Assembly (NCBI GenBank): GCA_963681505.1
Contig: OY811971.1
Location: forward strand, 7,414,924-7,478,923
Length of the DNA stretch: 64,000 nt
Direction: 5' to 3'
Origin: Eunapius fragilis
Lineage: Eukaryota; Porifera; Demospongiae; Spongillida; Spongillidae
Part shown: one piece after another, positions 1 to 64,000 of the stretch
Layout: each line of letters opens with the position of its first letter
Position numbering within the stretch: the first letter of the stretch is position 1
Notes under the pieces: generated by a model
Database searches by the model: none
Told to the model about the DNA's origin: nothing
Seen by the model: only the letters and a program-made list of their open reading frames with translations
Program-made: the position numbers and the translations under genes

Positions 1-3000
1 AGCTTCCATCAAATGGTCCTTACCATCCTAAATTGGGCTATCTATTGCAAATTTATTAGGCACTGAATATATAATTAGCCAAACATTTCAATGCGAGCAT
101 TACTTTTCTTTAGCTTTAGAGTTCAAATACCTCAATTTGTGTCTTTCAACCTACTTAACTCATTATCAGCAGGATTATAATTGACCTTCACAGGTTTTGG
201 AGAAGGTATTTGCAACTTATATTTCAATGGACAACGATAGATTGCTGAACTGAAGGATCCTTGCTTGTTTAATGCATTATGGATCTGTTCAAGAGGCTTA
301 TATGTGTCTCTATAGGACCTAAGTACATGCACATTCCAAAGCATGGTCATAATCAATCTAATCCAGATAAATGCATATGTGTGCTGGCTCTTGAACATGG
401 GCTTGACATCTTGAAAATACATCAGTCATGCCCTTCAAGGGATTCCACATTATTAATACAGAGGGGGCATTGCGGATAGCAGAGGGAAATGGTCCACCTC
501 GTGCAATAATTGCGCTCTGCATATATACAAGAGTATCCGTATGTGGAAACCTTCTTCTCTAGGATTACTTTTGGGATTGGCAACAGTCTATGCTTTGGAC
601 ATATTGACCTTTTCTTTGAACAATGTTGTACAAGTTCTCACTTTTGTTCCATTGCTGCTAGCTGAGGCTCAAGCTGGTCTACAATTGCCTTTTCTAAGTA
701 GCGGGTAGAATTATTTGATTTCACAAGGCACTGTAGAAAAAATGGAATTTAAAAAATGAAAACACCCTTGGGGAGTTGCAAGTTGACTCATTGCATGTTT
801 CCGCGCTTCATGTTTCTTCCATCCCCCATTTACAAAGCAAAGATATCAATTTTGCTCATCTACACCATAATTCCTGATCCCTTTTCCTTGGGTCTAATCT
901 TTAGTTCTCCATTGAGTGTTCTAGTCATCGTTCACTGTTATAAGATATATAATATTCATCATGGAATATGACAATGTTCTTTTGGTGTTCATTATTATTA
1001 AATGTGTGAATCCGTTGTGATTACCCCAGTCAGAAACAATATCGATCTATTGCTTGCATTTGCAATGACGGACATGGGACCATCAAACAGCCCAGGACCC
1101 TGTTACGAAAAATTTGGCCCGGGGAAAAAATCGGTCCGGCCGGACCTAGAATGACGCCAAAATTTGTCCGGCTAATCCAAAACTAGTCCGGGTACATAAG
1201 CACCTTGAACACGTTGAGATTAATCTTATTCTTTGTGAAAATGCTGATTCTACGCTAGATTTTCAATTAACTAATCGACTTCCGGGTTGCAATTTAAAAT
1301 TTAAAGCTAATTGGGTACATCGTGCGTGCGCTGGCACAACTTTTGAACGGTACTACATTTGTTGCGTCTAAACACATCTACACTCAAAGGGCTATCGTAT
1401 CGTTCTATTCAATTCTTCTCAGCACCTAAAGTATAGGGCAAGGGGGCGCCATTTGACAGCCGCGAATACGTTGTCCGCTTTCGGCAGATTCAGTATTCGC
1501 TGTATACTTCATCAAAAGGCGTACGGTCTGTTATCTAATCGCATTTGTTGAAAAGGGCTTCCCATAAGTGTTTTTTGGTTCCTTTTGAATACTAAGCCAT
1601 TGTTCCCTCTTAGAAGCTGCTATTCATTACTTCTAAAGCGTCGGAAGCGCACTTTTAGCTAGTACCGTTTGGTGTTTATACCATCCTGCCGTGTCTGGTT
1701 TGTTATCGTCAGAGGCTAATTAGCCTTACCGTCCAGTGTTTACAAGTGAAAGTAGAGTCCCTGCTAATGACAAATCAGGCGTTTAAAGTCACAAATAGGC
1801 AGCCGTTCGAGTACAGTGGTAAATGGCACACAGCTGGATGCAAATTTGCGTCTACCGCGTAACCGGACGCAAAATTGCGTCTACCGCGTATAATGGGTTA
1901 AGTTAAGTAGGAGATGCCAAAAGTGGCCATGCATGGGACAAGAAGCATATGAGTACTTGGTAAGAAATGTAACCGGTGGGTGCAAGCGTAGCACGCAAAC
2001 TTACGCGATGCATACAAAGAAATAAAAGGCTCAGAAATTTGTTGTCAAAGGTACATTAAGAAGAAGAAGGGCAAGGTTTGTTCATTTTAATGCACACAAT
2101 TATGTCGTCCGCAAGTCATGGGTAGTGCTTTATTATAGACGATGGAAATAATATTTGTTGGAGTTAAGAAAGTTAGAGCAGCGTCGTATTCTGCATGAAT
2201 GTTGTCGGGCACATGAGGGTGAAGCGAACTTTGTTCAGGATCAATGAACGGTTTATGTGGCCTTGAACGGTCAAAGATGTGAATGACACGGTGAGACATG
2301 CAATTTAGAGTTTTAGCCATAGAATCTATTAAGCCCCTAATTCCTCAGGGGAGTTGTGGGGGACGGGACATGCCAGTGACTCTTATTAGAATGGGATGTT
2401 CAGAACTGAATCACACTAAGAACAGGCATAGACTTTACCATGACGTTTGAATACTTTACATGTGATGTGTACATATAATCCACAGGGTCACCATCCATCC
2501 TTTCCCTACATATGGTTCCAGCAATATGCACAAGCAGGAAATAATATAAGGAAATAAGTAATTCATGTCCATGTAAACACGGAAATTGTTTTAATGCATG
2601 TTTGCGTTGGACGTGTACAACATCCTCTTTATAATGGAGGAAACAGCAACACTCCTCAAATGGTCACGTGCAGGGATATGTGGGGGGAGGGGGGGGTATC
2701 ACCATACCCACACCGCTCCACTTCCTCCTCTCCTTATACCTCCTTTCCCTTACCTCCTCTTGTTCCTCTCCCCCCCCCCCCCCTCCCACCCCCCCTCCCT
2801 TCAGTTATTTGATGTATGCAGCATGGGGAAGTCATTATAAAAAGAACTTCAGCTATTCTTCTAGGCATGCTGTTAGAGTTATACACTATTGTAGTGAGCA
2901 ACTACCTGGTTTGATAGTGCAACAGCAACTTCAGCTGCTGATTTTTTGCACTAACGGAAACAGTACATGGAATATTGCCCAGTGATTCAAGTAATGACCA

Positions 3001-4054
3001 ATCCACTTATAGGCTCCATCAGGCCTGTGCCTCATATCAGTGAGATCAATCTGAAATCCAAATAATAAATTGTGAAAAAAATACTATTATCTAACCTGTC
3101 CTCAAGCGTGATGAAATAATTGGTCTCAGTGGAGCACGAGTCGACTGCTGTTTTCTTGCAAGCATGTCCACTGCAGATCTTGGAATGCATTCATATGACT
3201 TTGCTATCTACAGAACACAGACCAGTTTTAAATGACCTAGCATGCACGTGCAAGGACAGTGGATTTACCTCCTGTATGCTCTTCTTACTGCCAATATGTC
3301 CCTTTTGCCTGCAGTGAACTTCTTCAATTATATCAAAGAACTCATCTATAAATGCTATTCTTCTCCATTTGGCCATTATACCGTTGTGCATATCATTAGA
3401 ATTCAACAAGTAGATATGTAAGTGTGTGGCAAATGCATGTGGTACTCATGTCTTGCTCATAACAACGTAATCGTGCGTGCGGGCATATGTACATCAATTT
3501 TTGGCTGGGAGACACAAGACATCTTTAACTCCTAGTGCAGGGTGGTTAAGGGTGGTTAATCAATTCAAAGCGTTTTTTCTTCACCCAGAATTCTGATTGT
3601 GAGCTGTAAGTTACGGCTGTTGGGTTCTTCTTGACTACATTCTCCATTGTTCTCTAGAAATGGCCTTACTCGATTTATCATCCCTGTCTTTGAACTGCTC
3701 AACGCAAAATATGTCAAAATGCTGCTTCTGATCACACAAATCCATTTACTCGACGGTGGTGACTTTTACAACACATGCATCTGCATAGTTTGAAATTGCA
3801 TATGCGCATTGAAGTTACACGGATTCATCCAATTTTGAAATTGCGCGTCGCGATTTCGAAATTGGGTGACAATTTCGAAATCGGTACGCAATTTTCAAAT
3901 TGCACAATGCAATTTCCAGTCCTCTCACAACTGGAGGTCTTCACCCATCTTCCACAGTGCAAAAATGTGAATACTATGGCGTATACTATGGCGTACATTT
4001 AGAGTATAGGCAGCAATATAAGCTAGAACCATATAAGCAAATGCGTATATAGCA
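1..4054. other. Left intergenic region, no supported gene
   Basis: I see no gene here that I can support. Short open frames exist on both strands but none shows a domain, codon continuity or splice structure. Noticeable items are a two-unit tandem repeat at about 1841-1892 (TTGCGTCTACCGCGTA repeated with 29-base spacing), a G-rich then C-rich tract at 2675-2812, and a cluster of AATTTCGAAATT-like palindromes at about 3781-3915, described separately. The region around 1090-1200 has repeated TCCGG words and may be one end of a transposon, but I cannot find a partner end. Confidence 0.5.
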
Positions 4055-5451
4055 ATATTGTCTATTTGCATCCGTGTGTACACCTGTACACATATTGGGT
4101 AATATGTGTACAGGGGAGCACAAATTACTTACCCTACCTTATCTTTGTAAGTAATCACATTTGTCATTCAAAAATTAATATCTGAGTACACAACAGATTA
4201 TTAATTGATGGTCACTATTAATTCAAATTATTTGATTGTTATCTAACAAATAAACCACATTAGAAAAACAAAGAAAACTTTGCGCATGTTACTGAGGTGT
4301 ACGTGTACGCAGAGCAAGACTGAAGGCTCGAATAGTGGAGGTGCAAATAGTGGAGGCGCGAATAGTGGAGGCGCGAGTAGAGGAGGCACGAGCACTGAAG
4401 GCTCGAATAGTGGAGGCACAAATGGAGGAGGCGCGAATAGTGGAGGCGCGAGCAGAGGAGGCACGATCGAGCTGACGGCTCTAATAGCGGAGGCACAAAT
4501 AGTGGAGGCACAAATGGCGGAGGCGCGAATAGTGGAGGCACGAGCACTGAAGGCTCGAATAGTGGAGGCACAAATGGTGGAGGTGCAAATAGTGGAGGCG
4601 CAAGCACTGAAGGTGCAAATAGTGAAAGAGTCATGGTAGGGAAGTGCAAGTAGAGGTAGAGGAAGTGCAAGTAGAGCTTGAGGAAGTGAAAGTAGAGGTA
4701 GAGGAAGTGCAAGTAGAGGTAGAGGAAGTGCAAGTAGAGGTAGAGGAAGTGCAAGTAGGAGTGAAGGAGTAAAACCTCAAAACCTAAAGCAGCAGTCTGC
4801 CCTGAGATGATGGAATGATACTAACATGAACATTTAGCATTGTTGCTGTTTTTTGATACACAAGTGATTGAATTTGCAAGATTCTTTTGCATTGAACATC
4901 ATTTTCCTACATAGACTAATTTGTGTACACCTGTACACATTTTACTGCAAAACTTTCCTGATACAACCACATGAATAATTTCATATTATATAGTTACTAC
5001 ATCATGCCCTCTATCACTTTCAATACTCATTTGAAAACAGTATACTACTATAGTGAAGCAATGTAATATGTGTACAGGCGTACACAAATTAGAGCATATG
5101 ACTGTAAAAGTGATTACCAAAAAGGAACAGCATTTGTTTGATGTACATACAAAACCAACTATGTGGATAAAATTTGACTTATTGAGAATGTTCCCATCAT
5201 GTTTGTTTTAATCTCTAACTTTTGCAGTGTTCTGCAGTGCTATAGATAACAGAATTAAGAGTTGTTATTGCAATTAGCCAAAATTAGCATATTCATGACA
5301 CACTTAACCACAAGTTAACACCACCATAGGGGGTATAGATTTTCACAAGTTGTGTAAAATGCTCACTGCTGGTATGAGATATAATGCAGCAAAATGAAAG
5401 GAGTAATTTGTGTACCACTGTACACATTTTAGGATGCAAATAGACAATATA
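4055..5451. mobile_element. Non-autonomous terminal-inverted-repeat DNA transposon, ~1.4 kb
   Basis: The left end starts ATATTGTCTATTTGCATCC and the right end is its exact reverse complement, GGATGCAAATAGACAATAT (5433-5451). Inside each end, after a short gap, there is a second matching block (ATGTGTAC...CACAAATT). A palindromic word of the form GTGTAC-N-GTACAC recurs at about 4075, 4103, 4920, 5068 and 5407. This looks like a set of transposase-binding or hairpin-forming sites. The interior has no transposase and instead holds a minisatellite (4318-4760). The superfamily is not clear because I could not define a target-site duplication with confidence. Confidence 0.7.
4318..4760. repeat. 3n-periodic minisatellite inside the TIR element
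   Basis: Two neighbouring tandem arrays are present. From 4318 to about 4625 the unit is a 12-18-base word of the type AATAGTGGAGGCGCG, interleaved with AGCACTGAAGGCTCG. From about 4636 to 4760 the unit is GGAAGTGCAAGTAGAGGTAGA. All periods are multiples of three, so long open frames exist on both strands: Gly/Ser/Asn-rich on plus, and Pro/Leu/Phe-rich on minus. I read these frames as a by-product of the period rather than a protein gene, because there is no start context, no splice structure and no non-repetitive flanking domain. Confidence 0.75.
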
Positions 5452-8382
5452 GTCAGCCAAGTACGGTTTGTGGTATCTTAGTAAACCTTTGAATTTCATA
5501 AATGTTTGGTGCATGAACCGCACACTATCGTAAATCGGGTTGTGACCTTCCGCAAACCGGTACTTCTCACCCCACCCTCCCCTTCCCCTTTGTATCTGCT
5601 TGGTTATAAAAATTTTCTTCGTACATATAAGTGGTACAACAAAATAGTCAAACACCATAGTCCTTGAGACAGCGGTCCCCACGTACTAACTTCATACGTG
5701 ACCTGATAATTAATGACGAGCATAATTAGGCGCCAATTGAAATTTTCATACTTACCTCTACTGATGGACTTGTTGGTGCCGTCACGCTTTAGTTCTCGAC
5801 CTAACCAAATGCGGAAAAAAATACCTTTTAGTGCCTCTAAATATTCTTAACAGTTCGAGTCGAAGCGCTGCAGTAGACCAAAATGAAAGTAGCAATGCCA
5901 TTGCGTAACTTACCTCAGCAGAATCGGCCGCATGTGGTAGCCGGTGACAGAGGAAAATCTGTCGCCCGGAAACTGTATCGCGCTCACAATTAGCAGTTAG
6001 CGAGGAAATTCTGTCGCGCGCATGCTGGATATCACTAATCACTATATGGAGAAATGGTCATACATCGGCGCATTTTATTTCAAATTGAATTCTAAATAAA
6101 CTCAAAAATTGCTAAAAATTGGTCTGAATTCGAATTGTATTTTTCAGTGCGATATACTTAAGTAACCTGATGCAAAAATCAAGACAAAAATTTAATTACT
6201 ATCGCAAGTAATTATACTTTCAACATTGCCGTTAGCTTCAATAACTACAATAAGCAGCATTTCCTTAATAAACTCTGCATATCAGCCTCACCCCATCCGA
6301 CGAGGAGTGGATGCGCATCAATTAGCACGTAGGCGACCATTGTTGTGAAGGTGAGTATGTACAATTGCGGATTCTTACTAGTAAGTGCAGAGTGGCATAT
6401 TGTTACTAGTGGCGGGTATGCATCAGTACTATGCTTACATATAGTACACGTCACGTTCAATATAATACTCAGTAGTAGTTTAAACTTAACACACTGACAA
6501 CGATGGGGGACTGGGACCGCGATCCCAGACTGTACTCCTCCCAGGTAATCAATTTGCTCCAATGGGGGGCGGGGCGGGGGCGCCGCCATTACCCCCCCCC
6601 CCCCCCTCCCCCCCCGCAATTCAGGAACCGCAGTATACCAGTATATCCCCCCCCCCCCCCCCCCCCCACCGGAAAGGATGAGCAGACGCCTATGTGCTAT
6701 GCGTGCTCGACAATGTGAAGCGAAGGTCGGTTAGCCTGCATGGCGTCATCGTGAAAGCAGCAATGTTGTAGACTGCTAACTGTCCCTATTGATTGTTAGC
6801 TGTATGCCAAATGCTAAATACACCGGCTTACAGGGTCTGGGGAAATTATTAGCCCCCGCGGACGAAAGGGTTATGGTGAACAAATGCCCCATTGAAATTC
6901 ATGATAGAAGCCCCCCCCTCCCCCCAATCTTTATACTGTCTGAAGGTACTGTACATATGGCCGTATGAAAGTTCGAAGCGCTGTCAACGTAGGGGTGGGT
7001 GGTCCGTGCTATGAAAGGAACGGTGAAGGTCAAATTTTTTATTGCTTGAGTATCCTTTTTGCTTCTGTCTTGTGGCTTCTCGGGGTGCATAAATTTGTGT
7101 TTACATGTATGCCACTAGAATGCTATGCTCATTACATCTACCATTGTATGGTATTTCGGTTTTAGTCAGCTAGTATGACCTCAGCAAACTTCGGGCAACA
7201 TGGCCACCACACGATCATGCATATAGGTGAGTTAATGTTGTCTTGCACAGTATCATACTCACCATTACACACATAACCCACAGATACTAACAAGCGTGCA
7301 CTCCAAGTTCACAAAACACACAGTCACACTCAGAATTCTATATATTATTCGCCCAACACACCAATTAACATCAGTATACACACCCAACTCATACTCTACA
7401 CACTAGCAACAGTGTGTACATTCCCAATCACCATACACACCAGCATAGTTTCAATGATGGGGCAGGAGTGCCCATCCCCTTCCATATTTTTGCCCCCTCT
7501 TTGGCAATGAAGGGATAACAAGTGACAAAACACATGCACAGCTAGAATTAATATTGTCGTGCTTGGTATAAATTGCTCCTAAACGTTTCAACTTAACATT
7601 TGTCTCTGACATGCACATTAGGGCTTCTCTGATCACATTATAGCCAATCGAAGAATTGGTCAAACCATCCATCCATAAGGTTACTAATGTGTAGTCAAAT
7701 ATCCTCTTTCTCTGCTTCTGTTGTGTCAGAATCTCTATTACACTTTAACATGATTGCCACGGACGAAGTTAAAATACAAGGCACAAATGATGACAATTAA
7801 TGAGAATTCATACTTACTTCCATTGCCTGTCAAGCCATCAACTATGCTTCGACAGAGCACAATAAAACGCCACCGTAAGCATAGCATTCCTTTCTATGTG
7901 CAGTCAATCATCACCTCTGGTGTCATCACATTTTTTGATAGGAATTTGATAGATAGTTGAAACCGTTTGTCTAATATACTGTCGCGAATGGTTTTCGTTC
8001 CACAAATGTTGGTTTTGGCCTTGGTTGGCTTTTGTTTTTTTTTGGAACGACGATGCCATTAATATTTTACTTATTACTTGGCGTTTACCTTACCGCCGAT
8101 GATACTTATTAATAGCCTATTTTGCTGAACCCCACCCCCGTTGTAATAACCACGCCGTGTGAACGACATAGAAGTACCATGTGCAATTAATTTCCTGAAA
8201 TGTTGACGGGAATGTCACATATTTTTGACTTGACGCAATTTCAATTATGTAGAATGATAGCTGAGTCATTGAATTGACAAATCTTACTATTTATCATTGT
8301 TTCTACTTCACCTTCACTAAAAGTGAACGAAGATATTGTGAAATCACGTCATTGCTGATGTAACCGCGTGGCTATATGCATT
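5452..8382. other. Intergenic region upstream of the Ig/FN3 receptor
   Basis: I see no supported gene here. There are long C runs at 6592-6615 and 6647-6667 next to a GC-rich stretch (6563-6588), another C run near 6909, and a CA-rich stretch at about 7230-7440. Short open frames such as those at 5293-5682 and 5782-6042 (minus) have no recognisable domain. The 5' flank and promoter of the receptor gene must lie just before 8383, but I see no decisive TATA or initiator motif. Confidence 0.4.
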
Positions 8383-11300
8383 ATGGCTCTCGATTCATCT
8401 CAACCTTGCTGTGTGCTTCTCGCAATACTTTTGGCCACTACCGTGTGTGAAGGTATTACTTTGTATTAACGATTCGATTATAGCTGAGTGCATGTGCGAC
8501 GTTGTAACATTTCTCTCTCAGTAAGCGGCCAGTTTCTCGAGCACCCATCAACTCAAACAGCCGTTCCAGGGGCAGTGACCCAGTTTACCTGCGTTTTCAA
8601 TTACGCGAGCGACTATCACTTTGAGCTAAATGGAAGGAACGATGTCGCCGAAGGCAGGGAGAAATTGAGCTACAACTCCATTTGTAATTCCACCGCTTGC
8701 ATAATAAGCATCTACCTGACAGCTGATAATATTTAAAATCCCAATGGAACCACCGTACAGTGTTTCGCATACTTTGCGGGTTACCTTCCGAGCGAAATGG
8801 CGTATTTGTACATTGCTGGTAAGTTATCTACTGTATATTTCCGTGTTTGCACTATAGTGCACTATAGAACTTATACTATCTAAAAACTGCGCGCTGACGT
8901 GTGTACATTCATGCAGGTCCACCTTTGGCACCATATCCTCGGCTGTCATCGTCAAATGCCACATCTTTGATCATTACATGGGAGAAGCCATATACCTGGG
9001 ACCAGGTCGCCGACATCTACAGCTACACAATTAGAATGTTTAACAGCAGTAACAATGAAACGAGGACCTGGATCGCTAATGTGAGTGCAGGAATCACGTG
9101 GTACTGTGCAGATATTGACACCTGGAGTGTCTACGTTCATCCTTGCCCAAACCGTGTGATTGATGATGATGGTACACTGAACCTAACGTATTACAATTTC
9201 CTGGGGACAAGGAAGACGCATACTCAGAAGTGTGACACGCTAGTGTGGTACGTTTCTGCCACTAGCGCAGCGGGTAAAAGTGACTCAGCAGCGATTCGCG
9301 GTGGATTTTCCCCAGGTATGTACAAGTGTAACCTTAAAAGTATGTAATATTCTCATCAGTGCATGCATGTTCGATGCGAGCGTTATTTGATATACATTAA
9401 ACTGTATGGATGAACATACATGAATGTTTTGTCAGAATGTCTCCCATTTGAACTAGAAAAACAACCGTGGGACATCCAACAGCCCATTGTAGCAGAAGCT
9501 TACTACAATAATGTGGGTAATGGAACAATGGCTGTTTTGATAAACATGAAGGTTAGTTATTGTCATAATTCATGCATGGATATGGGATTTTGCTTGAATT
9601 CAAATCTTCACAACATTCAAAATCCCGGTACTAGCTGACATTAATTTCCTCCAAAGCATTGAAAAGGGATGAGTGCGTGTCAGGCGCAGTTAAAAACGGT
9701 TGGCTTGTAAGGCGCTCGAGTTTTGGAGTGACATACCAGAAATATGTATACCCATACCTGATGGAACAGTGAAATGGAATTAGAAATCGATTTGCTGCTA
9801 AGCTGTGATAGCTTGACAGTATTTATGAAGGTTATAATTATATACAATTACTGAGTGTAACCATAAAGATTATAGAATACAGGGATTGGAAACGGTAAAG
9901 ATTACGAGATTCATCCGATTCCGTAAATTATGTACCCTGGCCAGGGCACTTTTGTGAGCTTTGTCGAGAAAATAGTTGAATGGAATCGCTCCACAAATGC
10001 GTCTTCTTATTGTTAAACGTACTTTTACCATTTGGATAGCCAGATCGGGCACAAGATTCTCAAATGTACCTATATATCTGAGCTTTGACCCCAGCAAACT
10101 TGCGAGCCATTTGCTCCTACAACACATGCACAACACATAAGAAATTTTGATCACGCCACTCAATATGCATCGCTGATTCACAATATGTCCTCAAATATTC
10201 TAGAATCTTTCAGGGAAAAATATAAACAAAAAGTACGTTTTTTTTGGATATCATTATGCGACATATTTACGATGCCAGAACCCTTCGTAAGGACTCCAGA
10301 ACGTTACTACGTCACACTAAAAACTACGTAATCTATATGGGAAACCCCAAAATGGATTTATTATGATTCCTGTGCCCAGAAAAATTACACAACCACTATC
10401 CGATCAGGTGGTAGCTACGATCACTTGCTGGCTACAGTAAAAAGAATAACTATACGATTTTTTGGTGTCAAAGGGGCTGTCCTCACAGATTTATGTGTTT
10501 AGCACAAAAGACCAAACCATGATAAGTCGCTTTGAACAACATGTTTTCATAAATGTCCCATCTTCTATCTAATACTATAATTTCCGACGTACGTACGTAA
10601 CTCATTTATAACACACCTTCACATTGCATCTGTGGAAAATCATTCACTGTAGAACATGCACTCTCATGTCCTTTTGGAGGTTTTCCTACCCTACGCCACA
10701 ATGAGATTCGGAACCTCACTGCAAATCAACAGTCTGAAGTGTGTCACAATGTAACTATCGAACCAACCCTACAACCAGTTACTAGGGAAACCTTCAAACT
10801 CGCTTCTGCCATCACTGACATTGGAGCAAGATCCGACATTGCAGCTGATGGTTTCTGGGGAGGCCACTTTGAAAAAACGTTTTTTGACGTCAGAGTCCTA
10901 AATCCACTTGCTCCATCTAACACCACACCCACACCCAGTGCTTGCTACCGCAGACATGAAAAAGAAAAACAAAGAGCATATGAGCAACGCATCAGGGAAA
11001 TAGAGCATGCCTCTTTCACCCCCATTGTACTCTCCACTACTGGTGGAATGGGTCCAATTGCAACCACTTTCTATAAACGCCTGGCAGACCGGCTAGCTTC
11101 TAAATGGAACTCATCATACAGCCAAACCATTGGATGGTTGCGATGCCGTCTGTCCTTTTCTCTCCTCCGCTCATCCATCCTTTGCATCAGAGGAGCTCGT
11201 TCTTCAAAGGGGCGCGCGTGTACCCTGCAGTGTCCCTCTCCCTGTAGACCTAGTGCACAGTGAATCTAGGTTCACTCTGGACTAGAAAGCAACTAGTTGA

Positions 11301-14300
11301 TCTATATCAATTATTTAACTCGTATCTAACACTGTGTACATGTACATGTAAAAAATAATCCTTTTTATACTCGGCCTAGCGCCTATTGGTTGCTAGATAT
11401 GTACGCGTACCTAGCAACCAATAGGAACGCACCTCCCACACAAAAGTACATAGCAACGCGTACTTAGCGACCATGCCTGCCACAAAACCTATACACTGGA
11501 TGCCTGTACAGATGACATGCAGAAAGAATAAAAGCAACGCTATTGTGGTTCACTCTCAAGTCTCATCGTACAGGCCGAGAACATGTAGTTACTATCTGAC
11601 ATAATATAATGTAATAATTGTATTGCGCGGGCATGTTATAGAGGTTGCGTAGTAACCGTATGTTAGAACAGGTGTTAGATTATATATGCAACATTTGTTA
11701 AAACAGTAAGGAGCTAGGAGGTAGACCAACTGTTCATCTGGCAAATGAATATAGCGAGACGAATAACAGCGAGACGAAATATTCAGCCCCTGATTTTTCA
11801 CGGGGACACACTATTTGTTGCTAGGCATGTACACGTACCTAGCAACCAATAGGAACGACCACCGGTCACACAAAAGTACATAGCAATGCGTACTTAGCGA
11901 CCATGCTTGCCACAAAACCTAAATGCCTGTGCAGGCCATCACATGCAGTAATTTTAAAGCAACGCTATTGTGGTTGTTCACTCTCAAGTCTCATAGTACA
12001 GGCCGAAAACATGTAGTTACTAATAATTCCATGAAGTATTTTTATTGCGCGGACATGTTATAGAGCTTGCGTAGTAACCGTATGCTAGAACAGGTGGTAA
12101 ATCAACCCGTGATTTTTCACGGGTGCAAGCTAGTATAAAATAATACTGCTGTGTGGCAATACTTTCCCCTGACTTGACACTTCAGCTCACAATGTTAATT
12201 TGTTCAATTACAACATGTTTCCATAATTCATTTATGTATTGGTGATGTTATATCATGCACTTCATCCATTGTTATAATTGTAAGTACTTCTTTTGCAGCT
12301 TCCTGAAATATGCTATTTTACCATGGCTAAGTACTTCATATTCCTACAAAACACTGCCAAGGACTTCATGGAAACAATCGTTCTTGACTCGAATGCTGGT
12401 AACATTCAATACCTACTTGACATTCCTTTACCGAATAAAACTGCACAAATTACATACGAGGTAACAATTTACCTCTCCCACCCCGGTTGGAACACATATT
12501 ATGCAGCCAATTTCAGTAAGTAACAATTATAGTATTTATACCTTTGTAAATGCTATCATGCTTGTATGAATTACTGATAACGTGAACAATGCTAAATGTT
12601 AAGAGCTAAGGACGGTCTAGCTTCAATGCTCACTAATTAAGCATGCTTAGAGTAAAAGAGCTCATAGCTAGACCAGATGACATTGTTGTGAGCACATTCA
12701 AATTAAATTTTTGATTTCAACGCGACTTTTACACTTAACGTCTGTCGTAAAGGTATGTCTTGTAGCATACTGCTGAAACAGCCGAGACGAGAAAGCACTG
12801 GGAGCATGATGCTAAGAGTAAAAAGCCAGCATGAGGTTAAAAACCCAGGTTGTCATTGTGGTCTTTTAGAAGTTGAAAATTTTCATGCTTGGGGGCATAA
12901 TAATGCTGCATGAGAGGCTCTGGTGCTTAATCAAAGCTCAATCACGTTGATCCAGATAACAGCTTGATGGGATCAAACGCGTCGCGGGCGTAGCCGGACC
13001 ATCGCGTTTTGGCGTTTTGGCGGAAGTCTCTAATCAAAATTTGTACCCATCTGATAGCGAGAGTGGGCTATATCACATATAGCCACGTATTATCAGATGG
13101 GTACATATCTTGGTATAGGCTTGATACCCGACATTCCGCCAAAACGCGAAGGTCAGGCTACGCCCATGCAACTGTTTTGATCCCACCAAGCCGTTAAATG
13201 CTCTGGATCTCCATGATTGAGCTGTCTGTTATGGTTTTCACTTCTTTGTGCGAGCCGCTTAGTGAAAAATTTAAGCGCATGTAACTTCCGCCATGTAGAT
13301 ATGCTTGAATCCTTAAATCAACTTTGTGTTAGCCAATCTTAGCTATAGCCAGCCATCTTTAGGTTTCTAAGACCAAAGAGAAGACTCATTGCAAGCCTAA
13401 TTATATTTCCAAGAATCTGAAGGATGAGTACCTACAGTGTGAGAGAAAAAATTATCTTTAAAAGCTAATAACTAACTACTTACATCGTATGAATTAACAA
13501 CATGTATATTATGTCAGTTCATGCAGCAATATCCCTTTATGCAAATTTCAGCCAAGGTCTTTTATATGGCTGTTGGAGCTGGCATCACACTACAACCATT
13601 ATATCTCATAGAATGCATCATCTAAAAGCACCATCAGAGTTTATCTGTCCTCATGAGTTTTGAAAGCATTAAACTTTTAGCTCACAGAAAAAAAAATCAG
13701 CAACTGCTTCTTATTTTATTTTCACAAAAGTCGATGTCAACATTGGTAGTTCTTATAAAATCTTGCATACAACCAAATTTGTATGACCAAGGAAACATAG
13801 TCATTGTCAGGTGCAATACTGAGCTTTGCCAAATATGAGGTAACAGTTAGTTGTTATGGTGGATACATATCAGAGTCAATGGAGCCCAATACCCCAATAC
13901 ACTGGAGGTTGAAAAAACAGGTTTTCAAAACATCAGCCAAATGGAGTAAATACTGTATTCTCAAGAAATTCAATACTTTGACATCAAAGGCGATTGCCAA
14001 TGGATTAATAACGTTGTTTTGTGCATAACAGCGATCAGTGCATGCATTTTATTTAAAAAACACAATGCATATCAAAATAGTGCTTTTTTGCATTAAGGAG
14101 ATGCTTTACGCATTTATATGGCTGCAACTTAAGGATTATTTCTCAATTGACAAATGATTTCAGAGGTAGTGTTCCATCATGAGGAATAATGAGATTAGAG
14201 ATATCACTGCCAATGCTGAAGCTAGTGCAAACCAACAAAATGAGGCTTGTCTTGACATTAGGGTATGCAGTTTTTAGAATACAACACTTCAGGTGTCTTT

Positions 14301-15436
14301 TCGATGTAAGGGTTTTTTTCACCCATTCAGTTTTCATTTACGCCGTTGGTGTACTCCATCTTTAGAAGCATGGGCACAGTGGTTATAAAATAGTAATTTC
14401 TATGCTGGCAAACAGGGTGGCTTGAATTTGCCATAAATTTAGCCATTCCATATTCATATGACGCAGCTCGTTTCACCATCCTATAAATGAGCACAGCCTG
14501 AACTTCATTTGTGCTGAAGGTAGGGTACATGAAGAACATGTAAACATGTTTGTGACATATTTATGCTTCCTTGTACATTATGGTGGTATAGTAAATGATA
14601 AGGCAACCAATACATATGTAAATTCCACCATGCAGGTGTGCAGCCATATCAGGCTCTTGTGACAGGACACGGTAATAATTTCTCTCCAAATATCTTTATG
14701 CATTTAGACTATTTTTTTTTTTCAAACTCATGCATGATGTATATGTGTTCAATGCAGAAAATTCCAACACCAGCTCGGGAAGTATACCATTGGACCACAA
14801 CCTTTGCAATGTGCAGTATGCTTTATTGAGCTTCATGTCTGTAACCATCAGTGTACTGCTGATCACTGTTTGGATTAATGTGGCTCTTTTTTACCAATAC
14901 ATAAGTAAGGATTATTATTCATTGTGCAATAATAATGCCACTATATAGAACATAACAGCGCACAGTTTAATTTGTTACTATCTGATGGTTTTTCTAATAA
15001 TATACAGCAATCTGCTGCAATTTTATATTGTCTTTAGATTAGATATTCAGAAATTCTCATGTACATGCATGGAGACAAAGTTTTGAAGCTAAATTTGCTT
15101 GCATTTTCAACTTTCCTTGAACTTTTGCCACTTCCCTTCATGTAATAATAGTCTTCATTGTGTAATACAAATAATTGTTTTGAACTCATGTTGTATACAC
15201 GAGCTTTGTGCATGATTTTGAATTCATGCGGTAAATAAATAATCCCTCTTTTCTATAACATCACAGGGCAAAACAGCAGTGAGCGTACGCTTATGCGTCT
15301 CCAGCAGATCAACCCCATTTACACTGACAATGAACACCATCTGTACGAGCCAGTTGACAAGTACAAACAGTTGGTTCTAAACGTAAATGTTAATACGACA
15401 GAATTTTCAGTGACAACGCAGCTAGAGCATTTTTGA
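8383..15436 (+). CDS. Single-pass Ig/FN3 receptor-like protein with in-frame stop in the Ig exon
   Basis: Eight coding exons join with matching phases and GT-AG sites: 8383-8452, 8522-8818, 8917-9315, 9436-9551, 12299-12515, 14636-14671, 14758-14904 and 15267-15436 (484 codons including the final stop). Exon 1 gives a signal peptide (MALDSSQPCCVLLAILLATT). Exon 2 is an Ig-like domain with the cysteine pair in QFTCVF and VQCFAY. Exon 3 is an FN3 domain (IITWEKP, WYVSATSAAGKSD). Exons 4-5 together resemble a second, divergent FN3 (ITYEVTIYLS). The seventh exon carries the membrane helix (about ALLSFMSVTISVLLITVWIN). The last exon is a ~56-residue cytoplasmic tail with NPIYTDNEHHLYEPV. The odd point is an in-frame TAA at 8734-8736, inside the Ig domain, after which the Ig sequence continues. 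Either the gene is a pseudogene or null allele in this genome, or exon 2 (phase 1-1) is skipped, or the base is an assembly error. The 36-base exon at 14636 is the least certain. The ligand and role are unknown. Confidence 0.8.
10600..11270 (+). mobile_element. 3' fragment of a reverse-transcriptase element (C-terminal zinc-knuckle and endonuclease-like region)
   Basis: An open frame from about 10600 to 11263 encodes a CxCG...HALSC zinc-binding motif (CICGKSFTVEHALSCP) and a GGFPTLRHNEIR box. These are followed by a segment with RSDIAADGFW and FFDVRV, resembling the restriction-like endonuclease that follows the reverse transcriptase in some non-LTR elements. It ends in a conserved GGMGP...YKRLADRLA and WLRCRLSFSLLRSSILCIRG block. 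I recognise this arrangement from retroelement proteins in cnidarians and sponges. No reverse-transcriptase domain remains upstream, so this is a 5'-truncated copy sitting in intron 4 of the receptor gene, on the same strand. Confidence 0.65.
11382..11810 (+). mobile_element. Helitron-like non-autonomous repeat, copy 1
   Basis: This copy opens with a perfect 15-base inverted repeat (CCTATTGGTTGCTAG at 11382-11396, its complement at 11411-11425). It is followed by a ~280-base body that recurs at 11817-12133, and it closes with a hairpin CCCCTG-ATTTTT-CACGGGG at about 11787-11805. Relative to copy 2 it carries about 100 extra bases (roughly 11680-11785). The 3' hairpin near the end resembles Helitron architecture, but the terminal CTRR expected of Helitrons is degraded in this copy. 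Confidence 0.5.
11817..12133 (+). mobile_element. Helitron-like non-autonomous repeat, copy 2, with intact 3' terminus
   Basis: The body matches copy 1 in direct orientation (shared words TAGCAACCAATAGGAACG, AGCGACCATGC, GTAGTAACCGTATG). It begins with GTTGCTAG / CTAGCAAC arms (11817-11824 and 11839-11846). The 3' end is a hairpin with a 6-base stem, CCCGTG (12106-12111) and CACGGG (12118-12123), then six bases, then CTAG at 12130-12133 followed by T. A short hairpin shortly before CTRR inserted before T is the Helitron 3' signature. No Rep/helicase coding sequence is present. Confidence 0.6.
12960..13195. repeat. Fold-back MITE in receptor intron
   Basis: The two halves are imperfect inverted copies. 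The left has GGGATCAAACGCG..GGGCGTAGCCGGACC..CGCGTTTTGGCGG..GTACCCATCTGATA. The right has the complements in reverse order (TATCAGATGGGTAC..CCGCCAAAACGCG..AGGCTACGCCC..TTTGATCCCACC). Total span is about 235 bases with almost no loop. It lies in the intron between receptor exons 5 and 6 (12516-14635). I see no clear target-site duplication. Confidence 0.7.
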
Positions 15437-15479
15437 GTGCACACTGTACTTGAAGTACTTCAGTATTATTAGCAATAGA

Positions 15480-15715
15480 GGACATTTGAGCGGAGTAGAT
15501 ATGTATTTATAAATGCGCGGATAGTCTGTCTGTCTGTTCGTCTGTGTTAGTCGTTTTGAGCGTTTGGCTGGACGCCTTTCTACGATGCGCAGACAGTGAT
15601 AGGCCAAACCATTTTCTCTCTTGTCTTCCTGTTTCTAGTAATTTGCGCGCATTCAAGTATTTAATATGTAACATTTAATTATCCGCGTTGTACGTGTGGC
15701 GTGCGGGTATAAATA
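15480..15715 (+). repeat. Repeat related to 16836-17151 (Helitron-like fragment)
   Basis: This stretch shares an ordered series of words with 16836-17060. These are GTCTGTCTGTTCG-type pyrimidine/GT words, GAGCGTTTGGC, TTTCTACGATGCGCA, ACAGT, TTTTCTCTCT and CGCGCATTCA. It begins just after the stop of the receptor gene and runs directly into the hairpin at 15718. It may therefore serve as part of the receptor 3' region. Confidence 0.5.
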
Positions 15716-15717
15716 AA

Positions 15718-16010
15718 ACAAGTAAATAAAAAACATTCTCTATGAGAAAGTTGGTGGCATATAGGATTTGAAGGCAATGGTGGTGTAAAAAGGAAGGAAA
15801 CAAGGGTCTAATAATAAGGGAAAATGGAATAGTCCTATATTTAGCACATGAACAACATACTATATCCTACATATAGAAATGTGCTAAATATAGGACTATT
15901 CCATTTTCCCTTATTATTAGACCCTTGTTTCCTTCCTTTTTACACCACCATTGCCTTCAAATCCTATATGCCACCAACTTTCTCATAGAGAATGTTTTCT
16001 ATTTACTTGT
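15718..16010. repeat. 293-bp terminal hairpin, subtype A
   Basis: The outer sequence ACAAGTAAATAAAAAACATT and its complement bound two arms of about 130 bases that pair almost perfectly around a short loop near 15850-15885. Arm words include GGCAATGGTGGTGTAAAAAG, GTCTAATAATAAGGG and GGACTATTCCATTTTCCC. The same subtype-A arm sequence occurs at 57008-57300. On the outer side the similarity extends slightly further (CGGGTATAAATAAAA on both flanks). Confidence 0.85.
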
Positions 16011-16350
16011 TCGATTGATTTTTATTTATACCCGATTATGAGCCGTACGTAGCATGTTAAGTAATCCATCTTGATATGAGAGGGAGGTTGTAAAGGTACG
16101 ACATACCTTTGAGTGACCTTAACTCTTTTCGCCGAGCGAGATGACGTTCAGGACTATGGCAATATCGCTGTCTTTTTTCAGGATCTGTACCTTGCACGTG
16201 AAGGCATTTTGAAAAAAAAAAACTACTTCACTAAGTTACAAAGAGCGTCAAACTTACAACGATCGACCAACAAGAATGATTATTGTACGCACGTGCACGT
16301 TATTATAACCGCCACAGTTAATTACCACTACGTGTAGTGCCCAGACCGTA
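15718..16350 (-). mobile_element. Composite hairpin-element copy, short form, inverted
   Basis: Read on the minus strand this matches 56530-57300. It starts near the CACTACACGTAG...GTAATTAACTGTGG word (16311-16345). It then contains the ATGCCTTCACGT start, a coding remnant with CGATATTGCCATAGTCCTGAA, AAAGAGTTAAGGTCACTC and CATGCTACG..GCTC, and ends in the ~293-base hairpin at 15718-16010. The coding exon is much shortened compared with the longer copies, and I would not expect a protein from it. Confidence 0.7.
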
Positions 16351-17153
16351 CACATTTGATTACATGATGTATACTGCTAGTACTTCGTATAAAGAGCGAA
16401 GTAGGACCTACCCGAGTCTTGTCAGTGCAGTAAGCTTAACTATACGTGATTTGCTGACACAACCACCGATATATGTCATGTAGCCTCGAGACGTTTTGAC
16501 CACAGAAGCGAGAATGCCAACGAATTCTGAACCCATTGGTGTAATTTTCATTTCTTAAAAGTGTTCCTATCCCGAGTTATGCGTGGTCAAGAACAAGAAC
16601 AAGAACAAGAACAAGAACAAGAAGAACGAGAAATACGTGGGACTGGGTACGAGTTTCGAAAATTGTTTTGTTCTCTACAACCACGCGGTTTTGTGACATC
16701 AAACAAACACGAAACTGCTTGTTGTTGCCTTCTTGTACGACGACGATAACAAGGTAAGCCATCCGCTCGTTGGGAGTCTTGTTAGAAGCGGGTCGCGTTT
16801 TTTTAATGACATTCATAATCGGGGTCAAATCCTATATGAGAGTTACTAACGTAACTCTCGATTTGCCTTATCAATGGATAGTTTGTCTATCCGTTTGTGT
16901 TCGTTTCGTCTTGAGCGTTTGGCGTGGCTGTTTTAGAGGGGGGAAAGTGGGCTCTTTCGATCTCTTTTCTACGATGCGCAAACAGTCACAGGCTTACTTT
17001 TTTCAAGTTCACACATTTTTCTCTCTGCACGTTGCGCGCATTCACGTATTATTACAACTATGTACATGTAAACCTAAATGCAATTGTATATGCATTAATA
17101 TTAGATACTCATTTTTTTAAAAATCCATGCAGAGCTGCAACGGGCCTCTAGTA
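16351..17153 (+). other. Intergenic repeat debris with a Helitron-like 3' end at 17151
   Basis: A (GAACAA)n microsatellite lies at 16587-16625. From 16836 the sequence is related to 15480-15715. At 17128-17152 a TGCAG/CTGCA mini-hairpin precedes GGGCCTCTAG followed by T, again like a Helitron 3' terminus (CTAG|T). Open frames in this stretch carry no recognisable domain. Confidence 0.4.
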
Positions 17154-17453
17154 TCGGAACCTGCGGCCCATATAGGATTGATGCTGTATAATGAATGTCA
17201 TTAAAAAATGTCTGGAGGGACGACGGTGAATCGGATCATCGCTATCGAACGATAACACAGATAAGAACAGTTTAGCGTTTGTTCTGTGTCACAACAGCGC
17301 GCGCTTTTAGAGAACGAAAATACTCGTGCCCATGTCTCGTACCCGGTCCAACTGTTATTCACCGCCATTTTTATTCTTCTCCTTCCTTCCGCCACGAAGA
17401 ACTCCAGCTAAAAACGTTGTCCATGAGCGCCAACAGCATCAATCACTTCAGCA
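17154..17453 (+). mobile_element. 5' fragment of the composite hairpin-element family
   Basis: It matches 52500-52850 in order: GAACCTGCGG, ATATAGGATTGAT, GAATGTCATTAA, GTCTGGAGGGAC, CGGATC, TTGTTC, GTGTCA, CTCGTGCCCA. It then continues to the AGCTA..AACG..CAATC.CTTC stretch. It stops where the hAT-type MITE at 17454 is inserted; after that element the sequence changes to the reverse-transcriptase fragment. The copy has no coding exon or hairpin of its own. Confidence 0.6.
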
Positions 17454-17467
17454 CAGTGGCGGCGGAA

Positions 17468-17498
<31 letters not shown>

Positions 17499-17654
17499 CT
17501 GGGGGGTCTCGAGCCCCCCCAATAATGACATAGGGGGGGCTCAGCCCCTCCTAACCAAGCGACAGTACAATTGTTATTCTTCGTTGAAATTCATGAATTT
17601 AATTATCCCGCTTTTGGAAGCCCCCCCAATCATATATACCTTCCGCCGCCCCTG
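17454..17654. mobile_element. hAT-type MITE with perfect 8-bp target duplication and a G31 run
   Basis: The terminal inverted repeats read CAGTGGCGGCGGAAGG at the left and CCTTCCGCCGCCCCTG at the right. The 8-bp sequence CTTCAGCA directly flanks both ends (17446-17453 and 17655-17662), as expected for hAT insertion. The interior begins with an uninterrupted run of 31 G residues (17468-17498). At about 200 bases there is no room for a transposase. Confidence 0.9.
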
Positions 17655-17774
17655 CTTCAGCATATATCCGGATTTTATCTTTAGGGGTCAGAAACATGTA
17701 TGACGCATCGGGCGAAATATAAAAGCGAATAGTCCTACTAGTATAGGGCTGGATAAACAAAAAATCTCGTGCCT

Positions 17775-18165
17775 TTTGGGCTGCCCAGACTGAGGCATTA
17801 TTTGATATTCGTGTCATGGACACTGACGCCCAGTCATATACTCGCCGCACTGTTGATTTTGTTCTGCTATCAGCTGAAAATGAGAAGAAAAGAAATACCT
17901 AGATGCCTTTCACCTCTTTTGTCACCTCAATTGATGGTGTCCTTGCTCGTGAAGCTAACTCTGTCATGAAACTTTTAGCAACGAAAATAGCATTGAAGTG
18001 GGAAAAACCACTAAGTGAAGTGATTGGATGGGTAAGGGCGAGGTTGGCATTTGCTATACTAAGAGCCACAAATCTGTGTATAAGAGGAAGCAGAGTGAAA
18101 TGGAGGAGTGCTATACACATAGATGACGGGGCTGGACTACCAACATCAGCTTATGAGTAGAATTT
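17775..18165 (+). mobile_element. Second 3' fragment of the reverse-transcriptase element family
   Basis: The sequence encodes the same C-terminal region as 10600-11270: LFDIRVMDTDAQSY, then AREANSVMKLLATKIALKW, IGWVRARLAFAILRATNLCI and RGSR. The first part is in a different frame from the second, with a frame change near 17900. This is a short decayed copy lying between the receptor and the VWA gene. The reverse-transcriptase part is absent. Confidence 0.6.
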
Positions 18166-18719
18166 GTATGTGCTATTATGTGCGTGCCATGTGCTTGAAT
18201 ATGTTTATTTTAAGTTCTATCTATATGTATAATGTATATGTATATTATTATTATTAATTTGATAAATCATAAAAGAATCTGGAAAATTTATTGGTGAAAT
18301 CTGAATTTTTCATTATCTAGCGTAGCGTAACTTACAATTCGTGTCTCAATTACTATGGCCATGACAGTATAACTATGAAATTATAAACGGTATTATAACT
18401 TGTTCGTGGTTTATCGACTGACATTTATTTTTAAAAAAGGTGAAGTGAGTATTTTCTCCAAGTGACAAGTCTCCATGCATGTGCGATTCGCGCCTGTAGT
18501 TTTAATTTTGGGGTCCACTGTGACATGTACGGGCATAACCTTTCCCGTAAAAAAATGTACGCATGCTCTTATTATATAGCACAGTGCATTCATATCAAGT
18601 ACCCACCATGAATTAATCTTGCAATGATATGCATTGTTGCGCACACATTGGATACCGTATATGGAGAGTGTTAACTATATATATTTAGCGGCGTAACGTA
18701 GCAACGTTCACGTATAGCT

Positions 18720-21700
18720 ATGGGTGGAGATGCTTCAAAGGGAGCTCCAGCACAAGAACTCTCCTTCACATCACTCACAGAGTTGAGTGCCTATTCGTAC
18801 GCGTGTAGGCATGACTGCTGGGCTGTAACCAAATTCAAGGCTCCTATATATCAACGGGAGGCAAGGGTACCCATCGATGTTATCGCCGTGATCGATCAAA
18901 GCGGGTCGATGGCGGGAGAGAAAATGACCCGGGTTAAGAGGACCTTATCATTCGTCATAGACCAGTGTAAGTTCTTCATAAGGAGTTTAATTAACTACAT
19001 TGCAATTACTTTTATTTAAAATATAATGCAAGAAAGGGGGCGTTCCCAACATGCGAAGGGCATATCGCAGGTACATTAGCCTAAGGGTGCCCACGTGGAG
19101 AATGAGTCATGTATACAGGGTATATCGATGCATACAGGGTATATCGCGGCAAGATTGAACGCAACGCTTTTGAAGGGAATACACAGGGGAAGAAAGCGTC
19201 GAATCATTAAGAAATCATTGCATGACTGAACAGAAAATCACATGGATAAAGCGTGTGTTTCTGCGTGATTTTCTGTTCAATCACACAATGATTTCGCGCA
19301 ATTTGGGGACATACTTCATCCACACATCCGGCGAGAATTCTATCTCCAGGTAGAAGTGACTTAGCTCTTGAATGTAGGTATTTTTATAAAGCAGTCTTAT
19401 ACTGTAGCGATATTTTATCACAGAAAAATGCGATGTAAACGCGTGTACTAGATTTTAAAAGATATAGTTGTACTCTTGATCTATGAAACATACAATTGTT
19501 TAATCTCCGTAATTGATAAAATATAAATTTATGAACAGAAGAATTATATTAATGCAAAAGCGATAGAACAAACGCCAAAATCGATGCGATTTGAACACTC
19601 CTAGATGAATATGTGGTGTTTTGAACCTCATGGCTAAGAGATACCAAAGTGTATCTCAAGTAATAAGTATAGGAACCCGATTTATTATTAAGTATTTCGG
19701 AATATATATGGATTTGATATGGATGCTTCATAATTTTCGTTAACCGAAATCCTTTGCGTTAGAACTTTAAATCGTTATAACGTCCGAACGGTACATGTTA
19801 TCAACGTCCTGTTTTCATGACATCATACTCATTCAAATGGTAAAATACATTTTAGGGTCCTATAATTGCTCCGTTACGGAGATATATATAACAGCTGTGC
19901 AACGACTCTCGCCAATGATTTAAGCCCATGCCTAGCTCCCATATATACAATGGAATTGCATTGGCGCTAATCTACCGTGCAGACACCTCACAGCTATGTA
20001 TCCGTAACGGATTAAGTAAAAATTCACAAATCAATAGGTACAGGACCTCTAGTTCTACCTGATTGCTGTGGCCAAAAGGTGTGCCGGGTTCAAGCCCTGT
20101 GCAGTGCGGTATCGGACCTTGTAAAACCAAGTATAAGACCCCAAAGTGTTTTCTAGGATAGAGAAGTGGTGTAGTATGATGTCATTGAAATAGGACGTTG
20201 GTAGAGTTTATACTGTTTGGAAGTTATAACAATTACATATGTAAAGCGCAAAAGATTTTCATAGCATTTGGGTCACAAAGTTTCCGTTCCTTTCCCATAA
20301 TATGTCCTGTCATGAAAATTTTGGTTCGCCGAAAATTATTGTCTCGGACCAAAAAATAGGTTCAGAATTCTGCTTCGTCACAAGGGGAAAAAAACTATAG
20401 GCGTTCGATGCAACGCAAACGGGCCGCAAACCACATTACAAATATCTATGAATCGATCACCAGCACAAACTCGATGACACAGCTAGATGTACACACTGGT
20501 TTATCCGTTTGGCGTTTTCATGCATTGTGTATTCTGCATTGTACATGCTAGCTTAATATAATATAATCTGAAAAACATTGCTCACAGAGTTACAAATTTC
20601 GCTATGCATGCATTTTTTTATCACCTTGCAGTGCAGAAATGTGACAGACTTTCGCTGGTGACGTACGACGCAGGTGTTTACGTAAAGTTCCAACTGCTTT
20701 CCATGTCGGGAAGGAACAAGGAAAGAGCAAAGGAAGTTGTTAGTACCATTACACCGGGAACAAGTACCAATCTTTGTGCAGGACTATTAGTAGGTATGTC
20801 GTCTAAAACAATATAATTCTGTCAATAAATGTGCACTAACAAACCGCATAGTAACACACACATTCCTGATAGGATATTAAAATCACCATATGAATCCGCG
20901 CAAGCCAGCCCACCCATCCCCCCTTACCTTCATTAAAAACATCAGTTAATATGTCTACACCCTGGAAGGCTGGAGCGGTGCATCTCCAATAACCGTGTGA
21001 CATATAGGGAAATGAGAGCCAAAAAAGTGAGGAATTAGCTCGCTGCTTGCTGCAGGATCACGACATCTTCCCATAGAGAAGGGACTGCGCGATGCAAAGC
21101 TCACCAGATTTTTCTTAGCTCCCATGATATTGTTAGGGTACATTTGACATGCATGATTTGATCGTACCTTTAAGTGTCTGTTTCACTACTTTGTCTCAAT
21201 TCTTATTTAGCATTGTGAAAACTGATTTCAATTTGCTATAATCATTCAATTTGAAATGAAAATCAAGCTGACAGCCGATCAATGGGCGATTTCTCCATTA
21301 AAAACATAATTATGTTGACATGCATAAACTATATGTGGACATCACAAGGTCAATTCATTCATTTATTGCCGAATGAAATATGTTAACTTCTGTCCAGAAA
21401 TGGCTGTCGATCTGAAAAGGATCTGAGGACTCGTATGTGATCTGCCTTAAGCAAATATCCCTAACAGAGAATGTACATGTATAGCCAGAGAATTGCACTT
21501 AGTTGGTCCGTAAATCTGACCTTTCTATCCCCTGACCTTTCTATCCCCTCGGTTGTCCCATTCCGCTGAAAGCTCCTATGTTTCTTAGTTACGTAAAAAT
21601 ATATTATGATGCAATTACTCTCATGCCATCAAGAATACATTGGATTTACCCTGCTTGTCCCAGTTTATTTCTAAGAAACATTTTTGGTGTGCAAAGATAC

Positions 21701-23898
21701 TTTGAAAACTTTAAAATATGCGCTGTCACAATCCATACATAATATTATATAATGCATTGACAATTGAATGTATTCTTGATTCAGGCATGCAAGAAATTGC
21801 TTACAACAGTGGTTCATCCAAGGCAAAGGTCCAATCCGTTCTACTTTTGACTGATGGTCTAGCCACAGATGGTGTGACGACAAAGGAGGGTATCCTTGCA
21901 GAAATGCTTAAAATTCAAAGCCCTGAAGACAAGAGCAAAAAGGTATCCACATTTGCTTAACCAACAATGGGAACATTGTGCCTCATTCACCACAGTGCTT
22001 TGATGGAACTGTGTACACATTTGGTTTTGGTTCAGACCATGATGGTGGTCTGCTGGAGGCCATCTCCTCACAAGGAGGAGGGGTCTATTATTTCATAGAC
22101 TCAAATGAAAAGGTACGTCGGAGATACATTTGTTCACTGCTTATCTAACATAATGGTTGGACATGATTGAATTTGTGTCAATAACTACTAACTATTTGTT
22201 TCACTGTCAAATAAAATATATTGTCACTCGTACATGCTTTATAAATTGTCGTTTGTTACCATTCATAAATGTGTAGATAATGCTTGAGTCTTAATTTAGA
22301 TACCTCAGTCATTTGCTGACTGTCTTGGCGGGCTCCTGAGTGTTGTGGGACAAAACCTTTCATTGAAACTAGAAGCGCAAGGAGACTATGAATTCAATGA
22401 AGTACATGCCAATCGTGTCAACTGGATTACAGCAAAGAAATGGTAAGCCAAGGATGAAACGTATGCATTATAATAGTTCTACATCAAGTATTAAATGATA
22501 TTGTGTAACTCTTGTTCCTATCAACTCCTCCCGTTGATTATACAGTTATTACATGATGTGTAATTATCTTTTTAAAAGGTACTGGGCATGTGCCCCGACG
22601 CCACAAATACTTGATGATATTGTAAAACCTCATTAACTTCAAAAAACCATGTACTCAAGTCTGTTGTGCTGTTTTAGTCTCAGCATTGATGGTGAAAGTT
22701 ATTAGTATTAATAAAGACAAGCGTACATTAGATTTGATATCACTTAGCAGTAAAACTTTTTGAGTTATGAAATGCCTTAAGGCAAAGGCAGATAAACATA
22801 CATGTTATTGATAACCCTTTAATTAATGGTGGCGGTAAACCACTGAAAACTGGACATAATATGTAGAAAAAAGAATTACTATAAACAAAAATCGCATCTA
22901 CATATACTCTACTCAAAATCATACATTCCAAAACCACGTTTTATCAATAGTTCAACATGCAGTGATTAATAATTCAATGTGCTATTTTGTGATTGGTATT
23001 TATATGCCTAGTTCCATAAAATAATAACACATGCATAACTACCAGTATCACATGTACCATAATGTGTGGAACAAATGCACATTGCAATGTAGCTGTGAAG
23101 TATCTTTGGGAGATCTGCAGTCTGAAGAAGAAAGGGATGTTGTATTCCAACTGGTCTTACCAGCCTTGGCTGCTCCATCACAAGATGCTGTAATTAAATC
23201 CACTCTCACTTTCTTCAACGTATTCACATCAACCATGGAAACAGTATCTCATGATCTGGTCATAATCAGAGCTGGTAAGTGTGATGCTAAATACGAATTG
23301 TCCGTTTATTTTAAAACTAGATGCTAATTCTGGTGAGCCTGATCTCTCTGTGGATGAGCAAAGAAATCGCATTGTCACTGCTAACGCAATAAATCAGGGA
23401 CAGGCCCTGGCTGACAAAGGTATAAATTTAACACCAAATGTACACCCACTGAAGTTTTTCACACATGTGTATGAAAATTAATTTGAAATTTATCATACTC
23501 AGGAAGTCTTGATAGATGCAGGTCTGTTCTGGGTGATGCAATTGCTCAGATAGAACAATCAGTGTCCTCGAAGAACAAATTCTCCAAAGTATGCTGCAAT
23601 AATTTACATGTTTTCAATTAGTCTAATATGGATGTATGTGTATTAAGGCACTTGTCACTGATCTTAAAAAAACACTGGCATCACTTGCATCGAGAGAACA
23701 ATACCTTTCCCATGGGCAGCACTTAATGTTTAGCAAGTAAGCAAGTGTTGCTATTTGCATTTCCAACTTTATTGTATGAATTCAATCACCAGAGCCCAAA
23801 GCCACTTTGTCCAGCGATCCAATTACGTCGACGAGGAGGCTAGCTGCTATACAAGTACAGCAAAGTCAGGATATATAGAGGCATCACGAATGAGCTAA
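18720..23898 (+). CDS. VWA-domain protein with complete MIDAS, ten exons
   Basis: Exons join in phase: 18720-18966, 20632-20793, 21785-21942, 21996-22112, 22300-22442, 23093-23274, 23321-23419, 23503-23588, 23648-23736 and 23793-23898, giving 462 residues. All introns are GT-AG. The VWA fold is shown by VIAVIDQSGSM (MIDAS DxSxS), the GTSTNL threonine loop and LLLTDG (third MIDAS residue). The C-terminal end of the fold is YTFGFGSDHDGGLLEAIS followed by YYFIDS. After it come IPQSFADCLGGLLSVVGQNL and a beta-rich region of the type that follows VWA in inter-alpha-trypsin-like and plant WAV3-like proteins. There is no signal peptide. The N-terminus MGGDAS fits an N-myristoylation motif, so an intracellular, membrane-tethered role is possible. 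The first and fifth introns hold repeat debris. The role is not known; metal-dependent protein binding is inferred from the MIDAS. Confidence 0.85.
19203..19290. repeat. Inverted repeat in VWA intron 1
   Basis: GAAATCATTG...GAACAGAAAATCAC (left) pairs with GTGATTTTCTGTTC...CAATGATTTC (right) around a loop of about 23 bases. Both arms carry one small interruption. It could be a tiny fold-back element, and I see no flanking duplication. Confidence 0.6.
19735..20285. repeat. Fold-back element with diverged arms in VWA intron 1
   Basis: The left arm (about 19745-19860) carries CTTTGCG, CGTTATAACGTCC, CAACGTCCTGTTTTCATGACATCATACT and AGGGTCCTATA in order. The right arm (about 20121-20265) carries the complements in reverse: AAGACCCC, AGTATGATGTCATTGAAATAGGACGTTG, GGAAGTTATAAC and GCGCAAAAG. 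The central ~250 bases include GGGTTCAAGCCC (near 20090), similar to an RNA polymerase III B box, but no convincing A box. The element is old, judging by the many arm mismatches. Confidence 0.55.
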
Positions 23899-26220
23899 AG
23901 CTAATGCTATCTAAGCATACTTTTATTGCACCTTGTAGAATATTGAACACGCTGATTTATATTAGAAATGTGCATGCTTTCAGTTTTCCTACAATACAAT
24001 GTGGTTCCAATTAAGCTCTGTTTGCTGATGGCACTTAGAAATCATCTACTCCATGATTATTTAAAACGTTTGGATGTTGGACAGCTCATCTGCATTTGAA
24101 GTATTAGGAAAATTCATAAATATAAACAAGCAACTGAGAAATATAAATTGCCCATAACTAGCTCATGTTAATGTTTAATGTCCAGCAATCCTTATATAAG
24201 GATGGCCATCCTTAAATAAGGATGATGACCACTTTCTAAAAGAATGATGTATACATTATGCTTTGTTTTATATTAGTGATTCACTAGATTCAAGATCATG
24301 CAGATCAGCGATACTGCCGTGATTAAAACAGGTTTGGCTTGCTCAAAAACCGATATTACAGCGGCGAAACCACCATTTGCTATTGGCGATATAGTAGTGA
24401 GCAAATGTACTTTGTATGACGTATGGCAAGGAAGTACAGGTTTCTGGTAGCTCTAGTAGTAAAATGTACACTGACAGATGGATGGATCTGTGGAGCAATA
24501 GCCACAGCTTCAACAATCTACGCTCACGTATCGGCCAGTTACTTCCAAAGATCGAAGTGATTGCATACACTTGAAAGTGTCAAGCTAAGCAACCCTGCTT
24601 AGATTCCGCAGAAAGTGACGGATGTAGTTCCTCACTACGGATGAATGACATACATGTAGCCCTAGGTGACCAAAGCGGCAGCACTGCATGATAAATGACA
24701 GTGATAGCGACAGCAACAGTAGGTTTAGGCAATGGCGTGGTCCCTTTGAGTTTAATTCATTGCGGCTAAACTCCAACATGTATCGTATGCCAATTGGCAG
24801 CGCTTCCTAGATCTCTCCCCCCCCCCCCCCCCCCCACCCCCCCCCAAATACACCATTATATATGGTACTGTACTCTGTACACAATGATAGGACTAGAAGG
24901 TACACCGTTCGATGGAGCGGCGGCAGAACACCCACATGCAGCGCACATGGTTTCAGTGCATGAGGCTAGGGTATGTCCATGCTGGTATTTGAGCAGAAGC
25001 GAACATCTACATCAGTACACGTCATTATACAAATGCTTGATATTTATTTATAAGCATTATGGTGTAAATAAGCATAACTTATTAACCACAAGTTATTTCT
25101 TTGACGAATCAGGTTGTTGAGTATAGCAGGATCAACTGGCTATCAGAGAAAATCAAGAGTTGTGGTTTTTATGATCAATAATCTCTACTGTTGTGATCCT
25201 TATTTAAGGATGGTGTCAATCCTTAAATATGGATGTGCCACTTCCTCCCAGTTTTACCACATGGACATTGATCATATTGACATCATTCAATGTTTGTTAT
25301 GGAGGCTAATCAGTGTACAATTGACCAATAACATTTATTTTATCTTACTTGGTTAGCAAAATATGCAACGTACAAGATGATCATTATTTAAGGATAATTA
25401 CATTCTTAAAAAAGGATTTTTCCCTGGAGATTAAACATTATGCCCTTATACACGCAATGATTGTAATTGTGACATCAGAATAAATTGGTTGACAATGAAC
25501 TGTTTAACTCCTAGCTGGTATAGTTTTGCAGCTGTATATACGTCAAACTTGTGCCTCCACTGAAGCGGGACATGTAAAATTACTGTGAAAATCTACTGAT
25601 ATTCATTGCTCTCTGATAGGCTGCACTATCAAAGACTACCTCTATGTTACGTACGCTCTTATATGACAAGGCATCAGTATCGATAATATGGTTACTTAAA
25701 ACTCTTCCATTATGGTAAGCATACACCTACATCACAAGGTCCAGCCTTAAACTCCATTATGGCTACACTTCTAATAACATGTCTCCACCAAAGCCAATAT
25801 GTACCTTTTTTAATTCCGAATCTACGTGTGTTAATAATAAAATCTCAGGTCCTTCTCCTTGTTCCTATATACAAGAAGGTGTAGCTATATTCAAGATGTT
25901 GATGCAGGTGGAAAAGGGTACTTGGCATTTGTGTACAGTTTTACATTTTCAGTAGCTGACTGCCTGTTTAACCCTTAATTGTGCAACGGAAAAAAATTTT
26001 TTTTTTAAAAATCAAAGTCCTGCACAGTTACATATAAGAGGTATCCCGTTACTCTGATACAGAGTGGAGGCGCATAAATAAAGACAGGGGCAGTTTGTCA
26101 CTGGCAGGCTGTTAGGTATCATATAATACCGAAATAAATGAATTAGTGCTCCCATGTTGCCGTGATGACTTAATTGTCGTGGCAATATATACACTTATTG
26201 GGAATGGGCATTCTGCCAAT
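23899..26220. other. Intergenic region with paired palindromes, no supported gene
   Basis: No coding feature is supported. At 24188-24223, 25196-25234 and about 25384-25418 there are pairs of 16-base ATCCTTATWTAAGGAT palindromes. A long C run interrupted by single bases lies at 24817-24845. Short open frames on both strands show no domain. Confidence 0.4.
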
Positions 26221-26285
26221 CTTTATCGGTCATTAGTTTCCTTAATAATGATTAATCAATCCAACCAACGAGTGGAATACCTTAA

Positions 26286-26795
26286 GGCGACACCAAGTTG
26301 ATTTCATGTTTCTCGGACGCGGCGGGTCATTTGAGATGAAGTTCAAGGAATGTTATTCATATTAGGGGTGTGTCATCTATAATTATTATACATACGTGTA
26401 CGCAGTGAACCAAGCACTGCGCACGCCGCTATTGTTGATGCACACAAAAGTGCCACTTCAATTGTTAGAAGTTTAATACAGCGACTGTATACTTGGCTGC
26501 ATGCAGCCCTTGTCTACTGAGTATCGTCAGTATATGTCCTCTTTCTTATGGATCAGTGTTGTAGTGAAATGTGGTGTATTATTGTCATTCCACGAAAAGT
26601 TTTGCAGTGTTCATTTGCCATGTATATGTAGTAACCTTTGCATGCGCAAGCGTTGTATAGTACGCATGCGCTTGCGGATTGTTTAACATCATATTCACAC
26701 ATGTAATTATAGTATTCATTTAACTTTTTTTTTTTTCCCCCGGCGACCGGGTCACATTTTTTGGTCGAGAAACATGAAATCAACTTGGTATCGCC
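26286..26795. mobile_element. TIR element with TTAA-like flanks (piggyBac-like MITE)
   Basis: The left end GGCGACACCAAGTTGATTTC continues ATGTTTCTCG, and the right end is the reverse complement with single differences, giving ~33-base inverted repeats. The flanks are TTAA (26282-26285) and CTAA (26795-26798), suggesting a TTAA target duplication with one change. The host sequence GAGTGGAATACC / GGAGCAAGACGAG is continuous with the same exon in the copy at 53030, so the insertion point is clear. The interior has no transposase. Confidence 0.7.
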
Positions 26796-27072
26796 TAAGG
26801 AGCAAGACGAGAACAATACTATAGCACGAGTGCGCTATCAAGAGTCCTGAAAAGAAGAAGGCATCTGTACGTGACAGCTACAAGGCCGATCCCGAAAAGA
26901 AGAGGCCTCTGTAAACAAGGCCGACCCTAAAACAAAGGCCTCAGTACTCGACAGCTACGACGCAGGAATTGATCTGCTGAGAGGCAGAAAACCACGATGA
27001 GAACCGTGCTACTAAAAGGCAGAAATACGAGGTCAATTGAGCTGCCATTAAGGCATCTGAAAGGACCCCACT

Positions 27073-27356
27073 CAGCGGCGTAGGCAGGAGTTTAAAAGTG
27101 GGGGGGCAAAGTTCGATGGTCATCATGGCGGGAGAGCGGTGCCCCTCCCCCAGCCAGCTAGGGGAGTGTTGTAAGCTTCCGCATTGGGGTCTGGGGCTGT
27201 GCCCCAGAAGCCAACGCTATTTGCATCTAACGACGTTACAAAACTACACTAGAATCAGTGCAATTCATTACAAATTACGCATTTATCTGTAGTATCGCTG
27301 GTGTAAAAGTAGGGGGGCATGGCCCCCCCCCTGCCCCCCCTTTTCCTACGCCACTG
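27073..27356. mobile_element. hAT-type MITE inserted in composite element I
   Basis: The ends are CAGCGGCGTAGG (left) and CCTACGCCACTG (right), the same CAGTGGCG-type terminus as the MITEs at 17454 and 53262. The interior shares GGGGTCTGGGGCT.GCCCCAGAAGC with the 53262 element. Comparing with 28283-28300 and 53947-53975 shows the empty site as CCCACTGTCCGATTGG. A perfect 8-bp duplication is not visible; CCCACT and CCATTG flank the ends. Confidence 0.75.
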
Positions 27357-28739
27357 CCATTGTCCGATTGGCTAAACGTGCTGCCAAGAGATGGCGGTAT
27401 CGCAGAGGTCACAGAACTACCACTACCACCCAAAGGTATGCTCTGGGCATGTTGTATTGTACTAGCATTAAAACGCTATGGGAAGATGTGCATGCAAACA
27501 GCACGCATGCATGTATGTAAGGGATCTTGTACCACTTCACATGTTAAGCATGCATGGTGACCCAACTGTGTGTACAGTAGTCCTTTCTTCTTGTGATCTG
27601 TCTTTTGAATATTGGGGTGACATCATGAGAGGGCTTGCCTGCAACTGTATGAATTTAATTGCAAGTGCTGAGTAGGTGAAATGAAAATTACTGCAACCAT
27701 ATCCTTCTCCCATATAACTACTCCTTGTATGAACCCAAATCTCATGCACTAATGGATGATAATGGTGGTCTTGAAAAAGCTAATCTTAGGGATAGTGAGT
27801 TTCAAATTGAAGTAAATGATGCCTTTTGTAATTGCTAGCTCAAAAGGTTGTTACAAGATCTGTCCCCACCGCCAGCAGCAAAACTGCTCCTGCCGCTACC
27901 ACCATTAGCTGCACTGCCCCCCCCCCCCCCCCCCCACCAGCAGATACAGCACTGCTCCCACCACCAGCACTAGCTGCGCTGCCCCCTACCCCCACCACCA
28001 GCAGAAGCAGCAACAGCACTGCTCCCACCACCAGCACTAGCTGCTATACATGTAAGGGCTTGCCTGCCTGTGCATGCAGTATGAATTTAATTGCAGTTGC
28101 AAGGGCTGAGTACTAGGTGAAATGAAAATTACTACAACCATATCCTTCTCCCATATACCTACCACCACAAGCTGTGCTGCCCCCTACCCTCATCACCAGC
28201 TGGAGGAGAATGGTGCGGCTAAAAGGCAGAAATATGACCACTATTCAGCTGCCATTAAGGCACCTGAAAGGAATCTGTATTAGGATGACCCCACTGTCTG
28301 ATTGGCTAGAGAGGACATGGTATTGCAGACGTCACAGTCTCACAGAACTAGAACTACCACCCAAAGATATGTCATGGACATGTTGTATTGTACTTGCATT
28401 AAAAATCTATGGGTAGATGTGCATGCAAACGGCATGTATGTAAGGGATCTGCACAAAACCATTCTCTTCACATGTAAAGCATGCATGTCCTTCGTGACCT
28501 GTCTATTGAATATTGGGGTGCCATGTTAATCTGATGTACAAAAAGGCTTCCTTATCTGATGTACCAAAGGCTATAGTCTACATGTTAGGGCTTGCCTGCA
28601 TGTGCATGCAACTGTGTATGAATTAAATTGCAGTTGCAAGGGCTGAGTACTAGGTGAAATGAAATTTACTGCAACCATATCCTTCTCCCATATAACTACT
28701 CCTTGTATATGAACCTTGTAATTGCTAGCTCAAAAGGCT

Positions 28740-29250
28740 GTTACAAGTCCCCCACCGCCAGCAGCAGCAGCACTGCCACCAGCGCTAGCTGCACTGCCCC
28801 CTACCCCCCACCACCAGCAGAAACAGCAGCACTGACCCCGTCACTACCACCACTAGCTGCGCTGCCCCCTGCCCCCCACCACCAGCAGAAACAGCAGCAC
28901 TGACCCCGCCACTACCATCACTAGTCCCCCACCGCCAGCAGCGGCAGCACTGCCACCAGCGCTAGCTGCACTGCCCCCTACCCCCCACCACCAGCAGAAA
29001 CAGCAGCACTGACCCCGCCATTACCACCACTAGCTGCACTGCCCCCTACCCCCCACCACCAGCAGAAACAGCAGCACTGACCCCGTCACTACCACCACTA
29101 GCTGCGCTGCCCCCTGCCCCCCACCACCAGCAGAAACAGCAGCACTGACCCCGCCACTACCATCACTAGCTGCACTGCCCCTACCCCCCACCACCAGCAG
29201 AAACAGCAGCACTGACCCCGCCACTACCACCACTACCTGCGCTGCCCCCT
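28740..29250. repeat. ~66-68-bp minisatellite, proline/alanine-type
   Basis: About six units of the type AGCTGCACTGCCCCCTACCC, CCCACCACCAGCAGAAACAG, CAGCACTGACCCCGCCACTA and CCACCACT follow each other, with one disrupted unit at about 28925-28960. Comparable but non-identical CCACCACCAG-rich sequence lies just upstream of the hairpin in copy II (55921-56135) and copy IV (63290-63780). It is thus a constant part of the family even though its sequence differs. Confidence 0.8.
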
Positions 29251-29530
29251 ACCAACAGCAGCAGAAGTACTGCCACCCTTGCACACCACATGGTCAGAAC
29301 CTGGCAGGAGAGGAGGGCTGGGGAGGAGGATGCAGCCGCCCTTGAGAACAAGGACAATTTGTACACTATAATTATCATTACTATTACTAAGTTATTTAGG
29401 TGTTTAGTTTATTGCACTAAGAGATAAAGTTAGGGGTGGACATGGATCGTCCTATAATTCTAGTGATTATTGACCTTTCCAAAGTTTGATGATTCACTAC
29501 GATACTCTGAGGGAGAAAAAAACTTATGAA

Positions 29531-29826
29531 ACAAGTAAATAAAAGCATTCTCTAATGAGAAAGTTGTTGGTTTATAGGATTGACCAATGCTGGTGTAAAA
29601 AGCATGGAAACAAGAGTGACAGAAATTTGACTGGAAAATTGAAATAGGCCAATATTTAGCACACTCACATTATAACAGTGCATGACTGAGCAATGGGCTA
29701 AATATAGGCCTATTTAAAATTTCCAGTCAAATTTCTGTCACTCTTGTTTCCGTGCTTTTTACACCAGCATTGATCAATCCAATATACCAACAACTTTCTC
29801 ATTGGAGAATGTCTCTATTAACTTGT
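29531..29826. repeat. Terminal hairpin of copy I, subtype B with diverged arms
   Basis: The outer words are ACAAGTAAATAAAAGCATTC and, at the right, complement-related GAATGTCTCTATTAACTTGT. The arms of ~130 bases pair over most of their length with roughly a dozen mismatches, so this is an older copy than 56239-56529. Copy-specific words such as AATTTGACTGGAAA and CAATGCTGG occur in both arms. Confidence 0.85.
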
Positions 29827-29962
29827 ACACAATTGCATGTTCATGTGTTATGTATATGCATGCTTGTACTTGTACTATAGTGTTGATGTAATATAAGTTC
29901 TGTAAATAATACTCATGCAGATTTGTTAATTTAAGTAGGACAGTACATTAGTTTACCATAAA

Positions 29963-30096
29963 TCATAACCTTACTCCAAATGCTTCAAAGCCTCCTCCAT
30001 CTCCGTTTTTGTTGGTAGTAGTAGCACTGTCCAGCGCCTCTTCCTTTGAGAGGATGTGGTGGTGGCTGAGCATTCGCTGGTGAGCAGAGCACTTCA
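29963..30096 (-). CDS. Possible C-terminal coding exon of an unrecognised gene
   Basis: On the minus strand a splice acceptor-like ...CCACTGTAG precedes an open stretch of 43 codons to TGA: KCSAHQRMLSHHH, ILSKEEALDSATTTNKNGDG, GGFEAFGVRL. The composition looks like a real hydrophilic C-terminus rather than a repeat shadow. I cannot identify the gene or find its upstream exons between here and the end of the methyltransferase gene. It could also be chance. Confidence 0.25.
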
Positions 30097-31019
30097 CTAC
30101 AGTGGAAATATATAGCCTGACCTTTTCGGGCGTGCAATGCTTTAAAGCTGAGTTGCAAGACTCAGCTGCAATGCCCGGTCCCGGCGCCCAATGGGCCTGC
30201 CAGTCGGTGGCAGAATCGATTAGAACGGCACCCGCGGAGTCGACTCGATGCCTCGTTCAAGTAACTATTATGTAGTACAATAAATACAATGAACAAGAGA
30301 TAATTACATCTGGCCAATACTATCCTAAAAGTAATATAGAATTATACATGCATACCTGAGGGGGAAAAAACGCCAGCAAGTGGATTATCTGACGTCGATG
30401 GGAGGGACATGGATGGGGAGAGGGACATATGCAGACTGGGATAGGGAATGGGAAAGTGAACTGGCGGCAACTATCAACTAGGATGGAGAGGAGAGTGGAG
30501 ATGATGGCAGTGGTTGGCAGGAGTGTGGTGTCGTTGAACACGTGGCGATGATCATGATGTCGGTGGGGGGAACTGCACGATAGTAGCCTGGTGTGCCCTG
30601 AGCAAATGTTTAATGTTTAGGTAGATGTCCCTGAACAGGGCGACCAGACTACTTCTGGAGGCGAGATGTCATGGCACATTCGCATCACTCACGATTAGGT
30701 GTTAAGCTCTCTGGCCAAATTTCATTGGCCCCCCGTTTTGACAAATTTGAATCTAACCAAGACACAAGGCAATGTGTACTACTAGTTTATACAAAGTCAA
30801 ACACCTGTATTCACAATTGGTGGGTGATTGATTATGCATGATGCGCCAATTCCATTCGACAGCAATATCATTGCAGAACCATAGCTTGCAACCCAACTCC
30901 CAACTGAACATCATTATAATGATTAATTTCATTCCCATAAATAATCATAAATAAAAGTTATCCCCGCCTCTGCCTCCACATCTAACTCTTCCGTGATATG
31001 AAGGTGGTAGTGGCAAGAT

Positions 31020-31195
31020 CCGGTGGTGTAAAAAGCACTGCAAACATGGTTAGACTGTTCAAAATGGAGCGTCTATATTTACAAAATGTAGCACAATTGT
31101 AACACAATAGGAGTATTTCATTTTCCATTTCAGTCAACCTTGTTCATGTCCTTTTTCAATACACCAGAACAGCCTCAACATTGTCCTAAAGAGTT
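31020..31195. repeat. Decayed member of the hairpin family
   Basis: GGTGGTGTAAAAAGC, CAAACATGGTTAGACTG and GTCTATATTT...GTAGCACA on the left correspond to complementary words on the right (TTTCATTTTCC, CAGTCAACCTTGTT, CCTTTTTCAATACACCA). The outer parts are lost. It has no coding exon attached. Confidence 0.6.
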
Positions 31196-31612
31196 TGTTT
31201 AACTTGGAAGAAACAAAAATACACGTAATACAATTCAAATTTTCACTGCGCTGTGTATACAAAAAAAAAGACAAATTGAATCACTAACACAATTCCAATG
31301 GTTCTAACAAATACAACTAGTTATTTTTGTCCTTGGACAGTTTAACTCCTTTTCAATCATGAGTTTGTATCAACTGGAACATACAGTGTGAGTCCATAGA
31401 ATGAGAGTGGAAAGAATGATATGATCCAATATTTTAAGTAATACTTTTGTGAAGGATGGAAATGATGTTTCGAACTCATACAATACACATACATGTAGTT
31501 GTTTAATACATGTACAATACATTCTCTCGTTGGCTTACCCACGTATTTTATCACATACTGTATTTAAATCACATACCAAAAATTATAATTTGCATTTTTT
31601 TCTGCAGTTACA

Positions 31613-32652
31613 TCAAGTACACAACTGAGCTTTCTGAAGTACAACTGTGGAGACTGTTTGCCCACTTTTGCCTCCAAAATGAAAACTAGGTGCAGGGACT
31701 GACGCTTTGCATACAAAATCTGGGGAAAATAGGTTTCATAAAATATGACGAGGATCAAATCAACCACTTCCATAAACAAATCAACCCATTCCATAATCTC
31801 ATTAACGCAAACACTCACATGGTTTGAACTGCTCAAGAATTTCATCCCCTGTCCAGTTGCATGATGTAATCATGAACAGTCCACTACTGGCAAGGAGTGC
31901 GGCAACAGAAGAGACATAGTCCTTCCTCTTGGCACAGCTGTCATCAGGACAGAGGCTGATTGCATCATATGTTCCCTTGTCCATGCACACATCGAAAGGG
32001 GCATCACCAAATTGTGACAGATGGGCCGCGAGGATGTCGCAAACCTGACCAAAACACATACACAGATATACATGTACATACACCCATTGCTACCAAAGGC
32101 GTGTTACGTACCACTAACTTCGCATCAATCCGCTCCGAGCTCGTCACGTGTCCTGCAAGATCGACGGCTTCCTGGCAGTAGTCCATTCCCCACAAGTTTG
32201 TGAAGCCACGCCCAGCCTGTAACGAGGTCAGTAAGAGCCAATCACATATGTCCGCAGCAAAAGTTAGCCTGTAATCTCATGCAGGCTACATACTGCTGTT
32301 CTTACCAATTCGCATAACAGTGCTCCGTTGCCACACCCTATATCCAGGATCTTGGCGCTCCTGGCAACAGTTCCGCACCTCTCCAGCCATCCGGCCATCC
32401 TTTTCTGGCACTGGTGGCCAAACCTAATCAACGTGCAGGAATCACGCTACTATTTGTCGCCGCGCACACAATTTTAGTTTCTCTCCTGACCAAACGTGAC
32501 CCACGTCTCCGTTTTCATGGAATTCCCGAACCTCCTGGGCATAGGTCTGTACCCAACTGGATCACAAACATTTAAATTAAGCGCTGAACGAGTATTGAGT
32601 GCCCTTACTGCTCCTTGGTTCCGAGGACAGATGGTTCGAAATCTGCGGACAT
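31613..32652 (-). CDS. EEF1AKMT2: EEF1A lysine methyltransferase 2 (METTL10) orthologue
   Basis: Six exons on the minus strand join in phase: 32652-32609, 32556-32491, 32423-32306, 32216-32112, 32044-31819 and 31719-31613. They give 221 residues with GT-AG introns of 52-99 bases. The start MSADFEPSVLGTKEHW matches the family's N-terminal PSxLGTxEHW block. GDVGHVWFG follows, then SAM-binding motif I LDIGCGNGALL, FTNLWGMDYC, the post-motif FDVCMDKGTYDAISL, and the C-terminal ITSCNW and PAPSFHFGGKSGQTV. The family is a cytosolic SAM-dependent enzyme that methylates a lysine of translation elongation factor 1A. All core motifs are present and no break is seen, so the gene looks functional. The gene lies between an old hairpin copy downstream and a retroelement just upstream. 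Confidence 0.95.
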
Positions 32653-32854
32653 ATTAACTTTAATCTCGATTTAATTATTCCAATAATACGTAATATAAAA
32701 ATTATTATTATTATTGCACAATAATACGTACACTGGACGAGTATTGCTCTCACAATAGATTAAGCTTGCTGTATACTTATTACACACAGCTACTCTTTGA
32801 TTATGGAGACCCAATGGCCAGCCGGGTTGCTAGACGGAAAAATGTGTCCCTAGC

Positions 32855-35690
32855 CTAGGTCTCGACTGCCAGAGGGACGCACACCCACCCTAGCTCACTG
32901 CATTTGGGATCATTAGCCTTGTGCTTGCTGGTTTCTGCTGATATAGCTGAAAAGCCTGATGTGATGCATGCTTGATTTAGTGAGGCAACAGAAAGGGGGG
33001 ATGACACAGTGAAATCAATGGCAGCAAATCTGCCAGTAATCCAATCACGAACCAAAACATCAGCTGGGCGGGATCGAGAACCATCGGGTGTCAAGTTGCT
33101 ACCAACTTCAACTTGAACACCAAGATGGGCCTGGTGACAGAAATCAACAAACTCAGAAAGACATCTCGAAGTCGATTATGTCGTGGGACCACATCTCCAC
33201 CCTTCTTACATGTAGCAGCATGGTGACCCAGGATCGGAGAACTAGATCTAATGCTGTGTTAGGACAAAGAGAACAGGAAAGCCCTCTGGAAATATCCAAT
33301 CCCAACCACCACCTAATGCCTACACAGAACTCATGGGGGTCAAGATGTAAACCAAGCTCTACACTAGGCACCACTGAAAGCCAAGAGGATGCATGAGGGG
33401 CTGATGCTAAGAGGAGGCGGGCCTTGTTAGCAGGAGATGAGGAATCTAAGAGAGCTCTTAACTGCTCAGTGTCAATTTTGAAAGACAAGGCCTTTTGAGG
33501 TATGGGTGAATCTACAGTAGATCCAATGAGAATAGTGTCTTGAGTAGACACTAGACCATTGAAGGTGGTCAAGGCATGCTTTAGATGTTGGTTATCTACA
33601 TCTGCAAAACCCGAGGAGCTAATAGAAGCAATGTACGCAGCACAGGCATGCAGTGCCAAGAACGCAACCCCAAACCTCCATACCTCAGACCCAGCTGTGC
33701 ATGCTGCCAGGCAGGCTCAGTGAGGTCCATAGCAGAACATGTGGCAAAACATTCCTTCACTGCCACGTCAAATATCTGCATAGGGTCAGAGGATAAGCTG
33801 GGGGGAGTGGACTGAGCAATGTGAGCCAACCTACAAAAACTACCACACACACAAAGCCGGTAGGGTGAAAGCCACCTGGGGGTCAATGACGGCAACATCC
33901 TGAAGCCTGGACAGCAACTTCAAGGCCTCAACCCGCTTAAAGGCAATGAAATTGGCACAGTGGATATAGTCACCAATAGGGGCACCAAGGATAATGAGGT
34001 TAGGAGTGTGGAAGGCGTTCATTGAATCCGGAAACATTGTTGTGTCAAATCCACAGAACTCCTCAGATTGATGAAGATCCCCAAAGAAGGACCCATGTTC
34101 TCAATGATGGTAACGGCCTGGAGCAGTGACAACTTAGACCCAGCTAAAACCCCCATCATCAAGGTACCATGCCTGATACAATAGGTTAAGACAGTCATCG
34201 TCAGCATCAATTAATGACACTATCCTGTGCAGCACTAAGGCAAAAAATAGGGGACCCAATGGATCGCTTTGCTGCACCCCTGATTCAGAGGTTAAAATGC
34301 CTAAAGGGTAAAAAAAAAAGGCTGGGAGCTGTAACACCCTGTTGCCCAGGGAAGAAGTTCTGGAAAGAAGTTTGAACATTCTAAAAGGAGAGCTTCCCTG
34401 GAAATGAGCATTCTTCATGTCAATCTTAATGACTGCAAAGTCATTGTCTAACCAATGATCCTCAACACAGCGTCTTAGCCCGTGTACAATCTTTTCAGTC
34501 CCTGAGGCACAAGCCACTCCCAGTTGAAGAGGTTGAAAGAAATCTGATGCCTTTTCCTTTACTAAGGCAAATAAACACTTCCCAGTAAGTCTTCTCAGGC
34601 TTTCTCCCACTGTGATCGGCCTGATATCTGGGGGGCTGTTGGGTTTAATTTTTTTCAGTGCTGTCAAGTTGCTACCAGCAAGATATCTAGACAGTTCAGA
34701 TGGGGCCTTGCCTGATGCCAGGAAGTTTACAACACACTTCAGGGAGACACAAAGTGGAGACAGTAAGGGGATCAAGGAGGTGCTGAACCCTGAGGCCTGA
34801 GGGACCTGCTGATGTTCCTCTGGGAAAAGATTGCAGGAGGGCTGCAATGTTGAACTCAGGGCCCAGAGATGGGCGAGGGGAAGTTGGTTCTGGGGCAGGA
34901 GCTAAATGAGGTGTGCAACTTGGGTGTTTAGCTTTGAGCAGCTCCCATGTTGTGTCACTGTGGGGGGCAATGCCATCTGAAAGGAGCATCCGACATGCTT
35001 TGTCATACATACCCAACCTAGCCAGGGTGATTGCTGAATACAGGGACTGCTTGAAGTCTGCATCCTGTCTGGTGGGAGTTGACCTTGAGTTCTCCTTAGC
35101 CTGCCTCCATAATGATTCCAGCTCATTTCTGGACCACCGTTCACAAAGAAATTCAATGTGAGTAGGTCTGGAATGTCGACCATTGCATTTTAGAGAGGGA
35201 AGTACACATTTTGGCAGCATAAGAAGCCTGAGCCAGGCTTCAGCAGTGTTTTCTGACAGAATTGATCTTAAGACTGTTGACAGAACTTTAGCAAATGCAG
35301 GCCTAGCCTTCTTAGGGACAAAGCGCAGAGTAGGGCATTTAAGTTCGCATACCTCTTCCAGGGAGGGCAAGTTAGGTGTGGTTGGCTCAGAAAGTGCAGC
35401 AGGCACAGGCCCAGCTGTTGTAGAAGGAGAAACATGTGTGAGCAATGCCGAAGATGAAATCAGATTAGTGGTGCAATGTTGTAAGTGGGAGGCTGCCCTT
35501 GAATTAGCAACCAAATGAGAGCATTGTGGACAAATGAACACAGCCAAGAAAGCGGTACAGAACCACGAAAAACTCAACGGGTATGTAAGGACATATGAGA
35601 TCGCTCTATTGTTGGAGCAATCCGCTTTGTACACTCTGGAACAGGTTGGTTTTATTGATTTCATATCATAGCAATTTATTGCACACAAGA
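32855..35690 (-). mobile_element. Non-LTR-like reverse-transcriptase element with restriction-like endonuclease domain
   Basis: Reading from high to low coordinates, the coding pieces are as follows. An N-terminal zinc finger has CPQCSHLV and HLQHC (about 35500-35400). A conserved pre-RT region has RPAFAKVLS, AEAWLRLLMLPKCVL and TSAGPSGLRVQHL (35300-34750). The reverse transcriptase has RPITVGESLRRL, VIKIDMKNAH, GVQQSDPLGP and YLDDG (34700-34140). The downstream region has LGAPIGDYI, AHIAQSTPPSL and GLRYGGLGLRS (34000-33600). An endonuclease-like end has SRPADVLVRDW and AAIDFTV, then ELGWVCVPLAVE (33090-32860). The parts are spread over several frames, so this copy is inactive. It resembles LINE-type elements with a C-terminal nuclease, and the family name is uncertain. 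Confidence 0.7.
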
Positions 35691-36189
35691 ATTGTATATA
35701 GAAGATGAGTACCTAGTTAATCATGTCATAACTGGAGCATTCCATTCATAGTGAAGAACAGGACATTTAGATTTTTGGGTCCCAAATATGAGTTACCTTT
35801 ACGGAGCGGATAAAACTTGTTTAGTGTGACTTTGAAAGATATACATACTCATGCATGGTATTTTCATCCGTTTACAACTCAGAGTAAAATTACGTACACT
35901 TTGCAAAATTACATCTTGAACAGTACCACTCATCCCCCTTGGGAGGGAATAGCAGTCCCACACATGAAAAATGGTACCATTGTATGGTATCATTACATAA
36001 CACCATTTCACCATGTTCGATGTTTTGGCAAAAAAAGAAAATATCATTACTATGGCTCTCTTCTAACTACTCTGACTGCTTTGGGAAAAGCTTTTCCAAA
36101 AAACGTTTGTCTCTATATATACGCTAAATCAACAATCCTTTTGTTGTCCACACAACAAAATCACAGAATTTTTTTTATCACATAAGGTT

Positions 36190-39100
36190 AGCTGACCTTG
36201 AACCTGTGTATAATATTTGTGTGTGGTGCATAGACCATGTTCCTCTGGGGCCTGTATCTCATGACCATCTTCGAGGTCTCCTACCACTTCAGGAGCTGGT
36301 GATTGTGGGTTCTCCTGCTGTTGTGGAAGATACACAACTATATATCTTCCATCTTGTCATCAGTAGTGTTATGAGGTACTGCAGTCCTGCCAGTAGGAAC
36401 CACTTCTGGTACATCAACACAGACTGGCTGTTCCATTATAATCTCATTGGAGACGCAAGGTTTCAGCCTGTTGAAGTGCACAACCAAACGCTTCTTTGTT
36501 CTCACACAGTTCATAATGCGGTAGGAGGCTGGTTCTAGAAGCGACACCACTTTGTATGGCCCTTGCCATGGCCTGTGTAGTTTTCATGAGCGACCTCTGG
36601 GTACCTGTGGACAGTGCAGCAACACCAGGTCACCAACTTGAAAAGGTCGCCCCCTGATCGATTTGTCATAATTGGATTTCTGGTGGTTCTGCTGCCTCAT
36701 AGTGTGTTTTTGCACCAACTGGTAGGCATGTTACAGGTGAGCTTTCAGCTTGGTCTTATTGTCAGCTCCAGCTGTCTCCACACTAGCTGGAAGCAAACAT
36801 CACATCCTCTGGAAGATGCACTTCACGCCTGTGCATCAACTCAAATGGCAAGGCACCAGTGGTGTCATGGACACTTGTCCTATATGCCAAGAGTATGAAA
36901 GGAAGTTGCAGGTCCCAGCTCTTCTCATTCTCCCCCACAGCAATGCTCAGCATGTTCAGCAATGTCCTTTTAAAGTGTTCAACCATCCCATCGGACTGGG
37001 GATGGTATGGGGTGGTTCTTGTCTTCCTTATTCCCAGCATCAGGAACAGTTCCTTGATGAGGTTGCTCTCAACGTTTTTCCCTTGATCTGTGTGAATGGT
37101 GTCAGGAACTTCCATTCGACAAATGAACTCATTAACCAGGATACACGCCACTGTCTGTGCTTCCATGTATGGGAAACGCCTCCTTCCACCTGGTGAAGTA
37201 GTCTCCTACCACCAAAATATAACAGTTTCCCCTTTCAGTGACTGGTAGTGGTCCCAGAATGTCCATGGCAACTCTTTCCAAGGGGCCTTGATACCTAGTC
37301 CTCTAACTGCAGTGGAGCCCTTGGTGTAGGTGGTGATTTTCTTGAACTACAGTTGGCACAGCTAGCACACCACTTCTACACATCTTTTCTCTGGCTAGGC
37401 CAATAGAAACGTCTTTGAACCTTCTGAAGCGTTTTCTTCACTGCTAGATGGCCTCCAACCAGAGAGTCATGTAGTCCTGAGAGCACTTTTGGTACTAGAG
37501 ATACTGGCAACACCAGCTGGAGTTCCCTGTGTAGTCCACCTCCAGGAACATCTTCCCACTGCCTGTAAAGGACTCCCTCTTTCAGGATCAGCTGGTCCTT
37601 CTGAGACCACAATGTTTTTAACTTTGCCTGTACAGGAGGAGAACGAGGAATAGAATTAGACTTACCATGAAAAAACTTCCATCAAATCTGCATCGCTTCT
37701 CTGAGCAAACTTAAGATCCTCAGGTGACCAAGTAGGAAGTATGGCCTCCATCTGTACCACATCACAACTAACAGCATCATCAGAGGCCTCTGAGAGACCA
37801 CACTGCTTGCACGGCACACCAGAAAGACAATCAGCATTTGTGTGGTTCCTCCCTGTTCTGTGCACCACTTGGTAGTCATACTCAGCTAGCTGCTCCAACC
37901 ACCGAGCAACCTGCCCCTCTGGTTCCTTAAAACTGTGAAGCCACTGGAGTGCACTGTGGTCAGTGTGCAACACAAATCTACACCCATACACATACGGTCT
38001 AAAGTGATGTGTTGCCCACACTAGTGCCAGCATCTCATGGCAGGTTGCACAATACTTCCTTTCCATTTTTGTAAGTGTCTTGCTGGCATAGACAACCACT
38101 CTCTCTTGACCTGCAATTATCTGGGACAATACAGCACCAAGGCCTCACCACTAGCATCCGTGTCCAGTAGAAAATCTCGGTTGAACTGTGGCATCACTTG
38201 TACTGGTGCAGATACCAGTCGCTTCTTAGGTTCCAAAAATGCTTGTGTGCATTCTGCTGTCCACAGCCACTTCTTTCCCTTGTCAGGGAGAGCATTCAGT
38301 GGAGCTGCCACCTGAGCAAACCCCTCAACAAAACGGCGATAATATGATGCCAATCCCAGGAAACGCTTCAAATCTTTCTGATTAAGAGGAATGGACCAAT
38401 CAAACACACTTCTAACTTTTCCAGGATCTGTTTCAATCCCCTTTCCAGACACTAAATGCCCCAGATAGCGAACCCTGTTCTGAAGCAGGTGACATTTTGA
38501 TGGTTTTAGCTTAATACCAGCATTCTTTGGTCTGGTAAACACATCCCTTAGTTGGCCCAAATGCTCTGCCACTGTTCTACTGAACGCAATGATGTCATCT
38601 ATGTAAACCAAACAGGTAGACCAGTGAAGACCAGCCAACACCTGTTCCATAAGCCACTGGAATGTGGCAGGTGCATTACGTAACCCAAATGGCACAGCAC
38701 GAATTGATGCAGCCCAAATGTATAATGTTACAAATGCTGTCTTTTCCTGATCTGAAGGGTCAACCTCCACCTGCCAATAACCACTAGCTAAATCTAGTGT
38801 GGAGAAATAATCACCCAGTGAATCTAGAGTATCATCAATGCGAGGCAATGGCTGGGCATCTTTTATGGTGACCGCATTAACCTTCCTAAAATCTATGCAA
38901 AACCTTGTACTGCCATCTCTCTTTTTTACCAGCACAACAGGAGATGACCATGCACTAGTGCTAGGTTCAATAATGCCCTTACTCAACATATCAGCAATCA
39001 TATTACATACATCCTCTCTCTGAAAATAGGGAAGTCTTCTGACGGGTTGTCGATTAGGTACAGCATCCCCGGTATCAATCCTGTGGTAAACCAAGGCTGT

Positions 39101-41000
39101 CCTGCCAAGGTCATCATCACGAATAGATGTGATGCTTTCAAACTCGGCCAGTAGGTCTGCTAATTGTTGCATGCCTCTCTCTCTCTGACATCTTGGGCAC
39201 TGGATACCAATTGGCGTATGGTGGCCTCCAAGGCGGACTTTCTGTCATTTCCGTGTTGAGTAGCCTCCAATTCAATAGCACAAACGTCCATAAGTGGCCG
39301 CAAATATCCGATCCTTCTCCCCTGTTGCACCTGAACTGCGTGTGGGGTTGGATCCAGGACTTGCACTACAATACCAACATTACTCTCCTGCACAGCAGCA
39401 TGGGCTACTGCCAGTCCATGACACTCCATGAAATCCTGGCTAGGCTCAAATTAATATGACACCAACCAGGTCATAACATGCTGCTCCTGCTTTTTGTTCT
39501 GTCAGATGACCATCAATCTCATTCGACAGTTTGCAGGCACCTCCACCGTCTCAGCAACTGACAACCCCACGAGCATTGAGTGGTTTCCAGATGAAAGTGC
39601 ATGGAACAGCCGTTCCCTTAACCAGCAGGGAGTGATTATGCAAATCAATTACACAACCATGCAGTACAAGAAAGTCTGACCCCAGTAAGCAATCCTGAGT
39701 CAAGCACTCAGCCACCAAAATATGATGCTTAACTGACAAATCACCTACCCGAATACAGACATCACCTTGACCTGACAGGTTGATTTCATCACCATTAGCA
39801 GCAAAAACTGCATGAAGTGGTGTCTCCAGTTGTTTCTGGCCTATTTCATCCCTAATGTCACGGCGAATGATAGTTACAGCCGACCCGGTGTCCACCAACA
39901 TTTTCGTACAACGCCCTTCAATGTAGCCATATATGAACAAAGCTGCACTCACAGCTGCACTCTCTGATGGAAAGTGGGCTTTAAATGCAGTTCTACGCTG
40001 GGGGCAGTCCCTCTTGATATGGCCTTGTTTCCCACATTCCCAACATAATGGACCATGCAGAGGCTCGCTTTTGTCCAGTGCCACCATCCTTCCTGCTAGC
40101 TGGCCATCTACTGCGGCTAGTCCCCCTTGCTGACTCTTTAAGCAGTTTCTGAACTTGTGTGGAGAGTTGGTGAACCATTTCTTCAGTCTGTTTGAGTTGC
40201 CGGCCACGTCTCTCCTCTAGGGTCGCTTTCTCCTGGGTACTACCCGTATGTCTGTTGTAATCAGATGCAGCATTCGATGTACGTGAACCATCCTCTGCAT
40301 CCTCTGTCAATGCAAGTGATTCCGCCTGACATCTGTCCTTCTGCAGTCTTTTCTGTGCTTCTTCAATAGCTTCTAGTTGACTCGCTAATTTATGCGCGTC
40401 GACCTTCAGCGTGGGCGGCATCTCTTTCATCAGTCGCAGCTGAACGGACAAAGACCGCACTCCTTGCATGAACTGGTTCCTCAATACTTCCTGCTTCCTT
40501 TCTAAAGACCACCACTTGGGGTAGGCCCTGTCGGCGAGTACCCGCAGTTCTCCGGCGAACTCGACCAGATGTTCCCCTGTCTTCTGCATCCTGCTCTGCA
40601 ATTTTCGCAGCCACTCGAGTTCGCTACCCTCGGGCGCGTAAAGAGCACGCGCAAGCATTTCACGACATTATCATAACTGGGGGAATTCATCAAACCTTGC
40701 TGCGAGATTACCTGGAATGGCTCATCGTCTTGTAAAGACAACAGCTCTCCTGCTTCCTGTTCCTTAATTCGGTACCTTTGCTAGTCGGACGTACAGCTCG
40801 AAGCGAGACAACCACAATGTGATGTCAGTGCCAACCGAGAAACGTGGCGGTGGTCGCTGGCTCATCCTCAGCAGCGCAGCATCCATTTCAATCCCACTTC
40901 TGGCACCAGTGTAGCGCCCGCGCCAAGAGGATGACCAGGTAAGGTAATGCAGCGAAGTAGTAATCTATCTTACATACACAATGCGCACACTTAATACATA
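36190..41000 (-). mobile_element. Broken Ty3/gypsy LTR retrotransposon (fossil)
   Basis: Parts lie in the usual order on the minus strand. Gag is at about 40740-40000 and a zinc knuckle plus aspartic protease (LVDTGSA) at about 40200-39550. Reverse transcriptase (YIDDI) is at about 39170-38120, RNase H at about 38130-37660, an integrase zinc-binding region at about 37610-37380, and an integrase core at about 37170-36780. A primer-binding-site-like sequence next to TGTAGCGCCC near 40911 suggests the upstream LTR starts there and runs to higher coordinates. I could not pair it with a downstream LTR. The copy is broken, with roughly five or more interruptions, and looks moderately old. Confidence 0.85.
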
Positions 41001-44000
41001 AAAAGTGCATGCGTCACAGACGGTCAAAGTTCACACATGGCATAATACATGGTGCCACTTGAAGTTAGGTGAGTAGGAAGGTTGCATGTTTCATGTTACA
41101 GGTAATGCTGAACAACTGACGGGAAATGTAATATGTTGTACTGGACGTTGTTTGATCTCGATCAGCATCTTTACTATTGGATGGTTTCACAAAAGTCAGC
41201 TGTTCACCGCTTGGAACTGAGTTAGCCCACATTCCGATGTAATTCAAATAATCAAAAGGCGCGCTTGCTGACGCGCGCGTCGCACTCTAATCGTACCTTT
41301 AGGGACTTTCTGTGCTGCAACAAGGTGCATGTCGGAAGGAGGGCTATAACCTGCGTCACCCAGCTTTCTGGGCCTCAATGCTTGCGTTGTAATGGCATGC
41401 ATGCATGATGTATGTAGTAGGTGAACGCAAAATGTAATACGAAATACGAACGTATTTATTCTGGAAGTGTGTGTGCAAGGTAGTGCGCAATCGCTCCCTT
41501 GCGACTGATATAAAAGTTATGTAACAATCTATGAAAGAGCCATGTCATTTGCGTATTCTGTATACATTACGTGCCTTACTTCTGGCCATACAATTTGTTC
41601 ATGGGTGTGAAGCAGTCTTCTTGCAGTTACGCTCCACTTCCATAAGGTAATGATTTAATTCAAAAATGATCCCAATATTGATAAATGACTTGAGGTTAAA
41701 GTTGAAACATGTAGCTTACCATATCTTGACAGTGCTGTCAAGGCCAATAAGAGTCATTTCATTTTAACTATAGGAATATTCCCATGATAATCACCAAGTA
41801 GCTTGCTGTCCATAGGCCATCCTGAAGCTTTCCAATAATGGGCTATAATTTTAAAAGCATGATATATACTTGTAGTAACATTTTCGATCATGTCCTTAAT
41901 TTACTACACTTCATATGAACTCCTGTGTGAATGGACATAATTAGTCCCTACAAAGGGTGGTGATTATAATTTGATAATTATTCTTATTCATCTTACGTGT
42001 ATGGCAGTCACCCGGATAAAAACTAACGTAATGATCTCTGCCCCATTTAAGAGCAGTGATGTCATCTGGATCAGGAGTTTACCCTATGCTGGAATGAGAC
42101 ATTTACTGCAGAATCGTTTCTGCATTCCGCCACCATCAGAGTAATCTGATACATGATCTTATTCTGAAATGAGAAGTCAGACGTTTTATACGCTATAACA
42201 TTACTACCCTACAATGGCCCATATCATCACTTCGAAACTATTTTTCTTCATCCATGACAACACCTGCGAACGTATGGTTCAAAAATTAAGGGTGCGTGTA
42301 TACTTTATGTCTAAGTGCGCCTTTGGAGTATCTTTTGTATCTTTCCATGCAGAACAGGAAGAGCTGCCTTGCAATGGGTATAGCATTCCTTCGGATAGCT
42401 CATATGTCATCTGGTGTCGGAATGCATTCATCATTTCCTTTCAGTGGCATAATGATATAATAGTAATCACTAAGTGTGTGGTAATTTGTATAATATTTTT
42501 TCTAATTTAAGGATGTATATTTGCACTGAGGTTTACCATAACAAAGACTGTAAATCTCAGGTTGGAAATACAATGACTCAAAAGTATGCACTTCTAGTAA
42601 TACCCTCATGTGATGTTATATATATTTATATCAATGGTTCACCAGCTCAAATAAATTCAGTAGATTGCGGGAACTTTTTTATGTTTTGTAAGAAAAAAAT
42701 AATATTTCATCTTCCAACAGTTTTCAGTGAATTCATTATATTATCAGGCTGCTTGATTGCAGGCTGAAGGTTTACCATGCCTGGAACACAGGTATGTTTA
42801 ATAGTTCATGCCATCTAACCATATCCAATTGATGGCATCATCATTTGAGTCATGCAATGGGTCAAAGCAATCAACAGTTTTCAGGATACATGAAATGCAT
42901 GACAACAAATCTGAAGGTATTTTTTACCAACCATTAAACACCCGTCTTTGGTCTTGCGCATAGGGAAGAGTAGCAAATCATCAATATGTTTCCTCCCTTG
43001 TAGTATTATATAATTTATGCATGTAATGATTGCTTTTCATTCCTACTTTCGAAAGTGTTGATACAGCTTCAAAACCATTTGTTATTATGATTGGAATCAG
43101 TAAGGGATCAAAGAACATCACTTTTCTCCCCATCTGGTTGTAACACAATGAAAGTTACTTCAGAAAGAGTGCAAAGAAATTTTGAATTATTTAGATTACA
43201 CTTGACAAGGATGTTTGCAGAAGCTCCATGTATGCAACAATTACCTAAATGATTACATTCAAGAATGAAACCTTGCTAACTGTTGCCAGATGTTTGAGAA
43301 CTTACTCGAGAATCTATCCAATCTCCTGACAGCAGAGCCAATATGTCTGTTTACAGAAGCTGAAATGTGGAATATGGTTTTAATGTGTTTCCTTGTATCT
43401 TAATGAATCAAAACATTGCATGCATATATTTGCACATGCATATAACTTGATTGCACATGCAGACCTTGGCTTTCAGCAAGCCAACAAAGGACTGTTGGGA
43501 AAGCATATCACATAAACAGAGCATCAAGCCTAGATATGTTTTTACAAATTGGGTGCCAACACAATTGGGTTGAGTTGAATTAATTTTATAATAAAGGTCT
43601 AAGTGATTATAAGCGTTTTGAATAACAAAATACCATGTAATATAGATTGTGTTGTTATGTGAAGTTTGAATATCAGTAACTTTATAGCTTTATTATACAG
43701 TATGATTTCTTGCTGCACATGTGTATCTGTATTAGAACCACAAGTTATACCATGAATTACGCAAACGGTCTAGTTACAATGTCCACTTGTATCACTCTTT
43801 CCATGATGGATCTTTAATATAATCAATACTACTGATAATCAAGATTTATCTGCTCACCACTATTGAACTCAGCTCGTAACGTATGCTTCCATTAAATGCT
43901 GGATGAGATAATTGTTGCCACTGTGTACTTAGAAATGAAAATAGTGTTTCCTTTTGTAATATAAAGAAATCAACTTGGAACAATTACTTGGCTTTTAAGC

Positions 44001-44030
44001 TTAACAAATGTATTCTTATTTAACAGCCGA
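41001..44030. other. Region right of the gypsy fossil, no supported gene
   Basis: The first few hundred bases are probably LTR of the neighbouring fossil. Beyond that the sequence is AT-rich with no convincing exon chain. Two short open stretches (about 42048-42140 and 42352-42466) could be read as exons but do not connect, and no domain is visible. Confidence 0.35.
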
Positions 44031-44290
44031 TTGTGCAGTGAATAATTAATACTGGTGGAAGCAGCCCGTGACCTTCCACAACTTACAGAAGTGCCATGGG
44101 ACGGTACTTACATTTGTACTTCCATGTGTGATAAAACAGTTGCTTCCAGATAGGCCAACATTGCATTTATTATTAACAAATCACCACATGAAACTACCGG
44201 CAGTGCATGATGAAACCTCATGCACAGGCTATTTAAGACGAGAAGTGTGAAGTCAATAGTAAACTTTGAAAAACAACAATTACCAATAGA

Positions 44291-44425
44291 ATGCCAAAGA
44301 CCAAAGACGAAGACATGATCGCATGTTCAAGTTGCGGTGAAGTCTATCACAAAAATTTATGTGTTGAAGTTACAGCTGCATGTTCTTTAGAGGAGAACTG
44401 GATTTGTACAAACTGTTCTTTTTAG
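44291..44425 (+). CDS. Short PHD-finger-like open frame, likely transposon-protein remnant
   Basis: ATG to TAG encodes 44 residues with CSSCGEVYHKNLC and, after a spacer, W-x-C-x2-C (ENWICTNCSF). That is the second half of a PHD-type zinc finger (C-x2-C-x4-H-x2-C ... W-x-C-x2-C). Such fingers end many transposase-like proteins in invertebrates. An open stretch just upstream (44068-44250) may belong to the same remnant but has no recognised domain. I would not call this a stand-alone host gene. Confidence 0.4.
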   Translation: MPKTKDEDMIACSSCGEVYHKNLCVEVTAACSLEENWICTNCSF

Positions 44426-44989
44426 AAGTTTCTTCCATTGTTGTATTAAGATGCATGGCGAAATAGATGACCCAGACTATGAATCTCGTTAAAAATTCAC
44501 GAAACCCACCAAACACACACACCTCAACAAAAAAACATAGTTTGCAGCTCATACTAAGGTACCAGCTTTGTAACCTCCCAACCACGTGTCACAATGCAAT
44601 ACACCACTTGTCTCCCGTCGTAAATATGTATTTCGGTGGAAGGGTTGTTATGCAGAAAGCTCTGTGCATGGCCTTACATTCTTTTCCCGCTATGTGTACA
44701 TTTCACCGGCCTATACACTGATATTGAATCTGCAGGAGGCTCTACCAATAAAGATAAAACTTCCGAAGTTTGAAGAGGCAAACAATATACACGGAACACG
44801 ATCAAAGCCATGGAGTACTCCACACGCACACAAGTATGAACATGTGCAATGCGTGCGCAGTGACATGATACTTATAGTGCTTCGTTCCGTGTGTTCTGTG
44901 TTTTAGTCCGTTGAAATAGACCTAACCGTCAGAGGAGGAGTATAACGGCGTGCCTACTTGTGAGGAGCAGGCTCGTTTGTTGCCATGGT

Positions 44990-45650
44990 TATAGCTGAAC
45001 CTATCATCCCCTAGTTCCAAGTTGGGCTGCATTTCAAAGTGTGTATCAAACTCCATTCACTCCACAGATCCGTCTGTACACACTGAAAATCCTCTGTCAG
45101 TTTCCACAGCTCCAACTGTTGGCAGATGTGGAGGTGTGTAGGTTTGTGGTGTTAGTCACATTGATGACAAATTTGCATAATCAGGGATCAGGCTATGGAT
45201 GTTGTGTGCAAGCATAAACATTGTTACACAAAGGCAATGAATTTATAGTTAAGTTGATTTAGAAACTCTGCTCCTTTCTTCTCTTCAGGTAAGCCCGCTT
45301 CTTGGATATATAGTTCCACTCGCTTTATCCATAGACTGAAGTCGGTCCCAGTTGCGAAGCGAGGAGGCGGACGCGCTGAAAACCGAGTGGGCCTCCTCTC
45401 GCGTTTGAATTCCGTCATCCCACTTCTGACACCAATGTAGCGTCGGTTACAAGTGTGGCAAAAGGATCATTGATGCTTTCACATACGTGCTTATATAATA
45501 CAGATACAATCACAAAGGTCATAGCGCATGCGCTACATTTGCATAATCGCGCAGGGATCAGGCTATGGGTGTAAATAATTGTGTGCAAGCATAAACATTG
45601 TTACACAAAGGCAATGAAGTTATAAAATTCATATCTGAACTGTCACACGC
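44990..45650 (-). mobile_element. LTR-retrotransposon remnant with gag start (fossil)
   Basis: A directly repeated block (GATCAGGCTATGG..., GCAAGCATAAACATTGTTAC, ACAAAGGCAATGAA) at about 45165-45245 and 45540-45620 looks like parts of two LTRs. Between them a minus-strand frame (45418-45224) encodes the start of a gypsy-type gag, and next to it is a primer-binding-site-like sequence followed by TGTAGCG near 45437. Nearly all of the internal region is missing. The two LTR parts are close in sequence, so the element may not be very old. Confidence 0.6.
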
Positions 45651-46733
45651 TAAACTGTATCGCACTTTGGTTATACATATATATACACTTATCAATATTT
45701 AAAATCAGAAACTGGTATTCCTTTGTATTCTTTTGTAATTACATTGAATGCTTTCGAATATCATCCTCATGAAGAACAGGATTCATGGAATAGCTATGAA
45801 ATCAATGTGGGGAAATATGTATTATAAGCAGTGTATAATTGACTACATCCTTTCTAACCTATTTTCAACAATGTCATCTTGGGAATTCTTGATACTGATA
45901 TTGTAAGCCTGAGATCTACTGTGAAAGTTAGAAGGAATCAATGCAAGTAAGAATATGAAAAAAAGCAATATACGAATTAGTGAATACAATAACAATCATC
46001 TGCACATTAAAGCACTACAACAACTAAAAGTCACAAGATGTGGTTGGTGGGACACATCAGGTCTGGCATTCTGCCTCATGAGGGTGAGTGAGGCTGAGGC
46101 AACTGTACATAGTAGATATAACTCATTCAGACAGAGATTGACACAGCTGAGTGGCTACTTTTACTTGACAGGGTTGAAAGCACATTGATAGCTTCTTTGC
46201 CCCATCCCCCAAATACCTCCACAACCTATAAATTCTTAAATTGCTAAATTTCATTGACTACAAATTTAATCATCCCGTGATGGCAACCCTCTGAATTAAA
46301 GGTCACGTGTGACAAGGATTGTATTTATACAGAACATGTCATTTCTTTCACCTCACTTGTTTTCAATATTTTGTGCATTATAAAACCCTGATATCTATAT
46401 TCTTTTATACAGTAGAAGTGCAAGAAGTATCAAAATGGGATAAGCCCAATAAATATAAAATTCAGAGAAGCACAGCTAGAAAATAATCATGAGAATGAGA
46501 TTGGTTTTGTTTAAGGGTATTTTTTCTTGTAAGAAATACTGCACACAGTACAATTACACCATTCCCAGGCTCACGCTAACACTTAATACGTAGAACACCA
46601 GGCATGGATGGTTCAAAGGGGGCATTGCAGTTAAAGAGGGAAGTTATTCACAACTATCAATGCAGATTGCCTAATTTCCTGCTATGAGGGGGGGTTAAAT
46701 CCCCAACCCCCCCCCCCCCCCTCCCCCCCCCAA
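45651..46733. other. Gap before the NIDO/FN3 gene 3' end
   Basis: No gene is supported. The stretch is AT-rich with no repeat structure that I can define. A C-rich tract with runs of about 17 and 9 C residues (46705-46731) sits immediately beyond the stop codon of the NIDO/FN3 gene and would lie at the start of its 3' untranslated region. Confidence 0.4.
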
Positions 46734-49700
46734 TTACCTCTTTCTCCTCATGAGTAGAATGGTTACTATGACAGCAACGACAAGCAGGATTAGGAGCACC
46801 ACAACCAAGGTGGCCAGAGTTGCTCCTAGGGCTGTGATGGTTGTGTGGGAGGCCTGGTCCACTGGGGCTGTAGAAAGTAACATGTAGGGGGGTAATTTAG
46901 CATTACTGCTGCATAACAAAAGACCAACCTGGAGTAAGTACCATTAATGCTGACGCCGCTGCATACAGTGGTGGGTTTGGGTTTACTGTTCGCTGTCCAG
47001 AGATGTTTAAGATCACCTGCACACTGAACTCATAATAGTTGTAGTTAGGTTCTAGATTACTGATGACTCCATATGAGGCATTTGAAGGGAAGATTTGAGT
47101 CAGTGCTCCTCGAGACTGTCGTTGTGAGGTAAGCTTGGAACGATAAGATACCTCATATCCTAGCATGATGTTCTGACTAACACCAAGAGTGGTGTTCCAA
47201 TGCAGTCGGATAGAGATGCTGGAGAGAGCCTGGAGTAAGGTGATTGGAACTTGAGCTAATGGAGGACGCACAGTGAGATGGTTAGCACTGAGAGTAGAAT
47301 TATATACTCACGAAAAGTTGCTGTAGCTGCTTGAAGGTAAGTTGGTTGTCCACTTCCCTTTGCAGTTAGAGCAACAACACTGATATTGTAGCTCATTGAC
47401 ACATTAAGCCCAGATATTACAATTTTTGTGGTAGAGGAATTATATATCACAGTTCCCAATAACACCTGATATCCTATGATCACTCCATTCGGAACAACAG
47501 GTCGAGACCATATCAACGTAACAGTTGTTAAAGTATTGCTTATTTGATTCAGCAAAGTAACAGGTCCAGCAACTATATAGCAAGTAATGGATAATAGATT
47601 AATAAACATGATCACACAACGTAACCCTTGTGCAAAAAATACTCGATTCTGCTCACATGATTCAGCAGTTCTGTTTGAAACTATGTTTGACTGCATTCCT
47701 TCACCAACTGATGTGTTCGCAGTGACATAGCAGTCATAGTGAGTGTATGGGTTAAGTCCAGCATTGAATGTAACAGACAATGTTGACCCATTCACCACAG
47801 ATCTAACAGAAGGCACATTTGGTCCAATCTCCTGTTCAGGATATGCCTGACTGGCAGAGGTGTTACAGTACACAGTGTATGCAGTGATGATGCCATTCTT
47901 TGGTATGGGTGGAGACCAGCTAGCAGACAGTTGGTTAGGTGATCCAGGAGCAGTGGATACTGAAAACGCCAGAGGTGATGATGGAACTGCACAAGAGAAA
48001 ATATATTGCAACACACATGCCTGAGCTTTCATCAAAGTTCTACTATGCAATATTTTTATTCATGTTCATGATATTGATTTATTGGTGCATAAAATGATTA
48101 TTTGATACTCCATACCAGTTCATTAATTAAAACGTAACTGCGCATTGCTCTAAGTAATATACACAGTATATGCAGTGATGATGCCATTCTTTGATATTGG
48201 TGGAGACCAGGTTGCAGATAGTTGGTTAGGTGAGCCAGGAATGGGAGACACAGAAAACACCAAAGGGAATGATGGAACTATAGAAATGAGCAATTTAGTG
48301 ATATGCTCAGGTATTACTTCTTATATAAATTTTACCAAATGATGGAGTAGAGACAAAGGTGTTAGAATACTTTTTAACAGAACAACTGAAGTGCCTGAAA
48401 TTAGTATAGTGTGGTTGAGCATGAAAGTAGGCAATAAATTCACTCTACTCCACCCCATTTTAAACAGTGAAAAGTAGATGTGTAAGGTTTGTACCATCTG
48501 AAAATATTAGAATATTAGCTTCCCATCCTGGGAACCAGTACCACTGAAATGCACCTCAATAATTAATGATATTAGTGTATAGCAGGACAGAACCTTTGAC
48601 TCAATTGGTCAAATACACTTCACAGACCACAGGTTGCACGAATAAACACTTTTCACATGATTTTTGTACTCAGAAAAATATACCTATTCCACATTAGTCA
48701 TCATTGATGACATTATAGGATATTTGTTCTGGATAGATTATGGTACTCGAAAAACGTCATTTGAACCATTACTGCCTACCTGATTCAGAAGTCCTTCTGG
48801 AGATAATCTGTGATGGTGTGCCTTCACCAATTGATGTGTTAGAAGTTACATAGCAGTCATATTGAGTGTTTGTGTTGAGTCCAGAGTTCAATGTAACTGC
48901 CAATGTTGACCCATTCACTACAGATCTGACAATGGGAACATTTGGTCCAATCATCTGTTCAGGATATGCCTGACTGGCAGAGGTGTTACAGTACACAGTG
49001 TATGCAGTGATGATGCCATTCTTTGGTGTTGGTGGAGACCAGGCCGCAGATAGTTGGTTAGGTGAGCCAGGTATAGGGGACACAGAAAACGCCCGAGGGA
49101 GTGATGGAACTATAGAAATGAGCAATTTAGTGAAATGCTCAGGTATTACTTCTTATATAGATTTTACCAAATGACGGAGTAGGGAGAAAGGTGTTAAAAT
49201 ACTTTTTAACAAAACAACTGAAGTGCCTGAAATTAGAATAGTGTGGTTGAGCATGAAAGTAGGCAATTAATTCACTCTACTCCACCCCATTTTAAACAGT
49301 GAAAAGTAGACGTGTAAGGTTTGTACCATCTGAAAATAATAGCTTCCCATCCTGGGAACCAGTACGACTGAAATGCATCTCAACAATTAATGATTCAATT
49401 ACTAGTGCATAGCATGACAGCACCTATGACTCAAATTATACTCAGAAAAACACATTTGTCATCATTGATGGCATTATAGGATATTTGTTCTGGATAGATG
49501 TGGTACTCGAAAAACGTCATTTGTACCATTACTGCCTACCTGATTCAGAAGTCCTTCTGGAGATAATCTGTGATGGTGCTCCTTCACCAATTGATGTGTT
49601 AGAAGTTGCATAGCAGTCATATTGAGTGTATGGGTTGAGTCCATTGTTGAATGTTACTGCCAATGTGGACCCATTCACTACAGATCTGACAATGGGAACA

Positions 49701-52700
49701 TTTGGTCCAATCATCTGTTCAGGATATGCCTGACTGGCAGAGGTGTTGCAGTACACAGTGTATGCAGTGATGATGCCATTCTTTGGTAGTGGTGGAGACC
49801 AGGTCGCAAATAGTTGGTTAGGTGAGCCAGGAATGGGGGACACAGAAAATGCCAGAGGGAATGATGGCACTATGGAAATGAGCAATTTAGTGATATGCTC
49901 AGGTATTACTTCTTATATAAATTTTACCAAATGATGGAGTAGGGACAAAGGTGTTAGAATACTTTTTAACAAAACAACTGAAGTGCCTGAAATTAGTATA
50001 GTGTGGTTGAGCATGAAAGTAGGCAATAAATTCACTCTACTCCACCCCATTTTAAACAGTGAAAAGTAGACGTGTAAGGTTTGTACCATCTGAAAATATT
50101 AGAATATTAGCTTCCCATCCTGGGAACCAGTACCACTGAAATGCACCTCAATAATTAATGATATTAGTGTATAGCAGGACAGAACCTTTGACTCAATTGG
50201 TCAAATACACTTCACAGACCACAGGTTGCACGAATTAACACTTTTCACATGATTTTTGTACTCAGAAAAATATACCTATTCCATATTAGTCATCATTGAT
50301 GACATTATAGGATATTTGTTCTGGATAGATTATGGTACTCGAAAAACGTCATTTGTACCATTACTGCCTACCTGATTCAGAAGTCCTTCTGGAGATAATC
50401 TGTGATGGTGTGCCTTCACCAATTGATGTGTTAGAAGTTACATAGCAGTCATATTGAGTGTTTGTGTTGAGTCCAGAGTTCAATGTAACAGACAATGTTG
50501 ACCCATTCACCACAGATCTAACAGAGGGCACATTTGGTCCAATCTCCTGTTCAGGATATGCCTGACTGGCAGAGGTGTTACAGTACACAGTGTATGCAGT
50601 GATGATGCCATTCTTTGGTATGGGTGGAGACCAGGTCGCAGATAGTTGGTTAGGTGAGCCAGGAATGGGGGACACAGAAAACTCCATAGGAAATGATGGA
50701 ACTATAGAAATGAGCAATTTAGTAAATGTCAGGTATTACTTCTTATATAAATTTTACCAAATGATAGAGTAGGGAGAAAAGTGTAAAGATACTTTTAAAA
50801 AAACAACTGAAGTGCCTGAAATTATTATTGTGTGGTTGAGCATGAAAGTCGGCAATTATTTTGTTCACTCTACCCGACCCCAATGTAAACTCTGAAAGGT
50901 AGATGTGAATTTAGAAACATAAAGCTTGGCTATCATTGCCAAAAATAGCGTGATGTAATTTATGAACGGCCCCATTGGTCCCTTAGGCAGTAAAAATGCA
51001 AATCTTGTGTAGGAGAAGCACAATAAATTGAGAGTTGGATAGAAATGTTTTGTGAACTGTGGAAGAGGCACGTGGCATAATAACTGCATATGCTATAAAT
51101 TTTACTATTTGATAGTTTTACGTGATCATTGGCACCCATGGTTAATTTGTTTTTACAGATGTTTCTTTACCCAAAATGGATATAAAATATATACTCACAC
51201 ATAGCTGCTTACTTGATTCTACTGTCCTTTGACTTGCTATTAAAGAACTTTCTCCTTCACCAAATGTGTTATTGGCTGTTACATAACAGTTGTATTGAGT
51301 GAATGGGTTATGTCCGAAGCTGATCTCAGTAGTAAAAGTTGTTCCATTCACTATAGATCTGACGCTAGGCTCATCTGGTCCAATTTCTTGTTCAGGATAT
51401 ACTTCGCTGGCTGATTTGTTACAGTACACTGTATAAGAGTTGATTATTCCAAACTGCAAAGTCGGTTCAGACCACATTGATGAGAATTGGTTGGGTGAAT
51501 TAGTCACAGATGATAAAGTAAAGTTCAGCGGCGGGGATGGAACTAGATCAATGAAAGTTATGAATTAAATTATCATTTAAAATCAAACATTATCGAATTA
51601 TGTTGCATTAATTTGTACCTAAAGATGTTATTTTCGTGCTCTGTATTTGATACATCCACTGACCAGGTACTTGAACATTGCTAGTACTAGTAATGTTTAT
51701 TATGGCTGATGTCCCTGAACCTGGAATAGCTGTGTATTTAACTCCATCCCCTGCATTGAACCCAACCCGTGCATATCTGCCTGTACTAGCTGATGTCCAC
51801 TGTATCAAGCCATCTGCATACTGAAAAATGGCAATTGATTGGATGTTGTTCGTTGCCAGGATGCATTGAAATGTGTTAGTCTGTGGTGGATGGAAGGAAA
51901 ATGGTAGGAGCGGATGCAAGTTAATAACATAATATAGGAGTGATGTTTGTATTGCATAAGATAAAATTAATTAATGCTTTCTAAATGCTACAGGTTTATG
52001 AAGAAATAATATATCTCAGTAATTAATTTGTGACATGCATACTATGACTGTTTACGTATACAGGATCTTGATAATCTGTAAATGACATAACAATCATCAT
52101 ACAACCCTACCCAGACCTACAAGAGACAGTTCGAATGTGGGGCTTAATTTCATTTTGGCCAAATACCTAACCAACAGGGTAATGCAGAAGAGGTCAAACT
52201 GCTTTTGACGAAGCGGTTCACTGCGATTGCCACTGCCACTGAACTGGAGTCGTACGGGAAGCCAGTCCACATTGTTGGAGTGTCTATCAAATCGCAGGTC
52301 TATTGCGGCTGTGGCTTCTGTTCAGTCGAGAGAAGAGCGCGCGGCGTGCATGAGATAACAGAGCGTCTGAGTCGGCCGGCTTGAAACCCTTCTCCGAGAG
52401 AAGGCGCCGGCGAATAACAGGGCGTGGATGTGTATGGTCTGGGCACTACACGTAGAGGTAATTAACTGTGGCATTTTGCAAATTGGGCACTACATGTATA
52501 TTAATAATCTGAACCTGCGGCAGCAGGTTCAATATAGGATTGATTGAGGGTTGATGAATGTCATTAATAAAGCTTCACTAGCGTCTGGAGGGACAACGGA
52601 GAAACGGATCGCTTATCTCTTTATCGCGATGGAATGAGAGCACAACGATCTACAGTTCTACGCTTGTTCCGTGTCATAAAACGGTGTGGTTATAAAGAAA

Positions 52701-53086
52701 CAAACAATTTCCTGTTTCTCGTGCCCAGTCCTAAAATAATTCTCCATCGTCGTCGTCTTCTTCTTCTTCTTCTTCTTCTTAGGAAGGTATAACTCGAGCT
52801 AGGAACGGTTTTGGAGGACGGGAATAGTACCAATCGCTTCGAAATTTACCTGCACGTTATCCTTACATGTCATATAGACATACATATATCCAGTTCTATT
52901 TATTAATAATTATTATAAATACTCTAACCTGCACTACGGTGTTCCAGTTTAATATATTAGTTGTTACTTTGGCTAATAGTGAAGTTCTTTTTCTAAAAAT
53001 GCAAAAGAAGATATCTAAGCAACGAGCGGAATACCTCCAAAAGCAATACGAGACAAAGCTAAAGCCCGAGCGCACTACAAGGCCAA

Positions 53087-53119
<33 letters not shown>

Positions 53120-56100
53120 AAAAAAAGAAGGCCTCTGTACGCGACAACTGCAAGGCCGATCCCGAAAAGAAGGCCTCTGTACGCGACAGCTACAAGGCCG
53201 ATCCAGAAATGAAGAAGGCCTCTGTACGCGACAGCTACAAGGCCGATATGGACCCCAAGGACAGTGGCGTCGGAAGGAGATAATAGCAGGGGGGGCGCAA
53301 TATGGTGGTGCCCCGGGGAGGGTGCGGGAGGGGGGCACCCCTCCCGCCCAGCTAGGGGGTATGGGGGAGCGCTGTAAGCTCCCCCATCGGGGTCTGGGGC
53401 TCCGCCCCAGAAGCCAGCGCTTTTTGCGCTTAAAAAACTCCAAAAACTACGCAAAAAAGTGGCGGCCACGCAAGAGGCCTATAGGCCTTTATTAAACATG
53501 CATATATTGTTTATATGTCGTCCGGACAACCGCTATAGGAATTGTTGAAATTTTAATGTTAATTGATTGTGCTGTGCGGCGCGGACGTTCGATCGATCGT
53601 AATTGACACCACATGCAATCAGCATTGTGAATAAAATTAACCATAGCCAATAATGGGGGGGCGGAATGATACGTTCGCCCCCCCTTTATCGCTGCAGGGG
53701 GGGCGATAGCCCCCCCTGCCCCCCCGGTTCCGACGCCTATGAAGGAGAACCGTGCTGCTCAAAGGCGGCGATATGAAGAACCTCGAGGAGAACCGTGCTG
53801 CTAAAACTAAAGGCGGCGATATGAAGAGGACCTTGAGGAGAACCGTGCTGCTAAAAGGCGGCGATATGAAGAGGACCTCGAGGGAAATCGCGCTGCTAAA
53901 AGGGAGAAATATCAGCTACCATTAAAGCATCTGAAAGGAGTCGGTATTGGAATGATCCCGCTGTCCGATTGGCTAAATGTGCTGCCGAGAGGACGCGGTA
54001 CCGCAGGGGTCACAGAACTACCACTACCACCCAAAGGTATATATGTTACGGCATATTGTATTAACATTAAAAAGCTGTGCATGCAACATTTGTACAGCAT
54101 AGTCGGGCGGCCCTACTACCGCGTTTCGTCGGGTTTGTCACCCTACTACCTGTGGGTAGTAGGGCTCGCCCGACTATGTACAGCACGGATCTGCACAAAA
54201 CCATTCACTTCACATGTAAAGCATGCATGGTGACTCAACTGTATGTACAGTAGTGTCTATTGTTTTAATCTGATAAAGCTTCCTTATCTGAAGACTTCCT
54301 TGTCTAGCCATGTACTGTGAATGTTGCAACTGTATGAATATAGTTACAGTTGCAAGGGCTGAGAACTAAATAGCTGCAACTATATCCTTTTACCATATAT
54401 AGCTACTCCTTGTATGAACCCAAATCTCATGCACCAATGGAGTATAATGGTGGTCTTGAAAAAGCTATTCCTAGGGGTAGTGATCTGCCTGTGCAGCAGT
54501 AAGTAAGATAAGCCACCATCAGGTACTTCTAGCAGCACACTCACATTTATGTAGTGAAATAAAAACAGACCTTCTGCCCACACTCATAAAGCTGCAGACC
54601 CTGTCCACAGATATTACCTCACCTGAGAACATATCCTTATCGATCTACATGCTGCCATGTAGTTCACTTCCTTAGTTCCCACACTACCCATCTATATAAC
54701 TTAACTGCATGTAGGCTACACCTCCATGTTTAGATGGGACCATTTTTACTGGATCAAATTTGACCAATAGATTTTTAGCACAACTGACACGCATACACCC
54801 CTTCCCTCCCTGTCATTAATATGATGGAATTGGACTAATATAGTTATAGCACAGTCTGCAAACGTGTTAAGGCTTTGCAGGTATAAAAGCCACTCATCCG
54901 CTGAATAGTGCACTTAGCAAAAAGAGGTAAAAATTTAATAATACTCTATGTGGATGTGTAAAGGCTTTGCACTTTGCTTTAAAAAAATAAAGTAAAATTT
55001 TTTTATCATACTCTCTGTTACATATATGTAGATGGCTGACGACCTTCGCGGGTTTTTCACCAACGAGGGGTCGGAGGAGTAGGGCTCCTCACGAATCGAA
55101 TGCTATTTGATTCGATTCGACGAATTTCGAATTCGAACGTGTCGCGTTTAGTCTCTCTCGAACTTATGTACGAATACGAACCTAGGGTCAAGTTCGATTC
55201 GAATTCGCACGCGTTTTAATCAAATAATCGAACACGCTATTAAGAACCACATTGTTTCAATAAAGAAAGGTCTTGACTAACAAAAAGCCTAACCAGTGCC
55301 TCTGAAAAACGTTCATTGCAATACGTAGGCCTTTGCGCTATAGTACTATCGCGGATATCTCCCTAGGCCTGGCCTTTGTCCTTTTCATTAAGAACTTCTA
55401 TGGTGCAGTTACGTATATGGCTAATCAAATGCGATGTGGCGCCTGTCTTGTTTAGTTTCGGAGGGTAGCAGCTTCCAGAGAGTACATACTGCGTGTGTGT
55501 TATCCCTATTTTTAGTGAAGTAGGTCCAGACAAATGATTTCGGGGTTCTGCCACCATTTTGAAGCTTCTTAGTTGTCTGGGTCCATGAAGTATTCGAAAT
55601 CGACGACAATGTTGAGCTACTGCTAGAACTACATGTACTCTGCAGACCCTGTTAACTCTGAATCAGTACTTGGTACTTCCTCAACGTCACAATCCTTTGT
55701 AAGCACGCCGGTTACTAAAGTTTTCTAAAAAGGGGTTAACTAATATTATAAGTCACGCTATACCTAAAATTGGACGAACTTTCAAATCGAAGTTTGATGC
55801 ATACCTAACGAATCGAACTTAATTATCGAATCGAATTCTAGACTGTTCTAATTCGATTCGGTGAAATTCGATTTCTTCAAAATTTGATTCGACTCAATTC
55901 GTGAGGAGCCCTACGGAGGAGGAAGAGTACATTCATCCTCCAACTCCTCTCCCCTTCACCCCACCACCTCCAGAAGCCCTGCTTCTGCCACCACCACCAG
56001 CAGCACTGCCCACACCACTACCAGCAGCTACTCCCGCTGGCACCACCAGCCCTGCCCCCATTGGCGCTCCTTCCTGCATCACTAGCCCTGCCTGCACCAT

Positions 56101-59100
56101 CAGCCCTGCCCCCACCACCAGCAGTACTATTAAAGTTATTTGTTCTTGCATTAAGAGATAAAGGGGATCGTCCATCCTCTTCCTACATTTGATTACTGGC
56201 TATGATACTGCTATGACATGGTGAAAAAAACTTATGAAACAAGTAAATAAAAACATTCTCTAACGAGAGAGTTGTTGGTATATAGGATTGACCAATGGTG
56301 GTGTAAAAAGCATGGAAACAAGAGTGACAGAAATATTATTGGAAAATTGAAATAGGCCTATATTTAGCACACAATACACCACACATGCCTGAGTAATGGG
56401 CTAAATATAGGCCTATTTCAATTTTCCAATAATATTTCTGTCACTCTTGTTTCCATGCTTTTTACACCACCATTGGTCAATCCTATATACCAACAACTCT
56501 CTCGTTAGAGAATGTTTTTATTTACTTGTACATCTAACATGCACGTGCGTACTATAATCATTCTTGTGCTTCGATCGTTGTAGGTTTGACACTCTTTGTA
56601 ACTTGGCGAAGTTGTTTTTCTCAAAATGCCTTCACGTCAGGAAAAGAAGAAAGCCAAATGACGTGTCGAGCAAAGTACCTCAAAACTCGAGACGACATAT
56701 TACATTCAGCCCGAGCTGAACTACACAGCAGAGCCTGAAAAGAAACGGGCCTCTCAACATGAAAACTATCGAGCAGAGCCTGAAAAGAAACGGACCTCAC
56801 GACGCGCAAGGTATCGAGCAGATCCTGAAAAGGAACGGGCTGCTAAAAGACAGCGATATTGCCATAGTCCTGAACGTGCATCTCGCTCGGCGAAAAGAGT
56901 TAAGGTCACTCAAAGGTATGTCGTACCTTTACAACCTCCCTCTCATTTCAAGATGGATTATTTAACATGCTACGGCTCATAATCGGGTATGAATAAAAAT
57001 CAATCGAACAAGTAAATAAAAAACATTCTCTATGAGAAAGTTAATGGCATATAGGATTTGAAGGCAATGGTGGTGTAAAAAGGAAGGAAACAAGCGTCTA
57101 ATAATAAGGGAAAATGGAATTGTCCTATATTTAGCATATTTCTATATGTAGGATACAGTATGTTGTTCGTGTGCTAAATATAGGACTATTCCATTTTCCC
57201 TTATTATTAGATCCTTGTTTCCTTCCTTTTTACACCACCATTGCCTTCAAATCCTATATGCCATCAACTTTCTCATAGAGAATGTTTTTTATTTACTTGT
57301 ATATAACTAAAACGCTTGCGGTCGACCAGCCCCACCCTTTAGCTGTTCAGCACTGCTAATAATGCTTACTTTAATGCAGGCCGGTATGGTGGCTTTTGTT
57401 GTTAGGAGTTCTTATCCAACCTATTCGACCCTGTACTGCTCTACATACTTAAACGTAACAGCGGTCGACCACCCCCGTCGCACCGTTTAGGTTTAGGCAG
57501 TACAGGGTCGAATAGATTGAATAAGCACTCCTAACAACGAAAGCCACATTGCCTGCATTAAAGTAAGCACTATTTGCTGTGCTGCCTTAATGTAAACAGC
57601 TAGGGTGGGGCTGGTCGACCGCAACCGTTTTAGTATAGGTTGGATCATGGATAAGCACTGCTTACAACAAAAACCACAGCGCAATTTCTCCCACAACAAA
57701 ACAAGGCCTTTGTTTTTTGTTGTTGCAAGTATAGTGCCTTAACAAAAACAGGGCGCGGGGTTTTTCGACCGCTGTACCGTTTAAGTTTAGGCATTAAGTA
57801 GAGCAGTATAGGATCGAATAGTTGATTGGACAAGCACTTATAAGAACTATAGATATAGCCACAGGACAATTACTCCTGCATTAAAGGAAGTGTTTTTTTT
57901 TCTTCAGTCTATACTGCATGCCTAAACACAAACAGGTCGGGGGCACCGTTTAAGTTTAGGCAGTAAGGAGAGCAGTAAGGAGCACCCATGCAGACTTGGT
58001 TGATGTCCTTGTGATATAAGTGATGGCTAACCACGGTAGCGTTATTTAAACAAGAATATGGAACAGCGAGCCATTGAATACGAAAGTTCCAAGCTATTAT
58101 ATTTAATATTATCCTACACATACAAGTATATGGTAAATGAATACGCGGTTAATCATTAAATATTCATAGCCGGTCGTTCGGCCGTGCCTTAACTTAAACG
58201 CTGCCTTAATGTATACTAAACAGGGTCCGCTTAAATCTACAAGTGCAAATACATATGAATCGCACTAATGCCAGCTCATTGCCTATATTCGTACGATCCC
58301 TAGCATGCACGGCTGCACGTGCAAATAATCTCTACGATATATGTGGTATATAGCATTGCCAATCTTTTGTTGTATATAGACTTTGCTGAAAAATATGAAA
58401 ACAAAAATCAGAGGCATCCATCACAGCAAATGCTCTCCATGGAATTCAGGTCTGTGTGACACACAGAGAGCAGGTCCAACTACCTTGAGTGCGCCATTGC
58501 GGCCTCCAGTAGTCCCAGGTATCAAAAGAGAAGTGCTTTCGGATTTGTCCGACACAAACATTAATATTGTCATCCCAAGTACTTCCTCGTAAACTTTTCA
58601 GGACTCTACTTCACCTTCTTGTATAAGATCTCCTCCACGTGTTGTTCTTCTTGATCGAAAAACCACAGACTAGGTCCATTTCGAACTTTCTGGCCACAAT
58701 CTGTTACTCGCACATGCACGTGCATGCAGGGGTTAATGGTGCTCAATTAATGGCTTACCGTAAGAATAGCAAAGTGAGTTGGCTTTACGGTGCCGTAAAA
58801 ATAGTCACTTCGTTTCGGATAATCCACAAAAATCACACGCGCGCGTATGATTTATGTGTTCAATCACACAAAGATTTCTAAATGATTCCACTCATTTTTT
58901 CCCTGTGAGAACAGTCTGTCTGTTGGAACTGTGGACAAATTTCTCGTGAAAGTGGAATTAAGGCCTTCAGTCGATGTAGCAGAGCAGCGGGAAACGACAT
59001 AGCAATGCCGATGCACTTTGGGCGTGAAAGTCACGTATCTCAGTGGCCTTGTCCGTCATATACCTCACCAGATGTCCTTAACACCGGTTCCAGGAGAATC

Positions 59101-62100
59101 AAATGATTTTTAGGCTTATTGTGTAGAACCTGTATTTTAGAAAATTAGTCGGAAAAGGTTATCATGCACAAAAGCGTTTGAAACTAGTAGTCCAACTATC
59201 TGCGTGAGGTTTAGCGCCATTTGTAGCATCTTATCTACTCTTAGTAGTAAGATACATCCGTTTTTAGTTAAACGGTTAATTTAAATTAAGCTTCACCGAC
59301 AAATGTACGCTTTTTAAAATACCCATTTCGAGCGCCAAAACCAGTCTTAATATGCTTAACTACGTACGATGTGTAGCAGTCATGCAAGTTTTAACTGTTT
59401 ACTTCTGTGCGAGCATAGCAGTAGCAACGGGTATCTAGCATCCCTGTGGTGGCCGAGTCCCCAGACCGCTAATTAGTCCGCGCGTAATTTTTTTCCCATG
59501 TAGCTAACACGCAAAAGAGATCGTTTTTTACATCTAGATGCTCATAGCTCACCCTTGCCTTCTTCTACCTTCCACTTCCACAACTCCCTCCATTACCTTC
59601 AGGTCTTGCATGCTTATAACCAGCAGCTTTCGGAGGCTCAGATTTCCTAACGATTCTCTGGTACACACCTCTGATTTTGCCTATCAGTGGAAGCTCACTG
59701 AGTCTGATTACTTCTGCAACTGCAGCTCATCTAGCCTGGCAAAAACGCCATCAGGAGAGATCTTCTCTTTTCTCTGACCCTTACTCTCGCCAACCTTCCA
59801 ATAAGTATGTATGACACTTGAGGTCAGCTCGGGTTGCATGGTCTTTTTAGTACGTGCCCAACCAGCAAAGAAATTTTGCTCAAAGGTTGTACAGAGTGCC
59901 TGGTTACCAAACAAGTTTGATGCTCTGCAAATAGCACCATTCACCGAAAAATCCATCCTAGTCAAAAGTCCATTGGCATGCTGCATTGCAGTGCTGAGGA
60001 CATCTCTAGGCATCATTGCCCCACAGCAAATGTGCTTCTCCAGCAACTTTGTTGAATTGAAATGATACAAGCACTCACTACATTGTGGATAAACTTCCTT
60101 TATTCTCTTTAATGCCTCCTGGCCCTCTCTTTGCTTAGTCACATGCTCCACTCTCGCTGGCTCATGTGCTTACTTCTCTTCCTATACCGATTCTCATTCT
60201 TCCTTGCTTGCATATACCCACTGTTACTGACACTGTTCAAAGTCACAGTAAAGTTGATCACTTTCGCACCCATTGGTGTAATCAGTGAGCAAGCATGACA
60301 CAAAGGAATCAACACATAAGCTGACGGAGTCTTCTGTCCAAGGCAATTTAAAAACTGGACTAGTCTTGTTGCTTTCCTGCAGATGTTACATACTGGGCAG
60401 CATAGAGCTCAGAAACTCCAACAACGGCAGGAATAGCTGCAGGATAGTATGGAACCTGAAAGTTCGGTTTAACCTATAAAACTGTTGTATTGCTCATAGA
60501 AGTGTTGATCAGTGCAACAGCAAGCTGCTTGGGGGTTGAAACTTTTCGCCCTCCATCTCCCTGCACCAGGTAAACACCACTTGAGTTTGTTGGTGAGAGA
60601 AGTGTGTATCACATACATCTTTGCCACTTTGGGCCTCGTTATGATAATAGGTGATGAGCTTTAACCCAGCAGCAGAGCAAACATAAGGAAGGAGCAGCTT
60701 GGTCTGCTTGCCAGCCAAGTTATTGGCATTGTGACTCTGGACAATGAGCTTGGTGACATGGGGGAACTTCTGTTTCAAAGCATGAAGGGCAGCCTCCAGC
60801 AACTGACCACTATGTTGGCATCACCCTTTTGCTCCCTGAACAATGCAGTCAAAGAAGTGAAGACTAGGTGCACCCTCTTTGTTTTGTTCACCCTCCACTT
60901 CCTCACCCTCATTCTCATCCTTGGCACTTCTCCCTCTTGCTCACACTCCTCTTGCTCAAACTCCTCCTCTTGCTCACACTCCTCTTTTTTCTCACACTCC
61001 CTCTCCTCATCTTACTCTCACCCTCCTCTTGCTGATCATCCTTTTCTTGCTCACCCTGCCCCTCTACTTGCTCTTCTTGCTCTCACACTCATGGTTCCTG
61101 CTCATCCTCCTCTAATTCATCTCTTTTTCTTCCTCCACCATGTCATTCTCATCTTCCTCCTGCTCCAATACACCCATTTCTTCAGCCTGAATATCATCAT
61201 TTTTCTGTACTCTTCATAAACTGCTGCAATCGTTCTTTATCACATGTGTAGTTGATCTCTACTTAGAGTTGATTTTGCACTTCAGTGCTCACAGCTTCTT
61301 CCTCAGTCTCTGGCTTTATGTACACTTTAGCTCCCCACCATAGCATCCCTTTTTGCCATAGTAAGAGTCTCCCCCCTCACAAAATCCCTTTGCAAGGAAC
61401 TTCTGTTTGAAGTCATAATTGCAACGGGAACACTTATTTTTTTAAGCTTAATTTTTGAAGCTTAATTTTTTAAGTTTCAGCGTTTGAAGCAAGCTAAGTC
61501 ATAAACCAAGGTATTCTAAAAATATTATTAAATACACAAATACTTCAGGGACCTTCATGTTGTAGTCCGTAAATTTCCGTTAATCTGAATCGTGGCTAAC
61601 CCTGCGGTGCCAAAAAAAAGACGATTTTATTTACCCTTGAAAAGTCATGCTTTGCATGCACTTAGGTACAAATGCAAGGTACCTATTTAAAAAGTTGAAA
61701 ATTTGAACACTTATCCACGTTCCTTAGGCAAACTGGAATAGAAAAAGGTGCTTTGGAACAAGGTTTGTTTACTTGTCACCACCTATTGTTTACCCTTAAT
61801 ATATAGCCTATTCACAACAACTTTTCCTGGTGCATGGCTAATTGTGAAAATCCATTTATCTTGCTTGTTGCCTAAAAGATTCAAAAATGTCAAGCAAAAT
61901 CGAAAAGAATTCATTTTTTGGTCTCTTCATTTGGAACACCGCATATTGTACAAACCACATAGAACGTTATGTTGCACTTACCTTATCTATGTGACTATTA
62001 TAATAGCCAACATGGTCCCATGTGGCAATAAACAACCAAAGAGGAGAAAAATTCAGGATATCTTGCTTTGCTTTGGTTAGTAGTGATGCATCACTTGAAA

Positions 62101-62239
62101 TTCTGTACCACACATTGCCTGTGCCTCTTGTGTCAACATCGTCATAAAATGGAGCAATCATTGGAACGTCGGAAAAGGGAAACTGAGTACTGGCGCTAGT
62201 ATAAGCAGATCGAAATGTCAAACCTCCATTGTTGTTCAC
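46734..62239 (-). CDS. NIDO + seven-FN3 single-pass receptor-like protein (5' end outside window)
   Basis: Exons on the minus strand, in order, are 62239-61982, 51880-51619, 51542-51213, 50701-50372, 49869-49540, 49109-48780, 47986-47657, 47572-47312, 47255-46929 and 46867-46734. They join in phase over 963 residues. The first two exons complete one NIDO domain: VNNNGGLTF, MIAPFYDDVDTRGTG and LFIATWDHVGYY, then TNTFQCILATNN, ARVGFNAGDG and SGTSAIINI. Then come seven FN3 units; the first five exons are exactly 330 bases, phase 1 to 1, with repeated SPNQLSA.WSPP, NGIITAYTVYCN and YDCYVT.NTS. The last exon encodes a valine/leucine membrane helix and a very short RRKR tail. The donor of the 46929 exon has an alternative at 46942. 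Signal peptide and first NIDO strands must lie beyond 62239, probably outside the window. NIDO plus FN3 suggests an adhesion or matrix receptor; the ligand is unknown. Confidence 0.85.
48161..48279 (-). pseudogene. Truncated FN3 exon in intron
   Basis: This matches the N-terminal third of the neighbouring 330-base FN3 exons (PSFPLVFSVSPIPGSPNQLS and SKNGIITAYTVY) with the same acceptor side. It lacks the C-terminal two thirds and has no donor, so it cannot be spliced in frame. It is the broken end copy of the tandem duplication array. Confidence 0.75.
48280..50770. repeat. Tandem duplications of FN3 exon plus intron
   Basis: Each unit contains a 330-base FN3 exon and a long intron with shared words (GCAATTTAGTGATATGCTCA, CTCTACTCCACCCCATTTTA, GTAAGGTTTGTACCATCTG, CTTCCCATCCTGGGAACCAG). 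The same landmark before the exon end (CGTCATTTG.ACCATTACTG) falls at about 48756, 49516 and 50348, giving periods near 760 and 832. Introns are almost as similar as exons, which implies recent duplication or gene conversion. Confidence 0.85.
53262..53741. mobile_element. hAT-type MITE inserted in composite element II
   Basis: The ends CAGTGGCGTCGGAA and TTCCGACGCCTATG are near-perfect inverted repeats of the CAGTGGCG class. The interior shares CAGCTAGGGG, CCCCCATCGGGGTCTGGGGC and CCCCAGAAGCCAGCGC with the 27073 element, so these are related. It ends with several G and C runs that can pair. AAGGA is present at both junctions, but a full 8-bp duplication is not clear. Confidence 0.75.
54100..54176. 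mobile_element. 77-bp MITE with 9-bp flanking duplication
   Basis: TAGTCGGGCGGCCCTACTACC at the left pairs with GGTAGTAGGGCTCGCCCGACTA at the right around a central ~34 bases. TGTACAGCA occurs directly on both sides (54091-54099 and 54177-54185). An 8-bp duplication plus one shared base fits a hAT-like mechanism. Copy I lacks the insertion at the equivalent place, which supports recent insertion. Confidence 0.85.
55080..55913 (-). mobile_element. Degraded hAT transposon with BED zinc-finger remnant
   Basis: Terminal repeats TAGGGCTCCTCACGAAT and ATTCGTGAGGAGCCCTA are perfect, and CGGAGGAG flanks both ends (55072-55079, 55914-55921) as an 8-bp duplication. Subterminal regions are rich in ATTCGAATTCGA words. 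On the minus strand (about 55609-55380) the two halves of a BED finger are readable: SFVWTYFTKN with VCTL, then GATSHLISHIRNC in another frame. There is therefore a frame change inside the finger. The DDE catalytic part is missing, so it is non-autonomous. Confidence 0.85.
56239..56529. repeat. Terminal hairpin of copy II, subtype B with near-identical arms
   Basis: The arms start ACAAGTAAATAAAAACATTC and contain CTCTAACGAGAGAGTTGTTG, CAATGGTGGTGTAAAAAGCA, CAAGAGTGACAGAAATATTA and GGCCTATATTTAG. By eye the left and right arms are identical complements over roughly 125 bases, with a loop of about 35 bases (near 56371-56399). This is the best-preserved hairpin in the window. Confidence 0.9.
56530..57300 (+). 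mobile_element. Composite hairpin element, short copy III
   Basis: It starts directly after the hairpin of copy II with ACATGCACGTGCGTACTATA and has ATGCCTTCACGT at 56625. Spaced KRASQHENYRAEPEK-like coding units follow (56690-56860), then TGCTAAAAGACAGCGATATT, AAAGAGTTAAGGTCACTC, and the subtype-A hairpin at 57008-57300. The coding exon meets a stop after a few codons (MPSRQEKKKAK). It is nearly the same element as the inverted copy at 15718-16350. Confidence 0.7.
57008..57300. repeat. Terminal hairpin of copy III, subtype A
   Basis: The arms carry GGCATATAGGATTTGAAGGC, AATGGTGGTGTAAAAAGGAA and CTAATAATAAGGGAAAATGG, with only a few mismatches between the two arms. The loop contains GTAGGATACAGTATGTTGTT. 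It shares the outer ACAAGTAAATA ends with subtype B but differs from it through most of the inner arm. Confidence 0.9.
57305..58240. repeat. Mosaic of nested fold-back modules
   Basis: A module containing GGTCGACC, AGCCCCACCC, ACCGTTTAAGTTTAGGCA, GTACAGGGTCGAATAG and AGCACTCCTAACAACGAAAG appears in both orientations. Copies centre near 57320, 57410, 57470, 57530, 57620, 57780, 57950 and 58190. The outer pair (57308-57345 against 57600-57635) encloses a smaller inverted pair. I see no coding sequence. It is probably several insertions of one fold-back family into another copy. Confidence 0.6.
58241..59529. other. Intronic stretch without recognised feature
   Basis: This part of the NIDO gene's large intron has no supported gene or clear repeat. 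Near 58800-58880 there is a TTCAATCACACAAAGATTTC word that recalls the hairpin arm at 19270-19290, so a related fragment may be present. Confidence 0.35.
59530..61470 (-). mobile_element. Decayed DNA transposon with DDE-like transposase
   Basis: Read on the minus strand, a cysteine-rich N-terminal piece has RCNYDFKQKFLAKGFCEGGD and YYGKKG (about 61440-61340). A glutamate-rich low-complexity stretch follows (61170-60900, CTCTTGCTCACACTCCTC type on plus). Next comes a conserved catalytic-looking region with LHFFDCIVQGAK, LEAALHALKQKFPHVTKLIV, QSHNANNLAG, YYHNEAQSGKDVCDTHFSHQ (about 60880-60540). A C-terminal zinc-binding region has CSECLYHF and LEKHICCG, then an FFAGWARTKK region (60150-59710). 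Frames change several times and stops are present. From memory this family has QSDNA where this copy has QSHNA, so a catalytic residue may be lost. The ends are not defined. Confidence 0.6.
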
Positions 62240-62559
62240 CTGTAATAGATTATTTTCAATACATGATTATACAAGAATAGTATACATGAAAACTATGCCC
62301 CTGGAATATTTGTTCTACCATTTTAAAAAGCATTTGGTAAGCACTGTTATGTTCCAATTATTTGTAAGCACATGCAACCCATTTATCTTAATTAAACCCT
62401 ATGATTATCAGTGAATTTTTCTTTGCTGTAATTATCATGTAACTAATGGCACTGCTTAACTAAAGTGAATGCATGAATAATCGTGCCAAAATCATTTAAC
62501 TTAGGGTATGTAATTTTGTGTGAAAAGTGATTCGACAATATAGGGAAAAAAGATGGCTG

Positions 62560-64000
62560 ATATGTATCTAGGCGATCTGCTAAATAGCAGCTGCTATTAT
62601 TAGAAAATCTGACGAGAACCATGTCATGATAGATTAAAGTGCAAGGACAATTTAGTAACCTTTAAACCATCTGAAAGTTATGATGTCTGATTGGCTAAAA
62701 CAGAGGCCAGTACTTAATTGAAGCGAGCTCATGGTATTGCAGGGGACCACACTAAGCAATGATCTATTGCATAGCATTAAAAGCTAAGGGGATTTATAGT
62801 ATTGCATGCAATGTGAGTAATACACTGTTGGTCAAAAATTATAAGGGATATGTAGAAAGTGTAGAAATAAAAACAGTCCCACCATTCATTTACATCACAG
62901 CAAGGGTGACCTCTTCGTTGAATATCTATTATATGAAGTACAGTAAGTCAAAGATTACGTTTGTATGCTTGCTTGTGCAAGTTTTTCACTAATTGATAAT
63001 ACTGACTTGTGTGACTTTTCACAGTGCTAGTTGCATGTATATCCTAACGGAACTCAGATTACGTACTAGGTGAAATAAGAATTACAAGAATGACTGCAAC
63101 CATCTCTCTATGTCCTACATGTATATACCATGTATAAACCCAACACCAACCAAGTTATATAGTAAAAATCTATTTTTTAGGAGTAGTGAGGTATGCCTGA
63201 TGTATGACACATCCAGGGCTAGCTCAAATGGTTGTTTTTTTTTCAGATGTAGTATACGGCTGATGAAGCAGTCAAATTAGAACTTGACCAGTGAATTCAC
63301 CAGCCAGCATCACCACATATCCTCCATTTTTGGATGTCCCCGCTTCACCAGAGCCACCAATAGATACCCCTTTGGCCCTCCATATCAGGGTACCCCCTTA
63401 CCACCTTCACTTGGAGATACCCCCACTCCAACCAGTGGATTCCCCCCTCCTCTATCAGTTGATACCTCCTAAACCTAATCAGAATGCCCCTCTTCCACCA
63501 GTAGACACCCCCACCTGGATACCCCCACTTTCACCTGCACAAGGGAACACCGCCACTAGTATCGTTCTTCATATTGGGATGCCCTGCTCCCATCCCTTCT
63601 ACATAAGGCCATACCTTTACTACCTCCACCAGAAGAAACCTGCCGCCAATCTATACTCGTGGACACCTCCGCTCCTTCCCCTCTTCCCCTTCCTTGACCT
63701 GTAGATACCCACCTCCACATCAGCCTTTCACCTCTCCACACACCCACACCACCCCATTACACCTTCACATCGGGGAAGATGTACTTATCTCCTGAACAAA
63801 ATTAATGAGGGGAACAAAAATAACATTCACTATGAGAGAGCTGGACCTCAGCTGGTGGCAAATAGGATTGTAAAGTATTGGTGGTGTAAAAATTATCAGA
63901 ACAGGTTAAGGTTGGCTGAAAAGGAAAATTAAGTATGTATATTCCATTTTTCCATGCTTTTTACAGCACCAACAAAATTAATCCTCTAGAATATTTTTTT
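62560..64000 (+). mobile_element. Composite hairpin element, decayed copy IV
   Basis: The order of parts matches copy I. There is a coding-exon end remnant (GATGTCTGATTGGCTAAAAC, 62677-62700; GGTATTGCAGGGG), then intron-like sequence (ACTAGGTGAAATAAGAATTA, ACTGCAACCATCTCTC, CTAGCTCAAATGGTTG). A CCACC-rich proline-type stretch follows (63290-63780), then the start of a hairpin at 63812 that runs to the window edge. Coding potential of the exon is gone. Confidence 0.6.
63812..64000. repeat. Decayed terminal hairpin of copy IV
   Basis: Left-arm words AACAAAAATAACATTCACTA, ATTGGTGGTGTAAAAA and the right-arm words ATTCCATTTTTCCATGC, TTTTTACAGCACCAA, TTAATCCTCTAGAATA correspond to the family hairpin, but with a shortened middle. 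The right end is cut by the window boundary. Confidence 0.65.

Follow-up and report, generated by a model that had tools for sequence, protein, structure and literature searches.

The locus at 26246-29826 of the plus strand (copy I) raises the question of whether an exon made of repeat units, a minisatellite and a long terminal hairpin form a single mobile element or lie together by chance, and of what kind such an element would be. The window, i.e. the whole 64-kb stretch of DNA analysed here, contains six hairpin loci (I-VI) with copies on both strands, and the original prediction that five of them (I-V) share parts of one layout was confirmed. Exon-type sequence and hairpin occur together at 5/6 of these loci, the exception being VI, a decayed hairpin without recognisable exon; separate occurrence of the two parts, which would speak for chance adjacency of two families, is thus seen weakly, in this one decayed copy. 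Similarity between copies ends at, or a few bases from, the outer end of the hairpin. The view that the hairpin is the integral 3' end of a non-autonomous mobile family is supported by our analysis.

Copies and coding content

All the anticipated parts are found in copy I. Its exon 1 (26246-27435, plus strand) starts at 26246, contains the DPEKKxASVRDSYK units at 26846-26905 and stops at a donor-like GT (27436). Nested inverted-repeat elements break it in two places, 26280-26800 and, delimited by eye, about 27078-27352. Other inverted-repeat elements are frequent in the window. An intron-like stretch with a proline-type minisatellite of 68-bp unit follows (27436-29266), and exon end, intron and minisatellite are duplicated within the copy (26996-27065 resembles 28203-28272, and 27409-27735 resembles 28340-28715). 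A coding reading of this minisatellite was dropped because its unit has stops in all three frames. The 3' hairpin, expected at about 293 bases, measures 296 bp (29531-29826), with arms 90.7% matched and a folding z of -25.7 that none of 200 shuffles equalled.

Copy II, on the same strand, opens with a leader upstream of the exon (52508-52935) which aligns with IV (16882-16424, z 18.9) and with IVa (17153-17449, z 26.9). Its exon 1 (52999-54036; ATG at 52999, donor GT at 54037) is built of 14-15-aa basic repeat units; judged by eye, an insert with inverted repeats splits it around 53262-53735. A proline-rich stretch with CCACCACCAG repeats (55032-56161), into which an insert has come at around 55075-55920 as judged by eye, begins with an ATG at 55032 behind an acceptor-like AG; this open frame, following AG|ATGG, is not the one that exon 1 would give, and it may represent a second exon. 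The arms of the 3' hairpin (56239-56529) are 100% matched over 129 nt.

The remaining copies are shorter or more decayed. Copy III (56535-57300, plus strand), of a second subfamily, has a leader, an ATG at 56626, an exon with one in-frame stop, a donor GT at 56916 and a hairpin at 57008-57300. Copy IV (15718-16861, minus strand) comprises a 5' end, a leader, a decayed exon (ATG 16207, donor GT at 16106) and a hairpin (16010-15718) with arms 99.2% matched. The complete layout had been proposed for I, II and IV; it is present in I, and by eye no minisatellite is seen in III or IV. IVa (17154-17449, plus strand) is a first-subfamily 5' end with its leader, standing alone, as neither exon nor 3' hairpin was recognised there. 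Copy V (62674-64000, plus strand) retains a decayed exon end, an intron, a proline-rich stretch and a hairpin up to the edge of the window; its homology to exon end and intron gave scores of 145, 136 and 138, where 60 shuffles each had means of 54-61 and did not exceed maxima of 73-89, and two control stretches scored z 1.1 and 0.0. This homology is seen in the DNA only, as a tblastn search using pieces of the exon gave no match. For the decayed hairpin of VI (30978-31206, plus strand) the score with each of four hairpin queries was reached by 0/200 shuffles, while in three control stretches 57-137 of 200 shuffles reached the score of hairpin II.

The claim that the putative exon is coding rests on units that are multiples of three and on a protein-level match between exons II and III (E 6e-10, from a single comparison of repetitive, charged pieces); codon-position difference counts (3,1,3; 11,7,6; 3,5,9) give no consistent coding signal. 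Putative donor junctions of exon 1 read CCACCCAAAG|GT and CACTCAAAG|GT. Similar repeat units are, we presume, present at the N-terminus of Helitron-type proteins of sponges and corals. The idea of a family carrying an N-terminal-type exon holds for the DNA; in each of I, II, III and IV, stops, frameshifts or inserts disrupt the exon itself. As foreseen, no known transposition enzyme appeared: 30 ORF pieces, including all 17 ORFs of at least 150 aa, gave no Rep, helicase or endonuclease match against Pfam. A long autonomous element was likewise sought between IVa and copy I, but this 17-26 kb stretch holds VWA-like pieces instead, below the Pfam cut-off.

Searches beyond the window returned nothing that could be confirmed: 10 pattern matches for exon II and 7 for exon III in IMG/VR and 35 for the exon alignment in GTDB contigs, 0 confirmed in each case, and 0 matches for the hairpin pattern in either collection. 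Since these collections are viral and prokaryotic, such misses say little about animals. The family is undescribed in the literature searched, as far as titles and abstract openings go, the five repeat peptides were not found in the paper texts searched, and the available excerpt of PMC9741609, on Helitron protein architecture, has nothing on exon repeat units.

Termini and nested insertion

The 5' end of the element is a newly recognised part, beyond the layout described earlier. In II (52508) and IV (16861, minus strand) it consists of TC, a hairpin with a 9-bp stem and ATATAGGATT(T)GA. The terminus of II (52508-52544) has its hairpin, with a 4-nt loop, at 52510-52531 and ATATAGGATTGA from 52532, and that of IV (16861-16825) runs from TC through the hairpin to ATATAGGATTTGA. 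The three recognised 5' ends (II, IV and IVa) all read A|TC. Two of the three fold better than chance (z -5.7 and -4.9, 0/200 shuffles each), the hairpin of IVa, half of which is lost, being degraded (z +1.5), and 6/9 pairs of the stem differ between II and IV, each altered on both sides. No 5' end was recognised for I, III and V; 52428-52472, folded as a possible second one, gave no signal (z +0.2 and +0.6), and the score of a candidate relic near 44463 was reached by 6/200 shuffles with one query and 81/200 with the other.

The ATATAGGATT(T)GA motif also lies inside both arms of the 3' hairpin. ATATAGGATT occurs nine times against 0.18 expected, three of these being the 5' ends and six the hairpin arms of II, III and IV; the arms of copy I carry one-base variants. 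The version of the motif is identical from end to end within a copy, GATTGA in II and GATTTGA in IV, so that the sub-terminal repeat present at both ends extends over 12 nt (ATATAGGATTGA) in II and 13 nt (ATATAGGATTTGA) in IV. It lies 24 nt in from the 5' end in both copies and, on the other side, starts 41 nt in from the outer end of the hairpin, or 46 if II ends at 56534. Only II and IV have both ends recognised, and they display an asymmetric terminal inverted repeat with a hairpin at each end.

Copy II is inserted into copy III, whose upstream part is 52428-52507. The joined flanks of II match IV, the right one from 56535 on, whereas on the left 27 net extra bases separate the matched block from the TC. 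The element probably ends at 56534; the preference for this position over 56529 depends on a 5-base gap (scores 216.5 vs 210.5), and a CTAA 4 nt past the hairpin makes the exact 3' end of II less certain. TAA adjoins II on both sides and the corresponding empty site of IV already reads TAATAA, so that no target duplication is needed. These flanks fit an insertion at A|T in which no target sequence was duplicated, at ATAA|TAAC, which is the one usable site, from the sole empty-site comparison that worked. A direct repeat lies on both sides of copy IV. When the repeats that flank IV (17071-16868 and 15678-15507) were used, the match for an empty site of this copy was not beyond chance (shuffle fraction 0.30). 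The arms of the inner copy II are 100% matched and those of the outer copy III 96.9%, as expected if II is the younger. The shared boundaries, this nested insertion with its paralogous empty site and the motif common to the 5' end and the hairpin arms support the non-autonomous mobile family that had been suggested.

Hairpin arms and rival explanations

We favour, with a probability of about 0.56, the explanation that a rolling-circle-type (Helitron2/Helentron-like) transposon gave rise to the copies as non-autonomous derivatives with a giant 3' palindrome, the arms of which would be re-matched when single-stranded. The copies would keep the 3' end and, on the other side, the 5' end, the leader and exon 1 of a gene presumed to have been larger. 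Acting in trans, a Rep/helicase would nick at A|TC and a single strand would be displaced, the giant palindrome, which may have arisen by inverted duplication of the last ~133 bases at the 3' end, marking termination. During the single-stranded stage the 3' end could snap back and mismatches between the arms be repaired, each new copy starting near-perfect.

The 3' arms differ in step between copies, with changes of a single arm as well in the less well-matched ones. Between II and IV, 14 positions differ in both arms at once and 0 in a single arm, with 12 gap columns, where independent arms would give at most 1.6 double positions (P 1.8e-9). I and II differ at 6 positions in both arms and at 12 in one arm, of I only (at most 1.1 double positions expected, P 0.001), and III and IV at 1 in both and 5 in one. 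An alternative in-step count of 32 pairs includes columns shifted by mirrored indels, and the gap-aware 14 is preferred; all these counts rest on few lineages. The one arm mismatch of IV in its comparison with III is not among the counted II-IV pairs, so its place must be either a gap column left out of the count or a position beyond the aligned part. In the 3' hairpin 97.6% of the cells are paired, against 44-46% when slid, and across all four copies 5/506 are G-U; the number of further pair types was reached by 56/500 shuffles. It is conceivable, though we hold it only tentatively, that the arms of the 290-base palindrome are re-matched at every single-stranded passage, that their mismatch records the time since insertion and that the in-step changes trace the intermediate.

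Such changes could instead come from selection on folded RNA, the hairpin acting in 3' processing or as double-stranded RNA for small-RNA pathways. Pairs altered on both sides are equally expected under that explanation, and hairpin RNAs and transposon-mapping endo-siRNAs are reported from Amphimedon in the portion of PMC6211395 available to us. We nonetheless regard it as unlikely, given that 99-100% matching over 129 nt in II and IV with so few G-U cells seems to exceed what an RNA structure needs, and that the motif common with the 5' DNA end is left unexplained. Somewhat less probable still is that the hairpin belongs to an independent foldback or MITE family inserted by chance beside an exon-bearing repeat family. 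The exon-less hairpin of VI and the commonness of other inverted-repeat elements in the window would agree with it; against it, each of the other five hairpins has exon-type sequence upstream of it on its own strand, the similarity shared by the copies ends at or near the outer end of the hairpin, the hairpin-arm motif recurs at the 5' end in the matching version, and no target duplication flanks the hairpins of I-IV (the longest exact abutting repeat is 1, 1, 1 and 0 bases). Rolling-hairpin copying as in parvoviruses, in which the folded 3' end primes its own complement and re-creates the arms, would account for the near-perfect arms of II and IV and for the position of a long hairpin nearly at the 3' terminus, yet it appears improbable with the long hairpin at one end only, a 22-nt Helitron2-style hairpin at the 5' end and no replication protein among the 30 ORF pieces. 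Least credible of all is a family of host genes that multiplied locally through recombination, which the clustering of six loci inside 64 kb might suggest but which the occupation of both strands, the nesting of II in III and a self-comparison revealing no flank similarity between loci beyond the copies speak against; copy IV does have its direct repeat on either side.

Animal rolling-circle transposition is inferred largely from the anatomy of element ends. If arms are indeed re-matched in rolling-circle transposition, the in-step changes would offer a sequence-only test for its single-stranded intermediate, arm mismatch would be a built-in insertion clock comparable to the two LTRs of a retrotransposon, and the palindrome would be a natural variant of the 3' terminator. 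An experimental case is the reconstructed bat element described in the consulted part of PMC4778049.

Comparison with known rolling-circle elements

The Helitron link proposed at the outset has independent structural support in the TC start, the hairpins at both ends, the sub-terminal inverted repeat and one site fitting A|T without target duplication; as no Rep/helicase was found in the 30 ORF pieces, it is to be taken as provisional. The copies resemble Helitron2, Helentron and HINE elements and may belong with them. With canonical Helitrons and Helraiser they have in common the 5' TC, at the one usable site a fit to A|T, and a 3' hairpin, which in Helraiser is a 19-bp palindrome serving as transposition terminator (PMC4778049, in excerpt). 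A CTRR end like that of those elements is not shared by the copies: none occurs within about 14 bases past the hairpin in I or IV, and CTAA appears in II and in III, in the latter 6 nt past the hairpin, where another palindromic element begins.

FoHeli1/2, the Helitron2 elements of Fusarium oxysporum, are according to excerpts of PMC5148889 characterised by a TC start, a 5' hairpin, no CTRR end and an inverted repeat that the 5' end shares with a hairpin close to the 3' end (at 38-51 bp). These features recur in our copies, with the inverted repeat again found in the 3' hairpin. The same excerpts quote 5' stems a few bases long, while the 3' hairpin described here spans about 293 bases, and they give a TNAT|T insertion site and a known Rep/helicase gene, the counterpart of which was not found in the window.

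Helentron, HINE and DINE-1 elements, as presented in parts of PMC4067079 and, for the oyster Cg_HINE, PMC7492417, likewise arose by deletion and have internal tandem repeats that vary between elements, a sub-terminal inverted repeat measuring 11+ bp at either end and no target duplication, with which the one usable site here agrees. Their 3' repeat lies 38-60 bp from the end (PMC4067079, in part), a range that includes the 41 or 46 nt measured here. A 5-bp-stem palindrome near the 3' end, comparable to the one of 5-10 bp found 8-35 bp in from the end of HINE/DINE-1, is present in 4/4 copies, though not clearly beyond chance, an equally good fold being reached by 12, 17, 25 and 53 of 200 shuffles. 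In the sections consulted, the 5' repeat of HINE/DINE-1 is 2-4 nt in and insertion is at T-rich/TT sites, in contrast to 24 nt and a single usable site, fitting A|T, in the present family, which moreover keeps an exon and has a giant palindrome as its 3' end.

Copies of the element and their neighbourhood

Comparison of copy I (26246-29826, forward strand) with the whole window confirmed the layout of the original prediction, as its exon, intron and hairpin are homologous to those of copy II (52508-56534, forward). Copy III, also forward, is split by copy II into 52428-52507 and 56535-57300, and matches copy IV (16861-15718, reverse) at 96% over 460 bp running from the exon to the hairpin. Copy V (62674-64000, forward, cut) is an old copy; it aligned to the exon end and intron of I with a score of 145 (mean 54 and maximum 73 in 60 shuffles), and the same comparison with two control stretches gave z values of 1.1 and 0.0. 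Searches with four exon pieces (tblastn, E up to 0.01) located the exon at I, II, III and IV and nowhere else in the window, the exon homology of V being visible at the DNA level only. Hairpins occur at I to V, and a decayed hairpin alone represents copy VI (30978-31206, forward), in whose preceding 1.1 kb neither the two queries from copy I (exon end with intron; minisatellite) nor the two from copy II (exon; intron) retrieved anything beyond shuffles. Therefore, exon-type sequence lies upstream on the same strand in 5 out of 6 hairpins, and the co-occurrence of exon and hairpin holds except at VI.

Two subfamilies are distinguishable. Group 1 (I, II and V) runs from exon through intron and proline-rich/minisatellite stretch to hairpin, and in group 2 (III and IV) about 90 bases separate a shorter exon from the hairpin. 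Common to both are the 14-15-residue repeat units of the exon (II vs III, E 6e-10 in a single comparison), the ATG context (II vs III, z 7.0) and a putative donor position at the last Gln-Arg codons; an acceptor-like AG|AT stands at the start of the proline-rich stretch in II, V and the first block of I.

Other sequences lie in or around these copies. The exon of copy I holds an inverted-repeat element (26280-26800; 36-bp ends, 94%), and a family rich in G-runs and C-runs, with GGCGTAGG/GGCGTCGG-type ends and linked by short matches, has members inside exon I, inside exon II and close to IVa (about 27078-27352, 53262-53735 and 17456-17650, limits by eye). An inverted-repeat insert of ~845 bp with GTAGGGCTCCTCACGAAT-type ends (about 55075-55920, by eye) lies within the proline-rich stretch of copy II, and a palindromic element (57306-57634, 79% self-complementary) adjoins the 3' end of copy III. 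The Pfam scan of the window also matched FN3 and NIDO domains, which point to animal DNA, and by resemblance it may come from a sponge. An FN3-domain gene region at 47256-51554 (reverse) carries tandem duplications, the best of them 94.6% over 1159 bp. The window also contains retrotransposon pieces, among them a broken LTR-type element (37662-40667, reverse) with zinc knuckle, protease, reverse transcriptase and RNase H matches. Three further loci (10601-11263 and 17903-18160, forward; 33153-35712, reverse) have a reverse-transcriptase-like ORF (E 0.016, below the Pfam cut-off) and C-terminal pieces similar by eye and devoid of Pfam matches.

Element ends and paired arms

A leader is common to II and IV (z 18.9) and present at IVa (17154-17449, forward; z 26.9 vs II), which is a 5' end only; all three start at A|TC. 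Immediately after the TC, II and IV carry a hairpin (9-bp stem, 4-nt loop; z of the fold -5.7 and -4.9; 0/200 shuffles each), half of whose stem is lost in IVa (z +1.5). Between II and IV 6 of the 9 stem pairs differ, every one changed on both sides, and sliding the pairing by 1-3 columns lowers paired cells from 95% to 25-53%. The stem is followed by ATATAGGATT(T)GA. The motif ATATAGGATT occurs 9 times in the window vs 0.18 expected, 3 times at the 5' ends of II, IV and IVa and 6 times within the hairpin arms of II, III and IV, the arms of hairpin I having one-base variants; the ATATAGGATTGA version is found at both ends of II and ATATAGGATTTGA at both ends of IV. Since the motif is shared by 5' ends and arms, in versions matched end to end, we conclude that the large hairpin and the 5' end are parts of one element. 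No such 5' end was recognised upstream of I (z -0.3 vs II, 0.6 vs IV) or for V (z at most 1.3).

All four readable hairpins start with ACAAGT and end with ACTTGT. Their arms match each other at 90.7% (I), 100% (II), 96.9% (III) and 99.2% (IV), and at 82-90%, with 12-18 gap columns, when compared between groups. With 12 gap columns set aside, II and IV show two-arm changes at 14 positions and one-arm changes at none; the figures are 6 in both and 12 in one arm of I only for I vs II, and 1 and 5 for III vs IV. Independent change would yield at most 1.6 double changes for II-IV (P 1.8e-9) and 1.1 for I-II (P 0.001), statistics which, lineages being few, describe these copies and not the genome. 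We infer from these alignments that arms would be kept matched in the moving lineage and then decay separately. Selection on an RNA hairpin is a serious rival explanation for the in-step change.

Insertion of copy II into copy III

The sequences 52428-52472 and from 56535 on, separated by copy II, adjoin in IV (16355-16200, reverse). Joining the flanks of II at 52507/56535 gives TTAATAATAACATGCACG, vs TTATAATAACGTGCACG in IV, with an A|T site. TAA directly adjoins II on both sides; the empty site itself has TAATAA, so a target duplication is not needed. Left of II there are 27 net bases in III absent from IV, and the left boundary therefore rests also on the start of three-way homology at TC; the last base is placed at 56534 over 56529 on a 5-base gap (scores 216.5 vs 210.5). 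Arm matching is better in the inner copy than in the outer, which is what the order of events predicts. The empty-site test for IV was negative. A direct repeat (15678-15507 and 17071-16868, reverse) flanks copy IV and is not explained by its insertion.

Proposed mechanism and comparison with rolling-circle elements

The ends, their common motif, the co-varying hairpins and one nested insertion are all directly observed in these copies. In the mechanism that we propose, a Rep/helicase would act in trans, the element would pass through a single-strand intermediate, and the arms would snap back, mismatches between them being repaired; the giant hairpin could have arisen when a normal rolling-circle 3' end was duplicated in inverted orientation.

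The element is alike in kind, not in full, to several known systems. PMC4067079 and PMC7492417 describe HINE/Helentron elements as lacking target duplications, as carrying tandem repeats in some copies, and as having 12-15 bp sub-terminal inverted repeats, of which the 3' copy lies 38-60 bp in, with a small palindrome close to the 3' terminus. FoHeli1/2, which are of the Helitron2 kind, open with TC plus a hairpin, and their inverted repeat lies 38-51 bp in from the 3' terminus (PMC5148889). In PMC4778049 the 3' hairpin of Helraiser is presented as a termination signal. Unlike HINEs, the 5' repeat here stands 24 nt in and the single informative site is A|T rather than TT; unlike canonical Helitrons, the 3' ends have no common CTRR and the hairpin spans about 293 bases, vs palindromes of 16-20 (PMC4067079). 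Because defining features of canonical Helitrons and of HINEs are missing and 30 ORF pieces scanned with Pfam in the window gave no Rep/helicase match, we assign no membership. The Helitron link first suspected has support from the end anatomy, and on this comparison we would say that the element works like a Helitron2-type element.
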